Shown piece by piece: positions 1-64,000 of a stretch of DNA of 64,000 nt. Position 1 is the stretch's first letter. Every line of letters starts with the position of its first letter. The notes below the pieces were generated by a model. That model made no database searches, was not told the origin of the DNA, and saw only the letters and a list, made by a program, of their open reading frames with translations. This stretch comes from Ascochyta rabiei. Lineage: Eukaryota > Ascomycota > Dothideomycetes > Pleosporales > Didymellaceae. The translations under genes and the position numbers were made by a program. The stretch spans positions 1,940,141-2,004,140 of the forward strand of contig NC_082410.1 in the NCBI RefSeq assembly GCF_004011695.2. Direction: 5' to 3'.

Positions 1-442
1 GGCGGCGCTTAATAAATGTATTAGGCCAGTTTATGCTAACATGGCCTATATTGCGCTTAGCACGCAAAGAATTAGCCATATTAGCTACAGCAGCTAGCTA
101 AGGGGCAAATCCTTGTGCATCTAGCTCAAGAATGTACTTAGCAATCACATCCTCCTTAGTCTGATCTATATTCTGTTAACTTGGCGTATAATCAGCTTAT
201 GCAGGTCGTCCTGTGTATCAATTGCGTAGTGTACTGCGAGGCGCGTTGTATATGGCTGCAGCGCGTTATATAGTAAGGTTTGCGTCTTATTTAAGTGCCT
301 GGAGCGCAAGCTGTATTGCAGCCTCTTTTAAGGGCGTAGGTTTATGTTGTTGTTGAGTTATCGCGTTATAAGGTAGAATGTTGGTGTGGTCTTGGCAGAG
401 TGGCCGACTCGCCCGTGTGGCCGACTCACCCGTTGAATACGT
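1..442 (-). mobile_element. Partial pogo/Fot1-type DNA transposon, 5' part of transposase, runs off the window
   Basis: Read on the minus strand, this segment encodes the N-terminal part of a pogo-like transposase (helix-turn-helix region rich in ALQAL, NAITQQQ and RAAAIYN-type motifs) with several TAG/TAA stops. It is homologous to the N-terminal part of the element at 21,765-23,628. The outer edge carries the same subterminal double motif (GGCCGACTCGCCCG-like, twice) and ends ACGT followed by TA at 443-444. The other end lies outside the window. The insertion interrupts a TIR element: the uninterrupted site (AGGTACCTCTCTAAC) is visible near 26,115 and 41,985. Confidence 0.8.
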
Positions 443-695
443 TACCTCTCTAACTTAATTTTAGCTTTACAGTTTAATTTTACTATTGTCTAATTGTCTA
501 TACCTTATATAGTTAATAACATAGGTTAATAACGCTATTTACTAGTATCTGCAGCTAAAATACAACCCTACTAGTAATTAGATAATATAAGTAGACACCT
601 CTAACTATCTAATTTTACAAGACACTCCTTAAATTGTCTAATTGATCTGATTATTGGATCTAAGAATCGGATAAATCGTGTGAAGTAGACAGGCC
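443..695. mobile_element. Right-hand remnant of an unclassified TIR element (family copy 1)
   Basis: This stretch matches the right part of the element at 25,694-27,729: CCTCTCTAAC start, TTAATAACGCTATTTACTAG middle, and the terminal inverted repeat CGGATAAATCGTGTGAAGTAGACAGGCC at 669-695. No protein is encoded. At TATTTACTAG this copy lacks both the Tc1-type element and the MITE found in the 25.7-kb copy, so it gives an empty site for those two insertions. Confidence 0.75.
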
Positions 696-1133
696 TGGAG
701 CCTTACATCAGAAACATTAGCAGTGAGTTGGGGCGATGCCAGTCAGGTCATCGAGTGTTGGCTGCCAGAAGCCGGCGGATCCGGATCAGCGAATGCTTCC
801 GTCTGAAAACTCGGCGCGGGCACCGACATCGTCATCCTTCGCTTCCCCACTTCTCCATCTCCCCCAGAACTCTCCATAACAAGGATTTGCTTGTCCATCG
901 TTCCTCTGTCTGTGGGTCAGGTGTAACCTTGATGCTCCTTTCCCGCATGTGAACGGTTAATTTTATCCGTCTCGGTGTAATGAGGGCTGAATTGCGCGCT
1001 TTCATGACACACATGCAAGGAGCCATCGAATCACCCTAGCCATATAGCCCATGATGCCTCTCCAACAGCTACTTTTAGTATTGAAAACGTACAAATAGTG
1101 TGAGAGTGCTGCCGCAATCCCACCGTGCACATT

Positions 1134-2747
1134 ATGGGTCTGCTCCGAATCACCGCCGCTTTGCTGGCAGCTCGCGCTGCGCATGCCTATCCCAGCGGAG
1201 AATGTTCCAAGGCGGTCAAGTTGAATGTACCGAGAACCGCAGCCGGGGCTTCCATCGTGCACAGCAACTCCTTCGCCTCGTTTTCGTTCGAGCCAGCGTT
1301 CTGGGTAGAATTTTTCGGCAATGCCAGCAACCCGAACAATCTCACACTCAGCGTGCTCGAACGCATCCACGAGCATGGAGGTCATCCTATCATCCGGCCT
1401 GGTGGCATCACCATGGATAGCATGGTCTTCGACCCGGAAGGAGGCGATCCTGTTCGCACGACCAGCCCAGAGGGTGGAGTCTGGAGAACGACAGTTGGGC
1501 CTGACTACTACAAAAGCTGGGACAATTTTCCGGAAGGCACAGAGTTCATCTCGACACTCAACTTTGGCAACCAAAGTCTGGACATTGCCAAAGGACTTGC
1601 AGTGGCATCAGCTTCATACCAGGGTAGCAAAATTGCTTACTTTGAACTCGGTAACGAGCCGACCAACTACAAGGAGAGCCGTTGGAACCGCTCGACAGAT
1701 GCGTATGTGCGCGAGTGGAAGCAATACACCCGCGAGATAGATGCGGCTGTCAATGCGACCGGCGATACAAATCTGACCAGTCAGCGATGGTGGGCCTCGT
1801 CTGCAACAACTGACGACTCTGGTCTTGAAGTGCGGCCGGTAGCACTCATTCCTGCTGGCATCGACTCAGAAGATCAAGTTGGTATCTACTCGATCCACTC
1901 ATACGGGTTTTCCACTTGCGACCCAAAACGCGCTGCGCTGGCCACGATCGCGAACATCTTGAATCACACCGAGCTCACTCGCTACTGTGATGAGGAAATT
2001 TATCCTTCGGCTCGCGCAGCTCTTGATGTCGGGGCGCGCTGGAACATCGGAGAGTTCAATTCAGTCTCGTGCTCGGGCGCACCCAATGTCACAGACACCT
2101 TTGCTCAAGCTCTTTGGGTCGTCGATAGCGAGCTCATCTACGCCACTCGCAATGCCTCCGCCACCCATCTCCACCAAGGCGCCACCTTGGCTCTGCAATC
2201 GAAGGATCAAGTCAATACCCCCGACGCAAATGGCACGCCTGGCTACAGTACTTACTCCATGCTCTACCCACGCGACAGCAACAAGCGTGGACCAGCTCGC
2301 ACCTTACCTTCCTTCCTCGCTCAGCTCTTCATGGCCGAAGCATTTGCCACTTCCGGGACGCGTGTCAGAGCACTTGAAGCGCCGGCTGGTGCTGATCCAG
2401 AATCGTTCGCTGCGTACGCGTTCTACGTCGACGATCAAATCTCCAAAATCGCTCTCGTGAACATGAAGCCATACTACGCGAACTCGACGACCAATTCAGC
2501 TATTCAAGTGGACTTGTCCTCGTTGGCGCATGCTGGCAAGGGGGACTCCGTGCGCGCCAAGCGTTTGACTGCGCCGTATGTCAATACAGGGGACAGTAAG
2601 TTGTCGACTTGGGCTGGTCAGTCATTTCCTATGGGTGAACCGACGGGCGATATGGTAATCGAGACGGTCAGCGACGATGGCGAATTGAGTGTCAGGGGCA
2701 GCGAGGCTGTGCTGGTCTTTTTCGACAACGATGTTTATGGACTGTGA
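1134..2747 (+). CDS. Secreted GH79-family glycoside hydrolase (beta-glucuronidase-like)
   Basis: A single-exon protein of 537 residues. The N-terminus is a signal peptide (hydrophobic ALLAARAAHA, likely cleaved near residue 18). The central region looks like a (beta/alpha)8 clan-A glycosidase: the acid/base Glu sits in LGNEPTNY (about E175) and the likely nucleophile in NIGEFNS (about E307), with IHSY at about 254-257. The C-terminal ~100 residues fit the beta-domain typical of fungal GH79 (Glyco_hydro_79C). Many N-x-S/T sites fit an extracellular glycoprotein. The start is the ATG at 1,134; the frame extends slightly upstream, but only through a GTG codon. Substrate is inferred from family: glucuronic acid or a methylated derivative on plant or arabinogalactan glycans. 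The convergent sugar transporter downstream may import released sugars. The 430 bp upstream show no clear TATA box. Confidence 0.88.
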   Translation: MGLLRITAALLAARAAHAYPSGECSKAVKLNVPRTAAGASIVHSNSFASFSFEPAFWVEFFGNASNPNNLTLSVLERIHEHGGHPIIRPGGITMDSMVFDPEGGDPVRTTSPEGGVWRTTVGPDYYKSWDNFPEGTEFISTLNFGNQSLDIAKGLAVASASYQGSKIAYFELGNEPTNYKESRWNRSTDAYVREWKQYTREIDAAVNATGDTNLTSQRWWASSATTDDSGLEVRPVALIPAGIDSEDQVGIYSIHSYGFSTCDPKRAALATIANILNHTELTRYCDEEIYPSARAALDVGARWNIGEFNSVSCSGAPNVTDTFAQALWVVDSELIYATRNASATHLHQGATLALQSKDQVNTPDANGTPGYSTYSMLYPRDSNKRGPARTLPSFLAQLFMAEAFATSGTRVRALEAPAGADPESFAAYAFYVDDQISKIALVNMKPYYANSTTNSAIQVDLSSLAHAGKGDSVRAKRLTAPYVNTGDSKLSTWAGQSFPMGEPTGDMVIETVSDDGELSVRGSEAVLVFFDNDVYGL

Positions 2748-2976
2748 TGCAGATAGCTTATGGTGTTCAGAGCTGGTCGGCGTAGCCATGGCCGAATAGA
2801 GTTCGTCAGGGGTCACCAATGTATCAAGAGAAAGAGTGTTTGAAATGCAAATGCCTTGTTAGCATTACTTGAAATTAGGACGGTGACTATGGTATTTGCA
2901 ATTGTGGCACTTATCACCACAACACTTGTATATCCTTCTAGCAGACCGAAAAGACCTCCATTCCTTGATGGATACT

Positions 2977-4618
2977 TTATTCGTTCTCATCGACTTTGAT
3001 GACGGTGGACTTGAATTTCCTGGCAGAAACCTTGCGCTTGAACAGAATATCGAGCTCACGGTAAGAGCGGCCCTTCATCTCAGGAAGACCGAAGTATGCA
3101 GAAACAAGACAGACAAAAGCTGTTCCTCCCCAAATGTATCCGCACTTGCCGGCCATGTTCCATCCGGTGGGGTTGAGCATCTGCGAGGAGAGGTAGATCA
3201 TAGGGATCTCAGCAACGTAGTAGGCGGCACGACCGACACCGGTGGACAGAGGACGAAGACGGATGGAAGAAGTCTCAGCAATGATGGAGTACGAGATGGG
3301 CCCAAGAGATCCGGCGAAGACGAAAGAGATGATTACACCGAGGCAAGCCTGAGCGTAGTTTGTCGCAGAACTCTGCGAGATCGTGGCGCAGATACCGAGG
3401 ATGATGAGCAGAATCATGTTGACGAAAGCACCGCCAAGGAAGATTGTCCTGCGACCAAGGTAGGCGCTGAGTGGCCATGACAGAGCGTTGGCAACGAGCT
3501 GAAGACAGGAATTGATGAGGTTGAGCTTGAAAGAGAAGTCGGTCGACATGCCAGCCTGTTCGAAGAAGAAAGTAGCCTGGTTGGCGATCAGATTACCGGC
3601 GAAGTTCTGAGATGCGTAGATCAAGCAGGTGATGACTGTTCGCCTGAGGTCGACACCCTTGAAGAGATCCAAGAGGCTGGGCTCACCACCCAGGTGGGCT
3701 TCGATATTCACAGTTCGCTCCATCATAGCAATTGTCTCCTCAGCAGAAGCCTGAGTTCCGTTCCTGCGGCCAAGACGCTTGACAGACTTGAGAGCCTGCT
3801 CCCTGCGACCGTGACGCATAAGCCACCACGGAGACTCGGGCGCGAAGAAAATAAGAACCATCAGCGGAAGAGGGAAGACCCATTGGAGTGCAAGGGGTCC
3901 GCGCCATGCCCATTCGTCGTTACGCTTGTTGAAGCTGTAGGTGGCGGCAGCGACGATGATGCTTCCAATAGACCAAGACATCTGCAGAGTAGCGGTACAA
4001 GCACCACGAAGGACGAGGGGAACGACCTCAGATGCGTAGGCGGGAGAGTTGGCGATGAACATGCCCCATGGGACACCTTCAAAGGCCTGTCCAACAACGA
4101 GGACCTCGAGCGAGTCGGCGAAGAAAGAGATGAAGATGGTAGCATTCATGAGAACCAGCGCCAGGAGGGTAGTCCATCGGTAACCAATGCGGTTGGTGAT
4201 GGGTCCAGCGAGGAAGACGCCAATGAAGGCACCGCACTGGCCAGCTTGGAAGAGGGAACTCTGCCATTTTGTAGGGATGGTAAACGCTCCGTCTACCTCG
4301 ACACCGTATCTTTTCTTGAAAGCGGCTAGAGCAACGAAGTTACCGTTCAGGAACATGTCGAACGATTCCATGACCTGTTGAAAGTCAGCTAGGACCAGAG
4401 CATGGAATGTTAGCACTTACAATAGTGAAGCAGAAGATGAACGCCCAGAAGCAGGCCATAGGGTAGTCTCTGACGGCTTCCCATAGACCCATGTCATGCT
4501 CGCGGTTCTCAGCCTCATACGAGGCTTCTAAAGCCTCTTTGTCGTTGAGCGTCTCATGCTGGATGACACCCTTCTCGTGAGTTTCGAAGTCACGTTTAGG
4601 GTCAGTGATGCTGGACAT
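2977..4618 (-). CDS. MFS sugar transporter (alpha-glucoside/hexose permease type), two exons
   Basis: The coding sequence is complement(2,977-4,374 and 4,421-4,618), with a 46-bp intron (GTAAGT...CAG), giving 531 residues. The cytoplasmic N-terminus (MSSITDPKRDF) is followed by about 12 hydrophobic segments. Sugar-porter signatures are present: the NRIGYR loop after TM2, PESPWWLMRHGR at the end of TM6 (typical of fungal maltose/alpha-glucoside permeases) and a long central loop. The C-terminus ends in a basic/acidic tail (KVDENE). The ATG at 4,618 is chosen because the frame further upstream is not conserved-looking and lies in the likely 5' leader. Neighbour: convergent GH79 hydrolase 230 bp away. 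Substrate assignment is by family resemblance only. Nothing looks broken. Confidence 0.9.
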
Positions 4619-4703
4619 CTTTGCTGATCCTTTGCTGTTGACGTGCAAGTGCGAAGAAGACGACAAGCAATGCAAGGCTAAGCTAAGCGGGCGGCACCCA
4701 AGC

Positions 4704-4811
4704 TTAAATACATACCGTTTCTCATACGACATTCCGCCTCCACTGCTCAGGAGCGCTATCATCTGGGGCTCGGAGTCGGAGCGCAAACGCGCCAGTAGGG
4801 GTTATCCCCAC
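4704..4811 (-). promoter_or_regulatory. Possible promoter region of the MFS transporter
   Basis: Upstream of the transporter start (4,618) on the minus strand are a TATTTAA-like box near 4,704-4,713 and two matches to the carbon-catabolite repressor CreA consensus SYGGRG (GTGGAG at 4,738-4,743; GTGGGG at 4,806-4,811). The consensus is short and occurs by chance, so this is suggestive only. Confidence 0.3.
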
Positions 4812-7800
4812 CAACCCCCATGGGTAAGACACGCGGTGCTCTCATCGCAGGATATGCCGAGGACGCCATCACCGAAGAGCCGCATGCACATGAAAAGCGC
4901 CACCGAGGACAGGCTCACCCAGCAGCAGCACACGAAAACTGGGCAGTTGGAGCCCGAACACACGGCTCGGGGTCGGGCGCAAGTCTGGTTTGGTTCTGGC
5001 TCGCCCATGGGGCCCCGCAGTAAGCTTTGTGGCGGCCGTGCCCAGTGGTGCCAAAAATCTTAACCCTCATTAGTGGATTATCTCGCTTGGTGTCCGGAGT
5101 GACGATTGCTGCCAGCCTGCATCACCAAACTAGCCGAGTTTGTTGCTGAGCCGCACTTCTCGTCCGGATGTACCTCCGGTTGAGTGCTAGTCAGAGTCAA
5201 CGGCGCGCTCACTAGGACAGCCGCACGATGACTGCTCGTATTGTAACAGACGGAACAGTTGACAGACGCAGAAGGCATCTCCGTGGTCCATTTCCAAACG
5301 CTACGTGCTGGTGGAAGCGTGCTGAGGAAGAAGAGTCTCGATGCATCTCGAACTGGTCAGCGGTGTACATATCTCTCTTCGCAGTAGCACGGCCAGGTCG
5401 ATAGCGCACCGGCACGGCTGTGGACGATTCATGTTGGTGTTGTTGTGCGGTAATGCTTGGTTGCTGGGAAGGTGGGATGTTTCAGGACCTGTTAGCTGTA
5501 GTGTGTCTACCTGGCAGGGTTTCCAGAAGCAGTAGAGCAGCCGCCGGTGTAAGCCGCCGAGGTCCAACAGCGATATTATCCCACTTGACACTCGCGACGT
5601 CATTATGGATCAGACCCATTGTAACCATCCCCACGCACATCGTCCTCTCCAGATCCAGTTTTTCTCCAACGTTGCTTCCCCGGCCTTGCTTTTTTTGGGG
5701 TTACTGCCGCAGCCCCTCACAATCACAGCTATGATCCTACACAAACGCTGGTACTGTGTTGATGGCTGGAATGTCCAACGACCACGTAGATATCCAAGCT
5801 TTAGGACGAAACAGAGCAATCACCACTGAAATGCAGAGCAAGAGTCACTGTTTGTACACAGCCTTGGGTGACATTATAGCACTAGAGTGTGGTACGCGTA
5901 CCCAGGAGCAAGGTATGGTACTTGCGAGGGGGTGCGCTTGGAGTCGCAAATCTCAACAGTCTCGAGCTTTCGATGGAACAACTGCTCTTCACTTGAGGCC
6001 ATTGACTTGCATCACATGCTCTGAATTCTCACTGCGCCCATGGTACGAAGTGCCGATGTTGTCGAGGCGACTCTCATTATCGAACTCCATCACTTCAACG
6101 CTACTCTGCTTAGGTCGGTGTCTCCTTCTCTATAAGTTGAAACCAACCCCAATAGAAACTTAACGTTGGCTTGCGACTGCCCCCCAGCTAAAAGCACTCA
6201 CTCACAGGCTATATTCGCCCTTTCCCCCAGCGCCTCGTTGCTCTTCCCATGACATCCGTCACGTCAAGAGGTGCACCCCGATACTGGCTTTTACAATGTA
6301 CCGGCACTGGGCCAACACATTTTCGCTAAAATCCCAAAACATCAAGTCTACTTGAGTATTTGTAACCGTGTACAAGGATATATGCTCTCGATTTTAAATC
6401 ATCAAGCCTCGAACACTACGGAGTGCGGATGATCGAGGAAAACGATTGCACTGAGCTTGGTTCAAGCTGCATCTCTCAAGCTCTGTGTGAATGTAATGAC
6501 CATCTCATTGTCAGGGTGTATTAGGACGAACATACGGCTCTACAGGCTGAACTGTATGGAGGTAATGCTCCAATCTTTGACGGAACCTGCTGTATCCTCA
6601 TCAACCTGCCGAAATGTTGAGCATCGATCACAACAAGGGATAATCGCAGTCCATGATAAGAGAAGACCTTGGCAGAGTGCTGATGAGAGGGGGCACTTAT
6701 CAAATCGAACATAGACTGCAACAACTGTGACAAGGCTGGAGAGAAGCGTGCAATATTCATTTTGCTCTTACGCACACTCGCATGGTACTCAGGCCCCTCT
6801 ATCGCCTCGAAGCTGCTGGGGAAAAACGCTCGCCGGGGTCCGCGCGCTTCTTACTGCACTCTGTCAAATGACTTCTATCAGTCTTGAGTCACTCTCCCTT
6901 CTCAAACTCACCTACAGCGTTTTCTAGTCGCAGGCCTCTCAGGCAAACGTATCGAAGAAGAGAGGCAAGGAAGGCATGCACGGTTTGGTAGAACTAATGC
7001 AACCGTGTTGAATGCGTGTCTTGTTGGCATGCCATCAATTACGTACGCGAAACTCAAGTTTTCAGCGCAATGGGCAAGCCTTGAGTATCATAGTTTTGCT
7101 AACAGTTCGCTCAACAGCCGCACTGTTTCTAAAACAATGCATCTCTAGAACCTCATCGTCATTTCCCGGCCTCTCACTTTCTGTCAGAATATGCACCGAT
7201 GCCAAAGGGCCCTTATGAATGACTACATCCATTGATCTTTTGCGATCACAGAGCCTACTCATGCACGCAACCAAGCACAGCAAGCCACCCACCACTCTGA
7301 CCCGCGTCTGAAAACGAGCCGGCATCACCTCCCGCCAACGAAACGGCGACACCCAACGAACAACGCTTGTGCAACATCTCCCACCGCAATCGAAATGTGC
7401 GCCTCAGCACCCAGCGCACGTGTGCAAGAGCCTTTGGGGTTATCGCTTGAAAAAAAAAACTCGTGCAGTCGTAGGCTTGGATGTGATCATAGTCGTGAAC
7501 GCGTCCAGGTCACGACGGTGTGGGAGCCGGCCTTCGACTCTCCTGCGATGCTGACCTCAGTCGTCCCTGATTCGAAGACGGGATTGCTAGAGTATTTGGC
7601 AAGAGCTGATACGAAGCCCGTTCTGTTATCGTGATGCAATGTGGGGGTTGTAAGTGAGCTCAGCTGTCTATGATGTGCGCAACACACTCGGGTTGTAAGC
7701 ACACGAGACAGGCGTTGGATTACTGTCGACCGTGTTCGACATCTGTGCGCCGGTGCGTTGAGTGGGACACTGGCGAGGTGATTATCACTGTGTGCGATGC

Positions 7801-8519
7801 AGTCGGCGGACCTGACCGTTCGCTAGCTCCGGCTGACGAGAGGCGCTTACAGGTGCAAGGTACCCGTGGTGCCCGAGTCTTGAAATGTCGCTGCGGGTGC
7901 TGTGCTGAACAGAATCGGGCCCGAGGATGTTCTTGTGTTTGTATTCGGTAACTCCATCCACGTCTGTGCAAAGATGATTAGTCATTGGCAACGTGTGTGG
8001 CAGCTTCTTACACGGGTCGACTATACAGACTCCACAGCTATAACCAGCTAGTTGTGCATTTCGGGTATGGCGCAGTGTCGACTCGCATTGAATAGGATGT
8101 ACTGTTAGTCCGGTCTCATACGGATGTGACAACTCTACTCGACCGCAGCTTGACCTGATTTCAGATTCTGGCGACATTGGGTTTGGTAGCTGACTCTACG
8201 CAGCATAATGACATCGGGCGGCGGGCAAGTGAAAAGTGTGAGACGTGAAGTTTACTTCTCCGTCTGCAATTTTGTATCCTTGCGAGCGACAACGTGAGGG
8301 GCTGATCGGCCGGTCAATTGCGGTCAAATGGTGTCGCGGAGCCTTTGACTCGTGAGAAGGTTCGTGTTCGTGAAGTTGAACAAGTTTTCGAACAGGCGCA
8401 TACATGGGGTTAGACTAGACCAGAACATCACAACTCAATTTGTATGTCGATTTGCATGCGGATCAGTCATTTCGTCTATATTAGTTTATTGTCGGGACAT
8501 TATCGTTGTTAGCCCTTCC
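4812..8519. other. Long intergenic stretch without a recognisable gene
   Basis: About 3.7 kb of mid-GC, non-RIPped sequence. Every open frame longer than 60 codons was read; none shows a family motif, a signal peptide followed by coherent sequence, or extension across plausible GT-AG introns. No tRNA or repeat was recognised. Confidence 0.6.
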
Positions 8520-9876
8520 TCATGCCTTTGTCTTCGACCAGACCAAACCTCCAGCCTGCGCACCAGTTCCCTCCTCAACATACTTGCAAGTCGTGAAGCT
8601 CTCCCAAAGGTCAGAGAAGAAGTTGCTCTTCTGTTGGATGTAGCGTTCGCCAAGCAGGGGTGCAATGGCCCATGTGGCCTCCTCAGCGTGGTAGAAGGGA
8701 ATACGGCTGTTTGGGGTTAGTTAATTTGCTTACGTGGATTCGATCAAGATGCAGTCCGGCTGCAGCCCGAAGGATCGTATTTGGGAATAGACTTACGGGA
8801 ACATGTGGTGTACGACATGGTACTCAATGATGCCGTGGAAGATGTGACGACCAATGAAGCCGAATTCGCGATCGACAGTTGAAGCAGCTCCCTTGATGAA
8901 GGTCCAGTCCTCTGCCTCGTAGTGAGGAGCATTCGGGTGCGTGTGGTGAAGGTAAGTGATGGCGACTGTAATCCGTTAGCTTTCATTCTCCAGTGGCGTA
9001 AAAAACGCGTATCTTACCAATCCAGTGGTTCATCCACAGGTATGGCAGGCCGTACGCCAACAGAACAGTCCAGCCTCCTACGCTCCTCGAGGCCAGGTAC
9101 AGCAAACCCAATGTGATAGCAAGGCCGACGTTGCTCAATGCGACGAAAGGCGCCTCGGAGGGAGTGAAAACGTGGGCAGTAGGATCCAGGTGGCTCTGCT
9201 TGTACATAGAGGATTGAGTACGGTCGCTCTTTGTCAAGCTCTTCATACCCGCTCCAGCATTTACCAGGATGTACGCCGGCCAGCCGAGCAATTGGTGGAA
9301 AAGGAGAGCGCAGACTTGGATGAATGGTGTGTCGGCAGCTGAGTGGTCCATTATCTTTTCCATGGTGGTTGGCTCAGTGGTCCTAGCGTCGGCGTCTGAC
9401 TTGCGGTGGGGCACAAAAACGGTGTCCTTTTCCATGTGATTGTGGTAGCGATGATGACGTGCGTGGCTAAATTTCCAGCTGAAGAACGGCACAAGCAACA
9501 TGCTGTGCAAAGCCCATCCTGTCGTAGCGTTGACAGCGAGGTTGTCAGAGAAAGAATCGTGGCCGCAGTCGTGCGCGAGGATCCAGAGACCTGTGAAGAA
9601 GAGGCCTTGGACAAAGCTGTAAAGAATCCACAAGGGGACTGTGACGAACAATGGGGCCTCGAGTCTAGAAAGCCACACGGCTGACGTGAAGAGCGCGCTC
9701 ACGACGATGAGATCGCGGACGACGTAAGAGAAAGAGCGGATAAGGGAGCGCTCGAAGCATTTCGCCGGAATAGCATCTCGAAGGGTCTTGACGTCAGGCA
9801 CTGGCTTGACGTCGGCCACAGCAGTGAGCCTGGTCTTGACCGAAGGCACCTGAACCCGGGACGTTGTCGTGATCAT
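8520..9876 (-). CDS. Membrane fatty-acid desaturase, delta-12 (oleate) type, three exons
   Basis: The coding sequence is complement(8,520-8,706; 8,797-8,965; 9,018-9,876), with introns of 90 and 52 bp, giving 404 residues. All three di-iron histidine boxes are present: HDCGH (about 102-106), HARHH (about 138-142) and HVVHH (about 336-340). Hydrophobic hairpins lie between the boxes as expected for an ER membrane-bound acyl-lipid desaturase. Family knowledge: such enzymes insert a double bond at delta-12 of oleoyl lipids using cytochrome b5 or reductase electrons. A delta-15 or bifunctional activity, or an acetylenase, cannot be excluded from sequence alone. Start is the ATG at 9,876 (MITTTSRV); upstream codons in frame read through basic, leader-like sequence. 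The gene appears intact, and its length is at the short end for fungal delta-12 enzymes. Confidence 0.88.
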
Positions 9877-11885
9877 TGTTGAGGGAGAGGTGAATCGAAG
9901 AATGGACGTTCCAACGTGGCGCCGGGCGCCCAACTTTTGTACACGCCCCCAGGGCAGGAGGCGAAAAAAATCTGCCCCTTGATACAACACAGTCTAAGCT
10001 AAAACGACCCAAGATACGTTTCAACACCACCCAGATAGCCGTGCGTACAGGACACCGCCTTTCTTGCGGAAACAGTGGGCCTCGAACCGAGATTTTGATG
10101 TCGGCGCACAGTCCGCCTCGGCTATCCAACGAAAACGGATGCGGTGAGCATGTCTGGTGGGATTCAATACTGCTGACGAGCGCGCAAAGCACGCAAGCAG
10201 GAGGACCGTCAGCGTCTTCGCTGCATATAGTGTTGCTTGCGTTATCAGAGCATGCGCGATGGGGATTCTGCCGCAGCGCTTTGTACTTCGGAGCCTTGAG
10301 GGACCCAGGCCAGGGTCCAAGAGATGAGCCGCAGAGTAGCCGCATCGGGCCCAGATAACACGAAGCCCCCATGGGCCCTGAAGATCTGCTATGGGGCTCA
10401 GCAATTCTCAAGTCACGTCCAGGCATCGGGGGTTTAGCCTTCCTGGGTTTTCACACCAACTGCGAGTCTGTTGAGGACTGTCCTGCAGGGGCGCAGAAAG
10501 GTGTTGAACTGTAGAGCCTACCTACCGTGCCTGCGGTGCCTCCCAATGCCGAGAGCAGCGCCTACAGCTGCAGTGCTCCAGGCCCCCGGACTGCCAAGGC
10601 CAAGCCGCCAAATCGTTGCCCACCCTCGAACGGTTCGAGATCCTGATCTACAGGGGCTTGTTCCACCTCGCCTCGACTAGCGGCCGGATCAACCTTTGAC
10701 CGACGCACACCGCGCTCGACTGCGGCAGAAACGCGCTCGACCTGCCCGATTGCACCCGAATTCTGCTTGGACGCCTTGGTACACCTGTCCGGCACGAGCC
10801 AACAGCCCAGGTCGCGACTCCTAGGGCCTCTTCGTTGACAGAGCTACGCGGATTGTCTGCTTGAATGAAACCAGTTCCTGTAGTCTGAGCCTCGCACACC
10901 ACGTGTTCGTTCGTCCAGTTCGACGTGTCCTTTGTTACACCGTAATCAATGACGAGGCACCCGCATATGTCGAGAAATCATGCAGCTAAAGAACGATGGC
11001 GATTGGAATCTCTACCTTGGAAAGTGCACTCTCCTTCAGAGGCGCCAGACGAGCGAGTTCTCTCGAGTGTTCAAGGTATCCTGTCTCCTTTCGAGCGACA
11101 GTCCCATTGCCGGTCACCCAGTTCTGCACGCTCTCGATATCTCTTGTCTCCGCGGCATCCAGGCTCAGCACGGTGCGACTGCTTTGAACGAATTGATCTG
11201 TCCTCGTAAGTGTTTTGACCTTTACGTCTGTCGATTGCCTCCTTGTCTCCTACCATAATCATCAAGACTTGATTCGACTGCAGCCGGAGTCGACAGCCGT
11301 TCTGCATTTGCATCCAGTCGGCTTGCGCCTAAGAAAAGAGGACAGCGTTCACTATGGTCGATCTGATCCAATCTTCCTTCAAGCACACACAACCTATCCT
11401 GCTTTAACAATAGGACTCGTGCCCGCAGACAATTGAAGCGTCGAGAAAGGAAGAATTGTATGTGGGCACCGAGATGGGCAGCAAAGCGAGGACATCCCTT
11501 GATGTGGTCTTCGACTCAGACAAAGTTAGTGTATGGTCACGTGCAACAAGGGTTAGTATACTGTATGCAACCTGTGTTGGGCTTGCAGCAGACGTCATGA
11601 TACGTCGCTGAGGCAGTAGGTTCACAAAGTCTGTTTGATGGGTGGGGTTCGAGCACAAAAGATGAGTGGGGATGTAGATATAGGAATGCTGGATGTAGGT
11701 ATGGCTCCGGTGAGATCGTATCATGGCAGGCAGAGCATTTATGCACAACCCCGATGCTGTATGCAGGTCAGAGGGCTACGCAACAAAAGTGCCGAGGAGC
11801 AGTTAAAGCCGAGCTGCCCCCAAAAGCAACAGAAACTGATCCTCGCAACCACTGAGACAAATCCTGCATGCCCATACCCCACAAC
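9877..11885. other. Intergenic stretch without a recognisable gene
   Basis: About 2 kb containing the desaturase promoter side and the upstream region of the small spliced gene. Open frames here overlap on both strands and have no recognisable motif. No repeat or RNA gene was seen. Confidence 0.55.
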
Positions 11886-12258
11886 ATGGAAGATGTAGAG
11901 GAGTAAGTTTCACCAGTCTCCGTGTATCTGTACGTGCTACTAAAGTCACATAGAACTGGGAATTCCAGCTCATTGCTCGATGACGACAACGATCGGTCAC
12001 AGGTGAGGCGGTACAAGCAGGTTGATTCCCTGTGCTCAGAGCAGATGCGTCAGGCACTTTCAAGATGATGATTGATTCCAGGCAAGCACATTCCGCGTTG
12101 GAGATACACTGAAAGTGGTTAATTCAAATGGCACTTGTAACGGTCCGTACTACATCGCATCTGTCATCTCAGTAGGAGTCTACACTCTCAGCGATGCCAA
12201 AGGTCAGGAGGCTGAAGATGGGGAGGAGATTGAGGAGAAGGATCTGAAAGCAGCATAA
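11886..12258 (+). CDS. Small 75-residue protein, three exons, unknown function
   Basis: Exons 11,886-11,902, 11,969-12,002 and 12,082-12,258 join in frame across GTAAGT...CAG and GTGAGG...CAG introns of 66 and 79 bp. The product begins MEDVEDSLLDDDNDRSQ (acidic), then STFRVGDTLKVV, GPYYIASV, GVYTLSDAKG and ends EEIEEKDLKAA. The pattern (VGD.V..., GPYYIASV, YTLSD..G, EKDL) resembles small SH3-like or chromo-barrel-like fungal proteins, but no family can be named. The exon structure is inferred from splice consensus plus frame. The coherent beta-strand-like third exon is the strongest evidence. Because it is small and split, ordinary gene calling could miss it. Confidence 0.55.
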
Positions 12259-12685
12259 GAGAACAACCAATATCCGCGCCTGAGACTGCAGTGAAAAAGC
12301 TTTTCGGGATGTATTATATGTATGCCCCGCACCGGTGAAGTCGCAGAGGTTGAGGCAGCTTACCAGGCAGGTAGACGTGGTCACCGGCGTATCTGCAGGA
12401 TCCCAATGTTTGACTCGTCCAGACAAACATCCCTGTCGGTTTAGCGGCGCCACGACTTCTTGGGCCTCCTGTAAAGTTACGTGGAATCTATCACAAGAGA
12501 GCTATACGTGCTTCATGGTACGACTGGGGAATTTTTTCAAAGCAATAATGAGCGGGTGGCAATCGCTGTCAACATCTAGACGCCTTCAACACCGGTGAAG
12601 GACCTCATGTAGCTCGTATAAAATCGCATTGGCGTGCCCGAGGAGCCGCTGCCAACGCCAGTGTAAAGACATACACCAAAGGAAC
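12259..12685. other. Short intergenic region between small gene and caspase-like gene
   Basis: No gene or repeat recognised. It must contain the caspase-like promoter, but no clear TATA box was seen. Confidence 0.4.
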
Positions 12686-15600
12686 ATGGCAAATCAGGCT
12701 GATGGACCTTCCCACTATGCGCTTCTCATTGGCATTGACACTTATCCAAAAAACTACAAGCCGTTGAAAGGCTGTGTACGAGATGCCCACATGATCAAAA
12801 AGCATCTGGACGGTATACCTCAGCCCGGTGTTCAAGCCTATGTGCTTACAGCTAGCCTTTCTACAGGTGCGATATCGCCTTGTCTGGATGGAGACCCTTA
12901 ATCCTGGCCGACCTGTAGCAATATGATCAACACCATTGAGAAGATAACGCAAAATGCGAAAAAAGGAGACTTCGTGTGCATGCATTTCTCCGGACACGGA
13001 ACCGCCATAAGACCCCCTCGCGCGAACTCGCCGGACATAGGCAAGCGAACATTCGCTTTCTCAAATCCTTCCACAGGAGATCTGGCCCTTGTTCTTCTTC
13101 GACGTGACGGGCTTGAACTTCAGTATCTACATGGCGGTCAGTTAGCATTGTTGCTGAAGGACATGGTGGATAAGGGGCTGAAAGTGACGCTCGTCCTGGA
13201 CTGTTGCTTCTCAGGAAGTGTCGTGCGTAACGATGCTTCTGTCTGATGCCTTGAAAACGACCGCCAAATCGACAACGCGCACCCGCTGGCAAAGGGGCAG
13301 ACTCTCAGCTCTGGAGATGAACTCAGACGTCCAGCCTACCGCGGTGCATCTCTCGCACCCAATTGGCTTGTGAACCCGGACGGATATACTGTTATCTCAG
13401 CATGTGGATGAAATTACGATTAAAGGTAAGATCCATGGTGTCTTGTCATATTTCCTGCAGAAATTTTTGGAAAGTATAACGGAATTGGCAGGAAACTACA
13501 CTACATCCAGCAGATCCTGCGTGCCCGAATCGAGAGCACAAGAGAGCAATACCGACACACTCAAACTCCCGTGGTTCCGGGAAACAAGACCCTCGACTTC
13601 TTTGGCTATGACAATCCACGCATTGGGCCAGCCCCTATCCCGGTGATCAAGTGTCGGGATGGGACCGTTCGAGTAGACGCTGGTAAAGCACACGGCGTTC
13701 GTGACGGCGACACTTTTACCATCAGTGCAGTCATGTTCGACGACTCGATAATCTGTGACACCATGTCTGTCCAAAACTACTGCACAGCAGAAGTCATTGC
13801 CGTGCGGCCTCTTACCTCGCTTGTGAAGCTCTCAGTAACGACCGCCCCTGGTGAACCGACACTGGCCGCCACAGCGCTCAAGCGCCATGCTTTGAAGAAG
13901 TTCCCCATCCAACTTCAAATCGGTCACTCTTACCCTGAGGGTTAGATAAAAGTCCTGGCTGAACAGGGTAACCTTTCGATCTACAATGCACACGACGAAA
14001 TTGGTCGCTTCTCTTTTAAGGTAACCTTATCAGACCACAGATCTTACGAGATTCGGAATGATGCAGATCGATTACTCTGAGAGATCTACGAAAGCTCCGT
14101 TGGTCCCGGCGACGACGCCAGACATGTCCTTAAAGCACTCGAGCACTTGGTAAGCTTCCAAATGTTCAAGGAGTTGGCGAATGAGACTTCTTCCGAATCG
14201 ATGAATCGTTTCAAAGAATCACTGAGCGCTCAAAGAATTGGTCCGACCGGGCGCCGAATAGATCCTGGGGCCTCATTCAATGTAGAGGATGGTGCGATCG
14301 TGGAAGTGGAAGTGAAGAAAAAACGTGATGGCAAAGACCATAATTTTTATCTCCATCCTTATTGCATGGCTACCCCCTGGGAGATTGAAAACGTTTGTGA
14401 TGGGGACTATGCGGTCATTCCTTCGAGGTTGACGAATTGCAATGGCGACTTCAACAAAGGCGCACCGAACACCAACTTTTCATAGTTAGAGAAAGGTCGA
14501 TTTCTATCGATTTTTTATCCCAATATTACGAACATGCCTTCCTAACATCTATTTCTAGCGTCTGTTTTGTAGTGCAGGCGTTGGAACAGGCGCGCTGGCT
14601 ATTGTAAGCTAAACAGAGTAGTTATCTAGTCTTAGTTGAGATAAAATCTCTGCAATGGCCTGTGCGTTTGAAGATTTAGACTAGTTAAAGGCACAACAAA
14701 TAGAGAACTTAGCTATAGCTATTGCCTGCCTAGCAACTACTACACAGCTATTACTTTATTATAAATACCCCCTTCTATTATAACTAGCTATACTAACCCC
14801 ATATACCTAGACAAAATTAACTAAGCAACAGCTTAAACCTACCCCTAATACGAACACTATATTAACAAAGCAACAGCTCTCTCCTTAGGCCTATAGATAC
14901 CTGCTGCCTTAGTAAAGTAGCAGGTCTATATCTCTAGCTATATCCTACAAAATTAACTAAGCAACAGCTTAACCCTATCCCTAATACAAACACTATATCA
15001 ACAAAGCAACAGCTCTCTCCTTAGGCCTATAGATACCTGCTGCCTTAGTAAAGTAGCAGGTCTATATCCCTAGCTATATCCTACAAAATTAACTAAGCAA
15101 CAGCTTAAACACCCCTAGCAGTCTACTACTAGTAATAGTAATAGACAAATAAAAAACAACAATAACAACAACAACAATACAAAGACTGTCTACTGCAATA
15201 GTAATAGCTAGTAATAGATAATAAATAATAAATACTAGAACTACCTACTTATAGGATAGTTCTACACAACCCTAATTTAACAGGGCAATAGCTCTTCTTA
15301 ACAACCTAGGGCATAGGCCCTTACTATTAGACTATAAACACACATTTACTATCCCCTTAAACAAACACACTCCTTAAATTACTAGAGCAGCTTAACTGCT
15401 CTCGTCTTATATAGTCTTAGACTCACACAGGACGTTAAACTTATTAATCAATCAATCAATTAATCAATCAATCATTCAACAAAGGCGCGAGTGGGACCTG
15501 GAAGAAGAAATTGCGCATGACGGCCGCCCCGGAAACTACACTTGGGAAGTGGGAAGAGCCATACGAGGAAACCATCAAGTTGTTTTTAACCAGTCTTACT

Positions 15601-15750
15601 ACCTCTTTCTTGTCTTTAAAGTTGCCGGAACTAGGCGACGTGACGACAAGAGATGGATTCAGTGGGAATCGGGCAACGAACGATCCTAGCGCTGCAGAAC
15701 ATTGGACCACCTTGAGCTTTCACATACGCATAGGGAGGAAAGGGGCATAA
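12686..15750 (+). pseudogene. Caspase-like (peptidase C14/metacaspase-type) gene, decayed and split by a retroelement
   Basis: Start MANQADGPSHYALLIGID at 12,686. The p20-like caspase fold is clear: ALLIGID.YP, LKGCVRDA, the catalytic His in HFSGHG (about 12,986) and the catalytic Cys in LDCCFSG (about 13,200). After the protease domain come ISACG, SYFLQKF and FFGYDNP, then a ~350-residue C-terminal region (VDAGKAHGVRDGDTF, VIPSRLTNCNGDFNKGA) as in long fungal caspase-domain proteins. Breaks seen: in-frame TAA at 12,899, TGA at 13,244, frameshifts near 13,400 and 13,500, TAG at 13,943, TGA near 14,078, and a 1-kb insertion at 14,464-15,474. The reading frame resumes after the insertion (GASGTWKKKLR...) and ends at 15,750. 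Family proteins cleave after basic residues or act in cell death; here the gene cannot make a full product. Confidence 0.82.
14464..15474 (+). mobile_element. SINE-like/non-LTR retroelement, copy A, flanked by 14-bp target duplication
   Basis: A 1,011-bp noncoding element beginning ACCGAACACCAACTTTTC and ending in an (ATCA)n-type tail. Target-site duplication TTCAACAAAGGCGC is exact at 14,450-14,463 and 15,475-15,488. The interior holds a ~130-bp tandem unit (TTAACTAAGCAACAGCTTAA ... CCTTAGGCCTATAGATACC) repeated about twice. Simple-repeat 3' tail plus long variable target duplication is the signature of target-primed reverse transcription. No protein is encoded, so it must depend on another element. 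Inserted in the caspase-like gene. Confidence 0.8.
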
Positions 15751-15848
15751 ATGAATGTTTGCAAAACAACACTTCTTTGTCCACCTGCTCCAACGTACCA
15801 AAGCAACTATGTAAATCATACGCCGAAATGAACATAAAGAACCAAGAA

Positions 15849-17873
15849 CTAAGCACTCCCCTTTTTTTCAAAAGCAGTAGCTTTTCGCAAAGATCTCAGA
15901 TCTCCGCTCTTTGCAATACCCGCATTCTCTTGCCCCATCGAACATGGCTCTGTCTTGTTGGTCAAATCATTCCGATCCACAGATTTTGTCAAATCTTGGA
16001 GCCGCTTTCCTCTGAGACATCTCAAGGCCTTGTGTAGGCCCAAGCACACATATTCATCTGTCATGCCACGACGCAAAATCTCCTCGTAGACAAATTTTGC
16101 CACGTGCACGCAGCTCTCGTTCTGGATGCCCCACAATGTGCCGACGACATGACGATATCCCGCCAGCTGACAGGCACTGATCAGATGGATGCTTTCGTCT
16201 GGGTACTTTCGATCCTTTATGTTTCCAGTTCCACAAGCCGAGAGATATGCGAGGAAGGGAGAGCACTCGTGTAGGTTTGTTTCCATCAGATCAGCGACTG
16301 TTAGAGGGTTGCTCTCGCAATCTTCTAGCAGGAGAGAGCTTCTCGAGGGATCGACCGCGTCAGTGGAGCCATGGCCCGCGAAATGGAATATGTTGCAGCT
16401 CGGCAGGTGGGACAAAACATTGGATTTCTGTCGCGTCGACATGATGCCTTCGCAAGATGCAGCTTCGCACAGGTCTTTTACGATACGTACTTCTTTGGCA
16501 GCAAATTGGAGTCTTCTCTGACCTGAGGTATTGGTCATGTTCACTAGAATTGCTTTGGCCAGCTTGCCCGATATGAGATTCAGGACATGACCTTGGCAAC
16601 TTTGTATGATAGCCTTGATGAACAAACCTTATGGTGACATGGCCCTGTCCAGGACTGTTTCAATGGATTTTAGGCCACGATGTCCAGCTGCATGGAGAGG
16701 AAGTTTGCTCAACTTTCCCGTGAGAATCCACCATATTTGCGGCCAATTGTCGCCAGACACGGGTTCCGTGTACCCTAGAGCGTCCAAGATTGGCTCTGTA
16801 ACGGCAACCCACAGGCGCTCTAATATTGCTGGGCTCCCTCGGTCGCCCTGTTGACCCATCTCTTCAAGCTCTGCCGTTCGGAGAAGTGGTAGAGCGACGC
16901 ACCGTATCTCGCTGGGTTCAACCAGTATTGCATCGGGGCGCAGCTCACTGACATCAATGACCACAATCGGCCTACACCTCGCGGAAGCTTTCATATCCTC
17001 TTCACTTGGAGAGAGTTGGAAGTCTTCGAAGCCAGCCTGTTCGCGAATCTTGACAAGAAGGTTGTCGAAGTCAAGTCCTGTCCGAGAACGCATGCTTGTA
17101 ACGTCTCGCGAAGCTGGTTGGCCATCCTCTTGTGACGCAGTCATTTCCTTTGTAGCCGGAACGTCTAGCATACCTCGGAAGCGGATGAAATCACTCGCCA
17201 GGTCAGGATGTTTAGCTTGAAGATCACCGATATCTGTTCGTATCTCTCTGAGGAATGCTGCAAGCACACTTCGCCCTTGCTCAAGCAAGCTCAGAGCGAC
17301 TGAAGGAGCTTGCCCTGCGCTCATAGCTACTGCAGTGGCATCGGAGGCCAAACCAAAGATCTGTCCGAGCACATACTGCTTATCATTTTTGCCTGGTGCC
17401 CAATCAGTCAGTCTAGGGACAAGGCCGATAGATATTTTGGTGTCTTCGTAAGCCCTTTGCCAGTCTGATCTCACCGCGTGGTATCGAAGCACGTTCCGGC
17501 CGCCTGATATCCGGTCGAGCACAGGTGGGTTCGACTGCTGAAGGGCAGATTGGTACGTGGAAATGATTGCTGCGAGGTCTTCTGTTGTTTTAGATTCGGA
17601 GTATCGATCCGCGAGTCGATCTCCCAGAGTGTTCAAGTAAGCTGCTCGGTCAGAATGATTTTTAGCAAGTGCTGCAAGTCATGTGATCTTGATTGCCTCC
17701 TTGTGAACTGACATCTCCTTCGTAGCCTGGTATTTGTCGCCAATGGTTGCTCCAAGACTGTTCACCCACTGGGGTCGGTCAGGGTGGTGCGGAACGGCTA
17801 TGTGGAGAGCTTCTCGTAGGTGCTTAATGTACTCATCAAGGTCTGACGTCGCGGTTTTGTCTGAGCTGCCCAT
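15849..17873 (-). pseudogene. TPR-CHAT protease gene with two nonsense codons
   Basis: One reading frame of 675 codons on the minus strand, from MGSSDKTATSDL at 17,873 to a stop at 15,849. The N-terminal ~100 residues look like TPR units (LGATIGDKYQATKEM, LGDRLADRYSESKTTEDL). After a helical middle, a CHAT domain (caspase HetF associated with TPRs, a caspase-like clan CD protease) fills the C-terminal ~250 residues. The catalytic His is in FHFAGHG (about 501) and the Cys in SACGTG (about 547), with the family hallmarks LHECSPFLAYLSACGTG and VVGTLW. Two in-frame stops break it: TGA after AIKIT (probably from CGA) and TAA after RAMSP (near 16,626). Both fit C-to-T change. No frameshift is seen, so decay is recent or the stops are the only lesions. 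Convergent with the caspase-like gene, 98 bp between ends. No NB-ARC/NACHT domain lies next to it. Confidence 0.85.
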
Positions 17874-17939
17874 CGCCTAGGTCTGAACATATCTATACCG
17901 AAGCGTCTATCTGCTCCTCACAGGACTATAAAAAATTCT

Positions 17940-18364
17940 CTTCCCCTAATCGACTTCTCTGTTCTCTACAATGGCACAGAAGCCCAGCGCGCCAAATTGG
18001 CCGCTACAATTGCTGAAGAGCTAAAAACCCACGGTGCGATGCGCCTCATCAACACCTCCATCACCGCCGAGACGATCCCGGAAGGATTTAAATGGGTAAG
18101 CCAAAATATCATGATTTCCTCATAAGCGGCGAATTTGCAATACTGACGTTGTGTGATTCACAATTTCGTAAGGCGTCGATCAATCTGTTGAAGAGGGGCA
18201 CATTTAGCGCGTTAAGAGACTTGGGTCGGTTGAGGGCAATCTTCGTAACACCAGCGTTGAACTATTCGAAAAGTACTACAGGATCAGCCATATTATAAGG
18301 AGAAGGATTGGGAGAGGGGGGAAGCGCGAAAACAGCAGCTCGAAGCAAGTTTATAAGTTGCTAC
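17940..18364 (+). pseudogene. Fragment of a 2-oxoglutarate/Fe(II) oxygenase (N-terminal domain only)
   Basis: Reading from about 17,940 the frame gives SLPLIDFSVLYNG, then AKLAATIAEELKTHGAMRLINTSI, which is the classic N-terminal non-haem dioxygenase (DIOX_N) pattern (IDFS...L...I..EL..HG..R..N..I). It runs to a GTAAG splice-like site at 18,096. The catalytic HxD...H core is not found. The rest before the retroelement at 18,380 contains only a short coherent piece (SVELFEKYYR). The gene is truncated, possibly by the retroelement insertion and later loss. Confidence 0.5.
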
Positions 18365-18379
18365 AAGGCGAGATCAAAC

Positions 18380-19432
18380 ACCAAACACCAACTTTTCATA
18401 GTTAGAGAAAGGTCAATTTCTATCAATTTTTTATCCCAATATTACAAACATGCCTTCCTAACATCTATTTCTAGCGTCTGTTTTGTAGTGTAGGCGTTAG
18501 AACAGGCGCGCTGGCTATTGTAAGCTGAACAGAGTAGTTATCTAGTCTCAGTTGAGATGAAATCTCTGCAATAGCCCGTGCGTCTGAAGATGCAGACTAG
18601 TCGAAGGCAACAGAGGACTCCTAGCTATAGCTATTGCCTGCCTAGCAATTGCTACACAGTTATTACTTTATTACAAATACCCCCCTTCTATTATAACTAG
18701 CTATACCAACCTCCTATACCTAGACAAAATCAACTAAGCAACAGCTTAAACCTACCCCTAATACGAACACTATATTAACAAAGCAACAGCTCTATCCTTA
18801 GGCCAGATACCTACTGCCTTAGTGAAGTAGCAGGTCTATATCCCTAGCTACTACCTATACAAATACCCCCTATTATAACCAGCTATACTAACCCCATATA
18901 CCTAGACAAAATTAACTAAGCAACAGCTTAAACCTACCCCTAATACGAACACTATATTAATAAAGCAACAGCTCTCTCCTTAGGCCTATAGATACCTGCT
19001 GCCTTAGTGAAGTAGCAGGTCTATATCCCTAGCTATATCCTACAAAATTAACTAAGTAACAGCTTAAATACCCCTAGCAGTCTACTACTAGCAATAGTAA
19101 TAGACAAACAAATAACAACAACAATAATAACAACAATACAAAGACCATCTACTGCAATAGCAATAGCTAGCAATAGATAATAAATAATAAATGCTAGAAC
19201 TACCTACTTGTAGGATAGTTCTACACAACCCTAATTTAACAGGGTAATAGCTCTTCTTAATAACCTAGGGCACAGGCCCTTACTATTAGACTATAAACAC
19301 ACATTTACTATCCCCTTAAACAAACACACTCCTTAAATTACTAGAGCAGCTTAACTGCTCTTGTCTTATATAGTCTTAGACTTACACAGGACGTTAAACT
19401 TACCAATCAATTAATCAATTAACCAATCAATT
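18380..19432 (+). mobile_element. SINE-like/non-LTR retroelement, copy B
   Basis: 1,053 bp, same 5' end as copy A (ACCAAACACCAACTTTTC) and an ATCAATTAATC-type tail. Target duplication AAGGCGAGAT(CA/TG)AAC lies at 18,365-18,379 and 19,433-19,447 (13 of 15 identical, differences are transitions). The interior (CAA)n is short, as in copy A, and the ~130-bp tandem unit is present. Confidence 0.8.
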
Positions 19433-19681
19433 AAGGCGAGATTGAACGACCATAGTCCATATGCAGAACTTCAACGTTACATCTGTAGCTTTGTGTGTCA
19501 CTGTGGTGTATTTAGATGAAAAATATATCAATCTCCATCTCAGCCATGACCTCCGTCCAGTTCACGATTACATCTGCGATACCAATGCGCGACGCTTTGG
19601 CATTGCACCGCCTTCGCCTCCACACCCCCTCCACCAAGGACGCGAACTTTGTTTGGTTCTCCAACCCGACTCTCTTCATAA

Positions 19682-20873
19682 CTAAAGGTCACTTTCGCGC
19701 TGTATCAATGTCTTATTCGGTGTAGGATTCGACCCATGCGGCGAACGCAGGCCAGACGGATAAGCTACTTCCGTCAGCTTCCATGAAAAGGTTGATGATT
19801 TTGAACCCCCACCCACGTATATCTGCACAGCGGAAAGGAGGAGGTCAAATAGTGTCCAGTAAAGGAAGATAAAGGCTGCGGCGATGAAGGCGCGGAGCTG
19901 GTGGCGGACCGTTTCAGATGAGGTTGGTAAAAGGTCATGGAGTAGCGCACCCTTGTTGTTGATGTGCGCAGTGCCATGAGCTATATCATCCTGGCTGCAT
20001 GCTTCTTGACATTGAGCCAGACGTTGGTAAAGGAAAGAGGCAACCTCTCCAGTATATCTTATGTCCTTGTTGTTTTCCAACATGCTCCCCAGACGCTGGA
20101 TATCCGCGATGACGGCGTCTAAGATCTGCGAGGCGCCGATAGTGAAGCCAAAAGGTATTTCGTTAACGACTGAGGCTATATGGATGTCATCTTTCATCAC
20201 CCATTGCCACGTAAGCTCGGAGCGTTTGAGTGCCTCGTTCGAGCAAGGTGCAAACTGTGCCGTATTCTTCAATACTTTTATGATGCATAGACTCTGGCTT
20301 GCAGCCCCTTCGGGTCCAGTTGATGTTCGAGAAAGAGTTTTCTCGTGTGCTTGACACAGAGCTCATGCGCCATTGAAATGTATCCTCCATGCACCGGTCA
20401 ATTTGCTTGCGAAAGCCTACTCAAACTTGGTGTGAGAAATGTCCTACGATAATAAATACGTACCTAAAAATGGAGCAAAGTTATCAGAGCTGCCAAGAAG
20501 ATATCATACTTCTCCACACCTACGACTGCTACCTCTCTCAAATCACCAACCGCTGATGTATGATACTTTCCAGCTTGGAACATCAGCTTCTCGGGTGACC
20601 GGCCGTACGACCCAATCAGAGATGTGTAGGGTACAGAGATGTACCTAGAGAACGGCATGGACAAACGGGCAAGATCAAGAAAGCCTGCGCCTGAAACGCG
20701 ACTCCATGAGCGCGACAATGGCAGATTTTGCTGCTGGTATTGCTAGGTATCAGGCCCTTTATTCCGGCTGACAAAGTAGCAAAACAAGCGTAAAACAAAG
20801 CAAATACAGAAGGAATAAGTATTGCAAAGCCGAGGTTTGCAGGAAATGTGTACTTCCAGATTTGACGTAACAA
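19682..20873 (-). pseudogene. Unrecognised decayed gene with membrane-like segments
   Basis: Several minus-strand frames line up head to tail: a hydrophobic N-terminal piece starting MLRQIWKYTFPANLGFAILIPSVF at 20,873; a middle piece near 20,470-20,700 (YHTSAVGDLREV, FLAALITLL); and a 196-codon piece ending at 19,682 (EVASFLYQRLAQCQEAC; AAAFIFLYWTLFDLLLSAVQIY). The change of frames and stops suggests a broken multi-exon gene, perhaps a membrane protein. No family was recognised. It could also be several unrelated chance frames. Confidence 0.3.
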
Positions 20874-21225
20874 TGAGTAGCTCTCTTAGAGGGGTCCATC
20901 GGATCAGCAGGTTTGTGGTCTTTGATTGATTGATTGATTAATTGATTGATTAATTGATAAGTTTAACGTCCTATGTGAGTCTAGGACTATATAAGACAAG
21001 AGCATTTAAGCTGCTTTAGTAATTTAAGAAGTGTATTTGTACAAAGGGATAGTAAATATGTGTTCGCAGTCATACAGTGAGGGCCTGTGCCCTAGGTTAT
21101 TAAGAAGAGCTGTTGCCCTGTTGAATTAGAGTTGTGTAGAACTATCCTACAAGTAGGCTATTATTCTAGCGTTTGTTGTTTGTTGTCTATTGCTAGCTAT
21201 TGCTATTGCAGTAGACGGTCTTCTT

Positions 21226-21429
<204 letters not shown>

Positions 21430-21764
21430 ATTATTGTAAAGAGCTGTTGCTCTGTTAAATTGTAGTTGTATAGAGATAGCCTGTAGGCTATACTCTAGAA
21501 GTTGTTTATCTATTACTATTACTAGTAGTAGACTGCTAGGGGCGTTTAAGCTGTTGCTTAGTTAATTTTGTCTAGGTATAGGAGGTTAGTATAGCTAGTT
21601 ATAATAGGGGGTATTTGTATAGGTTGTAGCTAGGCATATAGACCTACTACTTCACTAAGGTAGCAGGTATCTATAGGCCTAAAGAGAGAGCTGTTGCTTT
21701 GTTAATAGAGTGTTTGTATAGAGGAGGTCTTAAGCTGTTGCTTAGTTAATTTTGTCTAGGTATA

Positions 21765-23628
21765 ACGTACCCCACGGGCGAGCCGCTCAACGGGCGAGCC
21801 GCTCACTTTTGCTAAGCCCCCACCAAACTTCTCCTCCTACACCAATGTCTTCTCAACAACACCATTTAGACGCGTCAAAGGAAGCTTAGATACAGCTTGC
21901 GCTCCAGGCTCTTAAACAAGACGCGAATCTCTCTTAGCAACGCGCTGCAGCTATCTACAGGGTCCCTTAAAAGACACTAAGCAACTGACACACAGGACGA
22001 CCTTCACGCGCAGATTCTATAGCCAACTTACAGAAGCTGGACAATAATAAGGAGGAGGTGATTATTAAGCATGTTATTAAGCTAGATGCGTAAGGATTTT
22101 CCCCTCAGCTCTTAAATGTAGCTACTATGGCCAATTCTTTGCGCGCTAAGCACAATCTGGGCCCTATTAGCGTAAACTGGCCTAGTACGTTTGTTAAGCG
22201 ACACCTAGAGCTTAAAGTCAAGTTTAATCGCAAGTACGACTACAAGAGAGCCCTCTGTAAGGATTCTAAGGTTCTATAGGGCTAGTTTAGCCTAGTAGCT
22301 AACATTAAAGCTAAGTATAGCATCCAGGATGAAGACACGTACAACTTCAACAAGACAGGCTTTATGATAGGCTAGATCTCCCCAGGAGCAGTTGTTACAG
22401 CTTCAGAACGACAGGGTCGGCCAAAGGCTATCCAGCCAGGCAACTAAGAGTGGGCTACAGCTATAGTGAGCATTAATGCCAAAGGATAGGCTATTCCAGC
22501 CTTCCTTATCTTTAAAGCCTACCACTACCTCTCTGCCTGGTACAAAGAAGAGGATCTGCCTTACGACTGGGTTATTGGAGTCTCTAATAACGGCTGGACT
22601 ACTAACAAGCTTGGTCTTAACTGGTTGAAGCACTTTGACAGGCATACAAAGGAGCGTACTATTAGCACCTACCGTTTGCTTATTATTAATAGTTATAAGA
22701 GCCACAACTCTCTTAAATTCCAGCAATACTGTAAGGATAACAAGATTATTGCTCTCTGTTTGCCTTCTTACTTATCACACCTTACACAGCCCCTTAATAT
22801 AAGTTGTTTTGCTGCTTTAAAGAAGGCGTATAGGCGCTAAGCCAAAATACTTATATATAACTAGATTAACTATATTATAAAGACAGAGTTCCTGCCATGC
22901 TTTATACGCGCCTATAATGCTGCAATTACTTCTAAGAACATCTAGGGAGGGTTCTAAGGTGCTAGATTGGTCCTATTTAACCTAGACCGGGTTATAATGG
23001 CCCTTAATGTGAAGTTGCGCACTCTATTACCACCACTACCTGTCAACAACGAGCTCTAGCAGTCGCAAACCCCAAGCAATACCCTTAAACTTAGGTCGCA
23101 ATCAACGCTTGTAAAGACAAGGATTCAGAGGTATATAGATAGTTCGCCTACCTCTATAGTTAAGGCGTTTAAGAAGGTAGCAAAAGGGGCAGCAATAATT
23201 GCGCATAAGCTAGTGTTGGCGCAACAGGAGATTACTTAGCTTTAAGCTGCTAATAAGGCAGCCACACAACAAAAATTACACAAAAGAAAGCAAGTTTAGG
23301 CAGAAGGGACCCTAACAGTTAAGGATAGCCTGCGATTAACAACTCTGAAGGAGTTTAGGGCGTGTAGTGATGGGAAGAAGGCAAAGAAGCAGGTGCGCGC
23401 TGAAGGAGGTGAGCCCTCCTAAAGACGCTGTGGACAGTGCAATCAGACAGGACACAACGCGCGAACGTGTCAGAAAGAGGTAGAAGTAGTTTCTAAATAG
23501 TATTACAGGCCATACTGCACTTTGCAGCACTAAACTGGGTTGTTTTGGGCCATAATAGGGTGTAGTTTGGTAGGGGCTTGGCAAAAGTGAGCGGCTCGCC
23601 CGTTGAGCGGCTCGCCTGTGGGGTACGT
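21765..23628 (+). mobile_element. pogo/Fot1-type DNA transposon, RIP-inactivated
   Basis: 1,864 bp with terminal inverted repeats (ACGTACCCCACGGGCGAGCC at left; its complement, slightly diverged, at right) that include a subterminal direct repeat of GGGCGAGCCGCTCA. It is flanked by TATA, consistent with a TA duplication. The + strand encodes a DDE transposase of the pogo/CENP-B group: YNFNKTGFM (normally YNFDETGF), LIINSYKSHNS (catalytic Asp lost), SHLTQPLN, and a C-terminal CCHC zinc knuckle RRCGQCNQTGHNARTCQ. TAG stops replace Q/W codons throughout. Two catalytic acidic residues are changed by G-to-A, so it cannot be active. Nested in retroelement copy C. Confidence 0.88.
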
Positions 23629-23972
23629 TATAGGGTTAGTATAGCTAGTTATAATAGGGGGTATTTGTAAAAAAGTAATAGCTGTGTAGCAATTGCTAGG
23701 TAGGCAATAGTTATAGCTAGGAGTCCTTTGTTACCTTTAACTAGTCTAAATCTACAAGCGCACAGGCCATTGCAGAGATTTTATCTTAACTAAGACTAGA
23801 TAACTACTCTGTTTAGCTTATAATAGCCAGCGTGCCTGTTCCAGCGCCTACACTACAAAACAGACGCTAGAAATAGATGTTAGGAAGGCATGTTTGTAAT
23901 ATTAGGATAAAAAATTAATAGAAATTAACCTTTCTCTAACTATAAAAAGTTAGTGTTTGGTGTTTGTGGTCT

Positions 23973-25385
23973 CCTGTAATTAACGCGTCAACAAGCTTTG
24001 TTTTGCCACCGATTTGGTCCTTGTTTCTTGTTCAAAACAGTCAACAGCAAGCGGTAGTTCGAGTCAGCCGTACAGCCCAATGGTGGTGCCAATCCCGTTC
24101 GTTTTGTTCAGATCTCGCGCCTACCTCAACAGTCTCGTCCTTTCTTCTGCGCCGTACTCAATCATTGCCAGCAGATGGCTTGTGGTTACTTTCAAGATAA
24201 TGAGCAATCAGTTCTTAGCCATCAGGCTCTGCACGCTGCGAGAAGTGCAGAGGAACCGGATAAAAGTCACTTAGGTGCAGAAGTTAGGTCATGGCCTACT
24301 ATATGGACATTTAGATGGTAGAATCTGATCTGTAATGTAGTAAGCTCAAAGCAACTTGTCTCAACTGGAGTAGGACCAAGCACCCCCATCCTTAGTATAT
24401 ACTACATACGTTATCCGTCCATATAAACGCTTTCCACTTTCCGCTGCTCTATCAAAAACTTCCTCCCCGTAAGACCTAAAGGTGTACTTTGCCCATAGGG
24501 GGCGATCTTTCCGTAAAATCGGTTGTCAATTTCGAAATCTCAATACCTAGGAACGTCGCTGTAGCTGCCCAGTTGATGAAGTTGAAAGCGGTCAGTACAG
24601 TGCTTGCCTTAGCTATTAAGCACGTGGTTGCTTGGCAGTATTGCGATTTTGTCACAAAAACCGCGAGGGAGATAAGAGCTGCCATGTTAAAAAAAGCTGT
24701 GATCCAATCGACTGCAAAAGCAAGGTGAAGTTTTGGTGCTGCGTATGTTCAGCTTTATCTTAGCAGCGAGGGCATACACATACACATCTTAGAAAGATTA
24801 GCAGCTCTAGGAGCACACAGTACACCTATGACGGAGACACAGGCAGCAACAAGCGATATGAATACGTCGCTAGTAACATGCTGCTGCGTGGTCTGAGCTA
24901 ATTCATGCACAACTATCCCAACGTCCCGGGTTACCGATTGTACAGGGACATAAGTGAGTTTCGTATGACTTACGATAGCTGGCGAGCCCAAAGTTTACTA
25001 TCGAAAAGATTCCCTGGGAAATGCGCAGAGAACGGACGGCTTCAACTCGTGTCATCTTGTCGCGAAATTTGGTTGATACGGAGAAACAATGGCAGATCGG
25101 TTGAAAGGCAGCGTTGAGGGTAAAGCAGGGACAGTGAATTTCAGAAGTTCTTAAAATGCTCGGTGAGACTAGAAAAGACGCTGCAGTGCAAGACCCAAGT
25201 AGAGAGGGGCATTGCGTGGTGCCTTATATATTTGAAGGCAGACTCCAGCTTTTCATGAGCGTACGTGTAGCTATCCCAATTAGGACAGAAAGGTGCGAAT
25301 GGTCTTTCCTAGACCCGGCTCGTGATGTATTCCACCGAGAGCGCCGACACCTAAGTGAGCTGAGTCAATTTAGCCGAGAGCCGAG
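23973..25385. other. Intergenic region without a recognisable gene
   Basis: About 1.4 kb of mid-GC sequence between two retroelement copies. Open frames near 24,489-24,728 and 25,156-25,401 show no recognisable motif. Nothing else seen. Confidence 0.5.
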
Positions 25386-25398
25386 CGTCGCAGTCGTT

Positions 25399-25572
25399 TG
25401 ATTGATTGATTGATTAGTTTAACGTCCTGTGTGAGTCTAAGACTATATAAGACAAGAGTAGTTAAGCTATTCTAGTAATTTAAGGAGCGTGTTTATGTAA
25501 GGGGATAGTAAATGTGTGTTCGTAGTCCTATAGTGAGAGCCTATGCTCTAAGAGGTAAGAAGGCCTCTTTTA
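25399..25572 (-). mobile_element. SINE-like/non-LTR retroelement, copy D, 5'-truncated
   Basis: 174 bp: tail GATTGATTGATTGATT then AGTTTAACGTCCTGTGTGAG as at the 3' ends of the longer copies. Target duplication CGTCGCAGTCGTT is exact at 25,386-25,398 and 25,573-25,585. Truncation at the 5' end with an intact tail and flanking duplication is typical of target-primed reverse transcription. Confidence 0.82.
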
Positions 25573-26212
25573 CGTCGCAGTCGTTGTATCATAGCAGTGT
25601 GGGTCTTGCTACCTAATAAAGTCTCAAACACCATCACGTACCTAGCGGACCCCCGGTCCCGCTAGACCCTGGCTCCGCTCAGCTTCCAGCTCAGGGCCTG
25701 TCTACTTCACACGATTTATCCGATTTCTATAGAGTGTGGTAGGTGCGTTTTAGTCAATTTTAGTGTTGTTAGCACCTGCCGGTGCCTGCTAGTGTGACGC
25801 AGCAGGAGTTGTGAGGGCACGTCAATAATCAGATAGGGGTGTCTACTTTAACTAAGTCTGTAATTTGTATGGTACTGTATAGTATTTTGAGACTATCTGT
25901 AAGAGAGTCTACCCCAGGGGCTGATTAGACCCAGGTCACGTGCAGCTATGAGCCAGGTCACGTGCAACAATCATCAGACGATTCAATCAATTTTTCTAAA
26001 CAGAATGCAGAGCCAGATCACGTGCAGCAAAAAGCCAGGTCACGCGCATAGAGTCAGGTCACGTGCATAGGAATAGGTCACGTCCAACAATAATCGGACA
26101 ACTCAATTGATTTCAGGTACCTCTCTAACCCGATTTTGTCTTTGCAGTCTAATTTTATAGTTTTCCGATTGTCTATACCTTATATGGTTAACAACATAAG
26201 TTAACAACGCTA

Positions 26213-27074
26213 CTTGGTATTAGGCATGGGTAGTGTGGGTGGAGACGCTTAACAGGGGTACTTAGCTGTAATTTCTAGGTAAATTAAATTGGTTACTCAG
26301 TATTTTGTGTACCCGCCCTTTGCCTTAATAACTGCCTAGCATCTGTCCTTTATGCTCGCCACTACCTTCTAAAGGTCCTTAGTGTTAGGCTCTCAGCCTC
26401 AGACTCTCAGCCTCAGGCATGTGGATGCGTCCACCTCTGACCTGTAATGGCAATAAGTACTGTTCTGGCCACAGTCTCACTATCAAAGTAAGCATTGTTA
26501 CCTTTTTAAGGCATGCTTGGCACAGTGGGCAGAGCCGTAGCCTTAACACTTAGGAGTAATAGAATCCTAGGCCTCCTGTATAATACCCCTAAGTCTCTTA
26601 TAGCTACACTGCCTGCCAGTAGGAAGGTTAGGATAGTAAAACTCTATCTAGTCCTTTATCTTATCCTAGATAGCTTTAATTAGATTAAAATCTAGTAAAA
26701 ATGGAGGCTAGTAGATAGGCTTAATCCCTCTCTTATGGAACTCCTTAAGGGTAGACTCTGCTCTATAAGCTGATGCCCTATAGAGACTCTCATCTTGTAA
26801 GAGGTATTAGTGATGGGCAGGAGTAGATGGCTGAGTAAATAGACGAGATCGCTGGGATGGCTGAGATGACTGGCCGGCCATGGCTGAGAAAGCTGAGATG
26901 GCTGAGATAAGAGGATAAGGGTGTAGGGCAACAGCACGTAGATGCTTCCAGAGACAAGAGACATTGTATTATATACAAAAATAGGGAGGATTTAATGTAA
27001 TTTAGTTAATAGAGCTAGTCTGCGACCTCCGGCTTATCCCGGACCCACCTACACTACTTATGCCAGCTACCAAG
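26213..27074 (-). mobile_element. Tc1/mariner-type element, decayed, nested
   Basis: Inverted ends CTTGGTATTAGGCATGGGTAGT-like (left) and its complement ending GCTACCAAG (right), each next to TA. The minus strand carries the C-terminal motif of Tc1 transposases (KDRC.AVIKAKGGYTKY, near 26,290-26,350). Stops and a short length (862 bp) show internal loss. It inserted at the TA of ACGCTATTTACTAG, as shown by the empty copy at 535-545. Confidence 0.7.
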
Positions 27075-27076
27075 TA

Positions 27077-27572
27077 CCGCATTTTCTGGTGAACATCGTC
27101 TGTTCTAGGCTGTTTTGGGGCAAACCTCCGAGCCAGTCAGGTAACGATTGGGTAACAGTGCGGGGCTCTGCATATGCTAAGATATTAGAATCTTATTTGG
27201 ATGCGTCTCTCTAGTATATTAGTACTGTGGTAATATTAATACACCCTATTATATAGATCTCTTTAATGTTGTTAAATACACATAATACCTTGTTAACTTT
27301 AAGATTAGCTACAGTTAGGATAATTATAGGTTACAACTAAGGATAGGGATAAGCTAGGGCAGTTAATATAGGTACTGTTGTACTCACAAACTCCCCTACA
27401 ATCATCTACAACCATTTTTAGGTTACTATTTTAGCTGCAATTAATACTATTGTGATGCTGGAGAGTGACTAAAGGGGTGTCGTTAAGTGGTGGGTTACCA
27501 CTAGCGATTTGATTGGCCCTCGGCGATTTCCTAAAAGAGCCTAGAACAGACGATGTTCACTAGAAAATGCGG
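27077..27572. mobile_element. MITE with ~35-bp inverted repeats, flanked by TA
   Basis: 496 bp, noncoding, ends CCGCATTTTCTGGTGAACAT and complement (ATGTTCACTAGAAAATGCGG), TA at 27,075-27,076 and 27,573-27,574. It shares the left TA with the neighbouring Tc1-type element, so the two lie back to back at one target TA. Likely a nonautonomous Tc1/mariner or pogo derivative. Confidence 0.75.
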
Positions 27573-27732
27573 TATTTACTAGCATCTGCAGCTAAAAGAA
27601 AACCCTACCAGTAATCGGGCGATGTAAGTAGACACCCCCATCCGATCTTAGAAGATGCTCTTGAAATCGTCCGATTGATCCGATTATTGGATCTAAGAAT
27701 CGGATAAATCGTGCGAAGTAGACAGGCCCTCA

Positions 27733-29207
27733 CTTCTGCTTCCATCGAAAATCGCGCTCTGTCTGGTCATGCTAAGCTTTTCCTTTTAGCCAAGCCTTTT
27801 CGTACACAAAGCTTCTTTTGATGACTGTGAAATGTGGCCGCAAAGCACAAAGACAAAATGGAGTCTGGCTGCAGCAGAATACAGTGTCATTTTCTGTGCT
27901 GGTACGGCCACATTGTACTAAGCTGTTTCGCTTTGGTCGAATTATCCGGACTAGACCCGAAGATGGAGCAAGTACGCCTTATTTCGGTCCGGTCTTCAAA
28001 ACACGGCTTGCCAGAGGAAAATGCCACATCGTATGGAGCCTTTGAACTTCAATAATTAGCGGCTGAAACCTCGCTTCAGACCCATTGAGCTTCTCACGGC
28101 ATGGACTGACTGGCAGCCATCGATAGTTAGACACGCCAGTAGTCGGAACGATTGACTTGATTAGATTCCTCAACAAGTGCGTAGGAGCGCGGTAAGACTA
28201 GTGTATGATCCTTGAGAGCCTCGTAATACGGGCAACAACAGGTAACACGTGCCGGGGATCACTGGGCTCCACTGCGTCAGTATCTGTAGGCATGAGCATT
28301 GAGAATTTCCCCTTATGGCATAATCGGGCAGTGTTTAAAGGGTAGTTAGCAGAACTCTCAGTGACACACGTTATCCACGTGCTGACCATGCTGACATGAT
28401 GTCACAGTCTCATGGTTCTTGCTATATTAAGGAACCTCGTGTGTAGGCCAGTAAGAGCAGCCTTTCAATCTATTGGCGCATTGAAGCTTGAGCGTTCAAC
28501 TGATGCTGGATTGTGATCCCTACAACACTCTATCTTCTCGTTGCTTTTGCGCCTTAGGCCAAAGAGATCGGCGATGCTACCCACGTTACTTCGATCGACG
28601 TCATGAACGCTGCAATTAGTCTGAGCAGGATGATCTTTTCCTTGCTTGAACGACCAGTTAGCTGTTGAAGGGCAGAAGATCATTATCAAACGTAAACATT
28701 GAGAAAGCCATCAGTGTTAGAGGTAGCCAATAGCATTCTTTACAAGGTATTGGCATAGGCCCTTTTATTGATGTTTCGCTCAAACAATAACCCCACTTCT
28801 CCTCATGTTGATTAAACTTTGGCTGACTATACTGACTGTGGTTCTCACAGTTCACTGCCTGAACCTATGCCTATGTTTTCGTGACATATCACAATCTACT
28901 CAGTCATTGGTCTATGTCATAGCCATTGAAGGCGAGTAAACTACTATTCCTGTGGAGATGAATCACACCTTTTTCAGCCGGAGGTCTAAGACCTAGTAAC
29001 GGTAATGCAGGCCAGTTACCAGATCTAGACTTAGGTCGTATCGTCTCCTTGTGTATTAGCAGTGCTCAGACGCTGTACGCGGCGCATCCGAGTGTCGTCA
29101 TGCGCGCGAGGAACCATTCGGGCCTAAATTCCGTTCTACAGTGATCATTGATGGTCTAACCTGTATGTCGACTATATCTCGTTATCTCCTGAATGCCTCA
29201 GAGAGGG
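27733..29207. other. Intergenic region without a recognisable gene
   Basis: About 1.5 kb. Short open frames (27,818-28,055; minus-strand frames at 28,465-28,855) have no recognisable motif. Nothing else seen apart from the promoter of the secreted-protein gene at its right edge. Confidence 0.5.
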
Positions 29208-29215
29208 TATAAATA
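29208..29215 (+). promoter_or_regulatory. TATA box of the cysteine-rich secreted protein gene
   Basis: TATAAATA within GAGGGTATAAATAAGG, about 134 bp before the start codon. The leader between them holds a (ATCACC/ATC)n microsatellite at about 29,243-29,300. Position and strength fit a fungal RNA polymerase II core promoter. Confidence 0.6.
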
Positions 29216-29341
29216 AGGCCTTTCATCGCAAAGGTTTCACGACTATCACTATCACCATCATCACCATTATCACCATCAGTGTCATTGTCACTATCACAAC
29301 ACCATCAATCTTTCTCACAGCTTCCGTGTCAATTGTCCAAA

Positions 29342-29988
29342 ATGCAGTTCAGCATCATCGCCCTTATTCTCTCCGCTGCCGTTGCAGTCTCTGCCTCCCC
29401 AACACCAGTCACTTCTGGTGAGAACCTTGGTCCCCATGAGCTCGCAAAGCGTACCTGTGGTACCTTGACCGGCATTAAGCTCAGGATCTGCCAGGAAGCT
29501 TGCAAGGCTACTTGCGTGGGTAGATCCCAAGCACAAATACTGGGAGCGACTTACTAACGGGGTTTTCTACAGACTATTGGAACTCTTGGTTTCGCCAGGA
29601 AGCTCTGTGAGAAGGCTTGCGAAGCTGGTGTACGTACAAGAACATCGCTATTTATTTAAAACAAAGAAACCATCATCTAACTCATTTTAATTTGTAGCCT
29701 CTCAAGGCCCGCCACGTTGAGGGAGAAGAGGAAGAGTTAACCGCTGTCGAGGATCTCGATGCTCGCAATCTTCGCCATAAGTTTTGCCATGCCACTGTAA
29801 GTTGAACATTGATAACACACCATTAAGCGTTCTCGCTAACCATACTCGATTCAAAGTGCGATGTTATTTGCAACTCTACTATCCTTGCCCTTGACCAGCT
29901 TTACTGCCTGAAGAAATGCGTAAGAGACTTAGATCTGCAGCCACATACAATAGAAACTGACTTGTTCTTGCAGAAGGCCAGGTGCTAG
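29342..29988 (+). CDS. Small cysteine-rich secreted protein with Kex2-type propeptide, five exons
   Basis: Exons 29,342-29,515, 29,573-29,629, 29,698-29,796, 29,857-29,919 and 29,974-29,988 join in frame (GT-AG introns of 57, 68, 60 and 54 bp), giving 135 residues. A signal peptide (MQFSIIALILSAAVAVSA) is followed by a short propeptide ending at a dibasic Kex2-type site (ELAKR, residues 33-37). The mature part contains 12 cysteines. Three stretches share a helix-like C-x3-C pattern (ICQEAC, LCEKAC, YCLKKC), which suggests internal duplication and disulfide-linked helices. An acidic linker (EGEEEELTAVEDLD) separates repeats two and three. Such genes are often effector-like or antimicrobial in fungi, but no named family was recognised and function is unknown. 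A TATA box lies upstream. A decayed paralogue lies 1.4 kb downstream on the other strand. Confidence 0.82.
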
Positions 29989-31411
29989 ATGCTGCTACCT
30001 TTTGCATCACCTGATCTCCTCGATGGGATGGGAATATAGATGCATAACCAGCTCAGTATTCTGAGAAGCATACCTCTTCTGCTAGAGATCCTTTTGTCAA
30101 AACTTGCTTTTTTTTACATGAATAATTCTCACGGTTTTACTGTCGCTACAGTTAGTTATATACTTTACACAAAATTGCACAAAATTACAGAAACAAGCCG
30201 AGGCTCTGCATCTGATCTCCTGAAGCATGAACAATCAGTCAGTCCAGCGATCTGTACAAAGTGGTTTACAGATGCGGGCAGTACGACACTACAACGGGCT
30301 CGAGGATTTCAGTTGATAAAAACGCGCAAGAAACACGCCAAGCTCGATAACGCATTGAGGCGAATACTTACAACCACATGACATCACAAACGGTGTCTGT
30401 CACGTCTATTCTAGCTAATAGGTTGCGTGTTGATCCCCAAATGCTCTCAGAGCCTCGACAATGTCCTGGTACTGAATCTCGATCTGGCTGTGACCTCCAA
30501 TCTCTTCAACGCGCTCTCGTTCTAGATCTTCGTGGTGTTTTGCTCACCCAAAATACACAACAATGACCACTTCCTTCTTGCCCTCCATCAAACAACACAA
30601 CAATCCAACACCGCCCTCGTCGTCCACACAGCTCGCTGGATAGCTCTTTTAATCACTTGTCCAGATAAGCTTGAAGTTTCATGGTCTTCCGTTAATATAC
30701 GCAACCTACATCGATACGACATGCCACACCGAATGCTTAGACAAGAGGGTACTAGCCAGTACCCTCGATACCATCACGTGCACTGTACACGTTTGCTCCT
30801 TCGACATGGTACCCAGAGCAGTGCGCAAGACCCAACCTATGTTGAATATCCGCAGTCTAGCACGTGGTGTTCAAACAAGTATCTGCAAGTCAGCAAGGCC
30901 ATCACATAGTCAGAAACACTGCGCCGTATCGAAGTTCGAGAGCGCGTAACCTGGTTCTTTCTCCTTTTGGCTCAAGAATCCTGCCCGCTTCAGTACTGAG
31001 CTCTCCATAACTGCACAACACCAACCTGACCTGCTACTTGTACTCTTCGCACAGCACCCCACCCGTGCGGCCACATAGTCGATCTTTCAGCTATCCCGGT
31101 AGATGCGATTGCAGCTATGGAATACAATGCAGAGTAAAGTGACGTCACGTGGCACCTGTCATGACTCAAGGTGCGTCCCGGTGCGCTGGATGCGATAACA
31201 TGTTCGTGTGATACATTAGCCGCAAGGGTCATGTGTAAGTGAGCTGCATAATGCAGGCGTCTTTCAGCGTTGATTGCGGTAATTCGTTCATTCCGATGAC
31301 TGGCCACGAGGGAGGATCTACCTGTCAGGCTGACAAATGTCGCTGGTGGTAGATGAGAAGCTTGTTCAGACGTCGACTGTAGTACGGATGCTCTTCGCTA
31401 GATTTGCTATT
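29989..31411. other. Intergenic region without a recognisable gene
   Basis: About 1.4 kb between the secreted-protein gene and its decayed paralogue. Open frames at 30,040-30,949 show no signal peptide or motif. Confidence 0.5.
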
Positions 31412-31896
31412 CTAATTTCCAATGCTACGAGTGGCGAGCTCTGCTTTTTCTGTGGTGTCGTCTTCCTCCTCAACTTCCTCATCGAACTCCTCTTCAGCTT
31501 CCACCTCAATCATGCGGACCTTGAGAGGCTACAAGTGGTGAATATGTCAGACAATGATTTTTCCTTTAACGGCAAGCAGTGAGGTTCTTATACGTACGCC
31601 AGCATCGTATGCGGCCTTATAATTTGCCTAGGCAACACCAAGAGTAGCAGAAGTCTGCACAATATGCGGTTAGCAACTTGCATTTGGTCTTAGTACTTAG
31701 AATTACGCACACAGGCGACCTTGCAGGCATCCGGGCAGACTTTGAGCTTAGTGCCAGCTAAGGTACCACAGGTGCGCTTAGATTGCACATTAGGTCTGAG
31801 ATTTCCAGCGGTGGTCACTGATGCTGGATATACATCGAAGCAGGGCCGTAGTACTACGCCTGTGTGAATGCAAAATCGGGGTATCGGCAGACCCAA
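31412..31896 (-). pseudogene. Decayed paralogue of the cysteine-rich secreted protein
   Basis: The exon pattern matches the gene at 29,342: a piece ending SKRTCGTLAGTKLKVC...ACKVAC (to 31,711) that keeps the dibasic site and the first four cysteines, then GT...AG, a 19-codon exon at 31,598-31,654 (TSATLGVA-stop-ANYKAAYDAG), then an exon at 31,412-31,528 (PLKVRMIEVEAEEEF...) ending in TAG. The second repeat has lost both cysteines and has an in-frame TAG. The signal peptide is no longer hydrophobic, and the last two exons are missing. Orientation is opposite to the intact copy, so the pair is an inverted duplication. Confidence 0.72.
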
Positions 31897-32946
31897 ACGT
31901 TTATAGTCGAACTATTTCCGCTCCTAATTTTTCATTATGTTAATTGTTATCTTTCGCTTGCACCTTAAGTCTTGTAAATTCTGCTTCCATCGATCAGCCC
32001 TGGTGTACTAAGCTGAGGAAGTGTTTTCCACTCAGCCTAGTTGCGGCGTATTTCGAGTCCGTCGAACCGACGCAAGTGATTTCAGTATTTGTAGAAATGA
32101 AATGGCGCAGGTCCGTAACCCTGGCTTCTTATCAGCGTTTAAGCGTTGCTGCGTTGCTCCACTGAAAACCTGCGCTTGCTTGTAGGTTCGACTCACCAGG
32201 TGACATTGCGAAGCCGGCGATACTGTTGTATTCAGCAATCATAAGGGCAGAGTGACTTACCCCAAACTCTGCTAGTTACCATAAAAGGCGAAGCCTAGCA
32301 GCATAGTGATGGATCAAGTTTGTGGAAATCGAGCTTTCGGAGATCTCTCGATCGTATGACACGCTCCCGAATCTCCATGCTTAGCTATCACCCAGATACT
32401 AGAAATCAATCAGCTCTGCTAATTTAGTATCTATATGGGCATACACAAGCTCATTTGTGCTACGTACACACTTCATATGAAATGATGTCGGTCAGATTGA
32501 AGGCGATCGTTGCTGGTTACGAAGCACTGCTACCCTATTTTCTCCTTTTGGTAAGACAAGTCATGAAACTATGGACCGACGCGAGACCGTCGATGCGTGT
32601 CGGCCACTCCTCTGGAAACAGTTCGGACATTTTGCCTGATGAATTAGACACCAGAACTACACAGGACGTATCTTGCCAAAAACTCGCGTAAAGAGCCTTT
32701 TTCATTACGTATATTCTCAATTTTATCTTCGTGATTTGTAGCTCTACTATATGAACGGTTAGATGAAGCTTAATGCGCCAGAAGCTTGGTTGCTAAAATG
32801 AAAGCTTAGTACAGCCTGATCGCCGGCAACGGCCCGTAAGCACGCGCTGACATTGCCAGAGGCCGAAAGAGGGGCTCGTATGTACCTCAGTACGGTAGTT
32901 AAAATTAACTTAGAGAACCCACATTGCTACAAAGAGGCGAGAATTA
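31897..32946. other. Intergenic region without a recognisable gene
   Basis: About 1 kb of sequence with no recognisable gene, RNA or repeat, ending at the left terminus of the next TIR element. Confidence 0.5.
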
Positions 32947-33158
32947 GGGCCTGTCTACTTCACACGATTTATCCGATTTCTATAGAGTGTGGTAGGTGCG
33001 TTCTAGTCAATTTTAGCGTTGTTAGCACCTGCCGGTGCCTGCTAGTGTGACGCAGCAGGAGTTGTGAGGGCACGTCAATAATCAGATAGGGGTGTCTACT
33101 TTGACTGAGTCTGTAATTTGTATGGTACTGTACAGTATCATTTAAGACTATCTGTAAG

Positions 33159-33357
33159 TGTGAGGGCACTGTAGACAGGCAATGGAGCAGAGCGAGATAG
33201 GACAAATAATGGGGTAATATTTAAGAGATAAGACAAATCCTTAATAGATAAGTCTTAAGGTTTGTGAATATTATATACGTGTGTGGCCAGTAGGTCCCTA
33301 GGCTTAGCCTAGGACCTAGCTGAGGTATCTCCTAGCGTAGGGAGAATACTTGTGACA
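33159..33357 (-). repeat. 3' LTR of gypsy element 1
   Basis: Begins TGTGAGGGCACTG and ends CTTGTGACA on the + strand. It matches the LTR at 41,632-41,831 apart from transitions and one small indel. Confidence 0.88.
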
Positions 33358-34122
33358 ATAGCCCCCCCCTCTTTAAAGGTTTGTCCTAAACTGTAGAGAG
33401 GTCTCTAGCAACGTTATTAAGCTCTAGAAAAACCTCCTATAGAGGGAAAAACTTAGCAGGAGAAATATAGCGCTAGTAGGGGTCTATTAGTTAGCGTCTG
33501 TAGGGATAGGAAGCTGTTTAGCACGTAATAGACGCTAGCAATCCTATCCTCCTAATGTTTACTTAGTAAGCCACTAGGGCAGTGTTGCTGCATAGCTAGG
33601 TGGATAAGTCTTGTTTATAAGAGACTAGCTAAGGCTAAGTCTTCCCTTATGCCTTTATTAGCTGCTAGTTAGTAAGCTGTTACTTCTGCTAGACGTTACT
33701 GTAAATAACGCCTTAGTAGTTATTAGCTCTAAAACCTATACAGCTAAGGCTATAGGGAGCGTAATAATTATACACTAAATAGGTAATATATAAGAGGCAT
33801 TGTTTACTTCCTGCGTAGCGTACACAGCGCCTAGCACTAGGCTAAGGGTTGCCCTAGGCGTGCCTGCTGTTTACTCTCTACAATCTCCTAAGTAATTAGG
33901 TGCCTTAATCCTAGGGCTAAGGCTGCTGGAGGCGTAAGTAGTTAGACGTTGTCTGCCTTATAGGCTAGAGTAGTAAGTCCCTAACTAGTAACGTCTGCAA
34001 GAGGATCGCCAGCAGCTCCTGCAGCCCTGTTCCTGCGCAAACTAGCCTGGGATTTGCTTATTTGCGGGGGATCTTGTCCGCATGCTGGCGGTAACAGTAA
34101 GCTGTTAGCCTTGCTATGCCTA

Positions 34123-34491
34123 TGTTACGATCCACAGAACACGGGAAGGATGCAAGCCAATTACAGTGCATGGGGCACAGTAATTACGAACAAGTCATCA
34201 AGTTCAGCGTAAGCAAACATGACAGTGTCAGCACTTGGCAAGGAGCCGAGGATCACGTGACATGATCAGGCTTGGCATGATTAGTGCGATTAGTGATTAG
34301 TAGGATCAGTGATTAGTGTAATCAGAGGATCCTCAACACTAATTAGTCTGTATTACTACTACTATCATTGAAGTATATAGTTAGTAGGAACACAACCCTT
34401 ATAGTTCGTGTTTAACCTTGTCAATCAAGTTTGTCTTTAGAATCTCAACCTGCTCTTGAACTAGACAGTCTACTCTGTACTATTCATTGCA
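34123..34491. mobile_element. Candidate solo LTR inside gypsy element 1
   Basis: An island rich in CA/TG dinucleotides, unlike the RIP-decayed flanks. It begins TGTTACGATCC, ends ATTGCA, and is flanked by GCCTA and CCCTA (4 of 5 matching). No second copy in the window confirms it. Confidence 0.35.
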
Positions 34492-37400
34492 CCCTATCTT
34501 CACAAGCTTTGCTTAGTTAATAACCCCAACCAATCCACCAGTGCTCATCCCCGAGAACCAATAGAATCAGTGCTTACGGTCTTTGACTAAAGTATGACTT
34601 CAACAGCCTAGCGCCTTACCTAGACCCTTGTGCAGTATAGTCTAGGCTCTAGTATTTGTTTACAACGTGAATCTTAGGTAAGATTACTAGTTACCCTTCT
34701 AGCGGTTAATAGACCTGTGCCTAGATATTTGTAACAAGAATTGTCTTCCTACGCAGTAGATTGCAACAGGTAAGAGATTAGTAAGAGGTTAGGTTATTAC
34801 TAGAGAGCTACTAGGTAGAGGGAATTTAGCGTATATAAGGACTGTATCTACTTACTTACAGTACCTTATTATCTCTACACCTTTATCTACATCTACCTTC
34901 TAGCCCTTACCTTCTACACTATAACGCCCCCTCTAACGTATATCTCCTATAAGGCTCTACCTAACTATATCTACTAGCTGCCTAAGAGCATACAGCCTTA
35001 GCTGTTGCTTTTATAGTACTAGTGCTGTGCCAGCATTACGCACTTAACCACCTTATCTAAGAGTAACCCTAATAGCACTATCTTGTCCTTTATCTGTGTC
35101 TTTTATTAGCCTAGTAGGTATAGGCTTTGTAAGGACAACTTCAGCGTATACCCCTGCTGTGTCTAATTAAAGAAAGAAAGGTGTGTTAAGGTATTTCCTG
35201 CGCTGCCCTAGTGTCTACTCCTGCTAACTTTTATAGATTAACCCTGTTTTCTGTTAAGCCTATACCATGCTTAATTTCTTAATTAAGCGTGCCCTCTGTA
35301 AGACAAATAATAAGACAGTTGCCTAAGGCAACTAGGTAACTAATAATAACGTAATTACTTAGGTGCAGGCGTACTAGCAGACTGCCTATAACTACGCTAA
35401 GGCTTATTATAACAGCTTTATTGCCTATAATACTGTAGTTTGTTACTATATTAATAAGTCTAGTCTAAGCAAGACTAAGTACGCTTAAGCCTGTTAGGTT
35501 TCTTAGTTACACAACCTTAAGCAGTACATTGTAGGTGTTTTTCCTCCCCCTCTTTCCTATGCAGAGCTAACTTATTATAGGCTATAGTTAGGACTGTTAG
35601 TATAAAGCTTCCTAATAACGTTGTAATTAACAGCATAATTAAGGATTACTTCTAGAAGACAGGTAGTGCTTACAACGCAGAAAAGCAGTAGTACTACTAT
35701 AGTACTAACCTGACTTCTGCTGTTTAGGCTCTGTTAGCTCCTTTTAAGCAGTTTTTGTTGTCTCTAACTAAACCTACCTTAGGTAGTTGTTGTTATTACA
35801 GCCCCTCCTATAAGATAAGCCCTTCTAAGGGTTGCAGAGGAGCTGCCTAAGCTGCAGTTGTAGTTATAAAGACCCTCTATTCCTATAATACTTCTTAACA
35901 GACTAGTAGATAATAATAAAACTCTCTACTCCTATAAATGTGCTAGTCTTTGCTAGTAATATATTAGATAGATGCTGGGCCTCCTTTAGCCTCTAGTTGC
36001 ACAAGTCCTAGGACTATCTATCCTTACTTTCCTATTAGCTATTTTAGAGTAGGGTTTATAAGGCGGACTTCTAAGGACATCCCCTCTTTTACTTTAGTTG
36101 CGCTAGTCTGTTAGTTATAGGGTGGCCTACTTTTAATAGATTACCTACCTAAGCATATTAGTAATAATCCTAAAGGATCTTATTGCAGTAGTTAAGGTTC
36201 TTAAGTGGTTCCTAGGTGGCTTCTTTATTTGGCTAACCTAGCTACTTAACCCTATACTCTCTTCCCTAGGCAGTAGTATCTCTATGTAACAGTATACCTT
36301 TAACTTTAAACCTGTTACTAGGTATAACGTCTTCTAGTATACTAATAGGACCTAGCTAGAACCTACTACTTACAAGGGGTTCCCTCTAGTGCTTAAGAAG
36401 TAATACGTTAAACACTAGGTGCACTCTGTCTATAGATAGAGGCAGCTTTAGCTTGTATGCTAGCTTACCTACCTTCTTAATTACTATAAATAGCCTAAGG
36501 TATTAAGCGTTAAACTTCTTTAAAGAATAACTTGTTATTAGGTTCTTAGCCTAAAGGAGAATAGAGTCTCCCTTAGCAAAGTGTTGTTTAGACTGTTTTG
36601 TGTTATACTACTAGGCGTTGCCCTTTTATATATACTCTAAGGCCTCCTTTACTATTTTCTACATTTTATACTAGTTTAATAGGCAGCTCGCAACCTGCTA
36701 GCGTAGTTCCAGTGTTGCCTTGTCCTTATCCTAGACAGTTTAGGGTTTTTGTAGCTAGTGCTTATTAGGTATCCTATTAAATCCTTTAGGGTCTGTGCTA
36801 AAGGTAACCTTTATAGGAGATTTTCTATAAGTAGAGTAAGCTTTAGAGTTGTAGGCGTACTTCGCGTATAGTAGGAGGTCTACCTAGTCATCCTGTTAGT
36901 AGTTTATGTATATACAGAGGTACGTTTCTAACTTCTAGTTTTGTTACTCTGTCTGCCTATCTGTCTAGGGGTAGAAAGCTGTACTTAATTAGTAGTTGAT
37001 TTTAAGATAGTAGCATATATTAGACCAGAATTAACTAGTAAACACTAAACCTTAATCTAACAACAACATATCTAGTAGTTCTTACTTTAAAAAGCTCTGC
37101 TCTATAAGCAGCTTAGCTAGGTGTTAGGCAGTAATTGTCTTAGTATAGGGTAGGTATTAGACGTACTTGCTAAAGCAGTCTATAAGGACCAGTATAGAGT
37201 TATACTTATTCCCCTTAGCATCTATTAACTTTAGTAGGTCTGTTACAAAGTTAAGGGAGAAGTGCTGCTAGGCTGTGTTTAGCACTAGTAATAGTGTAAG
37301 CAATCCCTACAGCTTATGCCTTCTAATCTTATATAGTTAGCATATAGGACACCTTTAGATGTACTTATATACGTCCTTTATTAGTTGCAGCTAGTAGTAC

Positions 37401-40400
37401 TTTCTTTTAAGTACTTTAGTAGTCTTATCTATACTGTAGTAACCTTCTATAAGGTTATTATAATTCCTTAAAAGAATAGTTTAGCACAGTATGATATTGT
37501 TAGGAATCTAAACTTTCCTACTTCTGCGTAAGGTCCTACTAGTGTTAACCTCCTTGTAGTGCTGTCCCTTCTTTACTTTGCTGTCTATCTAGGTTATTAA
37601 TAACTAGTTTGCAGGGTATACTGCGTCCTATTACTAAACTTACTTAATAAAATCTATTAGGAGTTCTAGGGTTTCTAAGGCGTAAGCAGAATCTTCCTGC
37701 GCAGCTTTGTTTGTAAGGTGTGTAGAGGCACTAACTCTGTTGTCTAGGCTATAAAGGAGAGCTTCTACAACGTTAAAGTCTAGTCCCCTAGCTTTAGTGT
37801 CTTTAGATTAACCCTAGCTCTAATAGCCATTAGATAGAGGGTTAAGAGCTAGGGGAGACAAGTCTTTAAGGCTAATCTAATGTTAGCAGAATTCCTTAGG
37901 GACAATTTTAGGCAGTTATTAGACCTCTGCTAGGTCTTCTACAGGTATGTTACTCCTAGATGTTACCTGTACATCTTTTTAAGCCCTAGACTTTTAAATT
38001 ATCTAGATCTAAAGCTTCTATTATAAGGTAGGTAGTATAGCGTCCCTAAGGGCTTACTGTTCCCTAACCTTAAGACCTTATATATAATCTAGACGTCTTA
38101 AGAGACTATCTACTACGTTCTCTAGTACTAGCTTATATTTAACTTTAAAGTTAAACCTTACTAGCTCTTCTGCCTGACAGGCTTATTTTAGAGAGAGCTC
38201 CTTTGTTGTTATAAAGTACCTTAGGTTGTTATAGTCTAAGAGTACCTAGATTGTTACAGGGGCGTGTTTAAGGTAATACCTCTACTGCCTAAAAGCTTTA
38301 ATAATTACTAAGAGTTCCTTATTGTAGGTATGCTATCTAATAGATAGACCTTAGAACTTCTAGCTCTAGAACACTACTAGTTTCTAGTGCTGCTCTATTG
38401 CTACTTTAGACGTCTAGGGTAATAACAGGATAACTGCTATAGCAAAGTCTAACGCATCTATAAGAATAATAATAGGCTTATTAGGGTTAAAATGTTGTAG
38501 TACTAGGGCTTTTGTAAACTTCTCCCTAATTGCAAGGAACGCTGTGCAGGCTTCCTCTAGCTAGTGCTATAGTTTATACTATTTTGTTAGTCCCTTTTAG
38601 CTTTTCTTTAGTCTTACCTTCCCTTTTTCTAGACTAGGGACCCCCTAGTCCTCTATTAGGTTCTAGGTGGCTGTTATATAGTCTATAAGCAGTTAGACAA
38701 TTTTTAAGTAGTTAAAAATAAATTGTTAATAGAAGTTAGTAAAGCCTAAGAACACCTAAATGTCCTTATAGCTTAACAGCTCTAGCTATTTAGTAATAGT
38801 GCGGACCCTCTTAGGGTCTATAACTATGCTGTCTAGTGTAATAATAAATCCTAGAAACTCTACTAACTTGCTAGAGAAAACGCACTTACTAGCCTTTGCA
38901 AACATCCCCTACTTAACTAGGCAATCTAGGACCTCCTTAACGTGCTTGTTGTAGTCCTTCTTATCCTAGGAGTAGATAAGGATGTTATTAAGGTAGACTA
39001 CGCAGGTTCTATCTAGTAGGCCTCCTAAGGCTTAGTAGATATAGGGTTAAAACGTGGCTAGCGCGTTTGCTAGGCTAAAAGGTATTACTAGGTATTTAAA
39101 ATAACTGTACTGTGTCTTAAACGCAGTCTTCTCCTTATTACCTTCCTTAATCTAGAGCCTATAGTAGGCGTTATGTAGATCTAGCTTAGTAAAGACCTTT
39201 ACTTTTAATAGGTAGTCTATTATCTTACTAACTAGCAGTATAGGGTACTAGTTCTTAATAGTTACCCTGTTTAATCCCTAATAGTTAACGCACAGTCTTA
39301 TAGTGCTGTCTAACTTAGGGACAAACAGGATAGGAGCACCTGCTGGTAACTTGCTTAGGCAGATCTAGCCCTTCTCCTGTGCTGTCTTAAGGTACTCCTA
39401 GAGGATGTCTAGCTCCCTGTAAGACAGGTTATAGATTAGGAGGTTAGGAACTTTAGCTCTATTCTTAATCTTAATAGAGTAGTTATACTCCTAGTGTAGT
39501 GCTAACACACTTGTTTGTTATTTACTAAAGGCAAACTATTTATAATAGAGGTGTTTAGGCATATAATTAAGTTCTTCTACGTCTAAGGCGTTGTCTCCTA
39601 GGATAGCGCTGCTGTTAAGTCCTACTGCTATAATTCTTAACTGTTTAGTAAGACAAGCTGCCTCTAACGTCTGTCTAGCGTCTGCCTAGTAGGCGTCTGT
39701 TAGACTGCCTATATTTAGGCTTCTAGGATATAGTAGATATAGCTGCTCGCCCAGACCTAGTTTACTAAATAATTGTTTAGCTGTTAATAGCTAGACTCTC
39801 TTAGCGTTGTTAGTAAACTACTTATAGGTTCCTGCTAAGAAATAGATATATAGGTCTGCTTTAGCTAGCTATAGGTAACCTAGGACTAGGTTATACCTAA
39901 TAAATAATGTAGACTAGAACTTAGTTAGTCTAATTATCTTAGGTACTCCTTTGCTGTTATAGCAGACTACTGTTAACTAGTACTAGTTAGTTAAGGACAG
40001 CTCTGTGTTGTCTAGGACTACAGCCTTTAGTTGTTAGTTAGTGCCTGTTAGGTTAAGCCTTAGGTCCCTAGCCGCGTCTTTAGTAATAAGGTTTAGCTCT
40101 AAGCCTAAGTTGTACAGAGCCTAGAGGGTCCTAGGGTTACTGTTAGCGTTATTAAGCTAGACTGTAACTGTTATGCAGGTTTACTTCCCCTTAGTTTCTA
40201 ACCCTAGCTGCAGGTAGGACAGGTTAGCAACTAGGGCTTGCTATTTTCTAGATTTAGCTTGCTACTAGAATGTTAATAGCTGCCTCTGCAGCCTCTCTAA
40301 TAGCCCCGCTGCTAGTATCCTTAGGGCTGTTGTCCCTAGTTCTGTAGTTAACCTTAGGATTGTTAATAGTTGTTTCCCTTAGGGTTCTATCTTCTGCCTA

Positions 40401-41631
40401 ATGAATTGGCGGCACTAGTTGTTAGCTAGGGGTCTCCTAGGTGCTTCCCAGTGTCGCTCCTAGAGGGGGTTAACGCCTAACTATTATGCCTTTTAAACTT
40501 TCTCCTATCGTCTAAAGAAAGAGGTCTCTTGTTTCTACTGCTACTTTTAGTCTACAACCCTAAGTTTAAGGGGACTGTTAAGGTTTCTGCGTTTTAGAGG
40601 GCCTGTTTAAACTCTGCCTACTTAGTAATATGTTCTAGACTACTATTCTGCTAGATTTTATATTAGAGTGTAGGGGGCGTAAGGCTCTATATAAATGCTA
40701 TCTTAAACTTATAGTTGTTACTGCTGTCTTTAAAATTTGCAAAGTTATAGGGCAGTAGAGACTTCTACTTATTTAACTTTATTAGGAAGGTATTAACTAA
40801 ATTGTTAGACTTCTACTTATAGTTAAAGTACTTATTGTAGTTTTTATACTGTGTAAAGACTAGGTCCTAGACAAGCTACTCCTCTTCTGCGCAGAGGTTA
40901 GCCTAGGTCTAGATTAATCCCTTATTAATATGTTGTTAAATTAATTCCTAGTAGACACTATAGTAGATAGTGCCTATAATCTAGTAGGTACAGGTTATAG
41001 AGTCTTTAAGTACTTAAGCGTACTAGAACGCCGTGTCTATATCCTTAATCCACTAGTCTACCTACTAGGTTAATAGAGGCTTATTGTCTGTCTTAAGTTT
41101 TAGCTTAGGCTAAACATTATTAAGGACTTATATTATTCTGCTAGCCTTATTAAACACTAGGTGTTAGCTACCTAGTGCTTGTCCAGCGTGCGTCTATTAC
41201 AGGGTTTTAACTACCTAGTTAAATTGTTATTGCTAGATTTTAATCTCCCGCTTAGTGGCACTAGACAGTTCTGCCTTATTAAGTGCTTCTAGCAACAACA
41301 GGATAGAAGCTTATAGTAATTCTATTGCAGGTTGTATAGCGCGTAGCGTTAGAGCGTCTAGTATTGTAATACCTGCTGTTATAGCGTCTAACTTACCCCT
41401 AATGTAAGGGTTAAGTAGTAGCTCTATAGGCAATAGTAACACCCTAAGTGCATTATCGCGTTATTAAGCGTCTAGCTCCTAACTAAGGTTATTGCAAGGG
41501 GGTAGCTCTTCTATATTACTAGTAGTTAAGCAGAGGTTATGTTGTCCTCCTGCCATTATAATAGCTAGGTTTTTCCTGCTCCTCTGCTACTAATTAGCTG
41601 CCTGTTCTAAGAGGAGTATAAAGGATTTGAA

Positions 41632-41831
41632 TGGTAAGGGCACTGTAGACAGGTAATAGAGCAGAGCAAGATAGGACAAATAATAGGGTAATATTTAAGA
41701 GATAAGACAAATCCTTAATAGATAAGTTATAAGGTTTGTGAATATTATATACGTGTGTGGCTGGTAGGTCCCTAGGCTTGGCCTGGGACCTGGCCGAGGT
41801 ATCTCCTGGCGTGGGGAGAATACTCGTGACA
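41632..41831 (-). repeat. 5' LTR of gypsy element 1
   Basis: Begins TGGTAAGGGCACTG and ends TCGTGACA on the + strand, followed by the GTAAG duplication. Less decayed than the other LTR in its GC-rich part (GCCTGGGACCTGGCCGAG). Confidence 0.88.
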
Positions 41832-42090
41832 GTAAGAGAGTCCACCCTAGGGGCTGTTCAGACCCAGGTCACGTGCAACAATAACCAATTAATTTCAGGT
41901 ACCCCTCTAAACAGAATGCAGAACCAGGTCACGTGCAACAGACAACCAGGTCACGTTCAACAATAATCAGACAACTTAATTAATTTCAGGTACCTCTCTA
42001 ACTTAATTTTAGCTTTATAGTCTAATTCTATAATTGTCTAATTATCTGTACCTTATATATGTTATTAAATAGGTTAATAATACTATTTAC

Positions 42091-45000
42091 TGTTATGGGC
42101 TCAGACCTTATCTAAGCCTTAAGCGAGAGGGGATAGTCACGTGCTCTACAGACATATTAGAAGGACACGTAATGTGTTACCTCCTTAAGAGATATAATAC
42201 TATATTAACCCTTATTATATCCTACCCTAAGGCTAGTCTATAACATTTATATCTCTTTTTCTAGGAGAACAGCTAGCACTTATACTATATTAGCTAGCTC
42301 CTAGAATAACCCCTTAAACATATCTGTCTCCTTAACCCTTTAGGAATTTATAGCCTAGATATTATAGTTTATAATAAACTTATAGTAAGCCTTAACTACT
42401 ATTAATAAGTATATAGTATTACTTAAACGTAATAACTCTAATATATGTGTGTTTGTAGAGTCTCTAGCATAAATAGCTAACGCCTGTACTAGACCTACGT
42501 CTACAGTCCTATTATCCTCCTTAGGAGTAACGCTGTACCTATTAACGTCTACCCTAGCCCCTAACCTACCTTATAAAGCGCTGTTTTTAGCGTCTGCTCT
42601 AGGCTTATATGCCCCTATGTAGACGTCTACAGCCTACAGGAAACCTCTTCCTATAGGTAAGGCCTTTACTAGAGACAAATCCTTATTTAAGGCGAGTAGG
42701 TTGTAATAGAACATAAGCTGCAGGTAGATATAGCTTTATTAGTAGGCTATAGAATATATTTACCTTTATATAGTCCTAGCTAAGTGCGTCTGTATAATAA
42801 GATATAGCTCTGTTCTATAAGATTAGGGGTACCTAAGGTGTGTAGAGCCTAGAGGACTTCCTAGCATACCTAGAATTCTGCTATAGCAACTACTACAGCT
42901 AGAAACAGGCCTAGGCAAAACTAGAAAGCGTCTGTTAGGGTCCTAACAAGTTGTTCTTAGACTTTTTTATCTAGTTTAAGCAGCTACTAGTGCAAAGTGC
43001 CAGCCTCTAGTAGGACAGAGAACAGCGCCTATTAAAGCTCTACTAGGCCCTAAACGCAAACATCTATAATTTAGTAATAAACTAAGAAGTAACTTATATA
43101 GGTTATAATATAGCTATTATAGAGTATAAGTCTATTACTATAGACATTAAGACTATAGCTATAGAAAACTAGCTGTGCTACAGCCCTGCCTAGGCGCTGC
43201 CTAAGCGTAACAGGGATAGTAATATTAAGATAACAGTAATGTCTGTAGTGCGCACTAGCAGCAGTGCTAAGCGTAGGGGTTAGAAGTAGTCTACTCCTAA
43301 CTAGGCTACGTAGGTTCCTAATAAGGTATTTTAGCAACGCTAGGAGGCTAACCTGTATACCTATTGCGGCAAAAGGGGACATATTTACTAGGATTGCGCT
43401 AACGCAGTAGTAACTACAGTACAGGCAGTAATAATTATAGGTAAGAAAGAGGCTAGTTTATATAGGGGAAACTAGCTGCTCCTAATATAAGTCTAAGTTA
43501 GGAGCGCTATAGGAGTATATTAGTAGAGGAGACTACTAGTGCAGGGGCATTATAGGCTGCTAGGGGAGCTATTACAGACTCTATAGACAAGCCCCTATTC
43601 TACATTCTATTATTTATTAATAGGGTAATTTAGGCTAATACGCTAGTAGACATAGGGTGTAAATACTTTAGTATAGTAAGTAATAACCTTCCTGCGCGCT
43701 TAGGAGGAGACTTTATTAAGGTGCTGCTACAACGCTTAGTATAAGCAGTAGGCACTAGTAGGAAGTCTATAATCTCTTGTTTAGTTCTATTTAGGTACAA
43801 CTTAGACAGGTAGCGCTTGCAGGCTGTAGCCTACGTAGTGCCAGGTCTAAGCTAGAATGTTATTTTAGGGAAGCCCTAGCTCTAACAAGAGGGCGTAGTG
43901 TTAGACGTAGAAAAGGGCATACTAAGGATATAATAGGTAGGGAACCTTATTATCTATAAATCCTTATAGTGTACAGCAAATGTTTACGTAGCTCTCCTAT
44001 TAGCATCTAAGTTTAATAAGACCCTAGCTAATAGGCTCTAGAAGCGCCTGCCTAGGGACTGGTTTGTCTCTATAAGCCTCTACAACATTACTAAAATCTT
44101 CTTAGTTTAATCCCTAGGAGCGTAAGGGACAGCAGAGGAGGTAGACCCTCTTCCCCCCAAGTCAGTCTAGTTTTAGGACCTGTTTAATAAGAGTAAGGCC
44201 TCTAGCCTTCCTCTATATAGGGGCTAGATAGATTACTATATACAGTTATAACGCAACCAGTCTAGAAAGGAGGAGCCTCTACCCTAGGGCCCTCTGTACT
44301 ACATGCTAAGGGACCAGCTACTTAAGCTATAGAAATAGGTGTTAGCACTAATAGACAAGGGGTAGATCTACACCTCCTCTTCCCTAGTAGGGGCCTTAGT
44401 CCTGCTAGTTAAAAAGTCCTTTAGTAGGTAGCGTATGTACGTAGACTATTACACACTTAATAGCATTATAATTACTAACTAGTACCTACTCCTTCTTATT
44501 AAGGAGACCTTGCGTACACTAGGGGGTGCCTACTAGTTCTCTAAGGTTAATATCTATTTAGCATTTTACTAGATTTATATTGCAGAAGGAGATAAGCACC
44601 TTACCACGTTCTATACCCGTTTTAGGCTCTTTAAGTAGCTAGTCTGCCTATTTAGCCTAGCTAGAGCACTAGCATCCTTCTAGCGTTACATTAACAGCGC
44701 GCTTTAAGAGACATTAGGCAACTATGCTACTGCGTACCTAGATAATGTCCTAGTTTATAGTAGCAGGTCTAGGACAGACTAATTAGAGAAGGTTAGCAGA
44801 GTCCTTACGCTCCTACGCAATGTAGGGCTATATTTAGATCCTAAGAAGTGTGTATTTATAAAAAAGGAAGTACACTACCTAGGATATATTATAGAAGCTA
44901 GAAAGGACATTTATCCTAATCCTAAGAAGGTTAAGGCTATCTGTAATTAGGAAGCCCTACAGTCTTTGCGCAGGGTCTGCAGTTTCCTAGGGTTTACTAA

Positions 45001-45165
45001 CTTCTACTAGGACTTTATCCTAGCCTTCTCTAATATTACTACCCTACTTAATTAACTTATAGGGAAGGATATCCTGTTTAGGTAGGGGCAGGAGGAGGAC
45101 GTAGCGTTCTACTAGCTAAAGAACACATTTATAACAGAACTAGTGCTAGCCTTAACAATATAACA
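42091..45165 (+). mobile_element. Ty3/gypsy LTR retrotransposon 2, RIP-inactivated and truncated
   Basis: Starts TGTTATGGGCTCAGACC at 42,091. A candidate LTR ends ATAACA near 42,245. On the + strand: a gag zinc knuckle near 43,348-43,395 (YTYCGKRGHIY-stop-DC, first Cys changed to Tyr); a protease-like LVDIGC near 43,646; reverse transcriptase VLLVKKS near 44,400, VDYYTLN near 44,440 and YLDNVLVYS near 44,735 (second Asp changed to Asn); then the start of RNase H. The sequence stops inside RNase H near 45,160, where subtelomeric sequence begins. No integrase or 3' LTR remains. Confidence 0.82.
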
Positions 45166-45216
45166 CAGCGATTCGGAGTGTAAATCGCGTCAATGCTAAC
45201 CCAAACTCGCTTAGCG

Positions 45217-45412
45217 TTAGGGTTTAGGGTTAGGGTTCGCGGCCCGAATTGTTAGGCCTGAATCGCGTAGAACAACAACACAACAAACATTAAGACTGCA
45301 GCACAACTATTGTACAGACTTGCACATCTCTCTGCACAGCTTCTGTAGGCTACAGACTATTATTGTGGTAGTGTTAGGGTTAGGGTACCAGGTTAGGGTT
45401 CGCCATAGATCA
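45217..45412. repeat. Interstitial telomere-like repeats
   Basis: Two short runs of TTAGGG-type units: GTTAGGGTTTAGGGTTAGGG near 45,219-45,238, and GTTAGGGTTAGGG plus GGTTAGGG near 45,382-45,410. The G-rich strand is the + strand, as at the terminal telomere. They lie just after the point where gypsy element 2 is cut off. Confidence 0.8.
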
Positions 45413-45482
45413 GGCCCAGCAAAACTACACGACAGCTCTGCAACAGCGCAGTAACAACAACAATAACAAACAACGCAGCTAA

Positions 45483-48400
45483 CACAGTCGCAAAAACGGT
45501 GCTTAGGTGTTACTTAAAAATTGCAATGCTATTCTCTGTTTCTTAGAGGAATACAGCGTGCTAGTATGCAAGGATTACTAAACAGGCGTTGTTAATCTTG
45601 ATAGGCATCTCTCGCAGCACTACAACGTGCCTGCTGCAACTTAGAGAGAGATTGTTAGGCGCTTTAGTTACTACACGTTAACTGAACCCAACAATGTTAA
45701 ACTTCCAGACAAGCCAGCAATGCCGATTAAAGAGCTTAGGGCGCTGGTAGACGTGCTGCAGTGCAGGACATGTAACCACATTAGCACCAACAAGGATACA
45801 TTCCGCCAGCACTACAAAAAAGATTACTAGCAAGCTTAGATAAGAGAGAAAAGCTTACTATATAAGACTGTTAAAGTTCAGAGTTTTTTCTGTACAGCAG
45901 GAATGTAGAAGTATTTTGTTGTTAAAATAGACAATGCTGGCAATCCTAAAAACACTAATATTAAAGTTGCTGTGCAGGAAGAGCTGGCTGCGTACAGCTT
46001 GACATAACAACAAATTCAAGAAGAGCTGCAGATACTAGAAGCAGCAGCAAAGACTAATAAGACAGGCTGGTTTAAGCGCACAGGATGGTTAGAGTTCTTT
46101 AAGGGCTGGAATCTCAAGCATCTCGTCTACTAAGCCTGCGCGCCCGATTGCAGTAAAGACAAGATAAAGCTTGCCACCAAGCTGACAGAGCGACTGGTTA
46201 AGAAAAGCATTAGGGGACTGGCTACGCTTCTGTATGAGCTAAGGCGCTGGTTACGCAGTGCAAAACTGAGCAAGGCTGACACCTGGCCGCTGGCGCAACT
46301 GTAGAACCTAGAGAGTTAGGCTTGGTACGCAAGCTATATGGTGAAGTTTGTCTACTTCTATCTGTAGGTGCTGGCTAACAAAGAGCAGCGGATCATCCGC
46401 GTAAGAGAGGGACGATTTGACTGTGACAGTGAAGAGACGGCAAGCAGCGAGGAGGACAGCAAGGAGGACAGCGAAGATGGCGAAGATGGCGAAGAAAGCG
46501 AAGACGAGAGCGACGCCCCGCAGCCCCCCTGCAGGTCACGCAGACTAACGCTAATATACGCAAAGGTATCGCAAGACAAAATAAAGGACGCTTGCAAGTT
46601 GTTTACGTAGACAGTTGAACAGAAGGCGTGTGCAATCAGGCTGTGGGATGCGCTTGACAGCAGCGAGCGAGCGACGCAGATGGACGCACTTCTGAAGTCT
46701 ATTAGCTTGTTCATCTTTATAAAGTATCACCCTAAGGCGCTGTCTACTGGCTTAATGCAGTTTCTTGCTGTACTTGGCATTAACCTAGACACAGGCCGCT
46801 TACAGACCGCAAAGCACTATTTGTACATGCTAGCAGGCATAGTGTACTGCGTGTGAGTAATTAGAGCTAAAAAGCTGCTTCCAGGCGGGCAGCGCAACAC
46901 ACAGACAGAGCAGGACTGCAATTGCTTTATTAAGATGCAGCATAAGTATCTGGCAGACGGCACGTTTACTCTAATAAGCGCGATAATTAGTATGCTTGCG
47001 TACAGGAAGCACGTTGCGTTAACAGCCAGCAATTCAGGCAACGCATACTGGTTGGTAGACAAGCAGATATTCTATCTAACTGGTCAGCAGATTAAGGTCA
47101 GCCGCTTCTGCAAGATAGCGCAGGACTTAGTAATAGAGACGTCTGAGATGCTGTAGGAGCTGTGCTGGGTGGACGACAAAGAAGAGCGCTTTGCAATTAA
47201 TCTTAAGCAGGTTGTTAACAACGTTACGTTTACGAAGCAGGGCACGTCTTTTGTCAACGTACCAAGCAACAAGCTAGAGAACAGGCTTGCTTAGATGCTG
47301 ACGAGGGCGAGGACTACAAACGGCGGTCTGCAACTGAAGCGCGCTAACAGACAGTAGAGCGTTAAGGCGGTGCGGCGGTACATAAGGCAGATAGACCGCT
47401 TCTTAGAGCTGCTGCTGTGCAGCGTGCACGTCACGTTAGGGCAGCCAGGAAGGGGGTTAGAGATCACAACAATTCAACACTGCAATAGCATGCTGCAGGA
47501 TTGCAATATCTTTGTTGCTGACGGGTAGATCATGACGGTGGTCCGCTATCACAAGTTGCAGTTGTAGTAGGACAAGCTAAAGATTGTGCCGCGCTTCTTG
47601 CTGCTGCAGCTTAGGCAGATTATAGCGCTCTACTTGGCGTATATACAGCTGTTCCGCAAGTATCTAACACTGTAGGTGCTTGGCGGTGGCTACAGCGACT
47701 ACGTCTGGCACAATGCACAGGGCGCGTGGAACACTAATTAACTAACAAGAGTTCTTAAGCAAGAAATACAGAAGAGACTGGGTGTTACGCTGTATACGCT
47801 TGACTACTGGCATACTACTGTAGGACTTAGCCGAGTCTACGTCAGAGAGTCGTTCAGCAAGGGCTACTAGGACGACATTGGCGAAGTAGACGAGGCAGAA
47901 GTGGAAGACAACAGCGAGGATATTATTAAGCTGCAGAACTTACACACAACTGTAATAGGCGTAGGCAACTACAGCGTGCTAATCGATATTGTTAAGCATC
48001 TCAGCGTGCGCTCGATCGACGCATTCCAGCCGCTCAGCGCAGCGTGGCACAAGTTTTTAGGTGTTGATGGCACAGGCGAGGTACGTCAAACAGCTGTTGC
48101 AAGCAGCACGCGGAGGAAAAGGCTGATGTAGGCAAGCATGTCTAGGCTGGCGCTGCTGCTGCGGGACAAGGAGGTGAGGGTAGAAGACCCGCGCAAAGAC
48201 AAGATCCGTACAGCGCTGCAGCAGGTGCTAGGCACGCAGGAGGTAGGGTTCCGCTTGGTGGAGCAGGAGCAGGCGATGCATGCCGTTCTTGACAGACAGA
48301 ATCCGCTGGTCGTTGTGCTCCCGACAGGAGGCGGCAAGAGTCTGCTGTTCACAGTGCTGGCGGTTGTAGAGCAGACAGGGGTTACAGTTGTTGTTGTGCC

Positions 48401-49940
48401 GTACTAGGCGCTGATCAACAATCTAGTGGAACGTATTTAGAGCAGCGGCGTGGAGTGCATAGAGTAGAAGCACGGCAAGAACAACCCAGCATCTGTCGTT
48501 GTGGTCAGCGCAGACAACGCTGGTAACATTCTTAACATAAGTAACTTCTTAGCGTACGCAGGGTTGCTGCTTTAGAAGGGGCTGCTGCAACGGGTGGTGG
48601 TGGATGAGTGTCATCTCGTCTTCTCAGCACACAGCTGGCGGCCGAAGCTGGCGCTGCTGAAGAACTTGCGGCTGCTTGGCTGCCCGATCGTGCTTATGAC
48701 AGCAACGTTGCCGCCAGTGTAGGAGCACGCGCTGGAGTTAAGCATACTTATACAAAATATAACATATATACAGGCAAGCACTATATAGCTAAACACGCGC
48801 TACTTTGTCTTGTAGTGCGAGCCGGAGCAGAAGGAAGAGATGGCTGTGACAATCGGCTCGCGGCGTCAGGCACAGCTGCGGGAGCGTGGGCTGAAGGGGG
48901 TTGTGTACTGCCGGAGCAAGACGCTGTGTAAGGACATGGCAGCCGCGCTTGGCTGTGCGTTTTATTACGCAGGTGTTAAGAACAAGAAAAAAGCAGAGAA
49001 GCTGGAGAGGTGGGAGCAAGAGGGCGGGCTGATAGTAGCAACATCCGCGCTAGGCACTAGCGTAGACTACCTGGGGATTGTGTACATCTTGCACGTGGGC
49101 ATGCTGTAGAGCATGATTGACTACGCGCAGGAGAGCGGGCAAGGCGGGAGAGCAGGCGAGGCGGTAGATTCGGTGATACTGGTGGGGCACAGCAAGGTGG
49201 AGCAGACGCTGGCTGTGCAGCCAGACAACATCAACGTGTTAGCGATGGGGCTTTTTATTGTTAGTAGCGGCTGTCAGCGGCTGCTGATAAGTTGGTACAT
49301 GGATCGGATTGGGGTGAGCTGCAGCAACTTAGAGGGAGCGGCTGGCTGTAACCGGTGCGGAGACGGGGTCCGGCTGTGGCTGGACGAGCAGCAGAGGCAC
49401 AGGCGCGAATGGGGGCAGGTGGAGCAGCTGTTCAACGAGCTGCGGGCTAGGTGCGTGGCGTGCTGCATAATAGACGAGGCGGGCAGCAAAGAGTAGCGTC
49501 AGCACAGGACGATGCAGTGCGCAGCGCACCAGGGCGTGACAGGGAGAGAGCTGGACGACTTCCGGATGGCGATGACCCAAGCAAGAGGCGCGAGCAGGAA
49601 CAAGACGGTCAAGAACAACTGCTGGAGGTGCTGGGTCAGTCAGAAGTACTGCGCGACAGGGGAGGACAAGGAGGCGAGGTGTTAATGGCCGAACGTGGTG
49701 GTGCTGTTGGCAAGAGCAGCAGGGCAGGTAGAGAAGGGGGTAGAGATTATCTGACAGTGCGGGTACAGCAGAGAGATAGGAGGGGATTGGAAGGCGTATG
49801 CGGCGTGGCTAGGCAAGTAACACACTGTCAGGGTGTGGGATAAGCGCGAGTTGTTTAGCAACGCAATAGTAGTTGCAGTTTAGGTAGCGTTGTTTATAAC
49901 AGAGAACTGCGAGGCATAGGTAGAGATAGAATAGGATTAA
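45483..49940 (+). pseudogene. Telomere-linked helicase relic TLH1 (zinc fingers, recombinase-like core, RecQ helicase)
   Basis: One frame can be followed from about 45,483 to the TAA at 49,938 without any frameshift, but with dozens of stops (mainly TAG at likely Q/W positions, a few TAA/TGA). Order: OrsD-type C2H2 fingers (LVCKDY...LDRHLSQHY near 45,561; LQCRTCNHIS...FRQHYKKDY near 45,756); an acidic linker near 46,430-46,520; a recombinase-like core with PGRGLEITTI (near 47,450), DYWHTT (near 47,808) and LHTTVIGVGNY (near 47,943-47,975); a RecQ-type SF2 helicase with LPTGGGKS (near 48,322), VDECH (near 48,600), TATLPP (near 48,700) and QESGQGGRAGE (near 49,128); then a Cys-rich tail (NCWRCWVSQKYC). 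RecQ helicases of this kind are known next to fungal telomeres. Decay is by point change only, as expected of RIP. It cannot make a full protein. Confidence 0.85.
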
Positions 49941-51590
49941 TGTTAAATTAAGGTTCAATGTCTAGCTAATACAGATTTGGCACTGCAACTGTGTAGAACT
50001 AGAGCAATGTGCACTTTGCAGTTGGTGCTAAGAGAAGAAGAGGGGGGCGGGGGGCCTGTGGATGTGCCCCCCCCGGAGCGAAGCGACAGAGAGGTTAGGG
50101 TAGAAAGAAAAGGGGTGGGCGGGGGGCCCGTAGATGTGCCCCCCGAAGCGCAGCGTTCGAGAGTGAAGGAGGGGAGGTGGTTGAGACCGCGGAGCGGGAC
50201 TGGAGGAGAGTAGCAGGTAAGCAGGGTGAAGAAGAGGGAGTGGGTAGGCGGTGGGCCCGTTAGATGTTACACAAGAGCGAAGAGGCAGTAGAGGTAGATG
50301 TAGAGATAGATAAGCGGTACAGAAAGCAGATTTAGGGCGAATTTTTCAGCAACGCAATAGTAGTAGTGATTAGAGTGGTGTTGTTCATGCAGCAGTACAA
50401 CAGTGCGCAGGTAGTGGAGATAGACTGGCGTTAGTGTTAAGGTTGAGTTAAGGTTGCGTATCTTGGAGATGCTTGGCTGACTTGCGCGCGCGCATCATGC
50501 AAGAGTTAGGGAAGTTAAAATTAATAAACAGTAACACAAACAGTGCAGACGTGCAGAAAAAGAAGACAGAATAGACGTTTTAGCTATAAGATAGCAGTAA
50601 GCAGGTTAGTGTTAAGGCAGAAAAAAAATAAAAAATAAAAAAATAGTAGAGTTAGGTCCGGGCTGGTACGCAAGTTAGAGTATGGTTAGGGTTAGTTGTA
50701 TTAGCAGAGCGTAAGTAGAAGCCTGTAGGAAGGCTCTGGACCCCGTAGAGAGTGTAATGTAGGCCCGTTTAAGAGTGCAGAGAGAAGCGCAGTAGGAGGA
50801 AAAGAGGGGCGTAGACTACAATAGAGGGTAACAAGCAGGTAAAAGAGGCTGCAAGCCTAAGAAGATTAGCTGTTAACAGTAGAGATTACAACATTAAGCC
50901 GTAAGGGAGTGCAAGGGGAGATAAAAGAGGAAGAGGGTAGATAGAAGGCCCGTAAGGTGTCAGGCAGGAGCGAAGAGGCAGGTGCAGAGTTGGGTGAGGG
51001 GGCGGACGCAAGTCAGGGTTAGGGTTACCGGTATTTGGGGCAAGCAGACAATGAACAGGGGCAACAAACAGCAGAAGAAAGTAAGAAGGGCTGACAAGGA
51101 GCACATACAGTGAGGGTAGAAGATGAGCAGATGTTAGAGGGGTGGTCAGAGTAGGAGTTAGGTTCCGGACCGGACGCAAGTCAGGGTTGGGGTTACTGGT
51201 ATTTAGGGCAAGGTAATCATTAACAAGAGCAACAAAGCAGGGCAAGGTGGTGCAGAGCAAAGATAAGAAGCGCCGGGGCGCAGAGAGCAGCAGAGACAAG
51301 AGAAGAGGGGGGCAGGGGGCCCGTGGATATGCCCCCGGAGCGGAGCGGTTGAGAGTGAAGGAGGGGAGGTGGTTGAGACCGCGGAGCGGAACAGAAGAGA
51401 GAGAAGGAGGGGAGGTGGTTGAGACCGCGGAGCGGAACAGAAGAGAGAGAAGGAGGGAAGGTGGTTGAGACCGCGGAGCGGAACAGAAGAGAGAGAGAAA
51501 GACAGTAGCGTAGTAATAGTAGTAAAGAAGAAGAAAAGAAAGAAGAAAAAAAGCATAGTAGTAGTTAAGCATAAAGGAATAGAGTTCTCC
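49941..51590. repeat. Repeat-rich subtelomeric tail after TLH1
   Basis: Contains a GC-rich hairpin motif (GGGCGGGGGGCC...GTGCCCCCC) at about 50,043, 50,116 and 51,307; a relic of another TLH C-terminus at about 50,335-50,450 (FFSNAIVVVIRVVLF, matching TLH1 residues FSNAIVVAVQVALF); a ~170-bp repeat around CGCAAGTCAGGGTT (about 51,005 and 51,177); and three copies of a 46-bp unit starting GAGACCGCGGAGCGGAACAG (51,375, 51,421, 51,467). No gene is supported; the long minus-strand frame at 50,886-51,572 is translated repeat. Confidence 0.75.
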
Positions 51591-52043
51591 CAGTGATTAT
51601 ACGAACAAAGACAGTGTATTTGTTCGCTTTGCCTATGTAAATTTTAGCGTGAGCACAGACACTCGACTGTATTTGTTCGCTTTTTCAGCGTGAATTTGTT
51701 CGCTGTTCCTGAAGTCAAATATTGCTGCAACGATTGCGGAACGTGTACAAAGTGCGTCCCAATTGTATGTTGAATTTCTAGAAGAATCGAGCATACGGTA
51801 CGTGAGTGGAATATAGTAGATGTTTCAATATTGATGTTCGCAATGTTGTAGGGCAGTATTGATAAGGTATGTAGCACAATGTTCAGAGTTAAGCGCAGGT
51901 AACATCTACTCTACAGGATGGAACAATTCAAGCAAAGTTAGCTGACGCAACCGCGGAGCTGGCGTAGGACTCTTCGGCGAAGCATGACTTTGCTCTCTGG
52001 TGCTGTCGTCAACGCTGTTGTCAGTTTCGTCGTCTTCGCTGTC
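51591..52043. other. Region between subtelomeric repeats and the 564-codon gene
   Basis: Contains three copies of TTTGTTCGCT (51,621, 51,673, 51,706) and an inverted GAACAAA at about 51,601. Otherwise no gene or repeat recognised. It is the 3' flank of the minus-strand gene at 52,044. Confidence 0.45.
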
Positions 52044-53738
52044 TTAAATCTCTTCCACCTCGTAGATGGTTGCTGGCGCCTCCGCCTCAATGCTTAGCGT
52101 TTTCTTCTCGTTAATGGGCCCGCCAGCAATTCCCTCTGGCCCTAACCAGTTCTTAAGTGCCTTACTAGCTGCACAAATGTCTAGACACTCCTTCTTAAGT
52201 AGCTCAATCCAGACATGCAGCTGGCCTACACGGAGGGTGCGTTCTATCCAGCGATTCGCAATCTCGTCGTGTGGTATCAGGGTCAGAATGCCCCAGCCTA
52301 GCTCCTGACTAATGGAGTACCAGCGCATGGCTTGGCCTAACCGTCGTCTAAACACCTGCTTGTCCTTCTCAGTAGCGTTGGGACTAACTAACTCTACTAG
52401 CGCTGCAACTGCCTCTGTGCGGATCTGTCCCTTTCCGTATCGATTTCGCGTCCTGTCGTTGCTAGATACAAAGTTGTTATGCCGGATCTGCGCTATCTTG
52501 TTAGAGTATGCTTGACCTAGGAGAGCTGACGCCCATCGAGACTCGATATGGACAGCTGCTAGCTCTGCTTCGTAACGTGTGCACATGTTCCAGGCAAAGT
52601 AGAAATCCCTGTCAGCATTGTTGCGCACACTCAGCAGCTGTAAGCGCTTAGCTCCCGCACCGGTCCTGCTCTGGCTGCCAGCGAGCTCGCCGCCACCTCT
52701 GAAGGGTGAGCCACGTTCTCGCCAAGCCTGCAGGAACTGGGCAGCGTGGTACCGAGAGGACTGGTTTCCAAGCACGCGCGCTTTCTCTAGAAGGGTGCAG
52801 GCCGTGAGGTAGGGAGTTTGGGTGGAGCTGTAGAAGTCCGTGTCATCAGAGACCGGCTGCTTGATGATCCAGGCGACGACGGACTTGTCCTTTTGCACAA
52901 TAGAGGTGTAGGCAGCCTGCTCTGGAAGAGGAGCCTTGTCGCCAGGTGCTACCAGACCAAGGGCAAGCCGCTTCTTCGCACGCGAAGTGGCGAGTGTCCT
53001 GCTGCGTTTTTGCTCCGCACGGCGGTTGTTGTTAGAGATGGTAGTGATGTGCAGAGGGGAGTCTTTCAGCTGCTCATCCGGTTCGCTAGGCTGTGACAGC
53101 TGAGGGCTGGCTGGATGTGTCTCATCAGTGGTTGTTCGAGCGCGCTTTGGTGTAGGGGCCGGCGCAGATAGGTGTGGCCGCTTCTTTTGTTGCGGGGGTG
53201 GAGCGGAGGCCTGTTGTGAAGGGGAAGCAAAGGGCTTCTGCGCAGACGGCGGCTCTTCCATCCCGTCCTCCGCAAGCGACTCGGCCGCGCAGACCAGACG
53301 ATCCCAGATATTGTCAGGCAGGACGTCGTCGGCGAGCGTCTCGCGCAGAAGCCAGATCGCTGACAAGACGGAGTGGGCAATGAAGACGGGCTTGCAGACG
53401 CTGGCATCGTCACGGGTGGGGATCAGCCATCCTGCGCTGTGCGGACGAGCACCTGGATCACGCTGCGAGCGTGAGATGGTCGCTCGGCAGAAGAAGAGCT
53501 TCTTGTAGTCCTCATTCGGCGGCTCGTACGCGTAGTTGCGAACGAAGTCAGCTTCGCTGGCCAGAGGAAAGCTCCGACGACCGCCATCAAACCGCTCTGC
53601 GGCGCTGTCTAATGCTGCCAACCAGTGCATTATCGACTTGTGTACTGCGAATAAGGTTGCAAGCGGAAGTTCGGACGAAGGTTGTGCGGAAAGGGGGTTG
53701 GGTGTTGTTGAGGTTCTGACGCGGTCACACCGCGGCAC
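52044..53738 (-). CDS. Intact 564-residue protein of unknown function, divergent from TLH2
   Basis: An uninterrupted frame of 564 codons, striking in a region where all neighbours are broken. N-terminal ~150 residues: a helical region (MHWLAALDSAAERF) with a tryptophan-rich stretch (HSVLSAIWLLRE, DNIWDRLVCAAESL). Residues ~170-270: disordered, proline-, serine- and basic-rich, with likely nuclear localisation clusters (PPQQKKRPHL, TPKRART, SRAKKRLALG). C-terminal ~300 residues: a mostly helical folded part with WAWNMCTRYEAEL-like and YGKGQIRTEAVAALVELVSPNATEKDK segments, ending acidic (IYEVEEI). No signal peptide or membrane segment. No catalytic motif or family recognised. Start is the ATG at 53,738; the frame is open only just beyond. 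About 180 bp separate it from the oppositely oriented helicase gene, so the two may share a promoter. A nuclear or DNA-associated role is inference from composition only. Confidence 0.7.
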   Translation of the reverse strand: MPRCDRVRTSTTPNPLSAQPSSELPLATLFAVHKSIMHWLAALDSAAERFDGGRRSFPLASEADFVRNYAYEPPNEDYKKLFFCRATISRSQRDPGARPHSAGWLIPTRDDASVCKPVFIAHSVLSAIWLLRETLADDVLPDNIWDRLVCAAESLAEDGMEEPPSAQKPFASPSQQASAPPPQQKKRPHLSAPAPTPKRARTTTDETHPASPQLSQPSEPDEQLKDSPLHITTISNNNRRAEQKRSRTLATSRAKKRLALGLVAPGDKAPLPEQAAYTSIVQKDKSVVAWIIKQPVSDDTDFYSSTQTPYLTACTLLEKARVLGNQSSRYHAAQFLQAWRERGSPFRGGGELAGSQSRTGAGAKRLQLLSVRNNADRDFYFAWNMCTRYEAELAAVHIESRWASALLGQAYSNKIAQIRHNNFVSSNDRTRNRYGKGQIRTEAVAALVELVSPNATEKDKQVFRRRLGQAMRWYSISQELGWGILTLIPHDEIANRWIERTLRVGQLHVWIELLKKECLDICAASKALKNWLGPEGIAGGPINEKKTLSIEAEAPATIYEVEEI

Positions 53739-53921
53739 CGAAAGTCAGGCCGCGCACGGATGTACCACGACGCCCTCACCAACCAGCGTTAGCGGAGCTG
53801 GGAGCGCAATCAAACCAAAAGCAAGATCAATACACAGTCTGTCGATCAATATGCCAGGGGATAGCAAACACTAGGCCAACGGACGTGTTGCATAGCGCCT
53901 ACTTGTGTCCCTTCTGCTCCT
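53739..53921. promoter_or_regulatory. Probable bidirectional promoter between the 564-codon gene and TLH2
   Basis: About 180 bp separate the two divergent coding regions. The + strand TLH2 frame can be followed back to about 53,922, and the minus-strand gene starts at 53,738. No clear TATA box was recognised; the assignment rests on arrangement. Confidence 0.35.
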
Positions 53922-56900
53922 TACACCATAGAACTATTTGCGCAGCTGTTTAAACACCGGCCTGAACTTTGAGTCGTAGTTTGTAAACCATGTGCCACCG
54001 CTATTCCACCAGCGCAGATCGTTACGCACCTCAAAGAGCGCCATCCCAAGGTCACAGTCGCTACGCGCAAGAGCCTGGCGGCAGCTGTACGCGCGCTACC
54101 AAACCTTGCGTGGAGTCCAGGAGACGTGCGTGTACCAAGGCCGGCTAAGGAGCCCGTCTTTAGTCTGAAAAGCTGAGAAGACGGGCTGGTATGCTTGTCG
54201 GAGCGTTGTTGGTATACCTGCATCTCGCTGCAGGGCATGCAGAAACATTGCAAGGATGAGCATGGCTGGGTGAACGAACAAAAGCGAGGGGGAGATATAA
54301 GGCAAAAGAGCAAGCACTCGCGCAACCAAGTATGGCGAGACAGCCAATCCTGCCAGCGCTTGTTCAGAGCTGTTGGCTGGCCGGCGTATGTTGCAGTCGA
54401 GACGAGCGTTGGAGCTGCGACTCTAGCAGACATCTCCCAGAGAGTGAAGGCAGATCGCCAGCATCAGCGAGAAGAGCGTAAGGCAGCAGCAGCGCAGGAT
54501 AAGATTAAAGAGGGCATCCGTTCGCAGGCTGATCTGTGGCTAGAGCTCACAGAATGGGTCCCGCACCTACAAGGTATCCCAAGGGCGGCACTTCTGCGCG
54601 CTAAACAGCTAGCTGGTGGGGAGGTAGACGCGCGTGGGAAGGAAGAAGTGGCGTTTAACAACACGGGCTTACGCGATGTTTGCAAAGCTATGGAGCGGCT
54701 GATACAAAAAGCGTTCGATAGCAGCCGAGCTGAGGTTGTCGGCAGACTCGCACTGGAGATTATTGAGCGACGTGAGGCGGGCGCAGAATCGAACGAGCGG
54801 CCCTTCTACGCTAGGCATCGAGTCGGTACAATCAAGAAGTACAGCCAGAAGCTGGTGAGCATCCTCTGCTACCTGTGGCGCACATATGACCAGGTCGAGC
54901 GGCCGCCATACAAACTTACCAGCACGCAAGACGCCCTCTTGGTGTCACTCCAGCAAATAGCCCGCTCAGACGACGCTGCGAAGAAAGAGAAACTGGAAGA
55001 GCGATGCCTGCGCTTTTGGATCGCCTTGCTCAACCACAGCCTGACTGGCGACGAGCACGAGAGCGCACTGCTGAGCGGAGTGGCTGTCCTCGGCCTCAAG
55101 CCTGATCACCATGGCGGTGGGTAGGTTCCGGCGCACGAGTTCTCGCCAACGCTGTCTGCTTTGATCACTACCTCGAAAGCGCTCGTAGTGCATCATGCCC
55201 GCTGCCAGCGAGATAAAGCGCTTCAGAAAGACCCTTGTACAGCACCTACTGCGTATGAGCTAGTTAAAGACATGTCTGAACGGTTTATGACGCTGTCCGA
55301 CTTCAAAGGCACACCTAGTCCTATGAATCAAATGCTCCGCTTGCGTACGCTAGCTAGAACACAGGCAAAGCGACGTAATACTCCCGGTATTGTGTCGTGG
55401 GATGGAGATCGGCTTCTCATTGACAAGCAGAGCTTTTCGCTAGCCGATCTCCGGTCGATGGTGAAGGGACTCTGCGAGACGGTGCGGTTGCAGCTATTCA
55501 AGGACGTCCTACTCTTGGATCTAGACGAAAGGGGTTGCGTGCGACCCAGGACTACCCGCTTCCAGAGGTGTCCGTGGACAAACTCGTCGATCAGCCAGCC
55601 GAGCTGGCTACGGGCTGGAGCTTTCTGAAGCACCCCGACAACCAGCTAGATAGATGGCAAGACTGGCTTCTAGACCGGGTGTTGGACGAGGCTCCGCTAA
55701 GGGAGAGATTCATTCGTGGGATAGATAGCACACAACGGCCGGAACAGACGCTATGGCGCGATGACGCTGTAGCTAGGTACATGAAAGGAGTGCGTCGGTT
55801 TAAAGAAGGCCTCTTCACGCTTGTTCACATGTCTGGCGGCGGGCCTGGTTGCGGGACAGAGATTACCTCGATACAGTGCGAGAACAGTGCAGACGGGGTA
55901 GGGTATCGGGGGGTGTTTGTAGAGGGTGGCCTGGTATCCTTCACCACTACGTACCACAAGGGGTATAGCTTTAGCAAGCGTGTCAAGACGATCCACCGCT
56001 ATGTTCCCCGGGAGGTGGGTGAGCTGGTGGTGTACTTCCTCGGGCTCGGTCGACCGTTCATAGATGATCTCCAGATGCTGCACAATGGCGTTGCCCGCCC
56101 TACCGCTTTCATCTGGGAGCCAGAGCCGGAGGAGCAGTGGGGCGACGAGAGCGATAGCGAAGAGAGCGACAACGGAGACGAGTACGGCGAAGCCGACCGT
56201 GAGAAGGCACGATCCGCTAACCCAGACGGGTACTAGGGCACCGATCGCATACGCCGTGTCCTGCGCAAGCAGACCTTTCAGTACATGAACACCGCTCTCG
56301 GCACCCGCGCCTGGCGGCATGCCTACCCAGCCATCCACCGAGAGCTGGCAAGAGATGGACAAGCACGCGACTGGTTGGAAGTGCTCTACTAGAACAAAGC
56401 GCCGGCGAAGAGCAACGCGCAAGCGTTGCAGTCCAGCCACAGCCTTAAAACAGAGGAGGGCAACTACGGCCGCTCCATGATGGAGTCTCCCTTTCAGACC
56501 ATGGCCGAGCGGGAGGAGTTCCGGCGGGTGAGCATGGACTGGCATCGCGTGCTGGAGTTTGCATCCGCCTGGGAGGACGGCCGCATGCACCCCGGTGTTC
56601 GCGCAGAGATGGTAGCGCAGCAAGAGAAGCAGGCGCTCCAGCGCTGGTCGTCGCTCGCGATGGTGGACCTTAAGGCAGAGTTCAGGCGACTCGCTGGACG
56701 GCCGGACGCCGAGTATTGTGGCAAGCAAGAAGAAAGCCTCGAGGCTGTAATGCAGCGACGGCTGCGCGTGCTAGTTGTCATGGCTACCGGCACCGGCAAG
56801 AGTATGCTGTTCATGCTGCCCGCGTCCGTCTCGCCAGGCGGCGTCTCCGTGGTCGTGGCTCCGTTGAATGCCTTGCGAGACGATCTGCAAGATCGCTGCG

Positions 56901-58279
56901 ACCAGCTCGGCATCCCCTGCGCGAAGTGGGATGGAAGAAGACCGCCGTACTGGGCTCGTATTGTGCTGGTGACGCCTGAGAGCGCAGTCACGAAGGCGTT
57001 CGGCAGGTTCATTAACGAAAAGCGCATGCTCCATCAGCTAGATCGTATCGTGATAGACGAGTGCCACGTGCTGCTGGAGTCGACACAGGACTGGCGGCCA
57101 GACCTCCTCAAGATGGTGGAGATGACGGAGAAGGGCACACAGGTTGTCTACCTGACTGCAACCTTGCCGCCCACGCTGCAGCCCGCCTTCTTGCACACCG
57201 CAGGGCTCAATGCCCAGACCGTAACCATATGCCGCGATGAACGCACCACGCGAACGAACATTGCGTACCAGGTGCTAGAGTACACACGTGGCACGCTAGA
57301 AAAAGTACTTATTGAGCTCGTGGCTGCGAAGAGGAGTAGGTACGGACCCAAGGCGCAGATCATCGTCTATTGTCCAACTGTGGACGAGACAAAACGGCTT
57401 GCGAAGCTTCTGCAGTGCTCTGCATACTACCGTCAGATGGGCTCAGACAAGGAAAAGGCACGCATAGTACGAAGCTTCACCCTAGGCATAGAGAAGCTTT
57501 GTACAGCCACAAACATGCTAGGTCTTGGGCTCGACGCTGCAGGCGTCCGGGTGGTGATCCACGTTGCCATGTGTCCCCTGCTGCTCCAATATGTGCAAGA
57601 GAGCGGCCGGGCGGGACGAACGGGGCTCAACAGCAAGTCTATTGTTATGAGAGCGTGCTATGTAACGAAAGAGGGGAAGGTAGAGAAGGCGCTCAGCTAC
57701 AAGCTGGAGCGACCTGCAAAGGAGTTCATGACAGTCAAATCCTGTCGGCGAATCGCGATAGACAAGCACATGGACGGCAGACAGAACAGGCAGCAATGCG
57801 AGATGGGAGAGTCGAAGTGTGATCTATGCGAGCGACACCCCGGTGGTACTAAGCAACAAGCCGTCGAAGAAGAGCAGGAAGAGCCAGAGGAGACGCAGGC
57901 CGACACCGCGGCGGTGGCAGCAGAGGAGCAGCGCAGATGTATAGAGCGAGCTATAGTTATTAAAGAGCAGAGGGTTAAGATCCAGCAACGGCAAAGGACG
58001 GAACAAAAAGTATATGACCTGGAGCGGCTAGAGCAGCACTTCCAGCGCTGGAGCAATGCGTGCGCCATCTGCATGGCCACTCAGGCTGACCCGGCGCGCC
58101 ACGACTGGAAGGACTGTTCAAAGGCCAGCGGAGCGCAGATGACATTAATGGAGTCTAAGGTGAAATCTATGCACCAAGTGAAGTGGGAGAAGTATGCGCG
58201 GTGTTTTTACTGCTGGGCGCCCCAAGCCATCTGCAACAAGTGGGAGGAAACAAGCATACAGGGTGCGTTTAAGACATAA
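53922..58279 (+). pseudogene. Telomere-linked helicase TLH2 (zinc fingers, recombinase-like core, RecQ helicase), few lesions
   Basis: Better preserved homologue of TLH1. OrsD-type fingers: VVVCKPCATAIPP...THLKERH (near 53,976) and LVCLSERCWYTC...KHCKDEH (near 54,186). Recombinase-like core: GTEITSI (55,856-55,876, with Cys where TLH1 has Arg), KTIHRYVPREVGELVVYFL (near 55,985), TRAWRHAYPAIHREL (near 56,305) and SSHSLKTEEGNYGR (56,431-56,472). Then a complete RecQ-type helicase: ATGTGKS (near 56,785), VIDECH (near 57,050), TATLPP (near 57,158), the motif V region and QESGRAGRTG (near 57,593), followed by a C-terminal Cys-rich segment (CFYCWAPQAICNKW). Lesions: TGA at 53,970 and 54,174, TAG at 55,122, a frameshift near 55,545, TAG at 56,234 and 56,390. 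The last 617 codons (from 56,426) are open, so a helicase-only product is possible. RecQ-like SF2 helicases unwind DNA 3'-5'; the telomeric role is inferred from location and family. Confidence 0.85.
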
Positions 58280-58699
58280 GGGATGCATGTGCCTTGCTAG
58301 TACGATAGAGTGCTCCAGAGAGCAGTAGCTGCGCTGCTTGCCTGCCAGCCACTGATGTGCACGCCATGGCTGGAGCAGCAGATGCAAGACGCGCCGCGAT
58401 TGTGCACGTAGCGATGAGCTCGGCTTTGTGGCTCGATTGAAGATCAAATGGGCCAGAGAGACGCGAGCCAGATGTGTCGTTCCTATATGCTTGGGAGGAG
58501 GGGCATGTGCAGTCGTATTTAGCAGACTAGAAAGAATGTGTTTGATATAACCGTAACCCGAAACCTTAGGTCAGGAGAAGTCAGGAGAAACGTGCTGTAG
58601 GCTGACTTGCGACTGCACGGTGATCACAAGTCAGAAAGTGCAAAACAGCCAAATAGCAACACAGACACTTCAGAGACGTAGAAAGAAACGCCCAGAGAA
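58280..58699. other. Region downstream of TLH2
   Basis: About 420 bp with no recognisable gene. It may contain the TLH2 3' end; no clear terminator or polyadenylation signal was seen. Confidence 0.4.
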
Positions 58700-59340
58700 G
58701 GGCCACCAACCAAAGTAGTCCCCACAACCCGAGTGATACCCGCCAACCTGAGTGATACCCGCCAACCCAAGTAGAGCCCCCTAACCCAAGTAGAGCCCCC
58801 AACCCATGCGGATCCCCCAACTCAAGTAGAACCCCCAACCCAAGTAGAGCCCCCAACCCATGCGGATCCCCCAACCTAAGTAGAGCCCCCGACCCAAGTA
58901 GAGCCCCCAACCCAAGTAGAGCCCCCGACCCAAGTAGAGCCCCCAACCCATGCGGATCCCCCAATCCACGTAGTTAGCACCAACCTGCATAGTCAGCATT
59001 AACCTGCGTAGTAAGCATTAACCCGCGCAGTAAGCATCAATCCACATAGTCACATGGTCAGCATCAAGCCGCGTAGTCAGCACAAACCCGCGTGGTTCCC
59101 TGAGTAGTTCCACAAGTAGTGCGTCAACCCAAGTGGTTGCCCCACCCGAGTGGCACGTCCAACCCGAGTAGGTCCCCCAATCCAAGTGGTTCCCAAGTAG
59201 TTCCCCACGTGGTTCCCTAAGTAGCGCGCCAAGTAGTGCGCCACCCTAAGTGGTCCAAAAGTAGTCCCCCAAAGTGGCCCAAAAGTGGTCCCCGCAAGCC
59301 AAGGGAGTCCACATCAGTGCCCCCAAGTAGTAAGAGCCGA
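58700..59340. repeat. C-rich minisatellite
   Basis: Imperfect tandem units of about 18-20 bp, core CCCCCAACCCAAGTAGAG with a variant CCCCCAACCCATGCGGAT, most regular at 58,770-58,970 and degenerating to the right. Open frames here read as Gly-Leu-rich repeats and are not genes. Confidence 0.85.
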
Positions 59341-59999
59341 TCATTTAAGAAGAGCCCCCGATCCAGGAAGAGCCCACAATCCAGAGAGAGCAGACCAAAC
59401 TAAGTGAGTCCCCATCTAAAAGCAGCCGTGCGTATTGAAGAAAGTGAGAGTCAGGACAAAGTAAATTTAGATAGATAGTAGAGTAGTTAAGAAAGACATG
59501 CGCAATAGGTAGAAGAGCCAGCAGGATGGTGGATGGGAGAGGTACAAGAAGTTGTTCGTGCAAGAGGGCGTCAATCGCGTTGATCGCGCGAATTTGGATT
59601 AGGCGGGGTTGGTTGCTTTGTAAATCAGGTATAAGAATAAATGGTAGAGGGAAAGGGCATTTAAACAGGGTATTAGGTAGATTAGAAAGATAGAACGGGA
59701 TAAAAATGACGTAGAGCAAGGTGTTTTGGGCGTTTACATAGTATTGTCACAAGATAGAACAGTAGTTAGGGGAAGTTTAGCAAATCCGATTGTGGTGCCG
59801 CAGCCCAGAAAGGCATTCCTGAACCTGTAGATGCCGTAGTGCGTGAGAGAGGGCGGGCGGAGGGCCCGTCAGGTGTCACAAAGCAGTTGGGCAGGGCGGT
59901 AGAGGGTAAAGGAGAAAGAGGGGAGGTGGGTGGGCCGTGATAAGGCATCACGAGCAAAGGATAAAGGAGAGAAGAGAGTAGAATAAGGGTGGGCGGTGG
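59341..59999. other. Subtelomeric sequence without a recognisable gene
   Basis: About 660 bp of transition sequence, containing part of the GGGCGG...GGGCCCGT repeat family towards its right end (about 59,850 on). Confidence 0.4.
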
Positions 60000-60345
60000 G
60001 CCCGTGATAAGGTATCACGGGAGAGGGGGTAGAGGGTTGGGCGGGGGGGGCCCGTGGATGTGCCCCCGGAGCGATGCGGTTAAGAGTGAAGGAGGGGAGG
60101 TGTTTAAGACCGTGAAGCGGGATAGAGAAGAGTAGCAGGTAAGCAGGGTGAAGAAGAGAAAGTGGGTGGGCGGTAGGCCCGTCAAGTGTTACACAAGAGT
60201 GAAGAGGCAGTTGTAGAGATAGATAAGCGGTACAGAGAGCGGTTTTAAGGCGAATTTTTTTCAGCAACGCAATGGTAGTAGCAATCAGAGTAGCGTTGTT
60301 CATGCAGCAGTATAACAGCGCGCAAGTAGCAGAGATAGGGTTAAG
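60000..60345 (+). repeat. Second copy of the subtelomeric tail with a relic TLH C-terminus
   Basis: Matches 50,100-50,435: the hairpin motif (GGCCCGTGGATGTGCCCCC at about 60,048), the CCGTGAAGCGGGATAGAG stretch, AGCAGGTAAGCAGGGTGAAG, TAGATAAGCGGTACAGA, then a translated relic of the helicase C-terminus (FSATQW-like, FSNAMVVAIRVALF near 60,258-60,310). The end of this relic is the border of the cytosine-free tract. Confidence 0.8.
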
Positions 60346-63300
60346 AGATGTATAAAAGAAGAAAAGGAAAGAAAAGAGAAATGAAAGAATTGTTAAGAGA
60401 AGAGAATAGTAGAGAGGATAAAGTAAGAAGAGAAGTAGAAAAAGGTAAAAAATTGTTAAAAGAGTGTTAGTAGGATAGAAAAGATAGTTAAATGTAGTAT
60501 TTAATAAAGAGAGAGTGTAAAAGTATTAGAAAAGATATTTAAAGTGATTAAGATGTAAAGATAGTAAATGAAGAAAAAAGAGTAGAAAATAGAGAAAGAT
60601 GAAAAGAAAGAATTAAAAAGAAGAGAAGAAAGTAGAAGAAGAAGTTAGTTTATTAAAAGATGTATGAAATAAAAGAGTAGTTAAATAGAAGGTGAAAAGA
60701 AAAGAAAGATTAGAAAGAGTAAAAGTTGAGAAAAGAAAGAAGGTTGAAGAGAAAAAGTGTAGAAAGAGGAAGGAAAGGAAAAAGTAAAGTAAAAAGGAAA
60801 GTTGTAGTTTGTTAGAAATTTAAAAAGGTTGAGGAAGAAGTAAATAAGGAGAAAAGAAGAGAAAAGGTATAAAAAGAAGTAAAAAGTAGAGAGTATATGT
60901 TTAAAGAGTTTATAAAGAGTTTAGGGAAAGAGATAAGAGATAGAAAGAAGAGAGAGATTGAGAAGAAAATTTAGAAAAGTAGAAAGAATAAGAATAGAGT
61001 AAAGAAAGTAAGAGGTAAGGATAGAAGAAAGAAGTAGAAGAAAAGGAAAAGAAGTTAAAAGAGGTTAGTTAAGAAGAAAATAATGTTTAAGAAAGAAAGA
61101 TAAGAGAGTAAAGTAGGTTAAGAAGAGAGTAAGAATAATAGGTAGGTGTTAGTATAGAAAGAGAGTATAAGTTTAGAAAAGAAAAGTTAGTAGGGTAAGA
61201 AGTAAAAGTAGTGTAAATAAAAGAAAAGAAGAGAGAAGAAGGTTAAAAAGAGAGATAAAAGTAGAAGGTTTTAAAAATAAAGAAAGTAAGTTGTAAGAAA
61301 GAGAGTAAGAATAAAAGAGAAGAGTAGGGGTTAAGTGTAGGAGAAGAAGTAAGAGTAAGAGAAAGAAGGTGTAAGGATAAAGGTGGGAATATTAGTATAG
61401 GAAGAAAGTGTAATTTTAGAGAGAAAAGTAAAAAAAAATTAAGTTAGTAGAGTAAAAGATAGAGTAAAGAGTAAATATAGGTGTAAAGAGAGAAGGAAGA
61501 AAGTTAAGGTGTTAGAAAAGAGAGTAGTAGAGAAAAGTAAGTGGAAAAGATGAGTAGAAAAGATAAGAAGAAGAGAGTAAGTATTAGGAGTAAAAAATTA
61601 GAGAGAGAAGAGAAAGGTAGAAAGAGAATAAGTAAGATAGAGAGAGGGTAAGTGAGAAAGTAAGTGTATGTGTTAGGAAGAAGGTAAGGAATAGAGTGAG
61701 AGAAAGTAGAGAAGAAAGTAATAGTAATAGTTAGGTTTTAGTGTGAGAAGAGAGATAGGGTTTGGAGAAAAGTTAGAAGAGTAAAATTTAAAGTTTTAAA
61801 AAAGAGAGAAGAAGGAGAATAGGAAAAGAAAGAGTAGTAGTTTAAAGAAAGATTATTAAAAAGTAGAGAAGATTAGGAGTAGTAGAGTAAGGAAAGGAAA
61901 GGATAAGGGAAGTAGAAAGGATAAGAAAAGTAGAAAGGATAGAGAAAAGTAGTAAGGATTAGAGAATAGGTATTGTGAGTAGAAGAGTAGAGGGAAGAAA
62001 AAGATAAGAGAAGAAGAAGTAGGAGAGAGTAGAATAAAGAGAAGAGTAAAGTAAGGAAGAGAGTAGAGTAAGGAAGAAGGAGAGAATAAGTGTAAGGGTT
62101 AGGGTTTTAGAGTAAAAAGAGGGTTAGGGTTTTAGTGTAAGAAGAGAGGTTAGGGTTAAAGTAGGAGAGAGTGTGGAAAGAGAAGAGGTAGAGGTAAGAG
62201 TGTAAGTAAAAGTAAGGAGTAAGGTTTAAGTGTAAGAGAAGAGTAGAGGTAGGAAAGAGAGAGTAGAGAAGAGGGTGAAAGTAGAAATAAGTAGAAGTAA
62301 AGGTAAGGGTGAGGGAGAGAAAGTAGGAGGAAAGAAGAATTTAAGAGTAAGAGAGGGTAGAGTGTAAGAGGAAGAGTTAAGGAGAGAAGTAGAGAGTAAA
62401 GATTAGAAGAAGGAAGAAAGTAGGGATAAGGAAGAGAAAGTGTAAAGGTTTTAATGTAAGAATAAAGAAGAGTGTAAGAGTAAGTATAAGGTTTTAGTGT
62501 AGGAAGAGGGTTGGGTTTTAAGTAAAAGTAGAAGAAAAGAGAAAGATGTAGTAAGTGGTAGAAAAGAGTAGAAGAAAGAGAAGGAAGAAGTAGAATAAGT
62601 TAAAGAAAAAGTAGTGTTTAAGAGTTAAGAAAGTAGGAAAAAGGAGAAGAAAGTAGAGGTAATAAGTAAAAAGAGAAAAGAAGTAGTAGAAGTAGTAGAA
62701 GAGGTAGTAGTAGAGAAGGAGTTTAGATTGTAAAAGGGTTAGGGTTTAGTGTAGGAAAAGTGTTAGGGTTTTGGTGTAGGAAGAGTAGGTAAAGGTTGAG
62801 GAAAAGAAAGGTGAGAAAAGGAAAAAGAAGAAAGAGAGTTTTGTAGTAAAGTTTTAGAAAAAGAAGGAGAAGGTGAGTGTAGGTTAAAGAAGAAAGTAAG
62901 AGGTGAAAAAAAGTAAGTAGAAGGAAGTAAGTGTTAGGAGTAAAAAAGTAGAAAGAGAAGGAGAGTTAAGAAGAAGAATTAAGAAGAAGAGAGTAGAAGT
63001 GAAGGTGAAAAAGAGGGAGAAAATGTAGGGGTGAGGGAGAAAGAGAGTAAGAGAGTTAAAGAAGAAGAGTGTAAGGGTAAGGGGTAGGGTTAAGTTAGAA
63101 AGAAGAGTTAGAGGAGTTTAAGGGTTGGGGAAAAAAAGGGTAGAAGAGAAGGAGGTGAAAATAGAAGAGAGGGAAGAAAAGTAAAGTAGAGTGTGAAGAA
63201 AGTAAGAAAAAGAAAGTAAGAGTAAAAGTAGTAGTAGAAAGAGAAGTAAGGATAGAAGGAAAAGTAGAAGAAAGAATAGAAAAGAGTAGAGGAAAAGAAA

Positions 63301-63920
63301 AGAAAAGGGAAAAAGGGAGTAGAGGTAGAAGTAGTAGTAGTAGAGAAAAGGGTTAGGGTTTTAGAGTAAGAAGAGTGTTAGGGTTTTAGTGTTAGAAAAG
63401 AGGTTAGTAGAGAGAAGTAAGTGGAAAGAGTAGGAAAAGAAAAAAAGAAGGAAGGAGGTTTTAGAGTTGTAAAGAAGGAAAAAGAAGGTAAGTGTAAGGT
63501 GAAGAAGAGAGTAAGGAGTTAAAAAGAGGTAGGTAGGAGAAGGTAAGTGTTAAGAGTAAAAAAGAAAAGAGATAAGAAAAAGATAGAGAAAAAGAGTTAA
63601 GAAGAAGGAGTTAAGAAAGAGTAAGAAAAAAAGAGGTTAAGGTGAAAGTAGAAGAGAGTGTAAGTAAGAGTAAGGTTTAGGGTTTTAGTGTATGGAAAGA
63701 GGGTAGGGTAAGAGAAAAGAAGAGAAAGAAGAGAAGAGTAGAGGTAAAAGAGAAAGAGTAGAGATGAGTGTAAAAGGAGTAGTAAGTGTAAGTAAAGGTA
63801 AGGAAGAGGGAGGGTTTAGAAGTAGGAGAGGGTGTAAGAGTAAGGGTTAGAAGAAGGAAGAAAGAAAGTAGGAGTAAAGAAGAGAAAGTGTAAGAGTAAG
63901 TGTTAGGTTTTAGTGTAGGA
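60331..63920. repeat. Cytosine-free, purine-rich subtelomeric tract
   Basis: On reading every line from 60,331 to the telomere, no C was seen on the + strand. The sequence is A- and G-rich with some T. It is not a simple tandem repeat, but a short module (TTAGGGTTTTAGTGTAGGAAGAG and variants) recurs at about 61,733, 62,096, 62,130, 62,487, 62,740, 63,350, 63,680 and 63,905. No open frame of useful length exists on either strand. Confidence 0.92.
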
Positions 63921-64000
63921 AGAGGGTTAGGGTTAGGGTTAGGGTTAGGGTTAGGTTAGGGTTAGGGTTAGGGTTAGGGTTAGGGTTAGGGTTAGGGTTA
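63921..64000. repeat. Telomere, (TTAGGG)n
   Basis: About 13 TTAGGG units to the last base of the window with one short TTAGG variant near 63,950. The G-rich strand runs 5' to 3' towards the right edge, so this is a true chromosome end. Confidence 0.97.

Follow-up and report, generated by a model that had tools for sequence, protein, structure and literature searches.

In Kluyveromyces lactis, a yeast without RIP, the R element is reportedly a distal subtelomeric sequence of ~1.5-2 kb present at nearly all ends and, as Nickles and McEachern are said to have described in 2004, it has a strong purine/pyrimidine strand bias without lacking a base. In another yeast, Naumovozyma castellii, the consulted parts of one account describe TelKO elements of 220-445 bp with 75-82% T+G, the spreading of which was observed without telomerase (PMC12408736). 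Telomere-linked helicase (TLH) subtelomeres are on record for Magnaporthe, Metarhizium and Ustilago (cited in the consulted parts of PMC11893274). In Pyricularia, the sections at hand report telomere repeats at interstitial sites, telomeres added de novo and rearrangements driven by breaks at chromosome ends (PMC8381367). Among literature titles on C-free subtelomeres, strand-biased subtelomeric elements and the RIP motif, drawn mostly from outside the subscription literature, none dealt with a C-free tract. Three papers using C-free wording deal, in the parts consulted, with the strand of the telomere itself or with methylation of cytosine.

The window analyzed here, a stretch of 64,000 nucleotides from Ascochyta rabiei (GCF_004011695.2), is the right end of contig NC_082410.1. 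The assembly has 23 contigs and is not identical to the published one, described as PacBio 166x, Illumina-corrected, with 33 nuclear contigs (consulted parts of PMC7341154, which also name the public PacBio reads SRX5172972). From 60,331 to 64,000, the + strand contains 1789 A, 1200 G, 681 T and no C (3,670 nt); the second-longest run without C inside the window is 220 nt. A telomere of (TTAGGG)n, delimited with Tandem Repeats Finder, occupies 63923..64000 (+), leaving a full-type C-free tract of ~3,592 nt at 60331..63922 (+), for which base counts give A 49%, G 32%, T 18% and C 0%; the complementary strand still has 32% C. Simple-sequence or satellite DNA is excluded by the tandem runs of the tract, which are only short and of low score (Tandem Repeats Finder), and by its compressibility, which matches that of an order-1 simulation (839 vs 864 bytes; 34 bytes for a telomere array). 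If C were as frequent as in the neighboring spacer (13.2%), the probability of finding zero C in 3,670 nt would be ~10^-226. The final C before the tract is at position 60,330 and homology to helicase-type relics ends at 60,338; all six short relic matches end at the same query base (108). The initial annotation had described a + strand without C from 60,331 to the window end, in sequence that is not a simple repeat, impossible by chance at ordinary composition and starting where the C-terminus of a helicase relic ends. These statements are all borne out and the C-free observation is real.

On the centromere-facing side of the tract, the ORF list and domain search place a telomere-linked helicase ORF at 56393..58279 (+; 628-aa open stretch with DEAD and Helicase_C domains), the top match of which is an A. 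rabiei protein and which is heavily RIP-polymorphic from end to end. It is followed by a C-rich 18-bp tandem array (58702..58973, +; Tandem Repeats Finder) and by a spacer with a purine skew and little C (13%), which separates the helicase element from the tract (59401..60330, +; base counts). The C-terminal-like stretch of the relic at the tract start (60251..60338, +) was recognized by aligning it with the relics at 49.8 and 50.3 kb and is distinct from the terminus of the helicase ORF, which sits 2 kb inward. A buried relic of the tract-flanking sequence without the tract (50111..50423, +; 83.6% to 60,033-60,338) stops at the same homology break, and a second one, related to the type B flanks and found by BLAST of the C6L, C11L and C12L flanks (CnL being the left end of contig Cn), ends after a few C-poor bases (51360..51586, +). 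The window can be aligned with 14 left ends across ~10 kb, and many ends have the make-up of TLH subtelomeres, with a RecQ-type helicase gene close to the telomere.

C content was read directly at 20 left and two right ends. Terminal C-free runs of at least 1.0 kb were found at 18 of the 20 left ends (1,013-3,706 nt including the telomere), 13 of which have runs of 3.65-3.71 kb. Homology reveals relatives of the tract at 39 of the 43 ends searched, comprising 20 of the 21 left ends that could be read and at least 19 of 22 right ends; at nearly all ends searched, the tract thus lies between helicase-type elements and the telomere. These base counts and matches exclude the case, raised in the initial annotation, of a pattern confined to one end. 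Beyond this genome, no relatives were found among viral contigs. Fifteen full-type copies were aligned (the window and 14 left ends), leaving aside C6L, C11L, C12L, C13L, C18L and C19L, which are diverged or truncated, C4L, which reads N, as well as C21L and every other right end. Over these copies, there is one C among 53,882 tract bases.

Diverged subfamilies (~69-75% identity) are also without C or nearly so. Terminal tracts with C are those of C6L (2 C), C12L (3 C) and C14L (1 C); mostly, C is found in buried or truncated copies, namely in the interior of C21, ~30 kb from the end (10 C/3,000; 99.7% C-free), and at C18L (7 C/756). Four more buried copies lie at 12.5-14.2 kb of C2, 13.4-15.7 kb of C15, 12.5-13.3 kb of C17 and 993.0-993.9 kb of C22. 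At type B ends (C6L, C11L, C12L), C declines over ~300-700 nt with no sharp junction, a thinning that would suit gradual loss. A 1.85-kb transposon lies inside one tract, ~2-3.9 kb from the telomere, and contains 463 C in 1,849 nt (25%). The C-free block at 5000-6000 of C11L was considered as a buried copy and rejected, as it belongs to one transposon-split tract. The alignments of all tracts give 212 T>A, 128 T>G and 9 T>C, in low-complexity alignment that makes apparent substitutions unreliable; this spectrum was counted as copying-like and unlike mutation chemistry. Counting against copying, differences are clustered only 1.6-2 times more than random, one of four comparisons lying above all 500 random placements.

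A long repeat common to dozens of chromosome ends should be destroyed by RIP. The helicase element next to the tract is indeed riddled with RIP mutations: over the 15 ends, 457 of its 6,237 sites are variable, and C>T/G>A accounts for 400 of 458 changes. The target in this flank is YCR (pyrimidine-C-purine), with 345 of 802 sites changed (43%), on both strands (155/364 and 190/438); this full context supersedes a reading of the motif as C before purine. RCR is changed ten times less (4%). In terms of dinucleotides, CA and CG are affected, CT and CC barely. Outside the RIP contexts, the + strand of the 6.2-kb flank shows 1/376 changes at RCY and 1/307 at YCY, and the minus strand 2/549 and 14/576, respectively. 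While the adjoining DNA has been shredded in this way, the tract is almost uniform across ends, with 18 variable columns in 3,595. It contains only 39 YCR sites, four of them changed. RIP-derived DNA, in which both strands undergo C>T and an AT-rich sequence poor in targets is left, is not what it resembles: one strand is without C, the other keeps its 32%, and recent RIP is nearly absent, even though target sites are depleted. Because RIP target sites are so few, the tract can persist as a shared repeat, and it thereby shows a route by which shared subtelomeric DNA survives RIP.

The tract also carries telomere seeds. TTAGGG occurs nine times, vs 1.8 in order-1 simulations (maximum 8, n=500), and GGGTTAGGG four times, vs 0.04 simulated; the shorter pieces TTAGG and GTTAG show no excess in the tract. 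A 42-nt module is present in ten partial copies. Double seed modules are found at 62095..62161 (GGGTTAGGGTTTTAGwGTAArAAGAG; repeat family D1, pattern counts), 62733..62792 and 63348..63407 (both repeat family D3), and simple ones at 62482..62523 (repeat family D1) and 63673..63714 (repeat analysis), all on the + strand. Comparison of junction motifs across ends defines a terminal cap module at the tract/telomere junction (GTGTTAGGTTTTAGTGTAGGAAGAGGGTTAGGG; 63887..63933, +), and this junction form of the 42-nt module, with at most one mismatch, lies no more than 150 nt from 32 of 44 contig ends. Seeds are few in the proximal 1.4 kb, where a lone telomere-like AGGGTTA (60,337-60,343) adjoins the homology break at the border, the seed there amounting to a single hexamer. 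After masking of the seeds, a 6-nt period is seen in the distal half (z 4.1), the values being -1.1 in the proximal half, 0.0 in C6L and 2.0 in C11L. Since this period is limited to the distal half, and since 49% A is unlike a telomere, the case from sequence for an ancestry in the telomere is weak, and a decayed telomere array looks unlikely as the general origin of the tract.

Some ends are mosaics or truncations of other ends. At the right end of C9, the match to the tract runs to ~63,693, inside the seed module at 63673..63714, and the telomere follows immediately. The tract of C18L likewise halts at a telomere seed with the telomere directly thereafter, and at C19L the break lies within the 18-bp array and the telomere was healed de novo. 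Over the first ~880 nt of its tract, C13L is identical to the window except for a single 1-nt gap, and it then switches to another subfamily. The right end of C11 was rejected as a truncation at a seed; it has a normal junction motif and was therefore left out of the truncation count.

Judging from sequence comparisons, the tract is best described, with a probability of about 0.45, as a distal subtelomeric cap that would have been born without C on the telomere side, bears seeds, spread by copying between ends and largely escapes RIP. It may have originated on the telomeric side of an end that had been healed, in DNA already devoid of C like the telomere G-strand. The parallel with this strand, drawn in the initial annotation, is apt: the tract contains telomere seeds, and the scarcity of RIP targets is largely common to both. 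Growth, diversification and spread would then come from slippage, conversion and break-induced copying among ends, and the near-identity of the tract between ends fits such spreading. Copying would reshuffle A, G and T and could not add a letter missing from the donors, while genuine point mutations to C would be rare, partly reverted by RIP and erased by homogenization. The tract may thus be a sacrificial reserve cap: an end worn down into the distal tract would reach one of the seeds after some hundred nucleotides at most, and there telomerase or a copy from another end could restore the telomere. It is a bolder and more doubtful proposal that a 3.6-kb element at ~40 ends, held to three letters over long times by reproducing almost wholly through copying of itself and of telomere seeds, and nearly invisible to RIP owing to this alphabet, makes up a RIP-proof second telomere inside the first.

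It is rather unlikely that C is forbidden on the tract strand by selection or by a protein or RNA requirement, be it for an unstructured 3' overhang, for a TERRA-like RNA or for a platform for a telomere protein tolerating A, G and T only. Where the window aligns cleanly with the terminal tracts of C6L and C11L, both of them diverged, none of 66 differences is to C; if these are genuine point mutations, a force stronger than copying excludes C. The near absence of C from subfamilies of such low identity, its being commonest in buried or truncated copies and, in the consulted parts of the TelKO account, the binding of Rap1 to this strand-biased element of N. castellii in vitro (PMC12408736) argue in the same direction. 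Against this, single Cs would have to be selectable over 3.6 kb at ~40 ends, the terminal tracts of C6L, C12L and C14L do contain C, and a known RNA family was discarded as the identity of the tract, with no match across 44-64 kb. An origin of the C-free state in RIP itself is less probable again. By this reading, RIP would remove C ahead of a purine; on a purine-rich strand nearly every C would be in that position, and the Cs of the pyrimidine strand, which precede pyrimidines, would be spared. RIP is strong directly beside the tract, with the CA and CG preference described above, and purine-flanked sites show C>T at 37/938 and T>C at 0/656. Moreover, TGA (29 vs 105 expected) and TGG (10 vs 69 expected) are 3.6 and 6.9 times rarer in the tract than expected, as RIP on the other strand predicts. 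However, RIP alone looks insufficient on the purine strand because the full target is YCR; RCR, the main C context of that strand, is changed in only 4% of cases. As RCY and YCY are hardly changed, C before T should arise in the tract and persist, yet there is no CT for 173 TT. On the side of RIP, CT is already scarce in the adjoining spacer (four, 0.17 of expected), so that few spared Cs may have existed. The lack of strand specificity in the flank also speaks against RIP as the sole cause.

The initial annotation had listed growth by template copying and deamination of an exposed G-rich strand among its candidate mechanisms; the former is retained in the favored reading and the latter is not supported, while its third candidate, selection for an RNA free of C, falls under the rather unlikely selection reading above. 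Its interpretation is thus partly supported. Cytosine deamination near the telomere, in an overhang, an R-loop or the lagging template, would act on the correct strand, and single strands occur at ends. It is nevertheless very improbable, since C>T change acting on DNA of ordinary composition should result in much T and the tract has just 18%, and since outside YCR the + strand of the 6.2-kb flank shows no excess of C>T. The transposon within one tract has kept its 25% C, ordinary DNA reaches the telomere at C19L and Cs remain at C18L, although all three situations may be recent; conversely, the copy ~30 kb inside remains 99.7% C-free. An assembly or polishing artefact is hardly credible. Single-nucleotide indels among copies may be sequencing errors, but the pattern is seen in different subfamilies, in buried copies and in a transposon-split copy, and we know of no error mode of PacBio plus Illumina polishing that removes one letter from one strand.

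With the copied cap as the preferred reading, the tract lets the making of chromosome-end DNA be tested in nature. Were copying its only mode of evolution, absent letters would stay absent and the count of C would be a clock of true point mutation. The seeds, truncations, de novo healing and mosaics at the ends make the idea of a reserve cap directly testable.

As reported, the K. lactis R element resembles the tract in being distal subtelomeric, strand-biased and present at nearly all ends. The A. rabiei ends share with TLH subtelomeres a helicase-bearing subterminal element, here 2 kb inside the tract, but the consulted parts of the source on these subtelomeres mention no distal C-free tract (PMC11893274). 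Internal telomere motifs and the healing of broken ends are common to A. rabiei and Pyricularia, where, in the sections at hand, such events are linked to MoTeR retrotransposons and to the failure of telomeres (PMC8381367). The nearest published kind, likened by description, would be the strand-biased, seed-bearing TelKO element of N. castellii. As far as the consulted parts of its account go, TelKO, like the tract (39 of 43 ends), adjoins the telomere on its inner side at many ends, is strand-biased in the same sense as the telomere, contains interstitial telomere seeds at scattered places, and is homogenized and copied from end to end; it differs in being short (220-445 bp), TG-rich and not described as lacking one letter (PMC12408736). 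The tract, for its part, is 3.6 kb long, purine-rich and without a single C, and it belongs to a filamentous ascomycete with RIP.

Direct counting of the + strand from position 60,331 to the end of the window (64,000) gives 1789 A, 1200 G, 681 T and no C, as the initial annotation had claimed; purine content is 82%. The telomere corresponds to the final 78 nt; the ~3,592 nt ahead of it have no short-repeat character, in keeping with the earlier view that this tract is not a simple repeat, and computation confirms that chance cannot account for the absence of C. The second-longest C-free run within the window measures 220 nt (21,224-21,443); it overlaps a 203-nt A-free run (21,227-21,429), giving a G/T-only stretch distant from the telomere.

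The window forms the right end of contig C6, one of 23 in an assembly of 40.9 Mb. By the initial annotation, a pattern confined to this one end would have refuted the observation; the other ends show that this is not the case. Left ends were examined for C1-C20 and C22; the left 10 kb of C4 (C4:1-10000) are all N, leaving 20 ends with letters. In eighteen of these, the terminal C-free run, telomere included, measures 1,013-3,706 nt: 13 ends at 3,647-3,706 nt, then C14 (3,445), C11 (2,047), C13 (1,651), C6 (1,500) and C12 (1,013). The exceptions are C18 (119 nt) and C19 (91 nt). Searches with tract pieces, together with left-end BLAST, place tract relatives at no fewer than 20 of the 21 left ends that could be read and 19 of the 22 right ends, both lower bounds because the tract-piece searches score best candidates only. 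Among the candidates so scored, no relative was found at the left end of C19 (C19L; R denotes right ends), C8R, C16R or C17R; C8R carries a telomere. At right ends, the sequence itself was read in two cases, the window and the final 1.6 kb of C1 (0 C), and the other 17 relatives are known by homology alone.

The helicase adjoining the tract is a 97% match to the A. rabiei protein EKO05_0010850. At full-type ends, the tract starts where homology to the helicase-type C-terminus stops. The coincidence noted earlier between the tract start and the end of a relic helicase C-terminus is borne out at these ends by short relic matches elsewhere, all six of which stop at window base 60,338; the relic at 50.1-50.4 kb stops there too. 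Moreover, relics at 49.8 and 50.3 kb part from the window sequence at 60,338, and AGGGTTA spans this break point. C6L, C11L and C12L have a different flank (type B), and C fades there across some 300-700 nt. The interval from the helicase ORF to the tract contains, at 58,702-58,973, a C-rich 18-bp tandem array (consensus GCCCCCAACCCAAGTAGA) with a skew opposite to that of the tract. Within the tract, TTAGGG is found 9 times versus a simulation mean of 1.8 (maximum 8, n = 500) and GGGTTAGGG 4 times versus 0.04; TTAGG (15 versus 9.3) and GTTAG (25 versus 26.8) show no clear excess. Most of these telomere-like seeds fall in a 42-nt module present in ten partial copies, and the junction form of the module occurs, with at most one mismatch, within 150 nt of 32 of the 44 contig ends. 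Beyond the seeds, a 6-nt period survives in the distal half of the tract only.

The flank undergoes destruction by RIP, the repeat-targeting mutation, and the tract does not. Aligning the window with 14 left ends (15 copies) shows variation at 457 of the 6,237 flank columns, with C>T or G>A making up 400 of the 458 changes from majority to minority base. The tract varies at 18 of 3,595 columns, every one a singleton: 11 adjoin small indels (in two copies), C14L has a cluster of 3 as well as a single T/C, and the 3 in C16L are TG>TA. RIP in A. rabiei targets YCR (Y, pyrimidine; R, purine), not simply CpA: in the flank variation (54,101-60,330), changes hit 345 of 802 YCR sites, 37 of 929 RCR, 3 of 925 RCY and 15 of 883 YCY. 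This agrees with old AT-rich DNA at 35,000-43,000, where TCA, TCG, CCA and CCG stand at 0.10, 0.05, 0.18 and 0.05 of their genic share, and ACA at 1.35. An older helicase relic on the + strand (46,000-49,900) carries in-frame TAG codons, which are probably RIP damage. The tract has no YCR site on its C-free strand and 39 on the opposite one, 4 of which are changed (10% versus 43% in the flank); TGA occurs 29 times versus 105 expected, TGG 10 versus 69 and TGT 61 versus 39. By inspection, the telomere repeat has no YCR site. Thus, tract and telomere share a property: both are repeats that RIP can barely reach.

RIP could also be proposed as the sole cause of the missing C. At purine-flanked sites, the 37 C>T changes in 938 sites have no T>C counterpart (0/656), so that a new C is driven back to T. 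Nevertheless, RIP spares C before T (3 of 931 RCY and 15 of 883 YCY sites changed), yet the tract has 173 TT and 0 CT. This argument is weakened by the adjoining purine-skewed spacer (59,401-60,330), which is already CT-poor (4 seen, 0.17 of expected) in spite of RIP sparing CT. We take RIP to be a guard that explains at most part of the C deficit, and not the whole cause.

C is scarce in all copies and commonest in the truncated C18L (7 in 756) and in a buried C21 copy, some 30 kb from the end (10 in 3,000). The full type has 1 C in 53,882 bases (15 copies), C6L 2 in 2,304, C11L 3 in 671 and 0 in 1,907, C12L 3 in 693 and 0 in 394; a C20 copy buried about 13 kb inside has 1 in 755, the same C as in C6L. 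Set against diverged copies, the window tract shows 1,504 apparent substitutions, 23 of them to C, with 212 T>A, 128 T>G and 9 T>C. To our knowledge, a spectrum so rich in T>A and T>G and so poor in T>C fits no known mutation chemistry; it does fit reshuffling or misalignment of A/G/T DNA. In clean columns, flanked on either side by four matching bases, the window differs from the terminal tracts of C6L and C11L at 29 and 37 positions, none to C, and from the buried C21 copy, C18L and C12L at 66 (4 to C), 24 (2) and 13 (2). Elsewhere, such differences number 51 for C6L-C21 (2 to C), 20 for C6L-C11L (0), 5 and 2 for the distal part of C13L (0), and 4 for C12L-C11L, all TG>TA. In a five-way alignment, private changes are 15 in the window (0 to C), 15 in buried C21 (2), 53 in C18L (6), 1 in buried C20 (0) and none in C6L. 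Differences cluster 1.6-2 times above random placement, one of four comparisons exceeding all 500 placements and another tying the maximum; in a control gene they are less clustered than random.

Several ends are broken or mosaic. C19L breaks inside the C-rich 18-bp array and continues directly with TTAGGG repeats; this end lost its tract and was healed de novo. The C18L tract terminates at a telomere-like seed, and the C9R tract matches the window until about 63,693, in both cases with the telomere directly after. In C13L, ~880 nt of tract are identical to the window except for one 1-nt gap, and another subfamily follows. The C12L-type tract of C11L is interrupted by a 1.85-kb transposon (C11 left end, L041, reverse-complement about 6108-7957) bounded by 47-bp inverted ends and a duplicated TA target; C12L has the empty site. 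The transposon retains 463 C in 1,849 nt.

The distribution, seeds, mosaics, RIP motif, target scarcity and low variation are observed; we infer a C-free origin for the tract, change chiefly through copying, and a function. The tract would be a cap situated telomere-ward of helicase-type elements, multiplying through copying between and within ends, which would preserve the closed alphabet. Homogenisation, suggested by the 15 near-identical copies and the mosaics, would erase rare C, and the low number of RIP targets would let the tract remain uniform while its neighbour cannot. A serious rival is that the strand is selected to be C-free. It is favored by the 0 of 66 clean differences to C between the window and the terminal tracts of C6L and C11L, the chief weakness of neutral copying, which could meet this figure only if most of the differences were copied patches. 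In the copying model, the tract may act as a reserve for rebuilding a worn end, a role suggested by the seeds and truncations.

A marked purine/pyrimidine bias characterizes the R element of Kluyveromyces lactis. The tract is not mentioned in the parts of the A. rabiei and A. lentis papers that treat telomeres and RIP (PMC7341154, PMC8022934), nor where subtelomeric helicases are discussed (PMC11893274). The nearest printed element that we have seen is TelKO of Naumovozyma castellii, which, in the sections describing it, lies directly inside the telomere, is TG-biased (75-82%), has scattered telomere seeds, is bound by Rap1 in vitro and spread across all ends in a telomerase-negative strain (PMC12408736). 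Compared with TelKO as there described, the tract is several times longer and wholly lacks one base. As far as can be told, it may resemble both TelKO and the R element in its working.
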